DNA of 64,000 nucleotides from Hydrogenophilaceae bacterium (lineage in GTDB: Bacteria > Pseudomonadota > Gammaproteobacteria > Burkholderiales > Thiobacillaceae). The stretch covers positions 62,001 through 126,000 of the forward strand of contig JANJWO010000036.1 in NCBI GenBank assembly GCA_024709485.1, given 5' to 3'. Positions 1 to 64,000 of the stretch are shown piece by piece. A program made the position numbers and the translations under genes. The notes under the pieces were generated by a model, which did not search any database, was not told where the DNA came from, and was given only the letters and a program-made list of their open reading frames with translations. Every line of letters starts with the position of its first letter. Within the stretch, counting starts at the first letter, position 1.

Positions 1-557
1 CGTGCGTGGAGGACCAGGACAATGCCGCCAAGACCCGCTTCGATCGCGACCTGATCTTTTGCGGCGTCGGCAACAAAACCGACGACCGCTTCCCTTTCGT
101 CAGGCGCCTGCATGACACCCTCGACAAGGAGTTGCGCTTCGACAGCTTCGGCATGCACGGCCACCCCGCCATCTGGGGCAAGCCCTACGACGATGCACTG
201 GCCGCCAGCAAGATGGGGCTCAATCTCAATCGTTTCGAGGGCTGGCACCTGTATTCCTCGGCGCGCATCTCCCAGCTCATGGGCAACGGCGTCCTGACTT
301 TCTTGAGCGACAGGAACGGCCTGCAGCGGTTTTTTGGCGATGAGTCGGCGGCCTATTTCAACGACTTTGACGACCTGGTAGGGAAAATCCGCCTGTTCCA
401 GTCCGACGACGACCTGCGCCGGCAGACCGCGGCCAACGGCCAGGCCTTCTACCGCGAGCATTTCAGCGGCGAACGCGTGGTGCAATACATCGTCGAAACC
501 ACGATGGGATTGCCCTATTCGCACGACTACATCTGGCAGGACGAGGTATACCGCTAG
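1..557 (+). CDS. CgeB-like glycosyltransferase, C-terminal part (truncated by window edge)
   Basis: The reading frame is open from the first bases, so the true start lies upstream and only about 184 C-terminal residues are visible. The visible part reads GMHGHPAIWGKPYDDALAAS, then SSARISQLMGNGVLTF, then a terminal helical region. This is the second Rossmann domain of CgeB/GT1-type glycosyltransferases, where the donor nucleotide-sugar binds. It ends one base before the start of a sulfotransferase gene on the same strand, so the two are probably co-transcribed and act on the same surface polysaccharide. The acceptor and sugar cannot be told from this fragment. Confidence 0.7.
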   Translation, partial: CVEDQDNAAKTRFDRDLIFCGVGNKTDDRFPFVRRLHDTLDKELRFDSFGMHGHPAIWGKPYDDALAASKMGLNLNRFEGWHLYSSARISQLMGNGVLTFLSDRNGLQRFFGDESAAYFNDFDDLVGKIRLFQSDDDLRRQTAANGQAFYREHFSGERVVQYIVETTMGLPYSHDYIWQDEVYR

Positions 558-558
558 C

Positions 559-1365
559 ATGGGGCTCACGGCAAAGCTCCTGCGTCATGAACGCCCCCGC
601 CAGTATTTCGACTTCCTGCGCAACTATGCCAGGGGCGCGCGCCTCGCATCGCCGCCGATTTTCATCGTGGGCTGCGGCCACAGCGGCACTTCGCTTCTGC
701 TGAAGATACTGGGCGCGCACTCGCATATCCATGCCATCCCCTACGAGAGCCGTGCGTTCTTGAAATCCATGTGGAAAATCCGCATGGTGAGACTCTTCTG
801 GTACAAGAACGCCGTCGCCGCCGGCAAGCAGCGCTGGGTGGAGAAGACGCCGGCCCATGTCCACGCCATCGGCCGCATTCTGGAGATCTATCCAGACGCG
901 AGAATCCTGCTGCTTATCCGCGACGGGCGCGACGTCGCCGTATCCTTGCGCAAACGCACCGGCAATTTTGCCGCGGGCGTGGCGCGCTGGGTCCGCGACA
1001 ACCGCGCCGCCGAGCCCTACTGGAATCACCCGCAGGTATTCAGATTCACCTACGAAGCGCTCGTCGGCGACTTCGAGGCGACCATGGCCAGGGTTTGCGA
1101 ATTCATCGGCGAACCGTACGAAGAAGCGATGCGCAATTTCCACGAACGCCCCCTGCACCCGTCAAGCACCGGCGCGGCCAGCCCTCCGCCTTCGGAAGCC
1201 GGCAAGTACCATGCCCAGCACCGCAAGTGGCAAACCAACCAGGCGCTCTTCAACGGCTCGGGCAAATGGCAGCAAGGCATGAGCGCGGAAGAGAAGGCGC
1301 TTTTCAGGCAAATGGCCGGGCAGATGCTGATCGACTACGGCTACGCCGCCGACCTCGACTGGTAG
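559..1365 (+). CDS. Sulfotransferase family protein
   Basis: This 268-residue protein carries the 5'-phosphosulfate loop of PAPS-dependent sulfotransferases near residues 34-45 (IFIVGCGHSGTSLLLKIL). A second typical segment is ILLLIRDGRDVAVSLRKRTG near residue 115, matching the 3'-phosphate-binding region with its Arg and Ser. It probably transfers sulfate from PAPS to a sugar, lipid or peptide acceptor in the cytoplasm. It begins one base after the upstream glycosyltransferase stop and ends three bases from a convergent GT9 gene, which supports a role in decorating surface glycans. The substrate is unknown. Confidence 0.8.
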   Translation: MGLTAKLLRHERPRQYFDFLRNYARGARLASPPIFIVGCGHSGTSLLLKILGAHSHIHAIPYESRAFLKSMWKIRMVRLFWYKNAVAAGKQRWVEKTPAHVHAIGRILEIYPDARILLLIRDGRDVAVSLRKRTGNFAAGVARWVRDNRAAEPYWNHPQVFRFTYEALVGDFEATMARVCEFIGEPYEEAMRNFHERPLHPSSTGAASPPPSEAGKYHAQHRKWQTNQALFNGSGKWQQGMSAEEKALFRQMAGQMLIDYGYAADLDW

Positions 1366-1368
1366 CGT

Positions 1369-2460
1369 TCAAAACACGCTCAGCTTTTCCCCCGCCCGCC
1401 ATTCCCCAGGCCTGAGTCCGCACTGATGCAGCGCCCAGTCCGCAACGATATCGACCGACACCGCCTCCATGCACGCCAGCTCCGGCTGATAGTTGCAGGT
1501 CTTGCGGTAGCAGTTGATGCAGGGGCCGGCCCATTGCAGCGCCCGCACGTGCGGCCCGATGGGACGCACCCGCCGCGGATCGGTCGCGCCGCAGATCACC
1601 AAGAGCGGTTTTCCCGCGCAAGACGCCACGTGGGCGGCGCCGGTGTCGTTGCCGACGATGCAGCAGGCGCCTTCGGCCAGCGGCACGATCTCGGCAATGC
1701 GGGTCTGGCCGTTGAGGTCGATGACGCCCTCGCCGCCTTGCGCGGCAATGGCGGCGCAATCTTCCACCTCGTCCGGCCCGCCGATGATGGCGACTTTCTC
1801 CACGCCGGATTCGCGCAGCGCGCGCGCGAGGCCGGCATAGCGGCCCACGCCCCAGCGCTTGAGCCAGCCGGCCTTTTGCGAGCCGGGCAGCAGCAGGACG
1901 TAGTGGCCGCCGCGCAGGCCGTGCCGCGCCATCAGCGCGGCAACCCGCTCACGGCTTTCCGGCGAAACGTGCAGATGGCCGTGTTGCGCAGCGCGCGGAA
2001 TGCCCGCGGCCCGCAGCGCCAGATCGGAATGCCAGCCCGGATAGGGTTCGGCGGGCCGCTGCGGCGCATGGGTGTAGGGATAGCCCGGATTGTGCCCGAC
2101 GATGGCCCGGAGCCGCGGCGACAACAGCCGCACCAGCCCCAGCATGATGCGGCTGCGGTCTGTCGATTGCAGGTCGAAAATGAGATCGTAGCGCCCGCCC
2201 AGCACCGCCCTGATCCACTGCAAGGCGGCGGCAAAGCGCCCCTTGCGCCCCCGCACGTCGACCGTGAACACGCGGGCGAAGCGCGCGTCGCCCTCGAACA
2301 GGCGATCCCAGGGCTGCAGGGTGTTGAGGTGGATTTCCGCGGCCGGGTAGGCCGCACGGATGTCGTCGATGAACGTGGTGGCGCCCACGACATCGCCCAT
2401 CGCGCTCCATTTGATGACCAGGATGCGCCTGATTTTTGCTGCGTCTATGTGCTTAATCAC
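1369..2460 (-). CDS. Glycosyltransferase family 9 (heptosyltransferase-like) protein
   Basis: This 363-residue protein has the GT9/ADP-heptose:LPS heptosyltransferase layout. The N-terminal domain opens with RRILVIKWSAMGDVVGATTF. The C-terminal nucleotide-sugar domain has VLLLPGSQKAGWLKRWGVGR and the signature VGNDTGAAHVASCAGKPLLV, the D-[ST]-G-x-x-H element that contacts the donor. Such enzymes work at the inner face of the cytoplasmic membrane on lipopolysaccharide core. It ends three bases from the convergent sulfotransferase and is transcribed divergently from the next gene. Whether the donor is a heptose cannot be decided from sequence alone. The C-terminal CINCYRKTCNYQPELACM stretch is unusually cysteine-rich. 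Confidence 0.82.
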   Translation of the reverse strand: MIKHIDAAKIRRILVIKWSAMGDVVGATTFIDDIRAAYPAAEIHLNTLQPWDRLFEGDARFARVFTVDVRGRKGRFAAALQWIRAVLGGRYDLIFDLQSTDRSRIMLGLVRLLSPRLRAIVGHNPGYPYTHAPQRPAEPYPGWHSDLALRAAGIPRAAQHGHLHVSPESRERVAALMARHGLRGGHYVLLLPGSQKAGWLKRWGVGRYAGLARALRESGVEKVAIIGGPDEVEDCAAIAAQGGEGVIDLNGQTRIAEIVPLAEGACCIVGNDTGAAHVASCAGKPLLVICGATDPRRVRPIGPHVRALQWAGPCINCYRKTCNYQPELACMEAVSVDIVADWALHQCGLRPGEWRAGEKLSVF

Positions 2461-2474
2461 CTGATCCGAAAGCG

Positions 2475-2480
2475 TATAAT
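2475..2480 (+). promoter_or_regulatory. Possible -10 box for the downstream sulfotransferase
   Basis: A perfect TATAAT lies in the short divergent region, 55 bases before the chosen start at 2535. No good -35 element is visible at 16-18 bases upstream (the sequence there is about cttaat), so this is a weak promoter call. Confidence 0.35.
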
Positions 2481-2534
2481 CTGGCCGGTTTGGCGTGGTT
2501 CCGGCAAGCCGCCGGCTTCTTGAAACAGGGAAAA

Positions 2535-3344
2535 ATGAACACTCAATTCAAGCTCAATTGTCTCAAAAAGGACATTTCGAATTTTTCACTCTTAAGAAGC
2601 TGCAACCGGAATGTCGACGGTTATTTCATAAGTATGCAGCATTCGGGCACGCACTGGTTCAAGTACATGATCGGCCTTGCCATCAGCCACCAGTACCAGG
2701 TTGCCCCGCCGCAATACATCGACAACAAGTCGAGCAATTCGATCGTTGGCAATCCCAAGCGCAATGCCGCCCTGCCGGGCGTGCCTTATATCGGCGCCAA
2801 GCATTCCATCCCGCCGCTCGTCTTCGAAAACGCCCTCGTCCGCGCAGCCCTGAAATTTCCCCCTTATGTCGTTCTGATCAGGGATATCAGGCATGCCTTG
2901 GTATCCAACTACGAGAAGTGGAAGCACAAGTACGCGGTGAGCTTCGGCGAGTACCTTGACGGCGACATCAGCGAAAGAAAATATGTGGCGGACATCTGGT
3001 GGTTCATGCACTTCATGAACCGCTGGGGCGAGGCCGGATCCCGGCTGCCCGGCCAAATACTGGTCTTCAAGTACGAGGAGGCGATGCAGACCCCCGCTCA
3101 AACGCTGACCGCCCTGTTCGCGCACTTCGGGCTACCCATCTCCGCCGAGGCGATCGAGTATGCGGTTACGAACAGCTCGAAGGAAAGCATGGCTGCCGTG
3201 GACCCGGCATCGTCGGCACTGAAGATCATCCGCAAGGACAAACGCGACCCGCTTTCCTGGTATTCGCCGGCGGACAGGGAAAAATTCAACCGCATCGTCT
3301 CCGAAAACCTCGAATACGACTTCGGCTACGAGCTGAAATTCTAG
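2535..3344 (+). CDS. Sulfotransferase domain protein
   Basis: The protein has a 5'-PSB-like loop near residue 33 (YFISMQHSGTHWFKYMIG) and the 3'-PB-like segment YVVLIRDIRHALVSNYEKW around residue 118, both typical of PAPS-dependent sulfotransferases. The ATG at 2535 follows AGGG by four bases and is preferred. An upstream in-frame start at 2490 would add 15 residues that overlap the promoter-like TATAAT. The C-terminal half is helical, with DREKFNRIVSENLEYDFGYE as in other bacterial members. It is the second sulfotransferase within 3.4 kb. The substrate is unknown, but the glycosyltransferase neighbours suggest surface polysaccharide or glycolipid. Confidence 0.75.
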   Translation: MNTQFKLNCLKKDISNFSLLRSCNRNVDGYFISMQHSGTHWFKYMIGLAISHQYQVAPPQYIDNKSSNSIVGNPKRNAALPGVPYIGAKHSIPPLVFENALVRAALKFPPYVVLIRDIRHALVSNYEKWKHKYAVSFGEYLDGDISERKYVADIWWFMHFMNRWGEAGSRLPGQILVFKYEEAMQTPAQTLTALFAHFGLPISAEAIEYAVTNSSKESMAAVDPASSALKIIRKDKRDPLSWYSPADREKFNRIVSENLEYDFGYELKF

Positions 3345-3426
3345 GAAGCCCGTGCAATCGGCCGCCGCTCGCAGCCGGGCTGTCCGGCAAACGGGCCGAA
3401 GAAGTGGCGGGGGCGGAATGCGGCGG

Positions 3427-4128
3427 CTATCCGGCCCTCGCCGCCTTGATCCTCACCCAGGCTGATGCAAGAAACAGGCTGATGAACAATCCCAGCACCA
3501 GTTCCTGGGTTTCGGTCACGCGAATGTCGAAAGGCGAGGACAGGCGAATGCCCCACCAGTCCTTGACTCGCTCGGGCAGCATGACGACGGCCGACAGCAG
3601 ACCGGTCCACGCCAGCGGCCGGCTGGGCCAGAACCAGTAGGCGGTGGTGCCGGGATCGGTTTGCCTGCCGCGGGCATCCAGCACCCAGATGCGGATCGCG
3701 CCGATCAGCGCCCACAATTCCAGCAGCAGTCTGGGTTTCTGGTCGAGCCAGGCGCTGGTGTTGTGCAGGTTGGTCTCGTTCTGGTCGTTGATCGCGGCCC
3801 ACTGCTCCGGCGTATCCCAATAGAACAGCCACTGTCCCCAGCTGAGTTCCTCGCCCGCCATGTAGAGGGCGCCCAGCGTCACCAGGCCGATCCAGATCCG
3901 GCTGTTGAGCGTCGGCAAATGCCGGTGCAGGCGCAGCAGGATCAATCCGCCGAAGACGATGCCGGGCGCCAGCGCGACGGGCGTCAGCAGTTCGACCAGC
4001 CCCGTCTCGGCCGCGCCGACATGCTGACTGTACAAATCATTCGGCAGGAAGTAGCGCGCCGCCAGTTGCGCGATCACCAGACCGAGCGCCAGCCAGAACC
4101 AGTGCGGCGAGACATCCCTGTCAGTCAC
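3427..4128 (-). CDS. Conserved multi-pass membrane protein of unknown function
   Basis: This 233-residue protein has about six hydrophobic segments, at roughly residues 11-27, 44-64, 80-92, 135-150, 172-185 and 210-226. A conserved-looking motif [13 protein letters not shown] (residues about 92-104) with acidic and Trp residues could sit at the membrane face, followed by [10 protein letters not shown] recognise this motif from uncharacterised membrane proteins but know no function. The start overlaps the hisG stop by four bases, so it is translationally coupled as the last gene of the mla-murA-hisG transcript. Nothing ties it to histidine synthesis. Confidence 0.65.
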
Positions 4129-4769
4129 GCCGCCCCCTCGATCGCTTCGGCGAATATTTCGAACAAGGGCTTCAGCCTCGCGCGCTTGGTCTTGAGCGAA
4201 GCCTGGTTCACCACCAGGCGCGAACTGATGTCGGTGATGTGCTCGACCGCAATGAGGCCGTTGGCCTTGAGCGTGCCGCCGGTGGAAACCAGGTCGACGA
4301 TGGCGTCCGCCAGGCCCACCAGCGGCGCCAGCTCCATCGAGCCGTAGAGCTTGATGAGGTCGACGTGCACGCCCTTGGAGGCGAAATGCTCGCGCGCGGT
4401 CTTCACGTACTTGGTGGCGACGCGGATGCGCGCGCCTTCCTTCACCCGGCCGGCGTAGTCGAAGCCCTCGCGCACCGCCACCATCATGCGGCAGCGCGCG
4501 ATTCCCAGGTCCAGCGGCTGATACAGGCCGTCGCCGCCGTGCTCGATCAGCACGTCGCGGCCGGCGATGCCCATGTCGGCGCCGCCGTGCTGCACGTAGG
4601 TGGGCACGTCGGTGGCGCGCACGATCAACAGGCGCACATCCTCGCGGTTGGTGGGGATGATGAGTTTGCGCGAGGCTTCGGGATCCTCCGCCGGAACGAT
4701 GCCGGCCGCGGCCAGCAGCGGCTTGGTTTCCTCGAAGATGCGGCCTTTGGAAAGGGCGATGGTGATCAT
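4125..4769 (-). CDS. hisG: ATP phosphoribosyltransferase catalytic subunit, short form
   Basis: HisG catalyses the first step of histidine synthesis: ATP plus PRPP gives phosphoribosyl-ATP. At 214 residues it is the short form, which lacks the C-terminal regulatory domain and by family rule needs HisZ as partner; hisZ is not in this window. The N-terminus [18 protein letters not shown] and the PRPP loop [15 protein letters not shown] (near residue 165) are diagnostic. It lies 33 bases downstream of murA on the same strand. In related betaproteobacteria hisD and hisC follow, but here a membrane protein gene follows instead. Confidence 0.95.
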
Positions 4770-4802
4770 GTCGGTGTATTGGTCTTGTCCGCGCGCCGGA
4801 AC

Positions 4803-6056
<1,254 letters not shown>

Positions 6057-6067
6057 TCAGGAGGGGT

Positions 6068-6304
6068 TCAGCGGCTGGCCCAGTCTTCCGGGGTGAACGT
6101 CCTCATGGACAGCGCGTGGATCTCCTCGCGCATGCGTTCGCCCAGGGCCTTGTACACCAGCTGATGCTGCTGCACCATGTTCTTGCCGCGGAATTCCCCG
6201 CTCACGATCAGGGCCTCGAAGTGGTGGCCGTCGCCCTTCACTTCCAGTTTTTCGCACGGCAGGGCTGCCGCAATCCATTGTTCGATATCCTGTGGACTCA
6301 CCAT
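6068..6304 (-). CDS. ibaG: BolA-family protein IbaG
   Basis: This 78-residue BolA-fold protein has the conserved GDGHHFEALIVSGEF segment and the RHQ-like HQLVYKALGERM helix near residues 47-58. IbaG/BolA proteins bind monothiol glutaredoxins and [2Fe-2S] clusters. The location between an ABC permease and murA matches the ibaG (yrbA)-murA order of enterobacteria. It starts two bases upstream of the permease stop, on the same transcript. The conserved His residues in GHHF are candidate cluster ligands. Confidence 0.88.
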   Translation of the reverse strand: MVSPQDIEQWIAAALPCEKLEVKGDGHHFEALIVSGEFRGKNMVQQHQLVYKALGERMREEIHALSMRTFTPEDWASR

Positions 6305-6305
6305 A

Positions 6306-7061
6306 TCAATGTCTCAGTTTGTAGCCGCGCTTCAGCAGCAGCAAGGTAAACCCGGATATTGCCACAAAGCAGACGCCCACCACCAGCAGGCTCAGGGCCG
6401 GCGCCACGTCCGCGTGCCCGAAGAAGCCCCAGCGGAAGCCGTCGATCATGTAGAACACCGGGTTCCAGTGCGAGGTCGCCTGCCAGAACGGCGGCAACGA
6501 GTGGATCGAGTAGAACACGCCGGACAGGAAGGTGAGCGGCATGATGAGGAAGTTCTGGAAGGCCGCGAGCTGGTCGAACTTCTCCGCCCACATGCCGGCG
6601 ACGATGCCGAGCGCGGCGAGGATGCCGGTGGACAGCATCGTGAACGCCAGCAGCCAGAACGGATGCATCAGCGGCAAATCGGTGAACCACACCGTCACCA
6701 GCCCGACGCCGATGCCCACCACCATGCCGCGGATGACCGCCGCCAGCAGATAGGCCGAGAAAAATTCCAGGTAGGACAGCGGCGCCACCAGCACGAACAC
6801 GATGTTGCCGGTGATCTTGGACTGGATGAGGCTGGACGAGCTGTTGGCGAAGGCGTTCTGCAGCATGGACATCATGATGAGCCCCGGCACCAGGAAGGTG
6901 GTGTAGCTCACGCCGGGGTAGACCTGCACCCGCTCTTCCAGCACGTGGGAAAAGATCAGCAGGTACAGCATGGCGGTAACGACGGGCGCCAGGATGGTCT
7001 GGAACGCCACCTTCCAGAAGCGCAGCAGTTCCTTGTACAGCAGGGTGGTGAAGCCGGTCAT
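6306..7061 (-). CDS. ABC-2 type transporter permease (YadH-like)
   Basis: This 251-residue protein has six predicted membrane segments, including MTGFTTLLYKELLRFWKVAF at the N-terminus and SYTTFLVPGLIMMSMLQNAF, as in ABC-2 exporter permeases such as YadH. The ATG at 7061 overlaps the TGA of the ATPase gene (ATGA), which fixes the start; the open frame extends 124 codons further upstream but that part is antiparallel to nothing functional and lies inside the ATPase gene. The pair is likely an exporter of unknown substrate. It lies inside the mla-ibaG-murA gene order, so an envelope substrate is plausible but not shown. Confidence 0.85.
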   Translation of the reverse strand: MTGFTTLLYKELLRFWKVAFQTILAPVVTAMLYLLIFSHVLEERVQVYPGVSYTTFLVPGLIMMSMLQNAFANSSSSLIQSKITGNIVFVLVAPLSYLEFFSAYLLAAVIRGMVVGIGVGLVTVWFTDLPLMHPFWLLAFTMLSTGILAALGIVAGMWAEKFDQLAAFQNFLIMPLTFLSGVFYSIHSLPPFWQATSHWNPVFYMIDGFRWGFFGHADVAPALSLLVVGVCFVAISGFTLLLLKRGYKLRH

Positions 7062-7948
7062 GCGTTCTGGATGATCTCGGTGAACACGTCTTCCAGATCG
7101 GGCTCGATCAGCTGCATCTCCAGCACCTTGATTCCCTCCGCGCGCAAGCCCGCCATCAGATTCTCCAGCTCGACGTATTCCTTGAAGCCGTACTGCCAAC
7201 AAATGCCCTGCCCGCGCTTCAGCCCCAGCGCGGCCGGCGGCTCGCCATCGAGCCTGAACCGCGCCTGGTGATCGTGGCGGCGCGCCAGCAGGTTGCGCGT
7301 GCTGTCGAGCGCCACCAGGCGGCCCTGCTTGAGCATAGCGATGCGCTCGCACAGCGTTTCCGCCTCCTCCAGGTAGTGCGTGGTCAGCACCACGGTATGG
7401 CCTTCCTCGTTCAGGCTGCGAATGAACTGCCACAGGGTCTGGCGCAAATCCACGTCGACGCCGGCGGTGGGCTCGTCCAGCACGATCACCGGCGGCTTGT
7501 GCACCAGCGCCTGCGCCACCAGCACGCGGCGCTTCATGCCGCCGGAAAGCGCGCGCATGTTCTTGTCGGCGTGCGGCGTCAGGCCGAGGTTGTGCAGGAC
7601 GTGTTCGATCCAGTCGTCGTTGTCGCGGATGCCGAAATAGCCCGACTGCACGCGCAGCACTTCGCGCGCGGTGAAAAACGGGTCATACACCAGTTCCTGC
7701 GGCACCACGCCGAGCGCGCGGCGCGATTGCGCGTAGTCGCGCGCGACATCGAAGCCCATGACGTGGGCCGAACCCTGGGTGGGGCGGGCGAGGCCGGCGA
7801 GGATGTTGATCAGCGTGGTCTTGCCCGCGCCGTTGGGGCCGAGCAGGCCGAAGAACTCGCCCTGCCGGATTTCGAGGTCGACGCCATCCAGGGCGCGCGC
7901 CTGCCGGTACTGCTTGACCAGGCCGGCGACCTTGATGGCGGCGGTCAT
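7058..7948 (-). CDS. ABC transporter ATP-binding protein (YadG-like)
   Basis: This 296-residue ATPase has Walker A GLLGPNGAGKTTLIN (residues about 35-49), the signature ALSGGMKRRVLVAQALV and Walker B VIVLDEPTAGVDVDLR, followed by the switch His in VLTTHYLEEAE. The C-terminal 70 residues after the ATPase core resemble the extension of ABC-2 exporter ATPases. It is coupled by a four-base overlap to its permease and starts seven bases after the mlaB stop. It energises export through the adjacent permease; the cargo is unknown. Confidence 0.9.
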   Translation of the reverse strand: MTAAIKVAGLVKQYRQARALDGVDLEIRQGEFFGLLGPNGAGKTTLINILAGLARPTQGSAHVMGFDVARDYAQSRRALGVVPQELVYDPFFTAREVLRVQSGYFGIRDNDDWIEHVLHNLGLTPHADKNMRALSGGMKRRVLVAQALVHKPPVIVLDEPTAGVDVDLRQTLWQFIRSLNEEGHTVVLTTHYLEEAETLCERIAMLKQGRLVALDSTRNLLARRHDHQARFRLDGEPPAALGLKRGQGICWQYGFKEYVELENLMAGLRAEGIKVLEMQLIEPDLEDVFTEIIQNA

Positions 7949-7955
7949 CCCGGAA

Positions 7956-8228
7956 TCACAGCTGATCGGCCACGCCGTAGAGCGATGCCAGGCCGAGCAG
8001 GCTCGGCGGCAACCCCGTGACCCTGAATTTCACCTGCCGGGCCGCCGCCTCGCGCTTGCAGGCCAGGATGAGGCCGAGCGCGGCCGAATCGACATTGACG
8101 ATGGCCGCGCAATCCAGCGTGTCGACGCCCGCCTGCACCAGCGGCCTGATTTTTTCCAGCAGGTCCGGCACCGTATCCAGCGTGACATCCCCGCCCAGCC
8201 GGCACAGGTTGGCTTCCCGCTCGATCAT
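7956..8228 (-). CDS. mlaB: STAS-domain protein MlaB
   Basis: This 90-residue single STAS domain has the pattern VQAGVDTLDCAAIVNVDSAALGLILACKREA, including the Ser-Ala-Ala-Leu-Gly helix start that docks on MlaF. MlaB is the cytoplasmic accessory subunit of the MlaFEDB phospholipid transporter. Its start overlaps the mlaC stop by four bases (ATGA), supporting coupled expression. The order mlaF-E-D-x-C-B is as expected, apart from the inserted tolC-like gene. Confidence 0.85.
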   Translation of the reverse strand: MIEREANLCRLGGDVTLDTVPDLLEKIRPLVQAGVDTLDCAAIVNVDSAALGLILACKREAAARQVKFRVTGLPPSLLGLASLYGVADQL

Positions 8229-8920
8229 GCGTGTTGCGCTTGCCGCGGCGCGGGGGCCAGCGAAGACGAGGGCCTGGCTTTGGCGGGGGCCGCCTTGCCG
8301 CCGGCGGGCGCGACGCCGGCCTTCTCCAGGCTGCGCGACTTCGCCTCCAGCATGGCAATCAGCCCGTTTATGCCCGACTGGCGGATGGTGCTGGCGAACG
8401 AGGAGCGGTAGTTGAGCACCAGCCTCAGATTGTCTATCGACACATCGTAGACTTTCCAGCCGAACGAGGTCTTGTACATGAAGTAATCGATCGGGATGGG
8501 TTTGGCGCCCGGCTGCTTCACCTCGGTCTGCACCACCACCTCGGCAGCCTCCGGGGCCATGGAAAAGGGCTTGAACTCGATGCTCTGGTTGCTGAACGCG
8601 GTCAGCGACGAGGCATAGGTGCGCACCAGCAGCGCGCGGAACTCCTTGACCAGGGCCTGTTTCTGCGTGGCGCTGGCGGCGTTCCAGTGCTTGCCCACGG
8701 CAAGCTGGGTCATGCGATTGAAGTCGAAGTGGGGCAGAACCTTGGCCTCGACGAGGTCGTAGACCTTCTGCACATTGCCGCCCTGGATGTCCTTGTCGGC
8801 CTTGAGGATGGCCAGCACTTCCTGAGTGGTGTTCTTCGCCAGCTGGTCGGGCGGCAGCTCCCCCGCCCAGGCCACCGTGGCCAGCAAGCCTGCCAGCAGG
8901 CCGTAAATCGCGCGCAACAT
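8225..8920 (-). CDS. mlaC: Periplasmic phospholipid-binding protein MlaC
   Basis: MlaC shuttles phospholipids through the periplasm to and from the MlaFEDB complex. The protein (231 residues from this start) has a signal peptide MLRAIYGLLAGLLATVAWA and then the Tol_Tol_Ttg2-family segment VLPHFDFNRMTQLAVGKHW, with YKTSFGWKVYDVSIDNLRLV near residue 158. I chose the ATG at 8920 because GGAG lies six bases upstream; an in-frame TTG at 8932 would include that ribosome-binding site. The C-terminal 30 residues are a low-complexity Ala/Pro tail not essential to the family. Confidence 0.92.
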   Translation of the reverse strand: MLRAIYGLLAGLLATVAWAGELPPDQLAKNTTQEVLAILKADKDIQGGNVQKVYDLVEAKVLPHFDFNRMTQLAVGKHWNAASATQKQALVKEFRALLVRTYASSLTAFSNQSIEFKPFSMAPEAAEVVVQTEVKQPGAKPIPIDYFMYKTSFGWKVYDVSIDNLRLVLNYRSSFASTIRQSGINGLIAMLEAKSRSLEKAGVAPAGGKAAPAKARPSSSLAPAPRQAQHA

Positions 8921-8966
8921 GGCGTTCTCCAAAATCCTTTAATCTTAAGAACCTGACTGCGGAAAA

Positions 8967-10331
8967 CTACTTCTGTTCCCCGGTCAGCTTGCTGATCTGC
9001 GCCACATTCATGTTGTAGTCGTTCACGGTGCGCAGGTATTCGGTCTGCGCCAGAACATAGCTCTTGATCGCCTCGGCCAGCTTGTCGCCCTTTTCCAGAC
9101 CGGCGGCAAAATCCGCCATCGAGGCGATCACCCAGCGGCGCGCGGAAGCCGCACCTTCCGCCAGATCCTTCTGCGAATCGTAATTCGCCCTGGCATTGGC
9201 ATAGGCCTCGCCGACCTCGAAGGGAATCCCCATCAGGGCGAACTGCTTTTTCTGGTTGAGCGCCTCGAGCTCGGCCTGCGCCTGGCTGACGCGCGCAGAC
9301 GCCACGCCGAAGACCGTGTCCCACTTGATGCCGACGACCGGCGTCAGGCCGCCGCCGTTGAACGGGTCGTACACGTGGGGGTTGTCCAGCTGGTCGCGCC
9401 GCGAAGCGTAGCTGTAGGTGCCCGCCACACCGGCATAGACATCGGGCATGCCGTCGGCCTTCTTGGCGGCGACGAGCGCGCGCCTGGCCTTGAGGCCCGC
9501 CTCCAGCTGCTGCATCTCGGGCCGCTCGGTCAGCGCCCGGCCCTGCAGGTCGGCCAGTTCGGCGGTGGGGAACGGCACCGGTTCGAGCTTGTCGTCGGCC
9601 ACCGTCAAGGGGGCGTTGAGGCCGACGCCGGTGAGCACCCGCAGGCCGTCGAGGCTGATTTTTTCGACCGCGCGAGCCTGATGCACGTATTTGCCGATCA
9701 CGCCCTTGGCCGTCTGCAGGGAGAAGAGCTCGGCCTGGGTCACCTCGCCGGTTTCCTCCTTGAGGGCGCGGTCCGCGCGCGCGATCGAGCTTTCAAGGCG
9801 GCCTTGCATGTCCTCCAGGAACAGGCGGATGTCGCGCGCGGTCAGGTAGCCGTAATAGGCGCGTTTGGTGTCGAACACGGTCTCGGCCCGGGTCTGGCGC
9901 ACGTCGCCGCGCTTGACTTCGATGTTGCCTTCGGCGGCCTTGCCGTAGGCCTCGATCTTGCCGAAGGTGTAGAGCGGCTTGATCAGCGCGAATTCGACGT
10001 GGGTCCAGTCGGACAGCCCGTTCCAGTCGTCGCCGTCGCGGCGCGGTGTGGTGCCGGAGTATGCGCCGCCCTTGTAGAAGCCGCCATCCACCGCCGGCGC
10101 CAGCCCGATGAAGGCATTCGCGCTGATGCGCCAGCCCTCGTTGCCCTTCACCTCGGCGAGCAGGCCGCGCGCGGCCTCGACCAACTGCTCGCGCTCCTTG
10201 ATGCGCGGATCGGCCGAGAGGCTCATCTCCACAGCCTGCTGCAGGTTGATGGTCTGCGCGGCCGACAGCCCGGGAAAGAGCATGCCGGCGGCGATCAGGG
10301 CCAGTGCGATCTTGTTATTGTGCGGTTTCAT
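8967..10331 (-). CDS. TolC-family outer-membrane channel protein inside the mla operon
   Basis: This 454-residue protein has a signal peptide (cleavage near LSAAQT) and the duplicated coiled-coil/beta layout of outer-membrane efflux proteins: INLQQAVEMSLSADPRIKER at the start and a matching second half beginning LTERPEMQQLEAGLKARRAL. TolC proteins form trimeric channels through the outer membrane. Its start overlaps the mlaD 3' end by 17 bases and mlaC follows 46 bases downstream, so it belongs to the Mla transcript. It occupies the place where an outer-membrane partner such as MlaA might be expected; no mlaA is seen in the window. A role in lipid traffic is inference. Confidence 0.85.
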   Translation of the reverse strand: MKPHNNKIALALIAAGMLFPGLSAAQTINLQQAVEMSLSADPRIKEREQLVEAARGLLAEVKGNEGWRISANAFIGLAPAVDGGFYKGGAYSGTTPRRDGDDWNGLSDWTHVEFALIKPLYTFGKIEAYGKAAEGNIEVKRGDVRQTRAETVFDTKRAYYGYLTARDIRLFLEDMQGRLESSIARADRALKEETGEVTQAELFSLQTAKGVIGKYVHQARAVEKISLDGLRVLTGVGLNAPLTVADDKLEPVPFPTAELADLQGRALTERPEMQQLEAGLKARRALVAAKKADGMPDVYAGVAGTYSYASRRDQLDNPHVYDPFNGGGLTPVVGIKWDTVFGVASARVSQAQAELEALNQKKQFALMGIPFEVGEAYANARANYDSQKDLAEGAASARRWVIASMADFAAGLEKGDKLAEAIKSYVLAQTEYLRTVNDYNMNVAQISKLTGEQK

Positions 10332-10794
10332 TGGGCGCTCCCTCTTGAGCCTTGCTAAACAGAAACTGTCCGATCAGGTTTTCCAGCACCACGGCCGACT
10401 GCGTCAAGCTCAGCCGGTCGCCATTTGCCAATTTTACGCTATCGGCGCCGGCTTCCAAGCCGACATACTGCTCGCCCAGCAGGCCGGAGGTGAGGATGGC
10501 GGCCGAGGTGTCCTTGGGAAAGGCATAGCGCTTGTCCAGGCTGAGGACGACCTCGGCTTCATAGGTCTTGTCGTCGAAGCTGATCGCCGACACCCGGCCC
10601 ACCACGACCCCGGCGCTCTTGACCGGCGCGCGCACCTTGAGGCCGCCGATATTGTCGAAATGCGCCGATACCTGATAGCTGTCAGCCATTCTTACGGAAC
10701 TCATGCTGCCCACCTTGAGCGCCAGGAACAGCAGGGCGCCGATGCCCGCCACCACGAACAACCCGACCCACAGGTCAAGCCAAGTCTTGCTCAT
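10315..10794 (-). CDS. mlaD: MCE-domain protein MlaD
   Basis: MlaD forms the hexameric periplasmic ring of the inner-membrane lipid transporter. The 159-residue protein has one N-terminal membrane anchor (WLDLWVGLFVVAGIGALLFLAL) and an MCE domain with VSAHFDNIGGLKVRAPVKSAGV, then GLLGEQYVGLEAG near residue 110. The length and single MCE domain fit MlaD rather than the larger PqiB/LetB proteins. Its ATG directly abuts the mlaE stop. Confidence 0.95.
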   Translation of the reverse strand: MSKTWLDLWVGLFVVAGIGALLFLALKVGSMSSVRMADSYQVSAHFDNIGGLKVRAPVKSAGVVVGRVSAISFDDKTYEAEVVLSLDKRYAFPKDTSAAILTSGLLGEQYVGLEAGADSVKLANGDRLSLTQSAVVLENLIGQFLFSKAQEGAPNETAQ

Positions 10795-11589
10795 TCAACC
10801 TACTCCCCGAAACATGAATGCCGTCAACACAAAATCCAGCGCCAGGATGGCCAGGCTGGAGGTCACCACCGTGCGGGTGGTGGCGCGCGATACGCCTTCC
10901 GCCGTGGGCGGGGCGTCATAGCCTTCGAACAGCGCGATCGCGGTCACGGCCACGCCGAACACCACGCTCTTGATCACACCGTTGAGGATGTCTTCCTGGA
11001 AATCGACCTGGGCCTGCATTTGCGACCAGAAGCTGCCTTCGTCCACGCCGATCAGCACCACCCCCACCAGGTAGCCGCCGAAAATGCCCATGGCCGAAAA
11101 CAGCGCCGCCAGCAGGGGCATGGAAATCACCCCGGCCCAGAAACGCGGCGCCACCACGCGGGCGATCGGATCCACCGCCATCATTTCCATCGCCGCCAGC
11201 TGCTCGGTCGCCTTCATCAGGCCGATTTCGGCGGTGATGGCCGAGCCGGCGCGGCTCGCGAACAGCAGCGCCGCCACCACCGGCCCCAGTTCGCGCACCA
11301 GCGACAGCGCCACCAGCACGCCGAGCGCCGACTCCGAACCGTAGGTCTGCAGGGTTTCGTAGCCCTGCAGGCCCAGCACCATGCCGACGAACAGGCCGGA
11401 GACCAGAATGATGATGAGCGACAGCACGCCGGCAAAATAAGTTTCCCGGATGGTGAGGTTGAAACGCCTGAAAGCCACGCCGGAACGCAGCAGGGTGGCC
11501 AGGAAAAAGCGCGTGGCGAGGCCGATGCGCGACATCGATGCCAGCGCATGGTGGCCAAGCCTCGCGATCGCTTGCAGGGGCTTGATCAT
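10795..11589 (-). CDS. mlaE: Phospholipid ABC transporter permease MlaE
   Basis: MlaE is the membrane permease of the MlaFEDB complex. The 264-residue protein has about five or six membrane segments and typical family segments: FSGMVLGLQ-like [35 protein letters not shown] and the coupling-helix region [22 protein letters not shown]. The start overlaps the mlaF stop by four bases. An alternative frame across the gene is a shadow. Confidence 0.95.
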
Positions 11590-12383
11590 TGCTCAAGCCT
11601 CAGGTCTTCGGCATAGGGGCGCGCCGGATAGTGGAAGGGCACCGGACCGTCCGGCTCGCCATGCACGAACTGGTGGACGAAGGGCAGCCCCGACGCGCGC
11701 ATCTCCTCCGCCGTGCCTTCGGCCTCGATCGCCCCTGCGGAAATGAAGTAGACATAGTCCACGATCTTCAGCGACTCCTGCACATCGTGCGTGACCACGA
11801 TGGAAGTCAGGCCCAGGGTGTCGGTCAGGCGGCGGATGAGATTGCCGACCACGCCCAGCGAGATCGGATCCAGGCCGGCAAACGGCTCGTCGTACATGAC
11901 CAGCATGGGCTCCAGCGCGATGGAGCGGGCCAGCGCCACGCGGCGGGCCATGCCGCCGGAAAGCTCGGAGGGCATGAGATGGGCCGCCCCGCGCAGCCCC
12001 ACGGCATGCAGCTTCATCAGCACCAGGTCGCGGATGAGCTCTTCGGGCAGCTGGGTGTGCTCGCGCAGCTGGAAGGCGATGTTGTCGAACACGCTCATGT
12101 CGGTGAACAGGGCGCCGAACTGGAACAGCATGCCCATCTTGCGGCGCAGCAGGTACAGGCCGTCGGTATCCAGTTCGCTGACTTCCTGGCCCGCCACCCG
12201 CACGCTGCCGCTGTTGGGCTTGATCTGTCCGCCGATCAGGCGCAGCAGCGTGGTTTTGCCGCAGCCGCTGCTGCCCATGATGGCGACGACCTGTCCGCGC
12301 CGGGCGGTCAGATTGATCCCTTTCAGCACCGGCCGCGCACCGTAGCCGAACGTGACGTTTTTTATTTCCACCAGATTGTCCAA
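11586..12383 (-). CDS. mlaF: Phospholipid ABC transporter ATP-binding protein MlaF
   Basis: MlaF is the cytoplasmic ATPase of the Mla system. Walker A is [18 protein letters not shown], the signature [18 protein letters not shown] and Walker [20 protein letters not shown], all typical. I prefer the TTG at 12383, which gives [15 protein letters not shown] after an AAGGA eight bases upstream; a TTG at 12407 in the same frame would add eight residues. The C-terminal extension ([19 protein letters not shown]) matches the part of MlaF that wraps the partner ATPase. It begins about 60 bases after the upstream DUF72-like gene. Confidence 0.94.
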
Positions 12384-12446
12384 AGCTCTGGTCCTTAGTT
12401 GTTTCAATCAACCGCAATTCTATCGGATGGCCCGATATGTTGGGCC

Positions 12447-12905
12447 CTAAACACCCAGCACCCCCATCAATTCGGCCGCTTTTTCGAGTTGCGGCAGGGC
12501 GGCGTCCCGCGAGATCACGTACAAGGGCACGCCGGTTTGCGCAGCCCTTTGCATGCGCCGGGCGAGATCGCGCCAATCCGGCTCCCCCTCGAACATGAGG
12601 ACATCCGCCGCGTTTTCCAGCAGGCCGCGCGCGCCGAAACGGCCGGCCTTGCGTGTCTCGTCTTCGCTCAGGCGTTCGGGCGCGCCCAATACGAAGTGAA
12701 AGCCCTCATGGGTGTCGTGCAGCCAGCCGGCGACCGTGTCGTCGGTAGCGTTTCGCCACCACTCGAACGGCAGATACACGCAGCGGAACCGGGTGTTGTA
12801 GAAAGACAAGCGCCAATCCTCCGGCATGTCTTCCGGATACAAATCGCCGCGCCAGGCTTCGTGCTCCCAGCCGATGGCGCCCAGATAAACGAGGTAAGCG
12901 CTCAT
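12447..12905 (-). CDS. Short DUF72/YecE-like protein
   Basis: This 152-residue protein starts [18 protein letters not shown], then [21 protein letters not shown]. This resembles the opening beta-strand and GW...W...YP motif of DUF72 TIM-barrel proteins. The later parts, [16 protein letters not shown] and [14 protein letters not shown], do not give a full barrel, and the protein is well short of the usual 240-270 residues. Its ATG overlaps the cysS stop by four bases, so it is translated with cysS. It may be a reduced relative rather than a recent truncation, because the frame is intact and coupled. The function is unknown. Confidence 0.5.
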
Positions 12906-14275
12906 GCCCGGCGCCAGCTTGTTCCCTGCGGCCCGTCTTCCAGCACGATCCCGGCCGCCTTCAGCGCGTCGCGGATACGGTCGGCCTCGGCGAAATTGCG
13001 CGCCTGCTTGGCCGCGGCGCGCGCCGCGATCAGGGCGTCGATTTCCGCATCGGCAAGCCCGCCCGCCTCGCCTACCGGCCGCTTGAGGAAGGCTTCGGGC
13101 GCCGCCTGCAACAGGCCCAGCACGCCCCCCAGCGCCTTCAGCAGGCCCGAAAGCCGGGCATCGTGCGTGCGATTGGCCTCATTGGCGAGCTCGAACAGCA
13201 CCGCCATCGCCTCGGGGGTGCCGAAATCCTCGTCCATCGAATCCTTGAAGCGGGCGGCCCAGGGGTCGGCCCAGTCGAGCGCGGCCTCGACCGGCGGCAC
13301 GTTCTTCAGCGCCGTGTACAGCCGGGTCAGCGCGCCCCTGGCGTCTTCCAGGTGCGCATCCGAGTAGTTGAGCGGGCTGCGGTAATGCGCCCGCAGGATG
13401 AAGAAGCGCACCACCTCGGGGTCGAATTTCTCCAGCACCTCGCGGATGGTGAAGAAATTGCCCAGGCTCTTGGACATCTTCTCGTTGTCCACCCTGACGA
13501 AGCCGTTGTGCAGCCAGTAATTGACGAACTTGCACTGGTGCGCGCCCTCGGACTGGGCGATCTCGTTCTCGTGATGCGGAAACTGCAAGTCCTGGCCGCC
13601 GCCGTGGATATCGAAATGCCGGCCCAAGAGCTTGCCGCCCATGGCCGAGCACTCGATATGCCAGCCTGGGCGCCCCGCCCCCCAGGGGCTTTCCCACGCC
13701 GGTTCGCCGGGCTTGGCCGCCTTCCACAGCACGAAGTCGAGGGGATCGCGCTTGCTCGCCTCCACTTCCACGCGCTCGCCGGCGCGCAGGTCGTCGAGCG
13801 ACTTGCCGGACAGTTGGCCGTAGCGCGCGAAGCCGCGCACGCTGTAGTAGACGTCGCCGTTGTCGGCGCGGTAGGCGAGGCCGCGCGCCTCCAGGGTCTG
13901 GATCATGGCCAGCATCTCGGCGACATATTCGGTCGCGCGCGGCTCCGCATCCGGGCGCAGCACGCCGAGCCTGGCCTCGTCCTCGTGCATGGCGGCGATG
14001 AAGCGGTCGGTCAGGGCCTTGGGGGGTTCGCCGTTGTCCTGGGCGCGCTTGATGATCTTGTCGTCGATGTCCGTAATATTGCGTACGTAGGTGACCTGGT
14101 AGCCGGAAGCACGCAGCCACCTCGCCACCATGTCGAACACCACGAAGACGCGGGCGTGCCCCAGGTGGCAGTAGTCGTACACCGTCATGCCGCACACGTA
14201 CATGCGGACCTGGCCGGGCTGGATGGGAACGAAGCTCTCTACGGCGCGGTGAAGTGAGTTGTACAGCTTGAGCAT
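12902..14275 (-). CDS. cysS: Cysteinyl-tRNA synthetase
   Basis: CysS charges tRNA-Cys with cysteine. The 457-residue class I synthetase has the HIGH-type motif in [20 protein letters not shown] (HLGH), the KMSKS loop in [13 protein letters not shown], and zinc-binding Cys/His residues including Cys28 in YVCGMTVYD and the [14 protein letters not shown] and [13 protein letters not shown] segments. It is the first gene of the long minus-strand run leading to mla and is transcribed divergently from a TPR-protein gene about 100 bases away. A small CCCCC/GGGGG hairpin lies in the intergenic leader. Confidence 0.97.
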
Positions 14276-14378
14276 GGGGCGGCGGCGGGCGGGCTTCGGC
14301 TATCTGACGCAAAGCCCCCACAGAGTCGGGGGAGTTGTTAGAATTCGGGGTTGCTGACCATTGTTTTGAGTTTATCAC

Positions 14379-15377
14379 ATGCCCAGTTTGCCAAGCCTTG
14401 CCCGCCTCATCGCCCTCCTGCTCTGCCTGTCGTTTTCGGCGGGCGTTGCGGCTGACGACGTCCAGGACATCAACCAGCTTTTTCGCAAGGGTGAACTGAA
14501 CACGGCGCTGACGCGAGCCAACCAGTTCCTGGCCAAAAATCCCAAGGATGCGCAGGTGCGATTCCTGAAGGGCCTGATCCTGGCGGATCTGAACAAGTCC
14601 GCCGAGGCCATCCAGGTGTTTACCGGCATCACCGAAGACTACCCGGAGCTGCCCGAGCCCTATAACAATCTGGCCGTGCTGTATGCCGCGAACGGCAAGT
14701 ACGAAGCCGCCAAGAACGCGCTGGAAATGGCCATCCGCACCCACCCCAGCTACGCCACCGCGCACGAGAATCTGGGCGACCTGTACGCCAGGATGGCTTC
14801 GCAGGCCTACGACAAGGCGCTGCAGATCGACAACAGCAACAAGACGGCGCAAACCAAGCTGGCGCTGATCAAGGAGATGATGTCGGGCAAGCCGCAGCCC
14901 AAAGTGGCCATGGCAGCCGCGAGCGGCAGGCCCGCCGCGGCCCTGCCCCCAGCCGGCAGCCCCGCCCCGGCAGCGGCGAAAGCCGCCCCCGCCGAAACCA
15001 AGCCCGCCGAAACCCAACCCGCGAAGCCCGCCGCCGGCAAACCCGCGCCCGACGTCGCGGAAACCGTCCAGTCCTGGGCCAGGGCCTGGTCCAGCCGGGA
15101 TGTCGAAGGCTATCTGGCCCACTATGCGCCCGATTTCACCCCCTCCGGCATGAGCCATGCCGCCTGGGCCGCGCAGCGGCGCGACCGCATCGTCAATGCC
15201 AAGCGCATCCTCGTCGTCGCGCGCGACATCCAGGTCAAGCGCGTTTCGCCGACCCGCGCCGAGGTGAGCTTCAAACAGGTCTACCAGTCCGACCGCTTCA
15301 ATTCCGCTTCCAGGAAAACCCTGGAGATGGCGCTGAATGGCGGCCAATGGCTGATCGTGCGCGAGTCCGGACGCTGA
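14379..15377 (+). CDS. Periplasmic TPR protein with Cds6-like C-terminal domain
   Basis: This 332-residue protein has a signal peptide (ALLLCLSFSAGVAADD) and about four tetratricopeptide repeats between residues 30 and 160 (for example YNNLAVLYAANGKYEAAKNA, TAHENLGDLYARMASQAYDK). A linker rich in Ala/Pro/Lys (residues about 170-225) leads to a C-terminal NTF2-like domain of about 105 residues (VQSWARAWSSRDVEGYLAHY to the end). The same domain ends the next gene, which is an L,D-transpeptidase. The pair is separated by eight bases, so both likely act on the periplasmic cell wall. The role is inferred from domains and neighbours. Confidence 0.75.
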   Translation: MPSLPSLARLIALLLCLSFSAGVAADDVQDINQLFRKGELNTALTRANQFLAKNPKDAQVRFLKGLILADLNKSAEAIQVFTGITEDYPELPEPYNNLAVLYAANGKYEAAKNALEMAIRTHPSYATAHENLGDLYARMASQAYDKALQIDNSNKTAQTKLALIKEMMSGKPQPKVAMAAASGRPAAALPPAGSPAPAAAKAAPAETKPAETQPAKPAAGKPAPDVAETVQSWARAWSSRDVEGYLAHYAPDFTPSGMSHAAWAAQRRDRIVNAKRILVVARDIQVKRVSPTRAEVSFKQVYQSDRFNSASRKTLEMALNGGQWLIVRESGR

Positions 15378-15385
15378 TTCCCGGC

Positions 15386-16546
15386 ATGGCCCGCACGCTG
15401 CGCTTCCTTCCCCTGCTCGGACTGCTGGCGTTGCCGGCGCAGGCGGACATCGGCGAAGTCGAGCGCCTGTTCGGCAACAGCGTGCAGGACATCCGCCAGA
15501 GCAGGCTCGATCAGGCCCTGCATTCCATTGACAGCCTGCTCGAGCGCTACCCCAATTTCCGCCTCGCGCAACTGGTGAAAGGCGATCTGCTGCTGGCGCG
15601 CGCGCAGCCCCTCGCCACCCTGGGCAACGCACCCGGCGCGCGCACGCAACAGGACGAACTGCGCGAGGAGGCCAAGGCGCGCATCAAGGCCATCAGCAAC
15701 CCGGTCGACCCCAGCCTCGTCCCGCTGGAACTGCTGCGCGTCGAGCCGGACACGCGCTACGTGATCGCGGTCGACGCCAGCCGCGCCCGCCTGTATGTGT
15801 TCGAGAACGGCGCCGGCGGCATTCGCCGCGTCGCGGACTACTACGTCACGGTGGGCAAGTTCGGCATCGGCAAGAACAAGGAAGGCGACAAGCGCACGCC
15901 CCTGGGGCTGTATACCATCACCAGCTTCAAGCCGGACAAGGATTTGGAGGAACTGTATGGCATCGGCGCCTACCCGCTGAGCTATCCCAACGAATGGGAC
16001 GTGCGCAATGGCCGCAACGGCTCCGGCATCTGGCTGCACGGCGTGCCGCGCAACACCTATGCGCGCCCGCCCCAGGCCAGCGACGGCTGCGTCGTGCTGT
16101 CGAACGACGATCTCGGCAGTCTTGGCCGCTACATCAGCATCGGGCGGACCCCCGTCCTGATCGCCTCCAGCCTCACCTGGGCCGGCGCCGACGCGGTCTC
16201 GAACGCGCGCGACGAACTCCAGCAGGCCGTCGACGATTGGCGCAAGGATTGGGAAAGCCGCGACACCGGGCGGCTGCTCGAGCACTACTCGCCCGATTTC
16301 CAGGCCGGCAAGCAGCGCTACCGGGATTTCGCCGAATCCAAGCGCAAGGTCAATGCGGCCAAAAGCTGGATCAAGATCGATCTCCAGCGCCTCAGCATCT
16401 ACCGCCAGCCCGCCGAAAAAGATACCGCCATCGTCACCTTCGAGCAGGATTACAAGAGCAGCAACCTGAACGACCAGTCCAGAAAGCGCCAGTACTGGCG
16501 CCGGGAAAACGGCCGCTGGCGCATCATTCAAGAAACAACCCTATAG
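15386..16546 (+). CDS. L,D-transpeptidase (YkuD) with Cds6-like C-terminal domain
   Basis: This 386-residue protein starts at the ATG at 15386, giving a clean signal peptide [20 protein letters not shown]. The YkuD domain (residues about 120-270) contains the catalytic signature [20 protein letters not shown], with the His and the Ser-x-Gly-Cys catalytic Cys. A C-terminal NTF2/SnoaL-like domain follows ([20 protein letters not shown] to the end), similar to that of the preceding gene. Such enzymes make 3-3 peptidoglycan cross-links or attach or detach envelope proteins, as in the LdtF/Cds6 family. It is likely co-transcribed with the TPR gene and with ppiB. Confidence 0.85.
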
Positions 16547-16566
16547 ATCTTCAGAGAGGACACGAC

Positions 16567-17058
16567 ATGGTCAAGCTTCACACCAACAAGGGCGTCATCA
16601 CCCTGGAACTGGATGCCGAAAAAGCGCCCGTCACCGTTGAGAACTTCCTGCAATACGTGCGCGACGGCTTCTATGACGGCACCATCTTCCACCGCGTCAT
16701 CGACGGCTTCATGATCCAGGGCGGCGGCTTCGAGCCGGGCATGTCGCAAAAGCCCACGCACGCGCCGATCAAGAACGAGGCCGCCAACGGCCTCAAGAAC
16801 GACGCCTACACCATCGCCATGGCGCGCACCTCGGTGCCGGATTCCGCCACCGCGCAGTTCTTCATCAACGTGGCCGACAACGTCTTCCTCAACCACACCG
16901 CGCCCACTCCGCAAGGCTATGGCTACGCGGTGTTCGGCAAGGTGGTCGAAGGCAGGGAAGTCGTGGATGCCATCAGGAAAATCCGCACCGGCAGCCGCGC
17001 CGGCCACCAGGATGTGCCGATGGAGGACATTGTCATCACCAAGGCGGAAATTGTCTAA
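16567..17058 (+). CDS. ppiB: Cytoplasmic peptidyl-prolyl cis-trans isomerase B
   Basis: This is a 163-residue cyclophilin without a signal peptide. The catalytic core has [15 protein letters not shown] (Arg and Gln of the active site), then [13 protein letters not shown] and the terminal [15 protein letters not shown]. The ATG follows an AGAGAGGA ribosome-binding site by about six bases. The lpxH start overlaps its 3' end by eight bases, matching the ppiB-lpxH pair seen in E. coli. Confidence 0.95.
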
Positions 17059-17821
17059 GCCGGCGCAAGGTCGCACGCTTTTCATCGCCGACCTGCATCT
17101 GGCCGAAGAGCGCCCGCAAGCCAGCGGGCGCTTTTTTCATTTTCTGGAAACCGTTGCCGCAGGCGCCGATGCGCTCTACATTCTCGGCGACCTGTTCGAA
17201 TACTGGGCCGGGGATGACGATGCCGGATCGCCCCTCGCGCGGCGCGCCGCCGAAAGAATCAGCGCCCTGACGGCAGCCGGCACCGCGGTTTGCTTCATGC
17301 ACGGCAACCGTGATTTCCTGCTGGCGCAGCGCTATGCCGGCGCATGCGGCATGCGCCTGCTGGACGACCCCACGATCGTTGACCTTTACGGCACCCCGAC
17401 GCTGCTGCTGCACGGCGACAGCTTGTGCACCGACGACCGCGGCTACCAGAGATTCAGGAAACTGACCCGGCAACCGCTGATTCGCGGCGCCCTGCTCGCC
17501 CTGCCGCTCGGCTGGCGCCATGCCATGGCGCGCTCGGCGCGGGCGGGGAGCGAGCGCGCCAAGCGCGGCAAGGCCAGCGCGATCATGGACGTGAATCCGG
17601 AAGCGGTCGCCGCGGCGTTCCGGCAATCCGGGGCGGTCCGCATGATCCACGGCCATACCCACCGGCCTGCGCGGCATGCCCTGGCGCTGGACGGCCTTGC
17701 CCGCGAACGCTGGGTGCTGCCCGACTGGTATGGCGCAGGCGGCTATCTGTCCTGCGGGGCTCAGGGCTGCGAATTGCTGCCCGCGCCTTCGCCGGCATCG
17801 GGAAGCGTGAAAGACTCATAG
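17051..17821 (+). CDS. lpxH: UDP-2,3-diacylglucosamine hydrolase
   Basis: LpxH hydrolyses UDP-2,3-diacylglucosamine to lipid X in lipid A synthesis, at the inner face of the membrane. The calcineurin-like metal motifs are all present: [34 protein letters not shown] and MIHGHTHRP. The only start that gives a normal N-terminus ([17 protein letters not shown]) is a TTG at 17051 inside the end of ppiB, which gives 256 residues against about 240 in E. coli. The last 61 bases overlap the 3' end of the convergent gene. Confidence 0.93.
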
Positions 17822-18450
17822 CCCTTCGGCAGTTCGAACAGCGCGGGCTCCAACCGGCGCGTCTCCCCGCTGAGATAGTGCCTGAGGCGCCCGCTGTAGT
17901 CGCGCTCCTCGATCGGCAAGCCCTGCGACAGGGCCATGTCTGTCTGCCAGACGTGGTGCGCGAGATCGCAGTTCTGGCGCAGCTCGGGTGGCGTGTTGCG
18001 ATAGGTCAGCCACTGCGTGTAGGCCATGGCCGCCTTGTATTCGGCCATGGCGCGCGCGGCCCCCGGGTAAAGCCTGGGCACGGCAACCGTTTCCGAGCAC
18101 AGCTTGCCATCCGCCAGCACCTGCACGCGCACGGTCCCGGCCTGCACCGGCAGCACCTTGCGCTCCACCCGATAGGGCAGCGAAGGTTTGCCGGGCAGCC
18201 TCTTGTTTGGCAGGGCGATGATCGTTTGCTGTTCGCGCACCACATTCACCAGCTTGCCGATCTTGCGGTCGAACAGCACGAAATCGCTGGCATCGGCCCC
18301 GCCATCCATGCGCAGGTAGCGGTCGGTCACCAGGATGCGGGTCTGGTAGGCGGGCAGGCCGTCCTCGCTGTCCTGGTAGCGCAGTTCGATCATCTCCGCC
18401 GCCTGCGCGCCCGCGCACATCAGCAAAAGGCCGGCCGCGAAAGCCCTCAA
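17761..18450 (-). CDS. Exported protein of unknown function
   Basis: This 229-residue protein has a signal peptide (MRAFAAGLLLMCAGAQAAEM) and is otherwise a mainly beta domain with segments such as QTRILVTDRYLRMDGGADAS and KIGKLVNVVREQQTIIAL. These suggest a periplasmic beta-sheet lipid- or ligand-carrier-like fold, but I recognise no named family. The start overlaps the metZ stop by four bases, so it is the last gene of that transcript. Its final 20 codons overlap lpxH tail to tail. Two Cys (in GKLCSE and RQNCDL) could form a disulfide. Confidence 0.6.
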   Translation of the reverse strand: MRAFAAGLLLMCAGAQAAEMIELRYQDSEDGLPAYQTRILVTDRYLRMDGGADASDFVLFDRKIGKLVNVVREQQTIIALPNKRLPGKPSLPYRVERKVLPVQAGTVRVQVLADGKLCSETVAVPRLYPGAARAMAEYKAAMAYTQWLTYRNTPPELRQNCDLAHHVWQTDMALSQGLPIEERDYSGRLRHYLSGETRRLEPALFELPKGYESFTLPDAGEGAGSNSQP

Positions 18451-19622
18451 GCGTCCAATCCCCTGGCCAGATCGTTGCGGATGTCGCGCACCGACTCCAG
18501 GCCCACCGCCACCCGCAGCAGGCCGTCGCCGATGCCGGCGAAGGCGCGCTGTTCGGGGGTCATGCGGCTTTGCGTGGTGGAGGCCGGATGCGTGATGGTC
18601 GACTTGGCATCGCCCAGGTTGGCAGTAATGGACAAAAGCTTGCAGTTGTCGACCACGCGCCAGGCCGCCTCCTGCCCGCCCTTCACTTCGAAGGCGACGA
18701 TGCCGCCGCCGGTCTTCTGCTGGCGCATGGCCAGTTCATGCTGCGGATGCGAGGGCAGTCCCGGGTACCACACGCGCTCGACCTTGGGATGGCTTTCCAG
18801 CCAGGTCGCCAGTTCCAGCGCGTTGCGCGAATGGGCTTGCATGCGCACGCTGAGGGTTTCCAGCCCCTTCAGGATCACCCAGGCGTTGAACGCGGACAGC
18901 GTCGAGCCGCCGGTGCGCAGGAAGGTGAACACCCCTTCCATCAGCGCCTTGCTGCCCAGCACCGCGCCGCCCAGCACCCTGCCCTGGCCGTCGAGATACT
19001 TGGTGGCGGAATGGATGATGATGTCCGCGCCCAGTTCCAGCGGTTTTTGCAGGGCCGGCGAGCAGAAGCAGTTGTCCACCGCGAGCCAGGCGCCGGATTC
19101 CCTGGCGATGGCCGCCAGCGCCGCGATGTCGCTCACCTCGGTCAGCGGGTTGGAGGGCGACTCGACGAAGAACAGCTTGGTGTTGGGCTTGACCGCCTTG
19201 CGCCATTCCTCCGGATCGGTGGGCGAGACATAGGTGGTCTCGACCCCGAAGCGTCCGAGGATGTTGGAGAACAGCTGCACCGTGGAGCCGAAAATGGAGC
19301 GTGAGGCGACGATGTGCTCGCCCGCCTTCATCAGTCCCATCACGGTGGCCAGGATCGCCGCCATGCCGGAGGAAAACGCCACGCAGCGCTCGGCGCCTTC
19401 CAGCGCCGCGAGCCGGGTTTCCATCATGGTCACGGTGGGGTTGGTGAAGCGCGCGTAGATGTTGCCCGGCTCCTCGCCCTTGAAGCGGGCGGCGGCCTGG
19501 GCCGCGCTGTTGAACATGAAGCTGGAGGTGAGGAACATCGCCTCGCTGTGCTCGTTGAACTGGCTGCGCAAGATTCCGCCGCGCACCGCCAGGGTTTCCA
19601 GATCGTAGTTTTCGTCGCTCAT
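18447..19622 (-). CDS. metZ: O-succinylhomoserine sulfhydrylase
   Basis: MetZ is a PLP enzyme that makes homocysteine directly from O-succinylhomoserine and sulfide, bypassing cystathionine. The 391-residue Cys/Met-metabolism fold has the PLP Lys in HSATKYLDGQGRVLGGAVLG and the preceding Asp in WLAVDNCFCSP. YARFTNPTVTMMETRLAALEG is the phosphate-binding segment. MetZ is preferred over MetB by the overall sequence character and its place after purF. The ATG at 19622 follows GGGGAAG and is preferred to the TTG at 19634. A SAM-II-type riboswitch and a terminator lie just upstream, so it is probably repressed by SAM. Confidence 0.9.
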   Translation of the reverse strand: MSDENYDLETLAVRGGILRSQFNEHSEAMFLTSSFMFNSAAQAAARFKGEEPGNIYARFTNPTVTMMETRLAALEGAERCVAFSSGMAAILATVMGLMKAGEHIVASRSIFGSTVQLFSNILGRFGVETTYVSPTDPEEWRKAVKPNTKLFFVESPSNPLTEVSDIAALAAIARESGAWLAVDNCFCSPALQKPLELGADIIIHSATKYLDGQGRVLGGAVLGSKALMEGVFTFLRTGGSTLSAFNAWVILKGLETLSVRMQAHSRNALELATWLESHPKVERVWYPGLPSHPQHELAMRQQKTGGGIVAFEVKGGQEAAWRVVDNCKLLSITANLGDAKSTITHPASTTQSRMTPEQRAFAGIGDGLLRVAVGLESVRDIRNDLARGLDA

Positions 19623-19637
19623 GTGCTTCCCCAAATG

Positions 19638-19665
19638 AAAAAACCCGTTCGCGCGGGAACGGGTT
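19638..19665 (-). terminator. Rho-independent terminator in the metZ leader
   Basis: On the minus strand, a perfect 9-bp stem (AACCCGTTC / GAACGGGTT) with a six-base loop runs straight into TTTTTT. It ends about 15 bases before the metZ ATG and begins two bases after the SAM-II-like aptamer. There is no room for a promoter between it and metZ, so it must be a conditional (attenuation) terminator or readthrough terminator for purF-metZ transcription. Confidence 0.8.
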
Positions 19666-19667
19666 CG

Positions 19668-19725
19668 CCACGCTTTAGCAGGATTTGTTTAATGCGCCCT
19701 GCAAGCTGTGTTCAACTCGGCGCCT
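19668..19725 (-). promoter_or_regulatory. SAM-II (SAM_alpha) type riboswitch before metZ
   Basis: Reading the minus strand after the purF stop, the leader holds GCGCC, a loop with TTGAACACAGCTTGCA, then GGCGC closing helix P1. It continues with ATTAAACAAATCC and TGCTAAAGCGTGG. The CTTGCA, TTAAACAA and GCTAAA blocks are the most conserved parts of the SAM-II class. The pseudoknot can form between CAC..AGC in the loop and GCT..GTG at the 3' end. The position before a methionine-synthesis gene and next to a terminator fits SAM feedback. I identified this by eye; a covariance-model search would settle it. Confidence 0.8.
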
Positions 19726-19755
19726 GGTCAAATGTATGCCCTGGGGCCGGCGCCG

Positions 19756-21279
<1,524 letters not shown>

Positions 21280-21282
21280 GCT

Positions 21283-21774
21283 TCACCTGTAATGAATGTG
21301 TTCGGCCACTTTGGCGGGCAGCAAGGGCATCGCCTCCATGGCCAGGATTTCCAGCACTCTGGAAGATAGCGCATTTTTCCAGAACTCGGTTTGCGGCAGC
21401 GCGGTCAGCCCCGCAACCAGGGTGAGGCCGACCAGGATCAGCAGCCCGCGCAGCAGGCCGAAAACGCCGCCGACCGCCTTGTCGGCGCCGCCCAGGCCGG
21501 CCGCGCCCACCGCGCCCTTGACGAGGCGCCCGAGCAGCATGATCACGATCAGCACCACGAGAAATGCCACGACGAAACCGACGGCGTTGCGCATGCCCTC
21601 GCTTTCCACGTCCATGGGCAGCATGGCCGCCACTGCGGCCGCGCCGAATTTCGCGGCGAAAAACGCCACGATCCAGGAGGCCAGCGAAAAAACCTCGGCG
21701 ACCAGGCCGCGCAACAGGCCGAGGACAAGAGAGGCGGTCAGGATCAGGAGGACGATCCAGTCGAAGGCGGTCAT
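21283..21774 (-). CDS. cvpA: CvpA-family membrane protein
   Basis: This 163-residue protein has four hydrophobic segments, starting with FDWIVLLILTASLVLGLLRG, as in CvpA proteins that neighbour purF. The family is linked to envelope homeostasis and colicin V production, but the molecular function is unclear. The start overlaps the stop of the SPOR-domain gene by four bases and purF starts three bases downstream of its stop. Confidence 0.9.
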   Translation of the reverse strand: MTAFDWIVLLILTASLVLGLLRGLVAEVFSLASWIVAFFAAKFGAAAVAAMLPMDVESEGMRNAVGFVVAFLVVLIVIMLLGRLVKGAVGAAGLGGADKAVGGVFGLLRGLLILVGLTLVAGLTALPQTEFWKNALSSRVLEILAMEAMPLLPAKVAEHIHYR

Positions 21775-22364
21775 TTTTCGACGACCTTGGCGGCGATGCC
21801 CGCGGCCCCGAGTCTGGCCGCAATCGCATCGGCTTCAACCCTGCTGGAGAAGGAGCCCACGCGCACGCGCGTGCTGTCGCCCGCCTGCTCCGTATGGGCT
21901 TTCAGCCCCAGCGCCGCGATGCGGTCCTGCAGCCGCGCCACATTGGCCTTGTCGGCGAAGACGCCGACCTGCACGCTGTAGCCGGCGGCAGCCGGCGCAG
22001 GCTTGGGCGCGTCCTTGACGGTTTGCGGTGCCGGTTTGGCGGGGGCGGCCGCCGCCGGTTGCGGCGGCTCGGCAGGCTTGGGCGCCGCGGGCCTGGCAGC
22101 CACCGGCTTGGGAGGGGGTTCGCTGCGCGCAGGCGCCGCGGGCGGCGCCGGTTCGAGCAGGGCGGGCGCCGGCGGCGGCGCATACTCGACGGCCTTTTGC
22201 GCGGTCGCGGCCGGCATGCGCACTTCCAGCGGGCCTGGCGGCGGCGGCTCGTCCTCGAGCACCAGCGGCAGGATGACGACGGCAACGATGGTGAGCGCGA
22301 CCGCGCCGATCAGCCGGCGGCGCGCCCTGCGTTTATGGTCATCCTCGGAAAGTGGGGCTGGCAT
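21771..22364 (-). CDS. SPOR-domain protein (DedD-like)
   Basis: This 197-residue protein has a short cytoplasmic N-terminus (DDHKRRARRRLIG), one membrane anchor (AVALTIVAVVILPLVL) and a long Ala/Pro-rich periplasmic linker. A C-terminal SPOR domain follows (AGYSVQVGVFADKANVARLQ to RVEADAIAARLGAAGIAAKV). SPOR domains bind denuded glycan strands at the division septum. The order folC-dedD-cvpA-purF matches E. coli, so it is the DedD equivalent. The 5' end overlaps folC by 26 bases. Confidence 0.88.
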   Translation of the reverse strand: MPAPLSEDDHKRRARRRLIGAVALTIVAVVILPLVLEDEPPPPGPLEVRMPAATAQKAVEYAPPPAPALLEPAPPAAPARSEPPPKPVAARPAAPKPAEPPQPAAAAPAKPAPQTVKDAPKPAPAAAGYSVQVGVFADKANVARLQDRIAALGLKAHTEQAGDSTRVRVGSFSSRVEADAIAARLGAAGIAAKVVEK

Positions 22365-23631
22365 CGGAATAGGCGCTTAAAACTTCCGCGACGGTGTAAA
22401 ACGACCCGAAAACGACAATTCTATCATCTTCGCCCGCCTTGAGTTTCGCCGCCCGCAAGGCGGCAACGGGGTCGGGGGAAACTTCGACGGGCGCATTCGA
22501 CAAGGCGCGGACATGCGCGGCCAGCGCCTCGCCGCTCTGCCCGCGCTCGCCCGCGAGGCCGGCGACGAACCAGGCATCGAACGCGTCCTTCAACGGCGCC
22601 ACCACCCCGCCGGCATCCTTGTCGGCGAGCAGCGCGAATACCGCGTAATCCTTGCCGCGGGCGGGCTGCGCCCGCAGGTTTTCCGCAAGCGCGCGCGCGG
22701 ACTGGGGATTGTGCGCCACGTCCAGCACGATCTCGACGGGTCCGGCGATGCGCTGAAAGCGGCCGGGCAGCCGCGCATCGCGCAGACCGGCATGGAGCGC
22801 CGCCAGCGCCACCGGCAGCACGCCGGCCAATGCCGCCAGCGCCGCCAGGGCGCAGGCGGCATTGGCCAACTGGAAGGCGCCCGCCAGCGCGGGCAGGGGC
22901 AGATTCGCCAGCTCGATCTCGCCCATGCGGAACTGCCAGGCATCGGCCGTCCTTGCGAACGAGAAATCGATGTCGGCGCGCAGCAGTGGCGCGCCGATCG
23001 CCCGGGCGTGCCGCAGCAGGCTTTGCGGCGGGTCGGCATCGCCGCAGATGGCCGGCCGGCCGGCGCGGAATATGCCGGCCTTCTCGAAGCCGATGGCCTC
23101 GCGCGTAGCGCCGAGCCAGCCCTGGTGGTCAAGATCGACCGTGGTCACCACGGCAACCGCCGGCTCGAACACGTTCACGGCATCGAGCCTGCCGCCCAGC
23201 CCCACTTCCAGGATCGCCACCTCCACCCCGGCCTGGACGAACTGCCAGAGCGCGCCCAGGGTGCCGTGTTCGAAATAGGAGAGCGAAACCTCGCCGCGCG
23301 CCGCTTCCACCGCCTGCAGGCCGGCGGCGATTTCCGCATCGGCCGCTTCCGCGCCGCCGATACGCACACGCTCGTTGTAGCGCAAGAGGTGCGGGGAGGT
23401 GTACAGCCCGGTCTTGTAGCCCTGCGCGCGCAGGATGGCCTCGAGATAGGCGCAGGTCGAGCCCTTGCCGTTGGTGCCGCCGACGAGGATGACGGGGAAA
23501 TCCGGGCGCAGGCCCATGGCATCGCGCACGCGCGCCACGCGCTCGAGGCCCAGCTCGATGGCGGACGGATGCGCCCGCTCCAGGCGGGCAAGCCAATCCG
23601 CCAATGTCAGACTGGAATCTCTCAAGAACAA
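22339..23631 (-). CDS. folC: Dihydrofolate synthase / folylpolyglutamate synthase
   Basis: FolC adds glutamate to dihydropteroate and to reduced folates. The Mur-ligase-type P-loop is VILVGGTNGKGSTCAYLEAI near residue 47. YTSPHLLRYNERVRIGG and the ATP-site TTVDLDHQGWLGATREAIGF are typical. The length is 430 residues. Only TTG starts are available (23631 or 23625) and no Shine-Dalgarno is visible, because a palindromic intergenic repeat ends within a few bases of the start. The start is therefore uncertain. Confidence 0.93.
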   Translation of the reverse strand: MFLRDSSLTLADWLARLERAHPSAIELGLERVARVRDAMGLRPDFPVILVGGTNGKGSTCAYLEAILRAQGYKTGLYTSPHLLRYNERVRIGGAEAADAEIAAGLQAVEAARGEVSLSYFEHGTLGALWQFVQAGVEVAILEVGLGGRLDAVNVFEPAVAVVTTVDLDHQGWLGATREAIGFEKAGIFRAGRPAICGDADPPQSLLRHARAIGAPLLRADIDFSFARTADAWQFRMGEIELANLPLPALAGAFQLANAACALAALAALAGVLPVALAALHAGLRDARLPGRFQRIAGPVEIVLDVAHNPQSARALAENLRAQPARGKDYAVFALLADKDAGGVVAPLKDAFDAWFVAGLAGERGQSGEALAAHVRALSNAPVEVSPDPVAALRAAKLKAGEDDRIVVFGSFYTVAEVLSAYSDASPTFRG

Positions 23632-23634
23632 AAT

Positions 23635-23710
23635 TACACAGAGGGAACCGAGGCAACAGAGGAAATCATTCCTTTTGTCTTACCTCTGATTCCTCTGTTC
23701 CCTCTGTGTT
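23635..23710. repeat. ACACAGAGG...CCTCTGTGT palindromic repeat, copy 1
   Basis: An imperfect inverted repeat with arms ACACAGAGGGAACCGAGG and TCCTCTGTTCCCTCTGTGT and an AT-richer centre fills the accD-folC gap. Each arm contains repeated AGAGG or CCTCT units. Two similar copies are at 26653-26720 and 33565-33640. Confidence 0.85.
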
Positions 23711-23719
23711 AAGGGTTTT

Positions 23720-24586
23720 TCAAGCCGCCAGCGCCGGGCGCCGCATCAGCATGGAGATGGTCGCGGCCAGCTCGGCGCGCATTTCGCGGCGGTCGACAAT
23801 GCGGTCGACGGCGCCCTTCTCCAGCAGGAACTCGGCGCGCTGGAAGCCCTCGGGCAGGGTTTCGCGCACGGTCTGCTCGATCACGCGCGGGCCGGCAAAG
23901 CCGATCAGCGCGTTCGGCTCGGCGATGATGAGATCGCCGAGCATGGCGAAGCTCGCCGACACGCCGCCCATGGTGGGGTCGGTGAGCACGGAAATGAACG
24001 GCAGGCGATTGGCCGACAGGTGCGTGAGCGCGGCCGAAGTCTTGGCCATCTGCATCAGCGAGAGCAGGCCCTCCTGCATGCGCGCGCCGCCGCTGGCGGA
24101 AAAGCAGATGAAGGCGGAGCGGGTCTCGATCGCGGCGCTGATGCCGCGCACGAAGCGCTCGCCCACCACCGAGCCCATCGAGCCGCCCATGAACTTGAAC
24201 TCGAAGGCCGCGGCCACCACCGGCAGCGACTGGATCGCCCCCACCATCACCACCAGGGCGTCGCTTTCCTCGGTGCCGCTTTGCGCCTCGGCCAGGCGAT
24301 CGGGATACTTCTTGCTGTCCTTGAACTTGAGCGGGTCGATCGGCCTGATCTCGCCGCCGATCTCGCGCCGCCCTTCGGCATCCAGCAGCATGTCCAGGCG
24401 GTCGCGGGCGCTGATGCGATGATGGTGCCCGCACTTCGGGCAGACTTCCAGGTTGTTGTGGAGGTCGGCCTTGTACAGCACCTCGTTGCATGACGGGCAC
24501 TTCGACCACAGCCCCTCGGGCACGGATTTCTTGGCCTCGCGGCGCGCCTTGATCTTGGGCGGAACGAGTTTCTGGAACCAGCTCAT
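23720..24586 (-). CDS. accD: Acetyl-CoA carboxylase carboxyltransferase subunit beta
   Basis: AccD forms, with AccA, the carboxyltransferase that makes malonyl-CoA. The 288-residue protein has the N-terminal four-Cys zinc ribbon ([12 protein letters not shown] ... [12 protein letters not shown]). The crotonase-type core follows, with [20 protein letters not shown] and [20 protein letters not shown]. It follows trpA by 12 bases, the usual betaproteobacterial trpA-accD-folC order. Confidence 0.97.
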
Positions 24587-24598
24587 GCTTATCTCCTC

Positions 24599-25405
24599 TT
24601 ATTTGGCGGCGGCGTCGACGCCGCGGCGCAGCGCTTCCACCAGATATTTGACGCGCGTCACCACTTCGTCTTCGGGCGCGCTCTCGATTTCGCCGACGAT
24701 GCGGCTGCCCACCACCACGGCATCGGCGATGCGTGCGATGGCCTCGGCGGTCTGGGCGTCGCGGATGCCGAAGCCCACGCCCACCGGCAGCGCGCAGTGG
24801 CTGCGGATCATGGCGATCTTCCTCGCCACGTCCTCGGTGTCGAGATTGGCCGAGCCGGTCACGCCCTTGAGCGAAACATAGTAGACGAAGCCGCCGGCCG
24901 CCTTGGCCACTTCCGCCACGCGCGATTCCGGTGTCGTCGGCGACAGCAGGAAAATGGGGTCGAGACCGTGAGCCTTGAACACGTCGGCCACGCCCAGCGA
25001 CTCCTCGGGCGGAATGTCGACGGTGAGCACGCCGTCCACGCCCGCCTCGCTGGCGGCCTTGGCAAAGGCTTCGTAGCCCATGTGCTCGACGGGGTTGGCG
25101 TAGCCCATGAGCACTACCGGCGTGTCGGTGTTGGTCTTGCGGAACTCGGCCACCATGGCGAGCACGTCCCGGAGGCTGACCTTGTTGGCGAGCGCGCGCT
25201 CGGAGGCGCGCTGGATCACGGGACCGTCGGCCATGGGGTCGGAAAACGGCACGCCCAGTTCGATGATGTCGACTCCCGCCTCCACCAGCGCATGCATCAA
25301 CGGCACGGTATAGCCTTTGCCGGGGTCGCCCGCGGTGATGAAGGGAATGAGTGCTTTCTTGCCCTCGCCTTTTATCCTGGCGAAGGTGCTGCTTATGCGT
25401 GACAT
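24599..25405 (-). CDS. trpA: Tryptophan synthase alpha chain
   Basis: TrpA cleaves indole-3-glycerol phosphate to indole, which passes through a channel to TrpB. The 268-residue TIM barrel has the catalytic Glu in [20 protein letters not shown] and Asp in [11 protein letters not shown]. The phosphate site [16 protein letters not shown] is also present. It follows trpB by ten bases. Confidence 0.97.
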
Positions 25406-25415
25406 ATTGCTCTGT

Positions 25416-26615
<1,200 letters not shown>

Positions 26616-26652
26616 CGTTTGACCATCTTCATCAATCGTTCAGAAATTCTCG

Positions 26653-26720
26653 ACACAGAGGAAACAGAGTAGAAATACGACTTATATACCTGCCTCTGCT
26701 GCTTCTGCTCCCTCTGTGTT
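26653..26720. repeat. ACACAGAGG...CCTCTGTGT palindromic repeat, copy 2
   Basis: The arms ACACAGAGGAAACAGAG and CTTCTGCTCCCTCTGTGT flank an AT-rich centre. The right arm runs into the trpF stop codon: its last T bases form part of the TAA. It is the same element as at 23635-23710 and 33565-33640. Confidence 0.82.
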
Positions 26721-27345
26721 AAAAGCTTTTCACTGTTTTCGCGCGCTCAATAAACGCCGCCATCCTGGCCGCGTCCTTGATGCCCGGCGCGGCTTCCACG
26801 CCGCTGCTGACATCCACCGCCCAGGGGCGCACGGCCTGCACGGCCTGCGTCACATTGTCCGGGCTGAGCCCGCCGGACAGGACGAGGGGTTTGGGCAGCC
26901 CTGCCGGGATCAGCCCCCAGTCGAAGCGCTCGCCGGTACCGCCGGGCACCCCGGGCACGTAGGCGTCCAGCAGCAAGGCGCGCGCATCGTCGAATTCGGC
27001 GCAGTATTTTACCAAATCGGTGCCCTCCCTCATGCGCACGGCTTTCAGGTAGGGGCGCCGGTAAATTCGGCACTGCGCGGGGGCTTCGCTGCCATGGAAC
27101 TGGAGCAGGTCGAGCGGTACCGCCTTGAGCACCGCCTCGACGAATCCCGGCTCGGCGTCGACGAACAAGCCCACCGACTGCACGAACGGCGGCAACTGCG
27201 CCAGCAGCGCGGCGGCCTGCGCGATCTCCAGATGGCGCGGGCTCCTGGCGTAGAACACGAAGCCGAGCGCATCCGCGCCGGCCGCGCAGGCGGCGGCGAG
27301 GTCTTCGGCTCGGGTGATGCCGCAGATTTTTACGCGCACGGCCAT
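26719..27345 (-). CDS. trpF: Phosphoribosylanthranilate isomerase
   Basis: TrpF isomerises phosphoribosylanthranilate in tryptophan synthesis. The 208-residue TIM barrel has the catalytic Cys at the start ([17 protein letters not shown]), the Asp in the [10 protein letters not shown] strand and the phosphate loop [17 protein letters not shown]. Its start overlaps the 3' end of truA by 16 bases. Confidence 0.96.
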
Positions 27346-28112
27346 GGGCTCCTGCCGCTCTCGGGCAAGCCAAAACGCGAAGGATACCGGATATACGCAA
27401 GGTACAAGCCATCCGCCATGAAAGTCGGCGCGGCGCGGGTGCGGTCCTTGTGCGCAAGCAGCTCATCGATCCAGCCGGGCGCGGCCTGGCCTGCGCCGAT
27501 GTGCACCAGGCAGCCCATGATGTTGCGCACCATGTGGTGCAGGAAGCCGTCGGCGCGGAAATCGCACAGCAGAAAATCGCCCTGACGCATGATCCGCGCC
27601 AGGCGCAGCTCCTTTTCCGGTGACCTGGCCTGGCACTCGGCGGCGCGGAAGGCGGAAAAATCGTGCCGCCCCAGCAGGCGATGGGCGGCGGCCTGCATCG
27701 CCTCGGCATCCAGCGGCCGGTGGTGCCAGCCCACCTTGCCCGCCATCAGCCCCGGCCGCACCGGATGATTGAGCAGCACATAGCGGTAGCCGCGCTCTTC
27801 CACGGCAAAGCGCGCGTGAAAATCCTCCGCCACCGCCTCGGCCCAGGCCACCGCGATGCCGTCGGGCAGATAGGTGTTGACCCCGCGCACCCAGGCGGTG
27901 AGGGGGCGCGCCGCCGTCGCGTCGAAATGCGCCACCTGAAAACTGGCATGCACGCCGGTGTCGGTGCGGCCGGCGGCGGCCACCGCAAGCTTTTCGCCGG
28001 CAATCTCGGCCACGGCCTTTTCCAGATGATCCTGGATGCCGCAGCCGGAAGGCTGGGACTGCCAGCCACAAAACCCGCGGCCGTCGTATTCCAGGCCGAT
28101 GGCGATCCTCAT
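27330..28112 (-). CDS. truA: tRNA pseudouridine(38-40) synthase
   Basis: TruA makes pseudouridine at positions 38-40 of tRNA anticodon stems. The catalytic Asp lies in [19 protein letters not shown], and RYRYVLLN-like [14 protein letters not shown] and [17 protein letters not shown] are family segments. The ATG at 28112 overlaps the TGA of the upstream gene (ATGA), giving 260 residues. A longer in-frame start upstream is less likely. Confidence 0.95.
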
Positions 28113-28747
28113 GCCGTCAGCCTCGCCAGCACGGCGCACAACAGCGCAAGCGCCAGAAGCAGCACCAGCGCATCCTTGACACCGGCCTCGGCCACGCTCA
28201 TGCGCATTTCCTCCGGGCCTTCGCTCATCCGCAGGGGCGCCTGCAGCTCGTCAAGCCACTTGCGGCCCTTGACCGGATGTTCGAGCTGCTCGAGCGTCAG
28301 CGCCAGCCGGACCGCGAGCGCGCGCCGGTCCAGGCCCAGCACGGCAAAGGGCTTCGCCAGCAGATACAGGCCGCCGGCCAGTTGGGTGGGGGTGAATTCC
28401 GACAGCAGGCGCGCCAGCGCCGCCAGCATCAGCACCAGGCGCGCGATGCGGACGAGGCCCGCGTCCAGGCCTTCGCGGGTCGGGCTGTAATCCGACGGCC
28501 ACAGCAGCGTGCCAGGCACGGTCCAGGCATACAGCACGAGCAGCGCCAGCCACAGCCAGCGCGCCTTCCACATCAGGCGCGCAAAGCGACGCGCGGCCGC
28601 GCCCTGCGTCAGCAGGGCCAGCGCCGCCGGCGCGAGCCACCACAACTGGGACGGAGCCGCCAGTTCGATCGCGAGCATGACGATGAGCCAGCTGGAAATG
28701 GAAACCGCCGGGTGGAATTCCCGGCGGTTGTCGTCGTGAGGTGCCAT
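28109..28747 (-). CDS. CbiQ/EcfT-like membrane protein
   Basis: This protein has about four to five hydrophobic segments (SWLIVMLAIELAAPSQLWWL, WLWLALLVLYAWTVPGTLLW, and a C-terminal DALVLLLALALLCAVL). The central segment FTPTQLAGGLYLLAKPFAVL resembles the cytoplasmic coupling region of energy-coupling-factor T components. No ECF ATPase is adjacent, so its partners are unknown. The ATG at 28747 (212 residues) is used; a TTG at 28783 in frame would add 12 residues and neither has a clear ribosome-binding site. It lies between fimV and truA, a position seen in related genomes. Confidence 0.55.
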   Translation of the reverse strand: MAPHDDNRREFHPAVSISSWLIVMLAIELAAPSQLWWLAPAALALLTQGAAARRFARLMWKARWLWLALLVLYAWTVPGTLLWPSDYSPTREGLDAGLVRIARLVLMLAALARLLSEFTPTQLAGGLYLLAKPFAVLGLDRRALAVRLALTLEQLEHPVKGRKWLDELQAPLRMSEGPEEMRMSVAEAGVKDALVLLLALALLCAVLARLTA

Positions 28748-28784
28748 AGGTCGAACTATGGCGATTCGGGCGCCAATTGGCAAC

Positions 28785-31211
28785 CTACAGCCCGGCCATG
28801 ATGCTCCTGGCGTCGCTTACCTGCCTGTCGTTGCCCTCGTTCAGCACTTCCTGGAGGATTTCGCGCGCCCCTTCCTTGTCGCCCATCTCCAGGTATGCCC
28901 TCGCCAGGTCGAGCTTGGTGGCGACTTCATCGAGCTCGTCCTCGTCGGCTGCGCCCACATCGCTCAAATCGAGATCGAGGCCGGAGAAGTCCATGCCGCC
29001 CGCCTTCGGCGTTTCCTCGGCTGCCGGCATTTCGGACGCCGCCGCATCGGCAAGGTTGAGATCGAAGCCGGAAAGATCGAAATCCAGCGGCTGCTCCTCC
29101 TTCGCCTCGGCGGCGGCCGGGGCTTCTTCGTGTCCGCTTTCCGCGTCCAGCACCGGAAAGTCCAGTTCCAGTTCCGCTGTCGGCGGCTCCGGCGGCGTAA
29201 ACTCCATCACCGCATCCGGCACTTCGAGGGGAGCGGTTTGCGGGTTCGCTTCCGGCGCCGGCGCGGCTGCGGCTGGCGCTTCCGGCGCTTCCAGCTCTTC
29301 CGGCGCTTCCACCACCGGCTCCGGGGCCGCTTCGGGCGCCGCCCCGCTGCCGCCATACAAGGGGTTCAGCGGATCGATCGTGCGGCCCATTTCGGCCGCC
29401 TTGTCCCAGATCGCGCCGGTCTGGCCGCCCAGCGCGGCGTACAGTTCCCCGGCCACGGTCTCGAAGGACGTCACGTTCTTGCGCGCGGCGTAGATTTCCA
29501 GCAGCTTGAGGCGGATTTCGTGGCGCTCGGGCGTCTTGATCAGGGCTTCCTTGAGGATTTCCTCGGCTTGCGCGTCGCGCCCGTAGGCCATGTACACATC
29601 GGCTTCGGCAATGGGATCGACGTCGTGTGTATCGATTTCGGCCAGGCCGGCCTGGCTGAAATCCGTCAGGAACGAGGTGTCGCCGGTGTTCACCACCCCG
29701 CCGGTTGCGGCGGCGCCGGCCAAGCCAGCGGTCTGCAACTCCCCGCCGGTGATGATGCTGTCGGCCACGGTTGCGGGGGTTTTCTTCCGGCGCAGACGGC
29801 CGCCTGCAACCATCCACCACAGCAGCCCGCCCAGCACGACGATGGCCGCGCCCGCAGTCCAGTAAATGGGGTTCTCCCGCAGCTCGTCATACCAGTTCGC
29901 CTGCGGCTCTTCCAGCGCAGGCGGCGGCGCCTTCTTGACCTTGGGGGCAACTGTTGCGGGCGGCTGTTGGGCCCCTGCCGCGGCAGGGGCAGCTGCCTCC
30001 TTGTCCTTCATCTCGGCCAGCTTCTGCATGTCCTGGATCTGTTTTTCCAGTTCTGCCGCCCGCTCGTTGGATTCCTGCAGCGCCTTTTCGCGTGCGATCC
30101 TGTCTTCCTGCTCGGCCTGGGCTTTCTCCTGCGCCGCCTTCTGCGCCTCGGACTGGCCCGGCTTGGCAGCCGCCGCCGGCGCCGCTTTCGAGAGCTTCAG
30201 CACATCCTTGGCGGCTTCGGGCGCGGGCTGGGCCTTGTCCTCGACCTTGGGCGTGACCTTGCCGACAACGGTCTTGCCGGCCGGCGCTTCCCGCGCCGGC
30301 TGCTCGGCGACGCGCTCGGCCAGCTTGGCGCGGTAGGCCTGCCAATCCGCGGCCTGCAGGCTGATCTCGCGCCGGGCTTCCTGCGCATCGATCATGGCCA
30401 TGGCTTCGGCAGTGGGCACGCGCAGTTCCTTGCCGGCCTTGAGGCGATTCATGTTGCCGCCGGCGAAGGCGTCGGCGTTTTCCCGGTACAGGCCCACCAG
30501 CGCCTGCTCCAGGCTGACGCTGGCCGGCCGCACGCGGCTGGCGATGCCGCTCAGGGTTTCGCCGCGCTTCACGCGCACGCTGCCCGCCGGCGAAGGAGCG
30601 GGGGCGGCTTGGGCCGCCGCCTGCGCGGCCGGAACCGGTTTCGGGCTTGCCGGCGGAACCCCGTCCATGGTTGCGAACCGGGGGGTCGGCGCTTGCGCCG
30701 GGGCTTCCTGAGCCTTGGCTGGCTCCGCGCCGGCCGGTTTCGCCTTGGCTGGCTCCGCCCGGGTTTCCGGCGCGCTGATTGCCACCGGCGCCACGGTCTG
30801 GGGAACGGCGATCCCGGGCGGATCCAGCAGCACGGTGTATTCCCGCAGCAGCCGTCCGGAAGCCCAGTTGAGCTCGATCAGCATGTCCATGAACGGGTCG
30901 TTGATCGGCTTGTTCGAGCTTAGTTTCAGGACCGGCCGGCCGTCAGCGCGCTTGCCGACGCTGAATTGCAGGGTGGACAGCACCGGCGCAAATTCGATTT
31001 GCGCATCCTTGTAGGCCTCGCCGGACGCCAGGCTGGCAGTCAGGCTGTCGAGTTCGGCCTTGTCCGCCACCAGCAATTCGATTTCGGCGGAAAGCGGTTG
31101 CCCCAGCGCGGATTTGATGGTCAGCTTGCCCAGCCCCGCAGCCTGCACCCACACCGGCAGCGTCAACATGGCGCCAACAACGAGTTGGGCAGTAAGGCGG
31201 TGCAATTTCAT
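28785..31211 (-). CDS. fimV: FimV-family pilus/peptidoglycan-binding protein
   Basis: FimV is an inner-membrane protein that helps assemble type IV pili and polar structures. The 808-residue protein has a signal peptide, a FimV N-terminal domain (LGKLTIKSALGQPLSAEIEL), and a LysM domain around residues 211-262 (VKRGETLSGIASRVRPASVS). A coiled coil lies near 365-410, and one membrane span near residues 447-469 (TAGAAIVVLGGLLWWMVAG). A long acidic cytoplasmic region follows, with a TPR and the C-terminal FimV domain (ATKLDLARAYLEMGDKEGAR). It has a strong GGAGGAATAAGG ribosome-binding site. The asd-fimV-truA neighbourhood is typical. Confidence 0.93.
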   Translation of the reverse strand: MKLHRLTAQLVVGAMLTLPVWVQAAGLGKLTIKSALGQPLSAEIELLVADKAELDSLTASLASGEAYKDAQIEFAPVLSTLQFSVGKRADGRPVLKLSSNKPINDPFMDMLIELNWASGRLLREYTVLLDPPGIAVPQTVAPVAISAPETRAEPAKAKPAGAEPAKAQEAPAQAPTPRFATMDGVPPASPKPVPAAQAAAQAAPAPSPAGSVRVKRGETLSGIASRVRPASVSLEQALVGLYRENADAFAGGNMNRLKAGKELRVPTAEAMAMIDAQEARREISLQAADWQAYRAKLAERVAEQPAREAPAGKTVVGKVTPKVEDKAQPAPEAAKDVLKLSKAAPAAAAKPGQSEAQKAAQEKAQAEQEDRIAREKALQESNERAAELEKQIQDMQKLAEMKDKEAAAPAAAGAQQPPATVAPKVKKAPPPALEEPQANWYDELRENPIYWTAGAAIVVLGGLLWWMVAGGRLRRKKTPATVADSIITGGELQTAGLAGAAATGGVVNTGDTSFLTDFSQAGLAEIDTHDVDPIAEADVYMAYGRDAQAEEILKEALIKTPERHEIRLKLLEIYAARKNVTSFETVAGELYAALGGQTGAIWDKAAEMGRTIDPLNPLYGGSGAAPEAAPEPVVEAPEELEAPEAPAAAAPAPEANPQTAPLEVPDAVMEFTPPEPPTAELELDFPVLDAESGHEEAPAAAEAKEEQPLDFDLSGFDLNLADAAASEMPAAEETPKAGGMDFSGLDLDLSDVGAADEDELDEVATKLDLARAYLEMGDKEGAREILQEVLNEGNDRQVSDARSIMAGL

Positions 31212-31330
31212 CCTTATTCCTCCAGGAGGGTTCTATCGTTTTGGGCGCAAATTAAGCGCCAGTCGCCCTCTTATGACGGCGCAGCCGGCCAATACTTTAG
31301 CGATTAGGCCCGGAAAACAAGGTTTTAGGC

Positions 31331-32443
31331 CTATTGCTCAAGCAGTATGCGCAGCATGCGGCGCAGCGGTTCGGCAGCGCCCCAAAGCAGCTGATCGCCG
31401 ACGGTGAAGGCGGACAAATACTGCGGCCCCATGTTGAGTTTGCGCAGGCGGCCCACCGGCACGGTCAGCGTACCGGTCACGGCGGTGGGCGTGAGCTGCT
31501 CCATGCTGACCTGGCGGTCGTTGGGCACCACTTTCACCCAGTCGTTGTGGGCGGCGATGATGCCGTGGATCTCGTCCAGCGGCACATCCTTGGTGAGCTT
31601 GATGGTCAGCGCCTGGCTGTGGCAGCGCATGGCGCCGACGCGCACGCACAGGCCGTCGATGGGAATCGGGTTGCCGGAACGGCCGAGAATCTTGTTGCAC
31701 TCGACCTGGGCCTTCCACTCCTCTTTCGACTGCCCCGACTCCAGCTGCACGTCGATCCACGGGATCAGCGAACCCGCCAGCGGCACCGGCCAGGCATCCA
31801 GCGGGTAATCCTTGGAGCGGATGAAGTCGGCGGTCTGCTTGTCGATTTCCAGGATGGCGGAGGCCGGGTCGTCGAGCAGCGCCTTGACGTTGCCATGCAC
31901 CGCGCCCATCTGCTGGATCAGTTCGCGCATGTTGCGCGCGCCGGCGCCGGAGGCCGCCTGGTAGGTCATGGGGCTGATCCACTCGATGAGGCCCTGGTCG
32001 AACAGGCCGCCCACGGCCATCAGCATCAACGACACCGTGCAGTTGCCGCCGACATAGGTTTTCACGCCCTTGGCGAGGCCGTCCTGGATCACGCTCTTGT
32101 TCACCGGGTCGAGGATGATGATGGATTCGTCCTCCATGCGCAGGGCGGAGGCGGCATCGATCCAGTAGCCCTTCCAGCCGGTTTCGCGCAGCCTGGAATA
32201 CACCGCCTTGGTGTAGTCGCCGCCCTGGCAGCTGATGATGGTTTCCATCGCCTTGAGTTCGTCGATGCTGTTGGCGTCCTTCAGCGGCGGCACGTCCTTG
32301 CCGATGTCCGGGGCCTTGCCGCCGGGATTGGAGGTGGTGAAGAACACCGGATCGATGACCTCGAAATCCCGTTCTTCGCGCATGCGCTGCATCAGCACCG
32401 AGCCCACCATGCCGCGCCAGCCGATCAAGCCTACTCGCATCAT
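31331..32443 (-). CDS. asd: Aspartate-semialdehyde dehydrogenase
   Basis: Asd reduces aspartyl phosphate to the semialdehyde for lysine, diaminopimelate, threonine and methionine synthesis. The 370-residue enzyme has the NADP-binding start [19 protein letters not shown] and the catalytic Cys135 in [18 protein letters not shown]. The His region [16 protein letters not shown] is also present. This is the gammaproteobacterial-type long form. It lies between leuB and fimV as in other betaproteobacteria. Confidence 0.97.
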
Positions 32444-32470
32444 TTTCTTGCCGTCCTTTCGTGAACTCGT

Positions 32471-33547
32471 TCAAAGGGCCGCCACGACGGCGTCGCCCAT
32501 TTCGCTGCACGACACCTTCTGCGTGCCTTCCGTATAAATGTCCGCCGTGCGCAGTCCCTGCGCCAGCACCTTCTTCACCGCGTCTTCGATGCGCTGCGCC
32601 GCCGCTTCCTGGTTGAGGGTGTAGCGCAGCATCATCGCCACCGACAGGATGGTGGCCAGGGGATTGGCCAGGTTCTTGCCGGCGATGTCGGGCGCGGAGC
32701 CGTGGATCGGTTCGTACATGCCCTTGTTGTTCTGGTCGAGCGAAGCCGAGGCCAGCATGCCGATGGAGCCGGTGAGCATGGAGGCCTCGTCGGAGAGGAT
32801 GTCGCCGAAGATGTTGCCGGTGACGATGACGTCGAACTGCTTGGGGTTGCGCACCAGCTGCATGGCGGCGTTGTCCACGTACATGTGCGACAGCTCCACT
32901 TCCGGATAGTCCTTCGCCACCTCGAGCACCACTTCCTTCCACAGCTCGGAGCATTCCAGCACGTTGGCCTTTTCCACCGAGCACAACTTCTTGTTGCGCT
33001 TCATGGCGATGCCGAAGGCTACCTGCGCCACGCGCCGCACTTCGGACTCGGCGTAAAGCATGGTGTTGAAGCCGACGCGCTCGCTCCCGCCATTTGGGCT
33101 TGGCCTGACTTCGATGCCGCGCGGCTGGCCGAAATACACGTCGCCCGTGAGTTCGCGCACGATCATGATGTCCAACCCCGCCACCACCTCGGGACGCAGG
33201 GTCGAGGCGCTCGCCAGTTCCGGATAGAGGAAGGCCGGACGCAGGTTGGCGAACAGATTCATTTCCTTGCGGATGCGCAAGAGGCCGCGCTCCGGGCGCA
33301 GGGGGCGGTCGAGGGCATCGTACTTGGGGCCGCCGACGGCGCCCAGCAGCACGGCATCCGCCGCCTTGGCCAGTTTGAGGGTGGATTCCGGCAGCGGATC
33401 GCCCGCGGCATCAAAGCCGGCGCCGCCGATGGGCGCCTCTTCCATTTCCAGCTTGAGGCCGTCGCCGGACAGCACCTTCATCACCTTCACCGCCTGGGCG
33501 ACGATTTCGGGGCCGATGCCGTCGCCGGGTAATACTGCGATCTTCAT
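32471..33547 (-). CDS. leuB: 3-isopropylmalate dehydrogenase
   Basis: LeuB oxidises and decarboxylates 3-isopropylmalate with NAD+ in leucine synthesis. The 358-residue protein starts [20 protein letters not shown]. It has the substrate-binding Arg residues in [19 protein letters not shown] and the metal-binding Asp residues in [38 protein letters not shown] binds NAD. A palindromic repeat separates it from leuD. Confidence 0.97.
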
Positions 33548-33564
33548 ATCATCCTTTATTTTCT

Positions 33565-33640
33565 ACACAGAGGTATCAGAGGAAGCAGAGGACACCCACT
33601 GCAATAGTTTTTACTCTGTTACCTCTGCTCCCTCTGTGTT
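33565..33640. repeat. ACACAGAGG...CCTCTGTGT palindromic repeat, copy 3
   Basis: The arms ACACAGAGGTATCAGAGG and ACCTCTGCTCCCTCTGTGT face each other across an AT-rich centre. It fills the leuD-leuB junction, 10 bases from the leuD stop and 18 from the leuB start. It matches the two copies at 23635-23710 and 26653-26720. Confidence 0.85.
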
Positions 33641-33650
33641 TGAGCCTTTA

Positions 33651-34289
33651 TCAGGCAAACAGCCACGGCGCTTCCGCCTTGCGCCGTTCTTCGTAGGCCT
33701 TGATCTTGTCGCTGTGCAACAGGGTCGGGCCGATGTCGTCGAGGCCGTTCAGCAGCCGGTATTTGCGGCCGGCGTCGACCTCGAAGGGGATCGCTTCGCC
33801 GGTGGGCGTGGTCACCGTCTGCTTGTCGAGGTCCACGGTCAGGGCATAACCCTCGTTCGCTTCGCACTGCTTGAACAGCTTGTCGACGATGGCCGCATCC
33901 AGCACGATGGGCAGCAGGCCGTTCTTGAAGCAGTTGTTGTAGAAGATGTCGGCGAAGCTCGGCGCGATGATGGCGCGGAAGCCGTAATCCTCCAGCGCCC
34001 AGGGCGCATGCTCGCGGCTCGATCCGCAGCCGAAATTCTCGCGCGCCAGCAGCACCGAAGCGCCCTGGTAGCGCGGCTGGTTCAGCACGAACTCGGGATT
34101 GAGCGGACGGTCGTGATTCGACTTGCCCGGCTCGCCCACGTCGAGGTAGCGCCATTCGTCGAACAGGTTGGGGCCGAAGCCGCTGCGCTTGATCGACTTC
34201 AAAAACTGCTTGGGGATGATGGCGTCGGTGTCGACGTTGGCACGGTCGAGCGGCGCCACCAGTCCGTCAAGCCTGGTGAACGGTTTCAC
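33651..34289 (-). CDS. leuD: 3-isopropylmalate dehydratase small subunit
   Basis: LeuD is the swivelling domain that, with LeuC, isomerises 2- to 3-isopropylmalate. The 212-residue protein has the family segments [40 protein letters not shown] and [19 protein letters not shown]. The start codon is GTG at 34289, overlapping the stop of the upstream entericidin gene by one base (TAGTG). This supports coupled translation. Confidence 0.96.
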
Positions 34290-34414
34290 TATTTCGCCGC
34301 CTTCTCGATGGCCTCGCCACCCTTCTTGATGTCCTGACCCAGGCCTTCCACCGTATTGCAGGCTGACAGGCTCGCAAACCCCACCAGGGCAAACAGCGCA
34401 ATCAAGTAACGCAT
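34289..34414 (-). CDS. Entericidin A/B-family small lipoprotein
   Basis: This 41-residue protein has a lipoprotein signal ([20 protein letters not shown]), with a lipobox LSAC at residues 16-19. A short mature part [20 protein letters not shown] is a clear entericidin signature. Entericidins are small envelope lipoproteins of toxin-antidote type in E. coli. Here a single copy is translationally linked to leuD and lies between leuC and leuD, a position I know from other betaproteobacteria. A GGAGA ribosome-binding site precedes the ATG. Its role in a leucine operon is unknown. Confidence 0.88.
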
Positions 34415-34499
34415 GCTGATCTCCTTAAAAAACTTCATCACAACAACAATCCCGCCTGATAATTGCAGAGGACGGGGCTAGTGCGACAACGAACCGCCT

Positions 34500-35903
34500 T
34501 CAAAAATTCCTGACATCCACGAAATGCCCGGCAATCCCGGCGGCCGCCGCCATGGCCGGGCTCACCAGGTGCGTCCGGCCGCCCGCACCCTGCCGCCCTT
34601 CGAAATTGCGGTTGGAAGTCGAGGCGCAGCGCTCGCCCGGCTCCAGGCGGTCGGCGTTCATGGCCAGGCACATGGAGCAACCCGGCTCGCGCCACTCGAA
34701 ACCGGCCTCCAGAAACACCTTGTCCAGGCCCTCTTGCTCGGCCTGCTGCTTCACCAGGCCGGAACCCGGCACCACCATCGCCAGCTTGACGTTGGCGGCC
34801 TTGTGCTTGCCCTTGACCACGGCCGCCGCCTCGCGCAGATCCTCGATGCGGGAATTGGTGCAGGAGCCGATGAAGACTTTATCAATGGCGATCTGCTCGA
34901 TGGGGGTGCCGGCCGCCAGCCCCATGTACGCGAGCGCGCGCTCCCAGTCGTGGCGCTTCACTTCGCTCGGCGCGTCGGCCGGGTTCGGCACCTTGCCGTC
35001 CACCGTCACCACCATTTCCGGCGAGGTGCCCCAGGTCACCTGCGGCTTGATCCTGGCCGCGTCGAGCACGACTTCGGCATCGAATCTGGCATCGGCGTCC
35101 GACACCAGGGTCTTCCAGTAGGCCGCCGCCTGGTCGAACAGCTCGCCCTTGGGCGCATAGGGGCGGCCGCGGAAATACTCGACGGTCTTCTCGTCCACCG
35201 CCACCATGCCGGCGCGCGCCCCGGCCTCGATGGCCATGTTGCACAGGGTCATGCGCCCTTCCATGGACAGCCCGCGGATGGCGGAGCCGGCGAACTCCAC
35301 AGCGTAGCCGGTGCCGCCGGCGGTGCCGATTTCACCGATGATGGCCAGCGCCACGTCCTTGGCGGTCACCCCCTTGCCCAGCTCGCCCTCGACGCGGATG
35401 CGCATGGCTTTGGATTTCTTCTGCACCAGGCACTGGGTGGCTAGCTCGTGCTCGAATTCGGAGGTGCCGATGGCGTGCGCCAATGCCCCAAAAGCCCCAT
35501 GCGTGGAGGTGTGCGAGTCGCCGCAGACCACGGTCATGCCCGGCAGGGTCAGGCCCTCTTCCGGGCCGATGACGTGCACGATGCCCTGGCGGATGTCGTT
35601 CATCTTGAATTCGGTGATGCCGAACTCGGCGCAGTTGGCGTCCAGGGTCTCCACCTGCAGGCGCGACACCGGGTCGGCGATGCCCTGGCTGCGGTCGGTG
35701 GTGGGCACGTTGTGGTCCGGCACCGCCACGGCGGAACTGGTGCGCCAGGGCTTGCGCCCGGCCAGCTTCAGGCCCTCGAAGGCCTGCGGGCTGGTGACCT
35801 CGTGCACCAGATGACGGTCGATATAGAGCAAAGTGGTGCCGTCGGGCTCCACGTGCACCACGTGGGCATCCCACAGCTTGTCGTAAAGGGTACGTCCGGG
35901 CAT
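34500..35903 (-). CDS. leuC: 3-isopropylmalate dehydratase large subunit
   Basis: LeuC carries the [4Fe-4S] cluster of isopropylmalate isomerase. The 467-residue protein has the three cluster Cys in [15 protein letters not shown] and [31 protein letters not shown] is an aconitase-family active-site segment. It heads the leuC-entericidin-leuD-leuB-asd run. Confidence 0.97.
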
Positions 35904-35934
35904 GACAGCAAAAAAAGCTTTTACAGAACAAAAG

Positions 35935-35940
35935 ATTATA
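35935..35940 (-). promoter_or_regulatory. Possible -10 box before leuC
   Basis: A perfect TATAAT on the minus strand lies 31 bases before the leuC ATG, in a short AT-rich spacer after the MFS gene. The -35 region (about TTTCCG or TTCCGG) is weak. The implied leader is too short for an attenuation peptide, and I see no run of Leu codons. Confidence 0.4.
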
Positions 35941-35942
35941 AG

Positions 35943-37100
35943 TCAGCCATTGGCAGCCGGAAAGCGCCGCCAGGCCCTATATTTCAGCCGCACCATAAAG
36001 GCCAGCATCGCGCAGCCCGCCGCCAGGCTGAAAGTCCATTGCGCGCCCAGGCCTTCCCAGGCCCAGCCCGAATACAGTCCGCCCAGCGTGCCGCCGGCGC
36101 CGAAGGCCAGGCTGTTGTAGAGCGCCTGCCCGCGCGCCTGGTGGCGCCCCCTGAAATAGCGGTGGATGAGGGTCACCGCCGCGACGTGATAGGCGCCGAA
36201 GGTGAAGGCATGCAGCGCCTGTGCCGCCACCACCACGGCAGGGCGCTCTATGCCCCAGGCGATCATGAGGAAACGCACGCCGGCAATGGCGAAAGTCGCC
36301 AGCAGCAGGCGCTCGAAATGCGCCTGTTTCCAGCGCGGCAGCCACAGGAACACGCCGATCTCGGCGATGACCCCGATCGCCCACAGCCAGCCCACGGTGG
36401 ATTTGGCGTAGCCGTGATCGACCAGGTAAATGGAATAGAAGGTGTAATAAGGCCCGTGCGCCGCCGCCATCAGGAAGCAGGCCGCCAGCAGCGTCCACAC
36501 CTCGGGCCGGCGCACGGTGTCCAGGATCGGCGCATGGTCGTGCTCGTGCGGCGCGATCACCGCCTCCGGCATGACGCGCGCAAAGAACGCGATGCCGAGG
36601 ATGAAGCCCAGCACCGCCCACATCAGGTCCGACACCGGGCGGTAGTCGAACCAGTAGCCCAGCCCGACCACCACCGCGATGAAGCCGATCGAGCCCCACA
36701 TGCGGATATAGCCGTAGTTGGCCATGCGCTCGCCCAGATGCGACAGCGTCATGGCCTCGACCAGCGGCAGCGAAGCACTCCAGAAGAAGCTCATGCCCGC
36801 CATCACCGCGAACATCCACCAGAACGAGACCCCAAAGAACACGCCAAGGTAGAACAACAGGCTGCCGAGGGCGGCGAGCTGCACGATGGCCACGCGCCGG
36901 CCGCTGCGATCGGCCATGTGCCCCCAGATGTTGGGCGCGAAGATGCGCATCACCTGCAAGAGCGACATCAGGATGCCGATCTGGAAGGCGGAGAATTCGA
37001 GCGACTGGAGGTACAGCCCCCAGAACGGGGACATGGCGCCGACAAAAGCAAAGTAGAAAAAATAGAAACCTGACAGGCGCCAGTAGGGAACTTCTTTCAT
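35943..37100 (-). CDS. MFS transporter (HcaT-like)
   Basis: This protein (385 residues from the ATG at 37100) has 12 predicted membrane segments. The first, YWRLSGFYFFYFAFVGAMSP, leads into FWGLYLQSLEFSAFQIGILM. The A-like motif GHMADRSGRRVAIVQL follows helix 2. It matches the MFS_1-like group typified by HcaT, a 3-phenylpropionate permease of E. coli, in length and opening sequence, but the substrate cannot be assigned. An in-frame start at 37145 would add 15 non-hydrophobic residues. It ends just before the leuC promoter region. Confidence 0.75.
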   Translation of the reverse strand: MKEVPYWRLSGFYFFYFAFVGAMSPFWGLYLQSLEFSAFQIGILMSLLQVMRIFAPNIWGHMADRSGRRVAIVQLAALGSLLFYLGVFFGVSFWWMFAVMAGMSFFWSASLPLVEAMTLSHLGERMANYGYIRMWGSIGFIAVVVGLGYWFDYRPVSDLMWAVLGFILGIAFFARVMPEAVIAPHEHDHAPILDTVRRPEVWTLLAACFLMAAAHGPYYTFYSIYLVDHGYAKSTVGWLWAIGVIAEIGVFLWLPRWKQAHFERLLLATFAIAGVRFLMIAWGIERPAVVVAAQALHAFTFGAYHVAAVTLIHRYFRGRHQARGQALYNSLAFGAGGTLGGLYSGWAWEGLGAQWTFSLAAGCAMLAFMVRLKYRAWRRFPAANG

Positions 37101-37190
37101 GGCATGAATTATCCCGGATCGCGGGCAGGCCCGAACGGGCCGCAAGGCGAATTATTTTTTGCTGCCGGCGCCAGGCCGCCGGCGCGGGCT

Positions 37191-38288
37191 TTAAGGCTTG
37201 GCCGGAACGCGCGGCGTGCCGCTATGCACGTCGCCGCACTGCGCGCGGTGGCGCAGCGCATGGTCCATGATGACGATGGCCATCAGCGCCTCGGCGATGG
37301 GCGTGGCGCGGATGCCGACGCAGGGGTCGTGGCGGCCGTGGGTGACGACCTCGATGGGATTGCCGTGAAGATCGATGGACTGCCCCGGCAGGCGGATGGA
37401 GGACGTCGGCTTGATGGCGATGTGCGCCACCACGTCCTGACCGGAGGAAATGCCACCCAGCACGCCGCCGGCGTGGTTGGAGAGGAAGCCCTGCGGCGTC
37501 AGCTCGTCGCGGTGCTCGGTGCCCTTCTGGCGCGCGGCCTGCATGCCGTCGCCGATCTCCACGCCTTTCACGGCATTGAGCCCCATCAAGGCGTGCGCGA
37601 GGTCGGCGTCGAGCTTGTCGTACAGCGGCTCGCCCAGCCCCGCCGGCACGTTCTCGGCGACGATGGTGATCCTCGCGCCGACCGAGTCGCCGGACTTGCG
37701 CAGGGCGTCCATGTAGGCTTCGAGTTGCGGCACGATGGAAGCGCTCGGCGAAAAGAAGGCGTTATTGCCCACCTCGTCCCAGGACTCGAAGGGGATGTCG
37801 AGGGGGCCGAGCGCGCTCATGTAGCCGCGGATCGTCACGCCGTATTTTTCCCTGAGCCATTTCTTGGCGATGGCGCCGGCGCCGACGATGGGCGCGGTCA
37901 GGCGCGCGGAGGAGCGGCCGCCGCCGCGGTAGTCGCGCAGGCCGTATTTCTGCGTGTAGCTGTAGTCGGCATGGCCGGGACGGAAGGTCGCGGCGATGTT
38001 GCCGTAGTCCTTGCTGCGCTGATCCTCGTTGCGGATCAGCAGCGCGATCGGGGTGCCGGTGGTCCTGCCTTCGAACACCCCGGAGAGGATCTCGGCGGTG
38101 TCGGATTCCTGGCGCTGGGTGACATGGCGCGAGGTGCCGGGCTTGCGCCGGTCGAGATCAAACTGGATGTCGGCCTCGGTCAGCAGCATCCCCGGCGGGC
38201 AGCCGTCGACCACGCAGCCGATGGCGGGGCCGTGGGATTCGCCGAAAACCGTGACGCAGAAAAGCTTGCCAAGAGTGCTGCCGGACAT
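37191..38288 (-). CDS. aroC: Chorismate synthase
   Basis: AroC converts EPSP to chorismate with reduced FMN, the last shared step of aromatic amino-acid synthesis. The 365-residue protein starts [20 protein letters not shown] and has the signature [39 protein letters not shown] is near the C-terminus. It is transcribed divergently from the ThDP enzyme gene, with a 131-base spacer. Confidence 0.97.
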
Positions 38289-38419
38289 GTGCTGGGGCCG
38301 ATCGATTCAGATGCCCGATTCTATCAAACTCGAAAGTCCCTACGGCCGGCTCCGCTTTCCCCCAATCGAAAACTTGTGTTCAAATCCCCGCTCTGGAGAA
38401 GGCAACCCACACATTGACG

Positions 38420-40087
38420 ATGCAAATTCCCGTCAGCGAACTGATCGTCCGGTACATGGAGCGGCTCGGCATCAAGGCCATCTTCGGCATCCCGGGCTCG
38501 CATATCCTGCCGGTTTACGACGCGCTCTACGATTCGCCCATTCGCTCGGTGCTGGCCAAGCACGAACAGGGGGCGGCGTTCATGGCCGGCGGCCATGCCC
38601 GCGTCACCGGCGGCGTCGGTGCCTGCATCACCACCGCCGGGCCGGGGGCGACCAACCTCGTCACCGCCATCGCCAGCGCCTATGCCGACCACCTGCCGGT
38701 GCTCGCCATCACCGGCGAGGCGCCCACCTACATCTTCGGCAAGGGCGGCCTGCAGGAAAGCTCGGGCGAAGGCGGCGCCATCGACCAGGTGGCCCTGTTC
38801 GCCGGCATCACCCGCTACCACAAGCTGGTCGAGCGCACCGACTACCTGCCCACCGTGCTCAGGCAGGCGGCGAAATATCTGCTGTCCAGGACGCCGGGGC
38901 CGGTGGTCTTGAGCATCCCCTACAACATCCAGAAAGAACGGGTGGAAGAATCCATCCTGGATGACATCAGCTTCAGCCACGCCAACGGCGACGGCATGAT
39001 CGCCGATGCCTACATCGCCCAAAGCCTGGAACTGATCGGCGCGGCCCGGCGTCCGCTGATCATCGCCGGCTATGGCTGCATCCGCTCAGGCGCGCAGCAG
39101 GCCCTGCACAGCATCAGCGAACGGCTCAACATCCCGGTCGCCAGCAGCCTCAAGGCCAAGGGCGCGGTCGACGAGCGCTCGGCGCTGGCCCTGGGCAGCC
39201 TCGGCGTCACCTCCGGCGGCCATGCCCTGCGCTACCTGGAGCAGGAGGCCGACCTGGTGCTGGTGCTGGGCGCCGCCTTCAACGAGCGCACCAGCTACGT
39301 GTGGGACAAACAGCTGCTGGCCGGCAAGAAACTGATCCAGGTCGACAACAGCGCCCAGCAGCTGGAAAAGGTTTTTCGCGCCGACCTCGCGGTGCAGGCC
39401 GAGCTGGGCATCTACCTCAAGGCGCTGGATGCCGCGATTCAGACGCAAGACATGCCGGCCAAGGCGCCGGTGGACATCGCCGCCTTCATCGCGGCTTCGC
39501 AGCAACACAGCGACGCCGCCGGCGAGACCATTTTCGATAAAAAATTCGACCCGGTGCGCGCCTTCTACGCCTGGCTGGAGCGGCAGTTTCCCGAGGGGCT
39601 GGTCATGTTCGACGACAACATCGTGTTCGCGCAGAACTTCTACCGCGTCTCAAGCAAGGACCGCTTCTACCCCAACACCGGCATCTCCTCGCTGGGCCAT
39701 GCCATTCCCGCCGCGATCGGCGCCGGCTGGGAAGTCGCCCAGCCCCTGTTCGCCATGATCGGCGACGGCGGCTTCCACATGTGCGCCATGGAAATCATGA
39801 CCGCGGTCAACTACAAGATCCCGCTCAACGTGGTGCTGTTCAACAACAACACCATGGGCCTCATCCGCAAGAACCAGCATCAGCATTACCGCGACCGCTT
39901 CATCGACTGCGACTTCACCAACCCCGACTACGCCCTGCTCGCCCAATCCTTCGGCATCCGGCATGCGCGGGTGGAAAGCGCGCAGGACCTGGGCAAACTG
40001 GCGGCGCTCGATTTCCAGCGCGACATCAACCTCATCGAGGTGATGATCGACCAGGATGCCTATCCCAACTACTCGTCCCGCCGCTGA
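38420..40087 (+). CDS. ThDP-dependent acetolactate synthase-like enzyme
   Basis: This 555-residue protein has the three-domain plan of the acetolactate synthase/decarboxylase superfamily. The N-terminal PYR domain has the catalytic Glu in LAKHEQGAAFMAGGHARVTG. The central domain starts near residue 190. The C-terminal PP domain has the ThDP motif MIGDGGFHMCAMEIM with a downstream NNNTMG. No small regulatory subunit follows, and the two genes around it are a glycosyltransferase-like and a sulfotransferase gene. It therefore may serve a specialised pathway rather than branched-chain amino-acid synthesis. The ATG at 38420 is used; a TTG six bases upstream is in frame. Confidence 0.8.
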   Translation: MQIPVSELIVRYMERLGIKAIFGIPGSHILPVYDALYDSPIRSVLAKHEQGAAFMAGGHARVTGGVGACITTAGPGATNLVTAIASAYADHLPVLAITGEAPTYIFGKGGLQESSGEGGAIDQVALFAGITRYHKLVERTDYLPTVLRQAAKYLLSRTPGPVVLSIPYNIQKERVEESILDDISFSHANGDGMIADAYIAQSLELIGAARRPLIIAGYGCIRSGAQQALHSISERLNIPVASSLKAKGAVDERSALALGSLGVTSGGHALRYLEQEADLVLVLGAAFNERTSYVWDKQLLAGKKLIQVDNSAQQLEKVFRADLAVQAELGIYLKALDAAIQTQDMPAKAPVDIAAFIAASQQHSDAAGETIFDKKFDPVRAFYAWLERQFPEGLVMFDDNIVFAQNFYRVSSKDRFYPNTGISSLGHAIPAAIGAGWEVAQPLFAMIGDGGFHMCAMEIMTAVNYKIPLNVVLFNNNTMGLIRKNQHQHYRDRFIDCDFTNPDYALLAQSFGIRHARVESAQDLGKLAALDFQRDINLIEVMIDQDAYPNYSSRR

Positions 40088-40090
40088 CGC

Positions 40091-41899
40091 ATGGGCGGCT
40101 TCGGCACCACGCAGTTGGAAAACTGCATTGCGCGTCATCAGGCCGCCATCCCCGCCCTGGCCGGGATCGGCCGGCAACTGCAAGGCGGCACCGACCCGCT
40201 CGCCCTCTACGAGCCGTGCTACCCCCTGCTGGAACAGGCCATGTGGTCCGGCGCGGCGGATTTCCATGCGCTGCTGGCCGACTACCAGGCCCTGTTCCGC
40301 GAGCAGGAAGCGCTGATCGCGCAACGCGGCAACGACGAGCGCCACCGCTTCATCCTCGGCATCCCCATCGCCGACCGCCCGCCGCACCTGCGCGCCTGCC
40401 TGGAAAGCATTCTTCAGGTCTGCCGGCGCTACGACTACGGCGGCAAGCGCCATGGCGTGTGGGACAAGATCGAGGTCGTGGTCGCCGAGGACAGCCGCCT
40501 GGAGGCCAACATCCGCCGCGACCTCGAGCTGGTGGCGGAATACCGGCAGCAAGGCCTGCGCGTCCATCACTTCGGTCTGGACGAGCAGTACGAATTGCTG
40601 CACGCGCTGCCCGCCGGCACGCGCGAACGCCTGGGCCGCCTGCTCACCACGCAGACACGGGACAAGTTCTACCTCAAGGGCCAGGCCGCCAATCGCAACC
40701 TCGCCTACCTCAAGTTCCTGCAGCTCACCGAAGACAAGGATCGCACGCTGTATTTCCTGGTCGACAGCGACCAGCGCCTGTGCGTGAACCGGCAAACGGA
40801 ATCCGGCGACGAGGCGGTGTATGCGCTGAACTACTTCCATTACGCGGACAAGATTTTCCGCAACAGCGACACCCTCATGCTCACTGGCAAGATGGTGGGC
40901 AACCCGCCGGTGTCGCCCTCGGTGATGGCCGCCAATTTCCTCAACGACGTCAGCACCTTCTTCACCCGCATGAGCCAGCTGGGCAAAAGCCGGCCCTGCC
41001 AATTCCACGGTGCGCAGCAAAAGCCGGGCGACGCCGCCTATCACGACCTCGCCGGACTATTTGGTTATGAACACCAGCAGGCCGCGTTCGATTACGCCTG
41101 CCGGCTTGAAGGCGACCACGACCATGCCGCCTGTTTGCGTGACTTCGCCAGCCGCCTCAACGCCTTTTTCTTCGGCGAGCACCTCACACGCCGGACCTGG
41201 TTCGAGTATGGAAAAGGGTTCGGCCAGCTCAGCCCGGCGCGCACCGTCTACCCCGGCAACTACATCGTCAATTACGCGGGGCTCAAATACGTCATCCCCT
41301 TCGGCCACCTGCGCCTGCGGATGTCCGGCCCCACCGCCGGCCGGCTGATCGCCGCCGAGATCGGGCCGCGCTTCGCCTCGTTCAACATGCCCAACCTGCA
41401 CCGGCGCACCACCGAAGCGGGACTGGAAGACGACTTCCGCCCCGGCGTGGAAGTGGGGCGGGAACAGATCGACCTCGCCAACGAATTCGAGCGCCAGTTC
41501 TTCGGCGACCTCATGCTGTTTTCCACCGAAGAACTGGTGAAGCGCGCAGACGTGAACCGGCCTTTTTCCCACGAGGCGGTCGAGGCCGTGCTGGATGAGA
41601 AAGAAGCCGAGCTGTTAGCGCTGTACCGGCAAAAGCACGCAGCCATCGCGCAGAAGAACCGGCAGTTGAATGAACGGGTGTTCGAGTCCGGCCACTGGTG
41701 GCTGGACGTGCCGGAACTAAAGGAAGCACTGGCGCAGGTGCGCGCCTTCATCGACAACATCGAGCGCAACTTCGGCGAACACGCTCCGGCCTGGCAAGAG
41801 ATTCAGTCCAGCGCGCACCGCGCCCGGCGCAAACGGCAGATCGCCGAGGCCTTGATGAACTACCGGGCCGAGCGCGACGCCTGGGACAGCCTCTTTTAA
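40091..41899 (+). CDS. Glycosyltransferase-like protein of unknown specificity
   Basis: This 602-residue protein begins three bases after the ThDP enzyme. The centre looks like a GT-A fold: HRFILGIPIADRPPHLRACL opens a Rossmann-like sheet, WDKIEVVVAEDSRLEANI follows, and RTLYFLVDSDQRLCVNRQ has the D-x-D metal and sugar-nucleotide site. The C-terminal 200 residues are helical, with charged coiled-coil-like segments (EKEAELLALYRQKHAAIAQK). I do not recognise a named family. Coupling with the ThDP enzyme suggests a shared product. Confidence 0.6.
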   Translation: MGGFGTTQLENCIARHQAAIPALAGIGRQLQGGTDPLALYEPCYPLLEQAMWSGAADFHALLADYQALFREQEALIAQRGNDERHRFILGIPIADRPPHLRACLESILQVCRRYDYGGKRHGVWDKIEVVVAEDSRLEANIRRDLELVAEYRQQGLRVHHFGLDEQYELLHALPAGTRERLGRLLTTQTRDKFYLKGQAANRNLAYLKFLQLTEDKDRTLYFLVDSDQRLCVNRQTESGDEAVYALNYFHYADKIFRNSDTLMLTGKMVGNPPVSPSVMAANFLNDVSTFFTRMSQLGKSRPCQFHGAQQKPGDAAYHDLAGLFGYEHQQAAFDYACRLEGDHDHAACLRDFASRLNAFFFGEHLTRRTWFEYGKGFGQLSPARTVYPGNYIVNYAGLKYVIPFGHLRLRMSGPTAGRLIAAEIGPRFASFNMPNLHRRTTEAGLEDDFRPGVEVGREQIDLANEFERQFFGDLMLFSTEELVKRADVNRPFSHEAVEAVLDEKEAELLALYRQKHAAIAQKNRQLNERVFESGHWWLDVPELKEALAQVRAFIDNIERNFGEHAPAWQEIQSSAHRARRKRQIAEALMNYRAERDAWDSLF

Positions 41900-41909
41900 T
41901 TCAGCTGCG

Positions 41910-42662
41910 CTAATCAATCTGTAGCGAATCCGCCGCCCGCTCGATGATCTGCTCGCGGCATTCCCGGTAAGCCTCGCCTGCCTCGACCAGCACATTGTCC
42001 GGCACGATGACATGCGCGTAATCGCTCCCGGCCCTGTCGATATTGCCGCGATGAATGCGCGGCGATGAATCGCCCTTCAAGGGCTTGCCGGTGTGGCTGA
42101 AGGTTCGATACTGCTCGCGCAAGGGCAAATCCAGTTCCAGCCACTTGGTGAGCCTGGGCAGCAGCAACTCCGGCGCGCGCTGCCACAACTCGGCATCGAA
42201 ATAGAAATAGCCGGGGTTGGCTTTCGCGAAATCGGCCAGCGCTCTCACCCGCTCGATGTAGTAGCGCGCCGCCTTCTCGGGCGAATCGAACAGGTCACCG
42301 CCATCTTTTTGCCGATACAAATGCACGATGCTCTGGATGGTGGGTTCAGGCTGCCGCAGCGAGACCAGGATTTTCATGTCCGCCAGGCCCAGCTTGGCAG
42401 GCGCCAAGGCATAGTCGTTGTGCAGCAGCTTGTCGAACAGATAGCGGCTGCCCGGCTTGAGCGCATCGCTTTCCAGATAAGCAGCCAGCTGACGATCCAG
42501 CGCAGCGGCATCCGCATAGCTGAGGTGCATTTCGTAATAACCGCTGATCTGCGGGTGCGAGCCGAGAATATGCCCGGCCAGGCTGGTAAACGCCCGCATG
42601 TGGCTGAGCAGGAAAATTCTGAAGTAATGCTCAGGGAAAGCGTTGGTGGAATCGGGCTGCAT
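41910..42662 (-). CDS. Sulfotransferase-like protein
   Basis: This 250-residue protein has RIFLLSHMRAFTSLAGHILG followed by SHPQISGYYEMHLSYA. This aligns with the PAPS-binding loop region of sulfotransferases (usual LLSYPRSGSTLL...HP.I.GY.E), although the loop itself is degenerate (HMRAFTSL). The segment MKILVSLRQPEPTIQSIVHL matches the 3'-phosphate-binding region. It converges on the glycosyltransferase-like gene with ten bases between. Activity is uncertain because of the altered loop. Confidence 0.65.
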   Translation of the reverse strand: MQPDSTNAFPEHYFRIFLLSHMRAFTSLAGHILGSHPQISGYYEMHLSYADAAALDRQLAAYLESDALKPGSRYLFDKLLHNDYALAPAKLGLADMKILVSLRQPEPTIQSIVHLYRQKDGGDLFDSPEKAARYYIERVRALADFAKANPGYFYFDAELWQRAPELLLPRLTKWLELDLPLREQYRTFSHTGKPLKGDSSPRIHRGNIDRAGSDYAHVIVPDNVLVEAGEAYRECREQIIERAADSLQID

Positions 42663-42990
42663 TGTTCAACCAGGTTAGATGGGCAAGGCTGAAAACCTTG
42701 GTCAAATAATAAGCCATCCTTTTAGGCCAAAAGACATATTCTTGCGCCATCTTTTTGTGCATTACTATGCTAGATAAAAAACGATCCTGACCGCTTTAAA
42801 TCGGGCGACGGGACATGGTGTCTGCTCTCAAAAGTTAGTTGATGCTGACCCCTTTAGTTACTGCGACACCAGGATGCCTGGAAACGGCTGCTCCCAAATT
42901 TGCAGTAATGTAATTACTGACTATAAGCCGGCTCCCCCAGAACTAATTGCGCAATGTACACGCTAGCCCAGTTTTGTCAGAATTGTATCA
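42663..42990. other. AT-richer gene-free stretch before the two-gene insert
   Basis: This 328-base region holds no convincing gene. Its base composition shifts to AT-rich in line with the following two genes. It contains agttagttgatgctgacccc near 42834-42853. This resembles the short end sequences I associate with REP-type transposase or IS remnants in environmental proteobacteria, but no transposase is present. No clear promoter or Shine-Dalgarno is seen before the ATG at 42991. Confidence 0.5.
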
Positions 42991-44949
42991 ATGACTCAGA
43001 GCCCTGATCAAAACATAGCCCTAGGTGCATTGGCGTGGAGGATTTGCGCAGATGAGAAGCGGGCGCCCGTGCTGCTTGACGATCCTGAACAACGGTCAGC
43101 TTTGCAGACTGCGCTCACCGATGGTCAGCTCATAGAGGACGATCATGGCATCCGATTTTCGGACGAGCATGCCATGGTGCTGGCGGCTACAGAATATTTA
43201 CTAAAGACAGAGGCTGAATACCTTCTAGCCTCACCTCGGGAATGCTTTGAGCGACTACACGAAATCTTCACCCATGAGATCGGAAAACAGCACCGTGTGA
43301 GCGGGTACGTGCTCGCTGAATTACACAATACCAAGCAGTTTGATGGCTTTGCCTGGGGACGACAGGCCATTGAAGCAGGCGTTGGCGTTTTCGACGTGCT
43401 GCATGTGATGGAAGGCGCTGTTCCACTCTTCAATGCGGCGTGTGCCCAGGATATCTATGATTTCTTTGCCGGGCATTATGAACGCGTGAAGAACGATTTG
43501 GCAGGCGGCATTCTCTACTTCAAGCTGCCGCCGTGGCTCGCCAGTTTTCCCAAGACTGCAAGAGAGCTGAAGCATATGCATGAAGCATCTCCCCAGGAAC
43601 GCAGTGCCAGCCTGTATGCATGTGCGCTCCATGGGTTGATTCTCCATGACTTTGATGAAGGGCTCGTGCTCGCACTTGAGGCTGCACGCAGCTCAATACC
43701 TATGGTCAGTGGGCCTGCATTGCATTTGCTAGGGTTGGTAGACTATGCCAATCCACCGCATTTCGAAGGGCTCGAACAAGTCATTGAACTTTGCGCAGAA
43801 ATCATTCGCACACCTGAACATGCTCAATTCGCGACTGCTGTCCGGACACTGGGCCGCCTTCTTCCTGTGGCAGAGACACGGATTTCCCCCCTATTGACCG
43901 AGGCGGCACAAACAGAGGCCCCAGAAGTGCTGTACGCGCTTTCTGAGACATTGTTTCACGTGCGGGAGACGCAGTACGATCGAGAATGGTTCTGGCCTTT
44001 GTTCCTACGTCTGGCTGCCGCGAAAACCGAGCACAAAGGCATCCTGGACAACATCGACATGGTGCTGATGGGCTGGATTTCCAATCCAGAGCGACAGGAT
44101 CGGGCCTTGGAGTTCTTGAATTCTTGGATTGCACATCAATCACGCGAAATCATACAAGATGCTGTGTTGGATAAGCTTTTCGATTCGACAATCCACCAGC
44201 TAGAGCAGCAGCCAGCGCTACTCAACCGTGCCGTTACGATGTGGCTGATCCACGACGATATCCGCTATCCGATGGTTGCCTACAAGGTGATTTCACGTTT
44301 GCGTGAGCCGATCGCAAAATCTTTGGCGTTGGATCCAATGATCATTGATACCCTTCAGCCGAACGAGATTCGGTTTCTGGTCAGGCGGATCCTCGGTTTC
44401 ATCGTGGGGGATGACGCCCAGATCGCCCTAGTTTTCTCCCTGGTTCGGACTCAAGATGCCAAGACGCGCACACTAAGTCTTGTAATGGAGGTACTTCGAG
44501 ACCACACAGGCTACGACTACCCTTACCAGACAATGGATTTCTTGGAGGAGCGTCAAGCTGTGGACAGCGATGAGGACATTAAGACGCTTTGCGGGGAAGT
44601 GGCCAGGGAGCTGAAGAACCATTTGGCCGCCTTGGATGGCCTTCCGTGGCTGAAGGAACTCGTACCCTCTTCTGCCAAAATACATCGCTTTGCCAAGGAA
44701 CGCAGGAAGCAGATGAGTAAGGCTTTCGACGAGGCGAGCAAGGACTCGATCTGGCGTCAATTGACCTCGCATGTGGTTCTGAAGGCAGGGCGCCGAACCT
44801 TTCAGGCTATCCAGGATCGTTACACTGAACCCATGGAGCTGAAGGGTATCTCCCACAGCGTGGCGTTACCTCGAAGCGAAATCTCCGACCCGGCGGGCTC
44901 TGCCCTCAAACGACACCTCTTTAAGGTAGCAACCAAGGACACGCCATGA
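42991..44949 (+). CDS. Unknown 652-residue helical protein, first gene of an acquired pair
   Basis: I do not recognise this protein. It is long and almost entirely helical in appearance, with HEAT-like helical pairs such as ALHGLILHDFDEGLVLALEA and YALSETLFHVRETQYDREWF. It has no signal peptide, membrane span, P-loop or obvious catalytic motif. The C-terminal 90 residues are basic (KIHRFAKERRKQMSKAFDEA). Base composition is clearly less GC-rich than the flanking genes. The stop overlaps the next start by four bases (ATGA), so the two are coupled. A scaffold or sensor role in a two-component system, possibly defensive, is inference only. Confidence 0.7.
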   Translation: MTQSPDQNIALGALAWRICADEKRAPVLLDDPEQRSALQTALTDGQLIEDDHGIRFSDEHAMVLAATEYLLKTEAEYLLASPRECFERLHEIFTHEIGKQHRVSGYVLAELHNTKQFDGFAWGRQAIEAGVGVFDVLHVMEGAVPLFNAACAQDIYDFFAGHYERVKNDLAGGILYFKLPPWLASFPKTARELKHMHEASPQERSASLYACALHGLILHDFDEGLVLALEAARSSIPMVSGPALHLLGLVDYANPPHFEGLEQVIELCAEIIRTPEHAQFATAVRTLGRLLPVAETRISPLLTEAAQTEAPEVLYALSETLFHVRETQYDREWFWPLFLRLAAAKTEHKGILDNIDMVLMGWISNPERQDRALEFLNSWIAHQSREIIQDAVLDKLFDSTIHQLEQQPALLNRAVTMWLIHDDIRYPMVAYKVISRLREPIAKSLALDPMIIDTLQPNEIRFLVRRILGFIVGDDAQIALVFSLVRTQDAKTRTLSLVMEVLRDHTGYDYPYQTMDFLEERQAVDSDEDIKTLCGEVARELKNHLAALDGLPWLKELVPSSAKIHRFAKERRKQMSKAFDEASKDSIWRQLTSHVVLKAGRRTFQAIQDRYTEPMELKGISHSVALPRSEISDPAGSALKRHLFKVATKDTP

Positions 44950-46706
44950 AGCTAGTCCTTGTCGAATATCTTAGGATGCTCAGGGAATCTGGCGAGTTTG
45001 ACATCCTCCTGCCAGATTTGCTGTTGGCGATGAATATCACCCCCATCAGTAAGCCACAGAAAGGCACACGGCAAGCAGGGGTCGATCTAGCCGCTGTCGG
45101 CCTAGACGACTTGGGCGTCAGGACATTGTGGTTATTCGTCCTCAAGCGAGGTGATCTCGGTCGGCGGGACTGGGACACTGGTCAGCAGGCTGTCAGGCAA
45201 TCGCTGGATGAGATCAAAGACGTTTACCTTCGCAGCAATGTGGCACCCGAACATCTCACACTCCCAGTTCGGATCGTGGTTGCGACGACGGGTGATTTCA
45301 AGCAGGACTTCGAGCAGCAGCGTGCGGGCTACGCTGCCTCCAACACCACACCCAGTCTTAGTTACGCTTTCTGGAATGGCGACTCCATCGCCACAAAGAT
45401 GGAAGAGTACCTTCTTAATGAATATGCTCTTCCAGAGGCTGCAAGGTCGGAATTGCGTAGGGCGCTTGCCCTAGTGGGAGAGCCTGATTATGAACTCGGG
45501 CACTTCTATACACTGCTCAAGATACTCCTCGACTGGGTCAAGGAAGGGGAAAAGAAGAAAGAAAAGCCGGAAAAGGAATGCTTGCGAGACATCCGCACGG
45601 TCAGCCTAGCGCTAGGAATACTCTGCCGCTGGGCTGCGCAGGACGGCAATTTGAAAAGTGCCATGATCGCTTGCGAGCGGTCACTTCTATGGACTTGGAA
45701 CGCGTTACGTCAGCGAGGTCTTACCCAGGACCAAAACATGGTAGCCGCCTATACGCGACTCATTGCTATCTACCTCAACACAACCACCGAGTACTTCAAT
45801 AGAGTTCAGGCTCACCTACATACACAGGATGCATTCGCGCGCTATCACAGAGAGTCCGCACTTCTCACTGAGCGCGTGTTTGAGGAGATCGGCCTCCTCG
45901 CCACAATGGGGCTAGCACACTACCTGTGGGGTGTCGCCACCAAGAATAAAGAACGCATAGAGGGTGCAAAGGTTGTGGCAGAAGGCTTGGTGTCTCTCCT
46001 TCATACCCACGGTGTAACCAGATCCCCTTGCTACGATGGGCAATCCATCGAAATCGCTCTCGCGCTGTCGTTTTTCTTCCTTTCCGAGGAGATTGATGAG
46101 ATCAAGGCCTGGCTCCGGGAATTGGTAGGCCGAATGGTATTTGGATTCCGGAAAGGCCAGTGGTTTCCTATTTCGACCGACTCCTTCGACGATCTGGTCG
46201 ATCTGGAGCTTGGAAACGCTGATTTCGCGAAACTGACTGAGACGTCGTGGATGGTGCCTTTGATCGGTGAGTGGATGGCCGTGCTTAATGACGATGAAGG
46301 TTATTCTCGGTTGGTGAGTTTGAATGAAACACTCAAGGACACCACCTTTCAGGTTTGGTATCCGGACGACAAGACGGCGGAGGTTCTGTATGCCGGTCCC
46401 GCGCTTGAAACTGGCATTACGGAAGCACCCATAGTACTGCCCCCGACTGCTGAAGAAATGCGTGCCAGAATTTTGAAGATTCGTACGGAATCTCCAGCGA
46501 AATCACAGTTAGTCACGTCAGCCAAGCAGGCAGGGATAGGATGGTTAGACTTCATCGCTAGTCGTCACTTCCGTACGCCGCCTGACCCGGCTTTTTGGCA
46601 GTCCCTGGAGAAGGGGGCTCAGGCAGCCAGCCAAACTAACGTCGTTTCCGACCGCTCAGGAGCCGTGAGCGGACACACCAGCCTAGCTGGGCCGAAGTCG
46701 GCTTAG
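44946..46706 (+). CDS. Unknown 586-residue protein with N-terminal nuclease-like domain
   Basis: The first 150 residues resemble a restriction-endonuclease-like (PD-(D/E)XK) fold. There is an early acidic helix (ESGEFDILLPDLL), then KGTRQAGVDLAAVG with Asp47, then LWLFVLKRGD with Lys67. The usual acid two before the Lys is Val, so the motif is degenerate. YAFWNGDSIATKMEEYLL follows as in similar domains. The remaining 430 residues are helical and TPR-like. The gene is coupled to the preceding 652-residue gene and shares its AT-richer composition. The domain call is tentative. Confidence 0.65.
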   Translation: MKLVLVEYLRMLRESGEFDILLPDLLLAMNITPISKPQKGTRQAGVDLAAVGLDDLGVRTLWLFVLKRGDLGRRDWDTGQQAVRQSLDEIKDVYLRSNVAPEHLTLPVRIVVATTGDFKQDFEQQRAGYAASNTTPSLSYAFWNGDSIATKMEEYLLNEYALPEAARSELRRALALVGEPDYELGHFYTLLKILLDWVKEGEKKKEKPEKECLRDIRTVSLALGILCRWAAQDGNLKSAMIACERSLLWTWNALRQRGLTQDQNMVAAYTRLIAIYLNTTTEYFNRVQAHLHTQDAFARYHRESALLTERVFEEIGLLATMGLAHYLWGVATKNKERIEGAKVVAEGLVSLLHTHGVTRSPCYDGQSIEIALALSFFFLSEEIDEIKAWLRELVGRMVFGFRKGQWFPISTDSFDDLVDLELGNADFAKLTETSWMVPLIGEWMAVLNDDEGYSRLVSLNETLKDTTFQVWYPDDKTAEVLYAGPALETGITEAPIVLPPTAEEMRARILKIRTESPAKSQLVTSAKQAGIGWLDFIASRHFRTPPDPAFWQSLEKGAQAASQTNVVSDRSGAVSGHTSLAGPKSA

Positions 46707-46862
46707 GCCGAGAAGCGGACCTCATCATTTGCGAGGCTGAATGCCGGCTTCGGGTCGCTTCCAGACATACTCCGCCCACACCAAAACCCTTGAAGCCGGC
46801 CATTACTACACCCTGTCCGCTCTAGCTGGCACGACCCAGCGCGGCCTCGGCTCGAAAACCAA

Positions 46863-47150
46863 CTACGGCTGCAGGTTGTAAACCTCAAAAGCCGTTTCCT
46901 GCGGAGGGCCGGCGAATCCGCCCGGCACGCCTGCTTGAAGCTTGGGCAGCAGGACATTGTCGCGGAAGTTTTCCCAGTTCTCCTTGGATTCGTGGATGGC
47001 CACAATGGTCCATCCGCCGGCAGAGGGGCCGGCGGCGTGATAAATCTGCCCTTTCGGCAATTCCTTGCGGCTGGGATGCACGGCCCCCAGTGACGCTTCG
47101 TACTGTTCCCTGGTGCCGTTGGCGAAAAAATGAACGATGCCGTATGCCAT
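46863..47150 (-). CDS. Small alpha/beta-barrel-like protein
   Basis: This 95-residue protein begins AYGIVHFFANGTREQYEASL and continues with GWTIVAIHESKENWENFRDN. This is a beta-alpha-beta-beta pattern reminiscent of dimeric alpha/beta-barrel (ABM/EthD-like) proteins. No catalytic residues can be pointed to. It is monocistronic or paired with the SnoaL-like gene upstream on the same strand, 169 bases away. A longer open frame across it is a shadow. The function is unknown. Confidence 0.65.
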   Translation of the reverse strand: MAYGIVHFFANGTREQYEASLGAVHPSRKELPKGQIYHAAGPSAGGWTIVAIHESKENWENFRDNVLLPKLQAGVPGGFAGPPQETAFEVYNLQP

Positions 47151-47319
47151 GGCGGTCTCCTATTGGCCGTCAATGATTTTGGTTGCCAGGATTGGCCAGG
47201 CAGCCTGGGCCATGCAGACAGCCGCACGCCGTCTTCCGATGGCCCGTGTCCTGGCCGGGCGGGCGAAGCCGCGATTCAAACCGGCGACAGCGGCTTGGTG
47301 CTCTCGCGCAGGCAAGCGC

Positions 47320-47772
47320 CTAGTGCGCCCGCTCCGGGCTGGCAAATGCGTAGGGGCGCGCAACATGGATAAGCCAGTGCCCGCCCTTCTTCTTCATCAG
47401 GCCGGCGATGTGGACCTTCATCTGCGGCATTGCCGCGCCATTTCGATCGAGCGCGTGGTCGATGGTCATCTCGCCGTCGAACCAGGCCAGGTCGCGGGTC
47501 AGCGGTTTCGATGTCAGGCTCAGTATCCTGGCGTGCGAATCCCGGAAAGTCGTGGCCTGCTCGTCGGCCAGGATTTTTTCGATCTCGGCCTTGCCGCTGG
47601 CGGCGCGGCCCACCGGGTTGATGAGCGACGCGTCTTCGTCCCAGTACGAGAGCATTTCATTCACGTTGTGCTTGTTCCACGCTGCGAAGAATTCATCGAA
47701 GGTGTGCAGCATTGCCGCGGTGTCGCCCGAAGCTTTGGCACGGTGTGCCGTGGGGGAAACAGTTGTATGCAT
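47320..47772 (-). CDS. SnoaL/DUF4440-like NTF2-fold protein
   Basis: This 150-residue protein has the pattern of the SgcJ/EcaC-type NTF2 superfamily: FDEFFAAWNKHNVNEMLSYW, then EDASLINPVGRAASGKAEIE, ending in GLMKKKGGHWLIHVARPYAF. Such proteins are small dimeric cone-shaped domains that bind or turn over small molecules; function varies. It has no signal peptide. The neighbours do not suggest a substrate. Confidence 0.7.
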   Translation of the reverse strand: MHTTVSPTAHRAKASGDTAAMLHTFDEFFAAWNKHNVNEMLSYWDEDASLINPVGRAASGKAEIEKILADEQATTFRDSHARILSLTSKPLTRDLAWFDGEMTIDHALDRNGAAMPQMKVHIAGLMKKKGGHWLIHVARPYAFASPERAH

Positions 47773-48212
47773 TTCAGTACCTCATCCATCAGAGTTGAAA
47801 AACCCGCTTTTGGCCTCTCCCCGATACCTCTATGCATAGATGAAGTTGGCGCAGTTGAATTAAGAAATACTTATGGCGGTTTGCCGGGCATGGCGGCAAG
47901 CAAAAATCACGGAGCGGGGAAATGCACGAGCTTGCCTCGGGCGCGCCATCCGGATGACAATCCGCCGAGGGCCATAAGCGCGCATCGTGTTGCGCTCACG
48001 GCTGCCCCGCCGGCCCGCGCGAGCGGGCGGGCAAAACCACGCCCCCTCTGCGGCAGGGAGCAGCGGCCCCCTTCGGCGGCGTGCGAAAAAACCGGAACTT
48101 TTTTTGCACTGGCCCGTTTAATGCTGAGCGGAAGAGGTTTTATCACCCCCAGGCACTAGCCAGACGTGGGAAGGTTTGCCCAGAACAGGGCCTTAAATGA
48201 GCAGCGTGCCGG
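47773..48212. other. Gene-free regulatory stretch upstream of the sigma-factor operon
   Basis: This 440-base region holds no supported gene. It contains the divergent upstream region of the SnoaL-like gene, a GC-rich patch with the small inverted repeat GCCCGC-gcga-GCGGGC around 48014-48030, and the ECF-type promoter at 48094-48121. The leader from that promoter to the sigma-factor start is about 90 bases. Confidence 0.6.
48094..48121 (+). promoter_or_regulatory. ECF-sigma-type promoter before the sigma-factor gene
   Basis: GGAAC (48094-48098), a 16-base spacer and CGTTTAA (48115-48121) form a -35/-10 pair of the type used by ECF sigma factors. It is preceded by CGAAAAAACC and followed by a T-run in the spacer. 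The same arrangement with identical spacing is found before the porin-sox genes at 49893-49920. Confidence 0.78.
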
Positions 48213-48785
48213 ATGAATCATAGCGAATCTTGCTGCAACTGGATGCAGTTGCAGGATCACGAGTGCGTCGCGCTGTTCCAGGACGGTGAGCAGGATGTTT
48301 TTGCGGAACTGGTGCGCCGTTACCAGAACCGCATTTTCCGTTTCCTCCTGCGCATGACGGGTTGTCGCGAAGACGCCCTGGAGCTGACCCAGGACACGAT
48401 GATGAAGGCGCTTCGTGCGCTTTCCAGTTGGCGGCCGGACACCGCTTTTTCCACCTGGCTGTTCCGCATCGCCAACAATACCGCCACCGACCGGCTGCGG
48501 CGCAAGAAGGTGGTCAAGTACATCCCGCTGGACGAGCACATGGATTTTCCCGATCCGGCGGCGGGGCCGGAAGAGGCGCTGCAATCCGCGCAACGCACCC
48601 GCATCCTCGACGCGGCGTTGCAGCGGCTGCAGAAAGACTACCGTGAGGTGCTGCTGCTGCGGGAAATCGAGGAAATGTCGTATGCCGAGATCGGCGAAGT
48701 GCTCGGATTGCGCGAGGGGACGGTCAAATCCCGCATCGCGCGGGCAAGACAGGCTCTCCTGGATGTCTGTAGAGGCAGGCTCTGA
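48213..48785 (+). CDS. ECF-family RNA polymerase sigma factor
   Basis: This 190-residue protein has region 2 (FAELVRRYQNRIFRFLLRMT, then ELTQDTMMKALRALSSWRPD and AFSTWLFRIANNTATDRLRR). Region 4 follows (LQKDYREVLLLREIEEMSYA, then IGEVLGLREGTVKSRIARAR), with no region 3, which defines an ECF sigma factor. It directs polymerase to GGAAC-type promoters, and one lies just upstream, suggesting autoregulation. An alternative ATG at 48243 would give a shorter but complete protein. Downstream are an anti-sigma gene and a sensor gene. Confidence 0.93.
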   Translation: MNHSESCCNWMQLQDHECVALFQDGEQDVFAELVRRYQNRIFRFLLRMTGCREDALELTQDTMMKALRALSSWRPDTAFSTWLFRIANNTATDRLRRKKVVKYIPLDEHMDFPDPAAGPEEALQSAQRTRILDAALQRLQKDYREVLLLREIEEMSYAEIGEVLGLREGTVKSRIARARQALLDVCRGRL

Positions 48786-48824
48786 AGCCGATCACACGGA
48801 ATTTGAAAATCGAGAGGTAGCGAT

Positions 48825-49274
48825 ATGAATAGGCACTGTAGCAGTAACGAGGCGTTGTCCGCCTACCTGGACGGTGAACTGGGCGGGAATCGCCGCGCGG
48901 AATTCGAGAGACACTTGGCGGCTTGCGCCCTCTGCCAGGAGGCACTGCATAATTTTCAGTGTCTGCGGGCGTGCTTCCAGTCCCTGCCGCACCAGGAAAT
49001 AGGCTACGACCTGGCCCCCGCGCTGCTGGCCGGGGCGAAGCCCAGGACCGCACCGACCTGGCGGCACCGCTGCAGCCTGTGGCAATTGCTGCCGACCTCC
49101 TTCGCGGCCGCAGCCACGATTTCGCTGGGCATCTTCCTGGGAACCAGCCTGGTCGGCACGCCCGATGCCGGCGCGGCGACCCCGCCCCCGTCCCTGGCCA
49201 TGTTCGACCTTCTCCCGCCAGGCAGCGTATGCGTTGGCTCCTTTGCGGGCTGCTACCCGGAGGGAAAAATCTGA
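48825..49274 (+). CDS. Zinc-finger anti-sigma factor, membrane-anchored
   Basis: This 149-residue protein has an N-terminal zf-HC2 anti-sigma domain with the signature RHLAACALCQEAL (H-x3-C-x2-C), preceded by LSAYLDGELGGNRRAEFERH. One membrane span follows at about residues 90-110 (TSFAAAATISLGIFLGTSLV), with a short periplasmic tail containing two Cys. It should hold the sigma factor at the membrane. Its stop overlaps the next start by one base. Confidence 0.88.
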   Translation: MNRHCSSNEALSAYLDGELGGNRRAEFERHLAACALCQEALHNFQCLRACFQSLPHQEIGYDLAPALLAGAKPRTAPTWRHRCSLWQLLPTSFAAAATISLGIFLGTSLVGTPDAGAATPPPSLAMFDLLPPGSVCVGSFAGCYPEGKI

Positions 49275-49744
49275 TGAAACGTCATTGGCTCTATCTACTC
49301 CTGACCCTTTCCCTCCTCCTCAACGTGGGCGTGCTCGGCGCCGTGGGCTACCGGACGTGGCAAAACGGCAACGTCTCCGGCGCGCAGGGCGAGGCCAAGC
49401 CCGACCAGCTGGCGCAGCGCCTCAATCTCAGCGAGGAACAGCGCCGGCAATGGCGGCAGAAAGAGGAAAGATTCCTGCGGGAAATGCAGGTCGACTGGGA
49501 ACAAGTCCGCCTCCACCGCGAAAACATGATCCGCCAGATCTTCTCGCCGCAACCGGACATGGCGGCGATCGAAACCGCGCGTGCGGCAATTTGCCGCATC
49601 CAGGAAAAACAGCAGCGCCATGTCATTGCGCAGCTGATGGAAGAGCAGCGCATGCTCGATGCGCAACAGCGGGAGACCCTCGCCGGGCTGCTGATCCAGC
49701 AAAGGCCCGCCGGCTCGCTCGAAGAGCACCTGCACCGCCACTGA
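49274..49744 (+). CDS. Periplasmic metal/stress sensor of the CnrX/ZraP (Metal_resist) type
   Basis: This 156-residue protein has an N-terminal anchor (WLYLLLTLSLLLNVGVLGAV) and a helical periplasmic domain with QRLNLSEEQRRQWRQKEERF and a Gln/Glu-rich antiparallel helix pair. This is typical of the CnrX, NccX and ZraP/CpxP group. In the Cnr system the sensor, anti-sigma and sigma proteins form one regulatory unit; here sigma, anti-sigma and sensor genes are consecutive and coupled. The metal or redox signal is unknown; the C-terminus EEHLHRH offers His ligands. Confidence 0.78.
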   Translation: MKRHWLYLLLTLSLLLNVGVLGAVGYRTWQNGNVSGAQGEAKPDQLAQRLNLSEEQRRQWRQKEERFLREMQVDWEQVRLHRENMIRQIFSPQPDMAAIETARAAICRIQEKQQRHVIAQLMEEQRMLDAQQRETLAGLLIQQRPAGSLEEHLHRH

Positions 49745-49892
49745 GCCCCGGGGTGCGCGCCACGCTCCGCCGTGGCGCCCGTGCCCGTCTCCCCGCCGTC
49801 CCACCGCACGCAACCGTCGCCGATTTGCGCTTGCGCAAACGGTCATCGGCTTCCGCGACACCGCAAAAATTTTTCGCTTCCCGAAAAAAACC

Positions 49893-49920
49893 GGAACATT
49901 TTTCCCGCTCCTCCGTTTAA
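49893..49920 (+). promoter_or_regulatory. ECF-sigma-type promoter before the porin-sox operon
   Basis: GGAAC (49893-49897), a 16-base spacer and CGTTTAA (49914-49920) repeat the promoter found before the sigma-factor gene, including the upstream CGAAAAAA-ACC context and a T-rich spacer start. The leader to the porin ATG is about 100 bases. The remainder of the 277-base gap holds no gene. Confidence 0.8.
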
Positions 49921-50021
49921 GCAGTTGAAGAGCTTGATGTCTTCTGATCCGCCGTAACCTCCCTCGCGCGTGGCGGCGACATCAGTGTCTTCTTCGCCAA
50001 CAACTATATGAGGAGAACGGA

Positions 50022-51515
50022 ATGTCTACCAACAAGCTGAGCCTTGCCGCGGCCTGCGCCGCGGTCGGGCTTACGGCCGCGGGTTCAAGCCAGGCCGCCA
50101 ACTGGGTGATGATGTACGGAACCGAGCCCGCCACCAGCACACACCGCCTGCTCGGGGCGGTGCAGCTTAGCTACGAAAACAACTTCGGCTGCACCGAGCC
50201 GGACGGCCTGAAGGGCGCCGCGGCCGTCAACAACGGCGGGGTGGTGAACAACTGCCGCGTCGGGCCGGAGCTGAGGGACAGCGAAAGCGGTCTTTACCTG
50301 CAAAACCTGATGCTGGGCGCGCGCGGCAACCTGATCCCCGAGCGCATCAACTACTTCATTGCCGCCAACGCCGGCGAGAACGTCGCCAACTACAAGCCCT
50401 ACAAGACCGACCGCGAACACCTCGCGAGCGTGACCGACGCCAGCCTCTCCTTCCACTACATCCCCGGCGTGCGGGTGCGCGCGGGCCTGCTGCGCAAGCC
50501 CGGTCCGGAGGAGCTGTACCAGGGGCTGGAAGCGACCGACTACGTCTTCCTCACCGATTTCACGCAGCGGGTGCAGATCGAGCGCTTCATCAAGGGCAAC
50601 GCCAAGAGCACCAACGCGATCCCCGGCCAGGGCTATGGCTACCAGGGCACCTTGAACGGCAAGGGCATAGGCAGCGGCGTGGGCGACATCACCGGCAACG
50701 TGTCCACATACGGCTACGACGCCGACGCCGGGCGCGACTGGGGCATCCAGCTCTTCGACGCGTTCAAGCGCGACAAGTGGACCCACACCTACTCGGTGAT
50801 GTTCGGCAACGGCAACGGCATCCACCATTCCGACAACAACAGCGAGAAGGACCTCAACCTCTACTGGTCGTCCGAGTACGACCTGCCCGGCGGCCAGGGG
50901 CCGCTCAAGCACGGCATCAAGCTCTACGGCTATCACCAGCAGGGCGTGCGCAACTTCATCATCGACGCCGACGGCACCAAAAGCCGGGATTTCGACAGGA
51001 TCCGCTACGGCATCGGCGCCAAGGCGATCGGCTACCTGTTCGGCGAGGAGCGCGGCAAGCATCGCCTGGCGTTCGAGTTGATGTTCGCCGAAGGCATGAT
51101 CAACTACACCCCCACCGCCAACATGGCGGAGGCCACCTACGGCGGCCTCGTCCAGTTCGCGGCCGAACGCGACAACAAGGCCAAGGGCATGAGCTTCGAC
51201 TACGGCTACTACCTCGACAAGCACTGGCAGTTCGACGCCCGCTACTCGCGCAACGACCTGCTTTACGAGCAGGCCGACACCGCCTACTGGACCGATTCCG
51301 ACTACCGCGTCCTGGAATACCTCACCCTGGGGGTGAACTACCACTTCACGCCCAAGGCCCGGCTCACCTTCAACTACGAGTTCCGCCATGCCGAAGCGCA
51401 GAACCCCGTGCGCAACACGAACGGCACCGTCAACACCAACGCCACCATCAATGCCAACCAGATCACCGGCTCGGTGGGCGATCGCGTCGGCCTGAGGCTC
51501 ACGTACAGCTTCTAG
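50022..51515 (+). CDS. Outer-membrane porin-like protein
   Basis: This 497-residue protein has a signal peptide (cleavage near SSQAAN) and alternating amphipathic beta strands. It ends in Phe (LRLTYSF), the usual signal for beta-barrel assembly in the outer membrane. Segments such as YWSSEYDLPGGQGPLKHGIK and SFDYGYYLDKHWQFDARYSR fit a phosphate/short-chain-anion type barrel, but I cannot name the family. A GGAGAACGG ribosome-binding site precedes it. Being first after the ECF promoter and directly before soxX, it may admit sulfur anions or hold a cytochrome; both are inference. Confidence 0.7.
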   Translation: MSTNKLSLAAACAAVGLTAAGSSQAANWVMMYGTEPATSTHRLLGAVQLSYENNFGCTEPDGLKGAAAVNNGGVVNNCRVGPELRDSESGLYLQNLMLGARGNLIPERINYFIAANAGENVANYKPYKTDREHLASVTDASLSFHYIPGVRVRAGLLRKPGPEELYQGLEATDYVFLTDFTQRVQIERFIKGNAKSTNAIPGQGYGYQGTLNGKGIGSGVGDITGNVSTYGYDADAGRDWGIQLFDAFKRDKWTHTYSVMFGNGNGIHHSDNNSEKDLNLYWSSEYDLPGGQGPLKHGIKLYGYHQQGVRNFIIDADGTKSRDFDRIRYGIGAKAIGYLFGEERGKHRLAFELMFAEGMINYTPTANMAEATYGGLVQFAAERDNKAKGMSFDYGYYLDKHWQFDARYSRNDLLYEQADTAYWTDSDYRVLEYLTLGVNYHFTPKARLTFNYEFRHAEAQNPVRNTNGTVNTNATINANQITGSVGDRVGLRLTYSF

Positions 51516-51549
51516 CCCCATGCACGAACTCACGGAAAGAGGAATGTTC

Positions 51550-52026
51550 ATGAAATCGATTTTTGAAAAAGGCCGGGCCGTTGCGCTGCTGCTCGCGGCG
51601 GCCGCGCTCGCCGGTTGCGCAGGCCAGCAAGCCGCGGGCCCGGCAAAAGCATCGGATTTTTCGGAGTGGCCCTGCCTGAGCAGTTCCCTGCCGTGCGGCA
51701 AGCTCGCCACCCGCAAGCCGGTCCAGCAGGCGCTCGCCGGCCCGCTCAACGGCGACCCGGCCCGCGGCAAGGCGCTTGCCAACGAGCGCAGCAAGGGCAA
51801 CTGCGTCGCCTGCCACCTGCTGCAGGGCGCGGAACAGCCCGGCTCCAAGGGCCCGGACCTGCGCAGCTACGGCAGCTGGGCCAGAAGCGACGCGGAAACC
51901 TACGCCCTGGTTTACGACATGCGCTCGCGCAACCCGGACACCGTCATGCCGCCGGCCGGGACCAACCAAATCTTGACTGATCAGGAGCTGCGCGATGTGG
52001 TCGCCTTCCTGCAGTCCTCGAAGTAA
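51550..52026 (+). CDS. soxX: Cytochrome c SoxX, lipoprotein form
   Basis: SoxX pairs with SoxA to join thiosulfate oxidatively to SoxY. The heme site is NCVACH (Cys85, Cys88, His89) and the distal ligand Met133 is in DTVMPPAG. The ATG at 51550 is chosen because AGAGGA lies six bases upstream. It gives a lipoprotein signal with lipobox LAGC (Cys23), so this SoxX is probably membrane-anchored. The family segment WPCLSSSLPCGKLATRKP with two Cys precedes the heme domain. The length is 158 residues. Confidence 0.85.
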   Translation: MKSIFEKGRAVALLLAAAALAGCAGQQAAGPAKASDFSEWPCLSSSLPCGKLATRKPVQQALAGPLNGDPARGKALANERSKGNCVACHLLQGAEQPGSKGPDLRSYGSWARSDAETYALVYDMRSRNPDTVMPPAGTNQILTDQELRDVVAFLQSSK

Positions 52027-52039
52027 AGGAGCCCGGACT

Positions 52040-52963
52040 ATGGCTGAAAAACATTTCTCACTGAGCGCGCTTGCCCTGGTGGCACTCGTCGTGACAGCGA
52101 ACGGCCAGGCGGCCGATGCCGAGGCATACCGGGAATTCTATCCGCACGTTGCCATCGACCCGGCGCGGGGAGTCGCCGGCGGCGCCGACGCCGAATTCGG
52201 CGCCACCCTGCAATACTGGCAGGACGAGCAGGCGCTCGAGCAAAACAAGGGCTTCATCGGTCAGGTGGACCAGGAGTGGAAGCTCAACTGGAAATTCATG
52301 GATCTCGATCGCTCCGACGACATGCACCCGGGATACCTGGCGCTGGAGAAGGCAGAAAAGCTTTTCAAATTCTGGGTCAAGCGCGAGCCTGAATTCCGCG
52401 CCTGCCTCGGCGAGGGCAAAACCGACCTCACCGGCCTGGCCGCTGGCTATCCCAAGTACGACCCCAAGCTGAAGAAGATCATGACGGTCGAAAGCCGCGT
52501 GGAGCACTGCGCCCAGACCGCCTTGTGGGAGAACTTCAGGCAGGGCACGCCGGAAAACAATCTGATCTCGCTTTATTTCAAGTCGCTTTCCGCCACGGCG
52601 CCGATCAAGGTGGACACGAATTCCCCCGAAATCATGGCGTCCTACAAGCGCGGCGAGAAGCTGTTCTACACCAAGGTCGGCCAGTACAACTTCTCCTGCG
52701 CCTCCTGCCACACGTCGAGCGGCCTGCTCGGCCAGCGCTTCCGCGGCCAGGTGCCGACCTCGCCGTTCGCGGACGCGGCCCACTTCCCCACCTATCGCAT
52801 GAACCTCGGCGACATCGAATCGCTGCAGCAGCGCTTCATGCGCTGCAACCTGCAGGCGCGCACCAAGGGGCTGCCGCCCGGCAATCCGGATTACACCGAT
52901 CTCGAAGTGTTCTACACCGTGCTTTCCAACGGCTATCCGGTTTCCGTGCCTTCCGCACGGTGA
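52040..52963 (+). CDS. soxA: Sulfur-oxidation cytochrome SoxA, monoheme
   Basis: SoxA (307 residues) is the catalytic diheme or monoheme cytochrome of SoxAX. It has a signal peptide and one heme site CASCH (Cys220, Cys223, His224). The active-site Cys269 in RFMRCNLQARTKGL is the persulfide heme ligand. The N-terminal domain keeps Cys122 and Cys157 but lacks a CXXCH, as in monoheme SoxA, where they form a disulfide. The ATG at 52040 begins 13 bases after the soxX stop. Confidence 0.92.
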   Translation: MAEKHFSLSALALVALVVTANGQAADAEAYREFYPHVAIDPARGVAGGADAEFGATLQYWQDEQALEQNKGFIGQVDQEWKLNWKFMDLDRSDDMHPGYLALEKAEKLFKFWVKREPEFRACLGEGKTDLTGLAAGYPKYDPKLKKIMTVESRVEHCAQTALWENFRQGTPENNLISLYFKSLSATAPIKVDTNSPEIMASYKRGEKLFYTKVGQYNFSCASCHTSSGLLGQRFRGQVPTSPFADAAHFPTYRMNLGDIESLQQRFMRCNLQARTKGLPPGNPDYTDLEVFYTVLSNGYPVSVPSAR

Positions 52964-52994
52964 CCTTTTGTCACAACGTCAAACGGAGAATGGT

Positions 52995-53489
52995 ATGAAA
53001 GTAGCAAATGAAATCAACCAAGCGCGCAGGGCCCTGCTGAAGGGCGGGTGCACCGCGGGCGTGCTCGCCCTCGCCGCATCCGCCGGCCTGCTCACGCCGG
53101 GCCGCGTCCTGGCCGCGCCGTGGAACAAGGGCGCCTTTGAAGCCAAGAGCATCCCCGATGCGCTCAAGGGCCTGGGCGCCGGCGGCAGCGCCGCCACCAG
53201 CGCGGACATCGCGATCAAGGCCCCCGACATCGCCGAAAACGGCGCCGTGGTCCCGGTCGAGGTCACCAGCCAGATTGCCGACACCCAGGCGATCATCATC
53301 CTTTCGGAGAAGAACCCGCTGCCGCTGCTGGCAAATTTCGACTTCACCGAGGGAAGCGCACAGGGCTACGTCTCCACCCGCATCAAGCTGGGACAGACCT
53401 CGCAGGTGCGCGTGGTCGTCAAGGCCGGCGGCAAATACTACAGCGCGGCCAAGGAAATCAAAGTCACCATCGGCGGCTGCGGCGGCTGA
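52995..53489 (+). CDS. soxY: Sulfur carrier protein SoxY
   Basis: SoxY carries the growing sulfur chain on the Cys of its C-terminal swinging arm. The 164-residue precursor ends GGCGG (Cys162), the diagnostic SoxY end. The N-terminus INQARRALLKGGCTAGVLAL has a twin-arginine export signal. The beta-sandwich core ADIAIKAPDIAENGAVVPVE is typical. The ATG at 52995 follows GGAG by six bases. It works with SoxZ, encoded 46 bases downstream. Confidence 0.93.
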   Translation: MKVANEINQARRALLKGGCTAGVLALAASAGLLTPGRVLAAPWNKGAFEAKSIPDALKGLGAGGSAATSADIAIKAPDIAENGAVVPVEVTSQIADTQAIIILSEKNPLPLLANFDFTEGSAQGYVSTRIKLGQTSQVRVVVKAGGKYYSAAKEIKVTIGGCGG

Positions 53490-53535
53490 ACCTCTTTTTG
53501 ATCGAATTTTTGCATTTCTAAGGAAAGGAACGAAC

Positions 53536-53850
53536 ATGGCAGAACCGATGAAAGTCCGCGCGAAGCTCGCCGGAGACGTGCTGGACGTCAAGATCCTGAT
53601 CAGCCACACGATGGAGACCGGCCAGCGCAAGGATGCGAAAAGCGGCCAGGTGGTGCCCGCCCATTTCATCCAGAACGTCACCGTCGACCTGAACGGCAAG
53701 ACGGCGGTTGCGGCGCAATGGGGCGCGGCGATCTCGAAGGATCCCTTCCTCGGCCTGAAACTGAAGGGCGCCAAGGCCGGCGACACCGTGACGGTGAACT
53801 GGGAAGACAACAAGGGCGGAAAGGGTAGTGGCGCGACCACAATTACCTGA
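53536..53850 (+). CDS. soxZ: SoxYZ complex protein SoxZ
   Basis: SoxZ is the 104-residue partner of SoxY in the periplasmic sulfur-carrier complex; it has no signal peptide and is exported with SoxY. The N-terminus MKVRAKLAGDVLDVKILISH and the central AHFIQNVTVDLNGKTAV match the family. The ATG follows an AAGGAA by a few bases. It directly follows soxY. Confidence 0.93.
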   Translation: MAEPMKVRAKLAGDVLDVKILISHTMETGQRKDAKSGQVVPAHFIQNVTVDLNGKTAVAAQWGAAISKDPFLGLKLKGAKAGDTVTVNWEDNKGGKGSGATTIT

Positions 53851-53864
53851 GCGTTTTCCGGCAG

Positions 53865-53892
53865 CCCCGGCGCGCAAGCATGGCGCGCGGGG
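53865..53892 (+). terminator. GC-rich hairpin after soxZ
   Basis: CCCCGGCGCGC and GGCGCGCGGGG form a ten-pair stem with a bulged G and a seven-base loop, 14 bases after the soxZ stop. There is no following T-run, so it may be an RNA-stabilising or processing hairpin between soxZ and the cytochrome gene rather than a true terminator. Confidence 0.4.
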
Positions 53893-53943
53893 CGCATGCC
53901 GCCGGACGCGTTGGCAAACAATCATCAATTTCGGAGTAGATTC

Positions 53944-54411
53944 ATGAAGGTAAATTTCAAGGCGGTGTGTCTCGGTCTGGCGATGGGCCTGGCCACGGCA
54001 GGAGCAGTGGCCGACATCGGCAAGGACGATCGGCTCGATGTGGTACTGGAACCCGATGAGCGGCATCTCGTGCTGTTCGAGATGCGCAGCTTCCTCCAGG
54101 CCCTCCAGGGCATAACCGAGGCGCTGACGCGGGAGGACATGCAGACCGTGGCCAACCTGGCGCGCACCATGGGCAGCGGAGCCGCAAACCAAATTCCGCC
54201 CCAAACCACGGCCAAGCTGCCGGAAACCTTCCAGATGCTGGCCGGCACCGTGCACACGACCTTCGACGTCATCGCCCTCGACGCGGAAAGCCTGGGGGAC
54301 CCCCTGCATACCATCCGGCAGGTGAGCACGATGATGCAGACCTGCAATGCCTGCCACGGCATCTATCAGGTCAAGGTCGGCAGCGAACCCTTCCCGCGTC
54401 TGAAGCAGTAA
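53944..54411 (+). CDS. Cytochrome c'-type periplasmic protein
   Basis: This 155-residue protein has a signal peptide (CLGLAMGLATAGAVA) and is helical. A single heme-binding CNACH (Cys134, Cys137, His138) lies near the C-terminus, the layout of four-helix-bundle cytochromes c'. It lies 93 bases after soxZ on the same strand. It could accept electrons from SoxAX or bind nitric oxide or sulfide; the sequence does not decide. The ATG at 53944 follows GGAG by six bases. Confidence 0.75.
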   Translation: MKVNFKAVCLGLAMGLATAGAVADIGKDDRLDVVLEPDERHLVLFEMRSFLQALQGITEALTREDMQTVANLARTMGSGAANQIPPQTTAKLPETFQMLAGTVHTTFDVIALDAESLGDPLHTIRQVSTMMQTCNACHGIYQVKVGSEPFPRLKQ

Positions 54412-54661
54412 GCTCATGAAGCCGGAGCCGACGAGCTTCATGCTTCCGGAAAGGCGCCGCCCATCGCGGGAGCCGCCCTTCCGGAGCAAACCAGATTGCA
54501 TGGCGGGCGCCGCCATCGAAGCATCGCACGCGTCCAGCGCCGCGCCCGAACCGGAACCTTCCAGGCTGCCCACGGTCAGCCTGGACAAGCCCCCGGCCAG
54601 CGCCGGGGCCAAACCGGCCGCCAAAAATGGCCAGAACACAAACCCACAACGGAATGAAAAA

Positions 54662-55144
54662 ATGAGAACCATCCTGCTTTCACTGTCTGCCGCCATGCTG
54701 GCTTTCCCCTTGATGACGCAAGCCGCCGCCCCTGTCCACCACGATCACGGCGACGGGGCCGCGCCCGCAATCGAACTCAACGCCGGCAAGAAGTGGGCCA
54801 CCGACGACGCCTTGCGCCAGGGCATGAGCGCGATAAGGACACTTGCCGCCAAAGCGCTGCCGGACGCGCACGCCGGCAAGCTCAAGCCGGCCGCCTACGA
54901 TGCGCTGGCGAAAGACGTCAATTCGCACATCGCCTATATCGTGGGCAATTGCAAGCTCGACCCCAAGGCCGACGCGCAACTGCACATCATCATCGGCGGC
55001 CTGAGCGAAGGGGTCGATGCGATGCAGGGCAAGCGCGCCGGTCAGGCGCGCGCCAAGGGGCTGGTGGAAATCTCCAACACCCTGAACACCTACGGCGCTT
55101 ATTTCAATCATCCGGGCTGGCAAGCCATCAAGCTGCCGCATTGA
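54662..55144 (+). CDS. Exported helical protein resembling a heme-less cytochrome c'
   Basis: This 160-residue protein has a signal peptide (ending MTQAAAP) and then a His-rich short segment VHHDHGD. A four-helix-like body follows (ALRQGMSAIRTLAAKALPDA, AQLHIIIGGLSEGVDAMQGK). It has no CXXCH, so it should not bind c-type heme. The ATG at 54662 is chosen for its clear signal peptide; the frame is open for another 82 codons upstream but that part is Pro/Ala-rich and does not look coding. A metal role for the His segment is only a guess. Confidence 0.6.
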   Translation: MRTILLSLSAAMLAFPLMTQAAAPVHHDHGDGAAPAIELNAGKKWATDDALRQGMSAIRTLAAKALPDAHAGKLKPAAYDALAKDVNSHIAYIVGNCKLDPKADAQLHIIIGGLSEGVDAMQGKRAGQARAKGLVEISNTLNTYGAYFNHPGWQAIKLPH

Positions 55145-55160
55145 ATCGCCCGCTTCCCCG

Positions 55161-55197
55161 CGCTTGCGGCAGGCCGGAATCCGGCCTGCCGCAAGCG
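55161..55197. terminator. Perfect 17-bp inverted repeat between convergent genes
   Basis: The arms are CGCTTGCGGCAGGCCGG and CCGGCCTGCCGCAAGCG, with a three-base AAT loop. It lies between the stop of the plus-strand exported protein and the stop of the minus-strand aminopeptidase and so can act in both directions. There is no strong T-run on either side. Confidence 0.7.
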
Positions 55198-55245
55198 CCG
55201 CGCGGCCACCCGGCCCCGCGGCACGCTGAGGCCATCAGCGGCGCA

Positions 55246-56700
55246 TTACAAGGATTCCACGAAGCTCAGCCCCCAGCCCACGCCAAAGCCGGTGAGGTCG
55301 GTCATCACCGCGCCCAGGCCGCCCTTGCAGGTGCTGGCCGAGAGATCCATGTGCACCCAGGGGGTGTCGTCGATGAAGCGCGAGAGAAAGCGCGTGGCGA
55401 GGATGTGGTCGGCGGCGCCTTCCAGGGTGCACTGCAGCACGTCGGCCACTTTTGAATCGAGCTGCGGGTCGTAGTCGGCATCCATGGGGAAGCGGCAGAC
55501 GCGTTCGCCGCTTTGCTGCGCGGCCTTCAATGCGGCTTCTGCCACGTTTTCGCGGTTGGAGAAAATGCCGCTGTAGCGGTCGCCCAGCGCGTAGTGCATG
55601 GAGCCGGTCAAGGTGGCGAAGTCGGCGATGGCGTCGGGCTTGGCGCGCGCCGCCAGGGTCAGGGTGTCGGCCAGCACCATGCGGCCTTCGGCGTCGGTGT
55701 GCACGATCTCGATGGTGGTGCCGTTGAGCGACCTGACGATTTCGTTCTGCCGGTAGGCCTGCGGGCTGATGTGGTTTTCCGCCAGCGCGACCCAGCCGTC
55801 GATCTGCAGCGGCAGCTTCAGCCTGGACGCCGCGGCCAGGATGCCCAGCACCACGGCGGAGCCGTTCATGTCCTCGTGCATGCCGTGCATGTACTTGGCC
55901 GGCTTGAGGTTGTGGCCGCCGGTGTCGAAGCAGATGCCCTTGCCCACCAGCGCGATCTTCCTGCCCTTGCCCTTCGCGACCTGGCCCTTGTAGGTGAGGT
56001 GCACGATGGCGGCATCCTTGGCCGGCGAGCCCTGGGCCACGGCGCAGAAGGCGCCGGCGCCCATCTTCTTCAGTCTGTCGAAGCCGAACTCTTCGAGCTT
56101 CCAGCCGTAGTCCTTCGCCAGCCTGGCGATGCGCTTGCGGTAGGCGCCGGGCGTGAGCTGGTTGGGCGGCAGGCTGGTGAGCGCGCGCGTGAGGGTGTTG
56201 CCTTCGGCCACCGCCAGCTCGCGCGCATGGCCGCCCCTGGCAGTGACGCCATGCACGGTGAGCCTTTGCAGGGCGCCGGGCAGCTTGCCGCTTTTTTGCG
56301 TGGGCAGGGGCTGCGCGTTCACCGCCGCGCAATACACGGCATCGCTCGCCGCCGTTTGCTTGAAGGCATCGGCGCCGTACAGCGCGAGCTGCAGCTCGGC
56401 GGGATGCTCATTGAGCAACGGCGCGAGCGCCTGGCGCAACTGGGCATGGCGCGAGTAGGTATCGGCCGCGACATCGAGCATGGCATACACGCGCAGGCCG
56501 GCGCCGGTTTCGAGGGCGAGCGGCGTCTTCGCCAGTTCTTCCGCTTTCATGTCCTTGCGCTTGAGGAGAGCGGCGAGCGCCGGCTTGCCGGGCACGTCCG
56601 CCAGGGTTTTGCCCTTCGGCATCAGCACCAGCGCATGGCTGACGGCGTCGAGCGTTTTCAGGTTGGCTTCGGTTTTCTTTTCAAGCAGTTGCACGGACAT
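55246..56700 (-). CDS. M17 leucyl aminopeptidase family protein
   Basis: This 484-residue protein has the PepA catalytic core in its C-terminal half: the metal Lys and Asp in GKGICFDTGGHNLKP, the Asp in MHEDMNGSAVVLGIL, and the signature HTDAEGRMVLADTL. ATLTGSMHYALGDRYSGIFS follows. It removes N-terminal residues from peptides in the cytoplasm. The N-terminal 170 residues match the M17 N-terminal domain only loosely, so a second M17 gene may exist elsewhere as the main PepA. It is divergent from the pyruvate dehydrogenase operon. Confidence 0.88.
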   Translation of the reverse strand: MSVQLLEKKTEANLKTLDAVSHALVLMPKGKTLADVPGKPALAALLKRKDMKAEELAKTPLALETGAGLRVYAMLDVAADTYSRHAQLRQALAPLLNEHPAELQLALYGADAFKQTAASDAVYCAAVNAQPLPTQKSGKLPGALQRLTVHGVTARGGHARELAVAEGNTLTRALTSLPPNQLTPGAYRKRIARLAKDYGWKLEEFGFDRLKKMGAGAFCAVAQGSPAKDAAIVHLTYKGQVAKGKGRKIALVGKGICFDTGGHNLKPAKYMHGMHEDMNGSAVVLGILAAASRLKLPLQIDGWVALAENHISPQAYRQNEIVRSLNGTTIEIVHTDAEGRMVLADTLTLAARAKPDAIADFATLTGSMHYALGDRYSGIFSNRENVAEAALKAAQQSGERVCRFPMDADYDPQLDSKVADVLQCTLEGAADHILATRFLSRFIDDTPWVHMDLSASTCKGGLGAVMTDLTGFGVGWGLSFVESL

Positions 56701-56726
56701 GATGATTTAACTAGGCAGGAGCAAAA

Positions 56727-56755
56727 TTGAATGGATGGGGCTTTTCCGGGATAAT
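56727..56755 (+). promoter_or_regulatory. Sigma-70-type promoter of the pyruvate dehydrogenase operon
   Basis: TTGAAT (56727-56732), a 17-base spacer and GATAAT (56750-56755) are a near-consensus pair. The predicted transcription start is about 40 bases before the pdhA ATG. An AAAGGG ribosome-binding region follows. Confidence 0.7.
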
Positions 56756-56802
56756 AGCGCGATTTTTTCGCAACCCTGCCCACGATAGATAAAGGGTCAT
56801 CA

Positions 56803-57804
56803 ATGAAACTGGAAGACAAGAAGCGCGTACTGAGGGAGATGGTGGTTCACCGCCGTTTCGAAGAGCGCTGCTACCAAGCCTACATCGAGCGCAAGATCGG
56901 CGGCTTTCTGCACCTGTATCCCGGTCAGGAAGCCTGCTGCAACGGCGTGATGGAAGCCGCCCGCCCCGGCTACGACTACGTCATCACCGGCTACCGCGAC
57001 CACGTGCATGCCATCAAGTGCGGCGCCGATCCCAAGGAAGTCATGGCCGAGCTGTACGGCAAGGAAACCGGCTCCTCCAAGGGCCGCGGCGGTTCCATGC
57101 ACATCTTCGACGTCAGCAAGCGCTTCATGGGCGGCTACGCGCTGGTCGGCGGCCCCTTCCCGCTCGCCGCCGGCATCGCCAAGGGCATCCAGATGAAGGG
57201 CGGCGACGAGATCGCCATCTGCTTCCTCGGCGACGCCGCCAACAACCAGGGCACCTTCCACGAGACCATGAACATGGCCGCGCTGTACAAGCTGCCGGTG
57301 CTGTTCGTGTGCGAGAACAACCTCTACGGCATCGGCACCGCCATCGAGCGCTCCACCGCCGTGGTGCACCAGCATAAAAGGGTGTGCGGCTACGACATGG
57401 AAGCCGCCGAAACCGACGGCCAGGACATCGAAAAGGTGTACGAGGCCGCCAAGGTCGCCGTCAACCACGTGCGCTCCGGCAAGGGCCCCTACTTCCTCGA
57501 GCTGCTGACCTACCGCTATCGCGGTCACTCCATGTCCGACTCGCGCGGCTACCGCTCGCGCGAGGAAGAGGAAATGTGGAAGCAGCGCGACCCCATCTAC
57601 ATCCTGCGCGACCGCCTGATCGCCGAGAAGGCCATGACCATGGCCGACTACGAGGCGATGGAGAAGGAAGTCGACGCCTACATCGAGAACGAAGTCATCA
57701 AGTTCGCGGAAGAATCGCCCGAGCCCAAGGTGGAAGAACTCGAAAAATACGTGCTGGCGGACCGCGAAAGCCAGCTGCCCTGGATCACGGGCAAGGCCGC
57801 CTGA
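56803..57804 (+). CDS. pdhA: Pyruvate dehydrogenase E1 component subunit alpha
   Basis: This 333-residue subunit has the ThDP motif GDAANNQGTFHETMNMAALY with ENNLYGIGTAIERS downstream, and the phosphorylation-loop-like YRYRGHSMSDSRGYRSREE. With the next gene it forms the heterotetrameric E1 that decarboxylates pyruvate and acetylates the lipoyl group of E2. Its sequence (HRRFEERCYQAYIERKIGGF, SKGRGGSMHIFD) is of the organellar/cyanobacterial heterodimeric type, not the single-chain AceE usual in betaproteobacteria. Confidence 0.92.
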   Translation: MKLEDKKRVLREMVVHRRFEERCYQAYIERKIGGFLHLYPGQEACCNGVMEAARPGYDYVITGYRDHVHAIKCGADPKEVMAELYGKETGSSKGRGGSMHIFDVSKRFMGGYALVGGPFPLAAGIAKGIQMKGGDEIAICFLGDAANNQGTFHETMNMAALYKLPVLFVCENNLYGIGTAIERSTAVVHQHKRVCGYDMEAAETDGQDIEKVYEAAKVAVNHVRSGKGPYFLELLTYRYRGHSMSDSRGYRSREEEEMWKQRDPIYILRDRLIAEKAMTMADYEAMEKEVDAYIENEVIKFAEESPEPKVEELEKYVLADRESQLPWITGKAA

Positions 57805-57816
57805 GGAGAATCAAAC

Positions 57817-58800
57817 ATGGCAGAAATAATGTATTGGGAAGCCATCCAGCGCGCCCATGATGAAGAAATGGCCCGCGATCCGCTGGTGATCTGCATGGGC
57901 GAGGACATCGGCGTGGCCGGCGGCACCTACAAGGCCACCAAGGGCCTCTACGAAAAATACGGTCCGCTGCGCGTGATCGACACCCCGATTTCCGAGAACA
58001 GCTACACCGGCCTCGGCATCGGCGCCTCCTTCCTCGGCGTGCGCCCGATCATCGAACTGATGTCGGTCAACTTCGCCTGGCTGGCCATGGACCAGATGTT
58101 CAACTCCGCGGCCAAGGTGCGCTACATGTCCGGCGGCCAGCTCACCGCGCCCTGCGTGTTCCGCTCCGCCGGCGGCGCCGCGCACCAGCTCGGCGCGCAG
58201 CATTCGGCGCGCATGGAAAAGGTGTTCATGGGCATCGCCGGCCTGCGCGTGGTGACGCCGTCCAATCCCAAGCAAGCCTACGGCCTGCTGAAATCGGCCA
58301 TCCGCTGCGACGACCCGGTGTACATCAACGAACACGAGCTGATGTACAACATGAAGGGCGACGTGCCCGACACCGAGTACTTCCACCCGCTGGAAGGCTC
58401 GGAAGTCACCCGCTCCGGCACCGACGTCACCCTGTTCGGCTACAACATCTCCGTGCACTGGAACCTCAAGGCCGCGGAAATCCTCGACAAGCAGTACGGC
58501 ATTTCCGCCGAGGTGGTGGACCTGTATTCGCTGTCGCCGCTCGACCGCGAAGGCATTCGCAAGTCGGTGTCCAAGACCCACCGCGCCGTGGTGGTGGGCG
58601 AGGAAGAAGCGCCGGTCGGCGTGTGTTCCGAAGTGATCAGCGTCATCAACGAGGAATGCTTCTTCGAACTCGACGCCGCCCCGGTGCGCGTCAATTCCGC
58701 CCTGGTGCCGCAACCCTACAACCATGGCCTGGAAAAGGCCGCCATTCCGAATGCGGAAGACGTGGTCGCGGCGGTGCTTAAATTATTCGGTAAAGCGTGA
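57817..58800 (+). CDS. pdhB: Pyruvate dehydrogenase E1 component subunit beta
   Basis: This 327-residue protein has the transketolase-type fold: ICMGEDIGVAGGTYKATKGL and DTPISENSYTGLGIGASFLG near the start (the Glu is the ThDP-activating residue), and APCVFRSAGGAAHQLGAQHS. The C-terminal transketolase domain includes VVDLYSLSPLDREGIRKSV. It starts 12 bases after pdhA and completes the E1 heterotetramer. Confidence 0.93.
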   Translation: MAEIMYWEAIQRAHDEEMARDPLVICMGEDIGVAGGTYKATKGLYEKYGPLRVIDTPISENSYTGLGIGASFLGVRPIIELMSVNFAWLAMDQMFNSAAKVRYMSGGQLTAPCVFRSAGGAAHQLGAQHSARMEKVFMGIAGLRVVTPSNPKQAYGLLKSAIRCDDPVYINEHELMYNMKGDVPDTEYFHPLEGSEVTRSGTDVTLFGYNISVHWNLKAAEILDKQYGISAEVVDLYSLSPLDREGIRKSVSKTHRAVVVGEEEAPVGVCSEVISVINEECFFELDAAPVRVNSALVPQPYNHGLEKAAIPNAEDVVAAVLKLFGKA

Positions 58801-58875
58801 GCGAGAGGCGTGAGGCGGAACCCCCGATGACCTCACGCCTCACGCCTCACGCCTTTCGCCTCACGGAATAAACGT
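58801..58875. repeat. GCGTGAGGCG / CCTCACGCCTCACG imperfect palindromic repeat
   Basis: The spacer between pdhB and the E2-E3 gene holds GCGAGAGGCGTGAGGCG and, after a short loop, CCTCACGCCTCACGCCTCAC followed by GCCTTTCGCCTCAC. The unit CCTCACG is repeated three times. It forms an imperfect hairpin and fills the whole 75-base gap. It differs in sequence from the ACACAGAGG repeats. Confidence 0.7.
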
Positions 58876-61869
58876 ATGTCAAATCACTATGCGATAACCA
58901 TGCCCCAGCTCTCGGACACCATGACCGAGGGCGTGCTGGTCACCTGGGAAAAGCAGCCGGGCGACCGCGTCGAGCGCGGCGACATCGTGGCCACGGTGGA
59001 AACCGACAAGGCCATCATGGACGTGGAAGTGTTCAAGGCCGGCTACCTGGCAGGACCGCTTGCCGAAGTCGGCAGCACCATTGCCGTCGGCGGCGCGCTG
59101 GGCTACATCACCGACACCGCCGGCGACATGGCGATCGCCGCCGGCGAAGTGGTGGAAGAAAAGGCCCAGACCGAAATGATCCCGCACCATGCGGGCACTC
59201 CCATCGTCATGCCGCAGCTGTCGGACACCATGACCGAGGGCGTGATGGTCACCTGGGAAAAGCAGCCGGGCGATGCGGTCAAGCGCGGCGACATCGTGGC
59301 CACGGTGGAAACCGACAAGGCCATCATGGACGTGGAAGTGTTCCAAGACGGCTTCCTCTCCGGCCCCATCGCCGACGTCGGCTCGGTGATCGAAGTCGGC
59401 CACCCCATGGGCTTCATCGTCTCCGATGCCGCCAAGGTCAACACCACCGGCGTCACCCTGGGCGCCGATCATAAAGTAAAAGAAACCCATGCCATGAAGC
59501 CGGGCGCGGGCGAAATCAAACCGGCGCCCAAGACCGCGCCGGCGAAATCCAACATCCCGGTCACCGCGCCCAGCGCCGCCTCGGTCAAGGTCGCGCCCGC
59601 CGCGCGCCCCGCCGGCCGCCAGGCCAGCCCCTATGCGCGCAAGCTCGCCGCGCAAAGCGGCGTCGATTTGGGCAAGCTCGCCGGCAGCGGCCCCGCCGGC
59701 GTGATCATCGCCGCCGACGTGGCGCGCGCGCGCCCGTCGATGAAGGAAGTCGCGCACAGCCTGCCGCAGGTCGACGTGCCGGGCGAAGGCCGCGCCATGA
59801 CCTCGATGGAAAAGGCGGTGAGCCACGCCATGACGGCCTCGCTCACGCTGCCCACCTTCAACGCCACCATGAACATCGACACCAGCAAGCTCACCGCCGC
59901 CGCCAAGGCGCGCAAGGTGTCGGTGACCGTGGCCATCGCCAAGGCCTGCTCGGTGGCGATGCAGAACTGGCCGCGCATGAACTGGGCCTACCAGCCGGTG
60001 GACAAGCTGGTCGAACGCAATGAACACAACTTCGGCGTCGCGGTGAAGTCCGACGACGGCGGCCTGGTGGTGCCGATTCTGCACGGCATCGAGTCCAAGG
60101 GCCTGGAAGGCCTGCAGGAGGCCTGGAACGACCTGGTGCCGAGAGCCCGCATCCGCAAGCTCAGCCCGGCCGAGTTCGCCAACCCGACCTTCACCATCTC
60201 CAACATGGGCATGTTCGGGATCACGCATTTCACCGCGATCCCCACGCCCGGCATTTCCGCCATTCTGGCCATTGCCGCGAGCGGCCCGCAGGGCACGCCC
60301 TTCACCATCACCGCCGACCATCGCGTGCTGAACGGCGCCGACGTGGCCGGCTACCTGGTCGACCTCAAGAACGCCATCGAGAATCCGGAAGCCTGGATTG
60401 CCGGCGCGGCCGCGGCAGCGCCGCCGGTCTCGCCCATCCCCGAAGGCAACTGGGACTATCCGGTGGTGGTCATCGGCGGCGGCCCCGGCGGCGAGGACTG
60501 CGCGCGCGATCTGGCCGATCACGGCATCAAGGTCGCGATGGTGCACAACGAGCCCTTCCCCGGCGGCGAATGTCTGTGGCGCGGCTGCATCCCGTCCAAG
60601 GCCTGGCGCGCCGCCGCCGACGTCATCCGCAACCGCGCGCACGACGCGGAAATGGGCGTCACCGGCACCAGCAAGCCCAAGCTCGACTGGGATCAGGTGG
60701 AGAAGCACCGCCGCTGGGTGCAGCAGTCGCGCGGCGAGATGGCGCTCAAGGCCGACAAGGGCATGAAGATCAACGTCATCGAGGGCTTCGGTGAATTCGT
60801 CGATGCGCACACGCTGAAGGTCACCGCGCCCGACGGCGCGGTCAACACGCTCACCTTCGGCGCGGCGGTGATCGCCACCGGCGCGCCCGCCTTCGTGCCG
60901 CCGATTTCCGGCGCGCGCGAAAACCTGGCGAGCGGCGGCGTGGTCACTTCCGACACCATCTGGAACCTGGCCAAGCCGCCGAAGAAGATGGCCATCGTCG
61001 GCGGCGGCGTGATCGGCGTGGAAATGGCGCAGATCTTCCGCGACTTCGGCTGCGAGATCCTCATGCTCGAGCGCAACGCGCGCATCCTCGCCGAAGTGGA
61101 AGAGGAAATCGCCAAGACCCTGATCGGCCTGCTGGAGAAGGAAATCAGCGTCGTCACCGGCGCCGAGATCAACGGCATCAACGGCCAGCCCGGCAGCATG
61201 AGCGTGGCCTACAAGAACGCCGGCGGCGAAGCCGCCGAGTTCAAGTGCGACGTGGTGCTGATGGCCACCGGCAAGCGCCCGGATACGGCGAAGCTCAATC
61301 TCGACAAGATTGGTGTGGCACTCGACGGTGCGGCGATCAAGGTCAACGCCCGCTGCCAGACCTCGCAGCCGCACATCTACGCGGTCGGCGACGTCATCGG
61401 CGGCTACATGCTGGCGCACACCGCCGCGACCCAAGGCCGCGTGGCCGCCGACAACCTGCTCGGCCATGCGGCGACCTACGACCAGGACAAGGATTGCGCC
61501 GTGACCTTCTCGCGCCCGCAGGCCGGCTTCGTCGGCTTGACGGTGGCGCAGGCCAAGGCCAAGGGCATCGACGCGGTCGAGGCCAAGATGCCGATGAGCA
61601 TCGACGCCAAGGCCATGATCACCGGCGAGACCGAGGGCATGATCAAGCTGGTGGCGGACAAGGCCAGCGGCCGCATCATCGGCGTGCACTACCTCGCCGA
61701 CCACACCGACACCCTGATCGGCACCGGCGTGATGATGGTGGCGGGCGAGATGACGCTGAACCAGGTGGCCAAGGCCATCTTCCCGCACCCGACCCAGACC
61801 GAGCTGTTCGGCGAACTGGCGCGGCGCCTGCTGGCGCGCATGCGCCGCACCGCCAAGGCCAAGGCCTGA
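58876..61869 (+). CDS. Fused dihydrolipoamide acetyltransferase (E2) and dihydrolipoamide dehydrogenase (E3)
   Basis: This 997-residue protein joins E2 and E3 of pyruvate dehydrogenase. The order is lipoyl domain 1 (lipoyl Lys45 in ETDKAIMDVEV), lipoyl domain 2 (Lys148), the E1/E3-binding domain (about 248-285, SPYARKLAAQSGVDLGKLAG), and the E2 catalytic domain (about 300-515, His482 in ADHRVLNGADVAG). The flavoprotein E3 runs from about residue 528 (VVVIGGGPGGEDCARD), with the redox pair Cys566/Cys571 in GGECLWRGCIPSKA and the His971-Glu976 dyad in PHPTQTE. The two lipoyl domains are nearly identical. The usual Asp of the E2 DHRxxDG motif is Asn. Confidence 0.93.
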   Translation: MSNHYAITMPQLSDTMTEGVLVTWEKQPGDRVERGDIVATVETDKAIMDVEVFKAGYLAGPLAEVGSTIAVGGALGYITDTAGDMAIAAGEVVEEKAQTEMIPHHAGTPIVMPQLSDTMTEGVMVTWEKQPGDAVKRGDIVATVETDKAIMDVEVFQDGFLSGPIADVGSVIEVGHPMGFIVSDAAKVNTTGVTLGADHKVKETHAMKPGAGEIKPAPKTAPAKSNIPVTAPSAASVKVAPAARPAGRQASPYARKLAAQSGVDLGKLAGSGPAGVIIAADVARARPSMKEVAHSLPQVDVPGEGRAMTSMEKAVSHAMTASLTLPTFNATMNIDTSKLTAAAKARKVSVTVAIAKACSVAMQNWPRMNWAYQPVDKLVERNEHNFGVAVKSDDGGLVVPILHGIESKGLEGLQEAWNDLVPRARIRKLSPAEFANPTFTISNMGMFGITHFTAIPTPGISAILAIAASGPQGTPFTITADHRVLNGADVAGYLVDLKNAIENPEAWIAGAAAAAPPVSPIPEGNWDYPVVVIGGGPGGEDCARDLADHGIKVAMVHNEPFPGGECLWRGCIPSKAWRAAADVIRNRAHDAEMGVTGTSKPKLDWDQVEKHRRWVQQSRGEMALKADKGMKINVIEGFGEFVDAHTLKVTAPDGAVNTLTFGAAVIATGAPAFVPPISGARENLASGGVVTSDTIWNLAKPPKKMAIVGGGVIGVEMAQIFRDFGCEILMLERNARILAEVEEEIAKTLIGLLEKEISVVTGAEINGINGQPGSMSVAYKNAGGEAAEFKCDVVLMATGKRPDTAKLNLDKIGVALDGAAIKVNARCQTSQPHIYAVGDVIGGYMLAHTAATQGRVAADNLLGHAATYDQDKDCAVTFSRPQAGFVGLTVAQAKAKGIDAVEAKMPMSIDAKAMITGETEGMIKLVADKASGRIIGVHYLADHTDTLIGTGVMMVAGEMTLNQVAKAIFPHPTQTELFGELARRLLARMRRTAKAKA

Positions 61870-61884
61870 GAACGGCTGCGCGGC

Positions 61885-62532
61885 ATGAGCCATTCAGCGC
61901 AGGCCGATATCAACAAGGTCCTGGCCGCGCTGAAAGGCCTGCACCGCGCCTTCCCCATCGAGCAGCGCCTCAAGCTCCAGGCCTGCGACAGCACGCGCGA
62001 AACCTATCTCGCCGTGCTGGCGCGCTGGGTGCAGACAGCCTCCGCCCCGTCGCCGGCCGGCTTCGACGCCGAGGCGCTGGACGAACTGCTGGCGCTGGAC
62101 GCGCTCTACCTGACGGAAGATGAGCAGGCCATCGGCGCCGCGCCGTTCTGCCCCGTCGAAACCGACATCAAGGTCAGCTTCCCGCACGAAACCCTGTATG
62201 CGCTGTCGGCGCTGGATGCGCTGGCGCTGCCCAGGCTGCTCGGCAGCGCAGGCGTGATCGAAACCCGCTGCCCGGTCAGCCGCCAGCCCATCACCCTGCA
62301 GATCGACGCGCAAGGCAATCCGCTGCCTGCGGAGCTTGACAAGGCCATGGTGGTGTTCCAGAAAATCAGCGAACACGTCCAGCATTATTCCCACGACATC
62401 GCAGGGGGAATTCGCTTCGTCCACCCCGCGCTGCGCGGGCGTTTCCCGCAATCGCTCACGCTGGCCGAGGCGGCCGCGACCGTGCACGCTTTTTATGCAT
62501 TTCAGCGTAGAATGCTGGCAGGAACCTTCTAG
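61885..62532 (+). CDS. MerB (alkylmercury lyase)-fold protein lacking catalytic cysteines
   Basis: This 215-residue protein has an N-terminal helical domain and then a segment LYALSALDALALPRLLGSAG that aligns with the organomercurial lyase motif WCALDTLMFPALIG. VIETRCPVSRQPITLQI follows, matching the next MerB strand and Cys (Cys129). The MerB Cys96 equivalent is Ser108, the Asp99 equivalent Asp111 is kept, and the Cys159 region reads HYSHDIAGG with no Cys. It is therefore unlikely to cleave organomercury. It follows the pyruvate dehydrogenase E2-E3 gene by 15 bases, probably in the same transcript. The function is unknown. Confidence 0.6.
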   Translation: MSHSAQADINKVLAALKGLHRAFPIEQRLKLQACDSTRETYLAVLARWVQTASAPSPAGFDAEALDELLALDALYLTEDEQAIGAAPFCPVETDIKVSFPHETLYALSALDALALPRLLGSAGVIETRCPVSRQPITLQIDAQGNPLPAELDKAMVVFQKISEHVQHYSHDIAGGIRFVHPALRGRFPQSLTLAEAAATVHAFYAFQRRMLAGTF

Positions 62533-62622
62533 GGGGCCCGCAACATCTTCAAAGCTTGATTGCGGGAAAGCGGTATCGGAAGGTTGCCGAGGGGACAATA
62601 AACTCAACAAGAACAGGCAACC

Positions 62623-63510
62623 ATGGCGGAACATCCTGCTGACAGCGCGCTAGCGCAGCTCGAACTCACGCTGGAAAATCACCAGCAGTGGGCGGAGGTG
62701 ATTGTCGCCGGCATTCTGGCCAACGAAGCGCCCGCAGAAGAAAACCTGGTGCCGGGCGCGCACATGCTGTGCGACTTCGGCAAGTGGTATTACAGCCAGA
62801 CCCACTCCACCGTGCTGACCGAACAGCCGCTGTTCACCACCCTGGAAAAGAAGCATCGCGCCCTGCACGACACCGCGCGAAGCCTGCTGACCGCCCCGGC
62901 CGGCGAGGACAAGGCCGACGCCTACCGGCAGTTTTCCGGCGCCTCCAGCGAAATGGCGCAGCACATCCGCAGCCTGATCCAGGCGCTGCTGACCAGCGAA
63001 CTCACCACCGACGCGCTGACCGGCGTGCCCAACCGCCGCCAGATGGACGAGCAGCTCGAGGAGGCGATCTACGCCGCCACCCACATCCTGCGCGAACCGG
63101 CCTGCCTGGCGCTGTCCGACCTCGACCACTTCAAGCGCATCAACGACACCTACGGCCACGGCGTCGGGGACGAGGTGCTGAAAGCCTTCAGCCAGCTCCT
63201 GCTCACCAGCATGCGCGACACCGACCGCATCTACCGCTACGGCGGCGAGGAATTCCTCATCTTCATGAACCATGTCGATATGGAAATAGCCGAAAACATA
63301 CTCGACCGGCTGCGGGAAAAAATCTCGCGCTACCCGCTGCATATCGAAGGGCTGTCCGCGCCGCTCAACATCACGGTTTCCTTCGGCATCGCCCAGGTGA
63401 TTCCGAACGAAACCCTGCGCAGCCTGATCCGGCGCGCGGACGAGGCCCTGTATCAGGCCAAGAGCGACGGGCGCAACCGGGTCTGCACCACCCGCCAGTT
63501 CGCTGCCTAG
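62623..63510 (+). CDS. dgcZ: Diguanylate cyclase with zinc-binding CZB domain (DgcZ-like)
   Basis: This 295-residue protein makes cyclic di-GMP. The N-terminal CZB domain has zinc ligands at His20, Cys50 (AHMLCDFGKWYY), His78 and His82 (KKHRALHD), almost the same positions as in E. coli DgcZ (YdeH), where zinc inhibits activity. The C-terminal GGDEF domain has GGEEF at residues 207-211 and an RxxD inhibitory site at 198-201. No signal peptide or membrane span is present. By analogy it would link zinc level to surface-attached growth. Confidence 0.88.
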   Translation: MAEHPADSALAQLELTLENHQQWAEVIVAGILANEAPAEENLVPGAHMLCDFGKWYYSQTHSTVLTEQPLFTTLEKKHRALHDTARSLLTAPAGEDKADAYRQFSGASSEMAQHIRSLIQALLTSELTTDALTGVPNRRQMDEQLEEAIYAATHILREPACLALSDLDHFKRINDTYGHGVGDEVLKAFSQLLLTSMRDTDRIYRYGGEEFLIFMNHVDMEIAENILDRLREKISRYPLHIEGLSAPLNITVSFGIAQVIPNETLRSLIRRADEALYQAKSDGRNRVCTTRQFAA

Positions 63511-63648
63511 CCAAATCGATTTCGCAGCCGCGAAATTGGCGCCAACGCGCCCTGGCGAACGATCCGGGCCGGGCAATTTCCCCGCTTTCCCCAACCCCGG
63601 GCACCCGCTCGGGTAAAATCGCAGGTTTAGCTCGATTGCCGCACCGCC

Positions 63649-64000
63649 ATGTCCTCGCTTAAAGACGAAATCCGCCGCCGCCGCACTTTCGCCATCATTT
63701 CCCACCCCGACGCCGGCAAGACCACGCTCACCGAAAAACTGCTGTGGTACGGCGGCGCCATCCAGGTCGCGGGCGAGGTGCGCGCGCGCAAGGCCAGCCG
63801 CCACGCCACTTCCGACTGGATGGAACTGGAAAAGCAGCGCGGCATTTCCGTGACCTCCTCGGTGATGCAGTTCCCCTATTCCAGGGATGGCCGCGAACAC
63901 ATCATCAACCTGCTCGACACCCCCGGCCACGAGGACTTCTCCGAGGACACCTACCGCACCCTCACCGCGGTGGACTCGGCGGTGATGGTGATCGACTCGG
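63649..64000 (+). CDS. prfC: Peptide chain release factor 3, N-terminal part (cut by window end)
   Basis: The visible 117 residues form the start of a translational GTPase: the P-loop [20 protein letters not shown], then the RF3-specific [20 protein letters not shown] and [20 protein letters not shown] (G2). The G3 motif is [20 protein letters not shown]3 recycles RF1 and RF2 from the ribosome. The start at the ATG at 63649 gives [16 protein letters not shown]. The rest of the gene lies beyond the window. Confidence 0.94.

What the first reader, a model, noticed from the sequence alone, without database searches (positions are those of the whole stretch)
42991..46706. Candidate undescribed two-gene system: 652-residue helical protein plus 586-residue nuclease-like protein
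Two long, translationally coupled genes (ATGA overlap) with clearly lower GC content sit between a surface-glycan cluster and house-keeping-type genes. Neither matches a family I know. The second protein opens with a PD-(D/E)XK-like pattern (GVDL near 45-48, FVLK with Lys67) and has a TPR-like remainder; the first is a HEAT-like helical protein. A helical sensor coupled to an effector nuclease is a common design for anti-phage systems. The nuclease motif is degenerate, so this stays a hypothesis.
Basis: partly seen in the sequence, partly recalled or inferred. Interest (0 to 1): 0.72.

Follow-up and report, generated by a model that had tools for sequence, protein, structure and literature searches.

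The report
Olokun anti-phage gene pair
The two genes are a copy of Olokun, an already described two-gene bacterial defence system against viruses, and comparing its relatives gives a clear clue that the second protein is a DNA-cutting enzyme with an unusual active site.

Summary
In detail: two coupled genes, 652 and 586 residues, ATGA overlap, G+C 0.54 in 0.65 surroundings. They are not undescribed. PADLOC identifies them as OloA (E 1.5e-90) and OloB (6.3e-166), the Olokun anti-phage system. Relatives lie in 13 phyla, on plasmids and beside defence genes. Here the pair fills a slot that is empty in one congener and holds a PIN gene or a toxin-antitoxin pair in two others. OloB residues 1-161 model as a PD-(D/E)XK nuclease (FokI Z 10.5, MspJI Z 9.3), and their profile aligns with Mrr nucleases, Asp47 and Lys67 on the catalytic Asp and Lys. 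OloA is a HEAT-type solenoid. One thing is odd: the second catalytic residue (D/E/Q-x-K) is Ser, Thr, Val or Ala in 64 of 64 OloB proteins, while Asp47 and Lys67 never vary. A short-OloA form keeps only OloA's C-terminal half. Interest is modest.

The parts
42991..44949 (+). oloA, 652 aa: N-terminal extension, HEAT-type helical solenoid, small C-terminal domain with short strands
   Evidence: PADLOC PDLC03925 OloA E 1.5e-90, residues 79-650; AlphaFold2 mean pLDDT 83.8, pTM 0.76
44946..46706 (+). oloB, 586 aa: PD-(D/E)XK-type nuclease domain plus helical remainder
   Evidence: PADLOC PDLC03926 OloB E 6.3e-166, residues 1-554; AlphaFold2 mean pLDDT 88.8, pTM 0.86
44946..45428 (+). OloB residues 1-161, alpha-beta-beta-beta-alpha-beta nuclease core
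   Evidence: VIA-align Z 10.5 FokI, 9.5 AF1548, 9.3 MspJI; HHalign to a Mrr_cat profile
45084..45086 (+). codon of Asp47 (GVD)
   Evidence: invariant in 21 of 21 and 64 of 64
45144..45146 (+). codon of Lys67 (FVLK)
   Evidence: invariant in 21 of 21 and 64 of 64
42991..43230 (+). OloA residues 1-80: N-terminal part outside the PADLOC match; predicted helix-helix-hairpin-helix at low to moderate confidence
   Evidence: PADLOC match starts at residue 79; alignment A2; model blocks pLDDT 54-80; no Pfam match for residues 1-100
44946..44949 (+). ATGA overlap of stop and start codons
   Evidence: sequence; a 4-base overlap in 69 of 87 related loci
42757..46775 (.). cargo slot filled by oloAB; in the congener G856 the same slot holds 2.1 kb with a PIN-domain gene
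   Evidence: blastn: window 42189-42756 and 46776-47202 match G856 C82 1-582 and 2665-3090
46740..46840 (-). probable degenerate remnant of the 3' end of an M17 aminopeptidase gene; intact copy at 55249-56700. Seen through the G856 sequence, which matches both; the two window stretches do not match each other directly by blastn
   Evidence: PF00883 on the intact copy
41910..42662 (-). left flank, sulfotransferase-like gene, present in congeners
   Evidence: PF13469 E 1.5e-5, just below its cut-off; matches in congeners

Best explanation
The pair is an Olokun (OloAB) anti-phage system in a small horizontally exchanged cargo slot. OloB is the effector. Its first 161 residues form a PD-(D/E)XK nuclease of the Mrr/FokI/MspJI kind, with Asp47 and Lys67 as catalytic residues; the acid or Gln normally two residues before the Lys is replaced by Ser/Thr/Val, and an invariant acid of the first helices (Asp19, which aligns with a Glu of the Mrr first helix, or Glu17) probably takes its place. 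The helical rest of OloB and the C-terminal half of OloA form the interface, and the OloA HEAT solenoid senses infection or holds the nuclease off until then. Shown here: family identity, gene coupling, predicted folds, invariant residues, exchange of the slot's content. Inferred: catalysis, complex formation, sensing, and whether phage or host nucleic acid is the target.
For: PADLOC matches over nearly full length. The ORF directly upstream of OloB is OloA in 85 of 87 related loci, 69 of them with the 4-base overlap (the test HMM was built from alignment A2, which holds 37 of these OloA proteins, so the count is partly circular; PADLOC's own models hit the further proteins tried). Nuclease core: Z 10.5 to FokI residues 400-563, rmsd 3.8, 145 aligned. 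HHalign of OloB 1-165 with 15 Mrr_cat domains: probability 87.8, score 40.0, 111 columns; in a gap-trimmed rerun probability 56.0, score 31.4, 53 columns, against at most 19.5 in 100 column-shuffled profiles, 16.3 for the rest of OloB and 13.9 for OloA. Asp47 and Lys67 invariant in 64 of 64; 24 of the 44 columns conserved at 95% or more lie in residues 1-100. In the short-OloA clade the partner of OloB keeps only the OloA C-terminal half, which points to that half as the contact. Context elsewhere: 105 neighbour ORFs of 12 loci match 91 PADLOC models at E 1e-10, against 0 for 38 other ORFs of this window (overlapping models, and not a matched control).
Against: No D, E or Q at the second catalytic position in 64 of 64, so OloB could be a dead nuclease. 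Pfam finds no nuclease family in any of 64 OloB proteins at E 0.1. Foldseek showed no nuclease among its top 50 rows and nothing at E 0.001 or better. The stricter HHalign run is only at probability 56. The window's own surroundings hold no other PADLOC match at 1e-10. No activity data.
Confidence: 0.62

Rival explanations
1. OloB is a degenerate, non-cleaving PD-(D/E)XK domain that only binds DNA or RNA; OloAB blocks the phage by binding or by recruiting another factor.
For: The usual D/E/Q before x-K is missing in 64 of 64; no Pfam nuclease match.
Against: Glu14, Glu17, Asp19, Asp47, Lys67 and Arg73 are invariant in 64 of 64 and in 21 of 21 found by another route; Gln81 is invariant in the first set and 90% or more in the second. 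A dead domain would be expected to lose at least some of them.
Confidence: 0.2
2. OloAB is a toxin-antitoxin pair: OloB is a nuclease toxin of host nucleic acid and OloA its direct antitoxin, released on infection (abortive infection).
For: Two overlapping genes with the possible inhibitor first; congeners carry a ParE-type pair or a PIN gene in the same slot.
Against: Both proteins are far larger than usual for such pairs (recalled); no OloA ORF directly upstream in 2 of 87 loci (L047, and L097, which lies 404 bases from the locus edge), and OloA 210 or 304 bases away in two more.
Confidence: 0.13
3. A cellular DNA-repair or housekeeping pair unrelated to phage defence.
For: No other defence model matched in this window; some relatives sit among metabolic genes, such as the Rhizobium plasmid copy.
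Against: Patchy, own genome counted in each: 4 of 369 class genomes, 9 of 398 phylum genomes, 4 of 117 family genomes; empty or swapped slot in congeners; in 34 plasmid records; defence-rich neighbourhoods.
Confidence: 0.04

Closest known systems
Olokun system (OloA + OloB; source paper Millman et al. 2022, recalled, not held)
   Same: Both genes, their order, near full-length matches to the PADLOC models.
   Different: OloA has about 80 N-terminal residues outside the PADLOC model match. In the tree this OloB sits, next to two other Pseudomonadota (G651, G616), in a 13-row group (support 89) with cyanobacterial, Rubrobacter and Paenibacillus ones, apart from the other Pseudomonadota (midpoint root).
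Mrr_cat-type PD-(D/E)XK nucleases (Mrr, MspJI nuclease domain)
   Same: Predicted fold of residues 1-161; profile alignment with Asp47 and Lys67 on the catalytic Asp and Lys.
   Different: The D/E/Q before x-K is S, T, V or A in 64 of 64; no Pfam match.
FokI cleavage domain
   Same: Best structural match, Z 10.5, 145 residues.
   Different: 8% identity; FokI carries its own DNA-recognition part, whereas OloB has a helical remainder and a separate HEAT-type partner.

Membership tests
Olokun | OloA protein | tested here: met
   PADLOC PDLC03925, E 1.5e-90, 303 bits, residues 79-650 on profile 18-595 of 596
Olokun | OloB protein | tested here: met
   PADLOC PDLC03926, E 6.3e-166, 552 bits, residues 1-554 on profile 1-553 of 556
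Olokun | adjacent genes, oloA before oloB, same strand | tested here: met
   for this copy; for relatives
Olokun | protection against phages | not testable with these tools
   needs plaque assays
Mrr_cat / PD-(D/E)XK nucleases | alpha-beta-beta-beta-alpha-beta core | tested here: met
   AlphaFold2 secondary structure H2-15 H18-28 E31-35 E48-53 E59-67 H83-97 E108-114 H120-133 E138-143 (a prediction); FokI, AF1548, MspJI at Z 9.3-10.5
Mrr_cat / PD-(D/E)XK nucleases | catalytic Asp and Lys | tested here: met
   Asp47 and Lys67 aligned with the Mrr Asp and Lys, invariant in 64 of 64
Mrr_cat / PD-(D/E)XK nucleases | D, E or Q two residues before the Lys (motif as tabulated in PMC3874153, passages) | tested here: not met
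   S 39, T 18, V 6, A 1 of 64
Mrr_cat / PD-(D/E)XK nucleases | match to the Pfam model at its cut-off | tested here: not met
   no nuclease family among the matches of 64 OloB proteins at E 0.1, none at all for the window protein at E 5
Mrr_cat / PD-(D/E)XK nucleases | nuclease activity | not testable with these tools
   needs purified protein

The most novel reading that the evidence does not exclude
OloB is an active nuclease of a variant PD-(D/E)XK kind in which D...[S/T/V]-x-K plus an invariant acid from the first helices (Asp19 or Glu17) makes the metal site. Olokun comes in at least two architectures: the full one with a HEAT-type OloA, and a compact one in which a 300-residue OloA keeps only the C-terminal half. 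The HEAT part would then be a replaceable sensor and the C-terminal half the core that licenses the nuclease.
Probability: 0.4. Interest if true: 0.5.

Novelty: new member of a known kind. Interest (0 to 1): 0.3.

Why it matters
Olokun turns up in defence surveys, yet papers of which I saw passages call it not thoroughly characterised (PMC12592470) or list its mechanism as unknown (PMC12926258), and one table files it under nuclease activity, validated or predicted (PMC10855318). A specific catalytic pair (Asp47, Lys67), a deviating motif and a natural short-OloA form turn its mechanism into a direct mutagenesis test. The locus itself is one more example of a system that was already known.

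Tried and rejected
Rejected: 'undescribed system' (PADLOC). NCBIfam and PHROGs gave nothing, and Pfam only matches below cut-off for OloA; the weak TraB/PrgY match (E 0.062) was discarded. Single-sequence scans of genome contigs and viral contigs found no relatives; the alignment-based scans did. PDB sequence search with the OloB profile gave only a methylphosphonate synthase at E 1.1, discarded. Foldseek on whole OloB showed no nuclease in its top 50; the nuclease matches came from the VIA second look. There, unrelated helical chains score 8-10.3 against residues 158-450, so nothing is claimed for that part. Foldseek against viral models put a phage 'restriction endonuclease' second at E 0.014, taken as weak support only. 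No tRNA in the window and no convincing terminal repeats around the pair, so no attachment site is claimed. A winged-helix or STAND-derived origin of the OloA N-terminal part was considered and not claimed (no Pfam match; low confidence).

Rows dropped before counts and other limits. The tree took 105 of 109 OloB proteins: L027 (broken by IS3) and L129, L067, L119 (taken as copies of L125, L031, L032 from contig lengths or equal coordinates) were left out; its OloA classes rest on ORF length. Alignment A3 holds the window protein and 63 of 87 loci; L111 was left out for a stop in the stretch as given, the other 23 by my own choice of a smaller set, without a computed rule. Alignment A2 holds the window protein and 37 loci. 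Alignment A1 used 21 of the 22 proteins (L027 left out). The neighbour scan used 105 of 146 ORFs, 12 of 17 picked loci out of 51 with full flanks, because of the residue limit; the first 25 of 91 families are shown, the answer does not say how many of the 105 ORFs match, several models (PD-T4-6, HerA) are variants of one protein, and the 38-ORF control comes from one other genome. The scan kept 80 of 157 relatives and used the single pattern ELD[AVI][LVI]LP[DE]LL, so invariance of Glu17, Asp19 and nearby residues in A3 is partly built in; alignment A1, found by HMM and tblastn without that pattern, also shows Glu17 and Asp19 in 21 of 21. Several of the 13 phyla rest on metagenome bins, which may be misassigned. 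The phylum count includes a 45-residue fragment (G584) and genomes already seen.
Full report
What is there. The window holds two overlapping genes at the stated place: 42991-44949 (652 aa) and 44946-46706 (586 aa), joined by ATGA. Their G+C is 0.535 and 0.538 against about 0.65 around them, and third-position G+C is 0.59-0.60 against 0.90-0.93 in two other genes.

What it is. PADLOC-DB recognises the first as OloA (E 1.5e-90) and the second as OloB (E 6.3e-166), both over nearly their whole length. This is the Olokun system. The source paper (Millman et al. 2022, recalled) is not held; PMC10121019 names Olokun among known defence systems, described in its reference 7 (passages seen).

Spread. 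Counting the window's own genome, OloB is found in 4 of 369 genomes of the class, 9 of 398 of the phylum (one a 45-residue fragment) and 4 of 117 of the family (one a fragment with a stop). It is in 34 of 72,556 plasmid records and none of 50,697 phage records at E 1e-5. With an alignment as query, 157 relatives were found in genome contigs (80 kept) and 7 in viral contigs. The tree rows name 13 phyla, several through metagenome bins. In 85 of 87 loci the ORF directly upstream is OloA, 69 with the 4-base overlap (the test HMM was partly trained on them). Of 5426 complete E. coli genomes, 14 carry a relative of the Brenneria OloB at about 83% DNA identity and 2 carry the short form. The one standard copy inspected lies a few kilobases from tRNA-Thr, with an integrase remnant and insertion sequences in between. 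A Pantoea OloB query found none.

Mobility and context. In the congener G857 the matches to the two genes that border the slot, sulfotransferase-like and M17 aminopeptidase, end 92 bases apart. In G856 the slot, between the same left flank and a stretch matching window 46776-47202, holds 2.1 kb at 0.41 G+C with a PIN-domain gene. In G854 it holds a ribbon-helix-helix/ParE pair. In G858, G859 and G860 it holds other genes. Just right of OloB the window seems to keep a degenerate 3' end of an aminopeptidase gene, seen through G856, while the intact gene lies 8.5 kb further on. So OloAB behaves as cargo. The window's other 38 ORFs of 200 aa or more have no PADLOC match at 1e-10, whereas 105 ORFs next to 12 other OloAB loci match models of MADS, Mokosh, PD-T4-6, ShosTA, HerA, SIR2, PglW and others. 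Of the 11 plasmid loci looked at, 2 had no annotation; neighbours in the rest include NACHT, RES, AbiEii, TIR and SIR2 proteins and methyltransferases, but also metabolic, partition and conjugation genes. The E. coli short form lies near three-component ABC, CHAT, AAA and retron Ec67 genes.

OloB. AlphaFold2 with 64 sequences gives mean pLDDT 88.8 and pTM 0.86; residues 1-161 are alpha-beta-beta-beta-alpha-beta. VIA-align puts the FokI cleavage domain first (Z 10.5, rmsd 3.8, 145 residues), with AF1548 (9.5, 2.7, 109) fifth and MspJI (9.3, 3.7, 134) sixth, all on this domain. A profile comparison with 15 Mrr_cat domains from 12 genomes, the window's own among them, aligns 111 columns at probability 87.8. 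In it Asp47 falls on the Mrr Asp, Lys67 on the Mrr Lys, residue 65 on the Mrr Gln, and Asp19 on a Glu of the first helix. A gap-trimmed repeat is weaker (probability 56.0, 53 columns, score 31.4) but still well above 100 column-shuffled profiles (at most 19.5), the rest of OloB (16.3) and OloA (13.9). Asp47 and Lys67 are invariant in 64 of 64. The residue two before the Lys is Ser 39, Thr 18, Val 6, Ala 1, never D, E or Q; the Mrr motif tabulated in PMC3874153 is (D/E)..(D/E/Q)xK (passages). Glu14, Glu17 and Asp19 are also invariant and could supply the missing acid.

OloA. The profile matches HEAT-type structures (best E 4.6e-16, a synthetic fusion, followed by alphaRep designs and natural HEAT proteins). 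Twelve of 38 members hit Pfam HEAT_2 at E 0.1. The model (mean pLDDT 83.8) resembles PP2A-A, importins and similar solenoids (25 Foldseek rows at E 0.001 or better). The C-terminal tail is conserved and includes short strands. Four OloB proteins form one clade with support 100 whose partner is only 300-301 aa. The two partners scanned match OloA model positions 313-589 and 415-586 of 596. One of the four is on an IncFII Klebsiella plasmid and two are in genomes of the window's own family.

Mechanism. Most likely OloA senses or gates, and OloB cuts. Shown: identity, coupling, predicted folds, invariant residues, exchange of the slot's content. Inferred: activity, contact, trigger and target.

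Literature. Forty-one papers hold the word Olokun, most of them unrelated by title (40 listed). I saw passages in five (PMC12926258, PMC10121019, PMC12629846, PMC10855318, PMC12592470) and only listings of the others. None of those passages gives a mechanism. PMC10855318 lists Olokun in a table under nuclease activity, validated or predicted, citing its reference 7, so a nuclease reading is not new in itself. PMC12592470 says it has not been thoroughly characterised. PMC12926258 lists it as unknown. PMC12629846 reports it almost exclusively in one Pseudomonas island hotspot. I saw no mention of the S/T-x-K deviation or of the short OloA; these cover open-licence papers only.

Verdict. A correct and well-read observation of an already described system; a new member of a known kind, with a sharper mechanistic hypothesis.

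Noticed in passing
L018:9096-11674, L036:8231-10806, L038, L039; E. coli L156:10001-12579: Compact Olokun form: OloA of 300-301 aa (C-terminal half only in the two scanned) next to OloB; one clade with support 100, on a Klebsiella plasmid and in 2 of 5426 E. coli genomes.
   Followed up: partly
window 42757-46775 and congeners G854, G856, G857: The slot between a sulfotransferase-like gene and an M17 aminopeptidase is a small cargo hotspot in this genus (Olokun, PIN gene, toxin-antitoxin pair, other genes, or nothing).
   Followed up: yes
window 46740-55249: About 8.5 kb (SnoaL-like gene, sigma factor, cytochrome/sox-looking genes) separates a probable aminopeptidase 3' remnant from the intact gene at 55249-56700; perhaps a second insertion or rearrangement beside the Olokun slot.
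   Followed up: partly
window 40091-41899: 602-aa protein with no Pfam match at 0.001, in a stretch conserved at about 81-89% DNA identity in six congeners, next to a thiamine-pyrophosphate enzyme of the acetolactate-synthase type.
   Followed up: no
L027:5979-10976: On a Burkholderia plasmid the OloA part is split over small ORFs and OloB is interrupted by an IS3 element: a decaying copy.
   Followed up: no
window 55160-55198: Nearly perfect 39-base palindrome (97% to its own reverse complement) downstream of the aminopeptidase gene.
   Followed up: no
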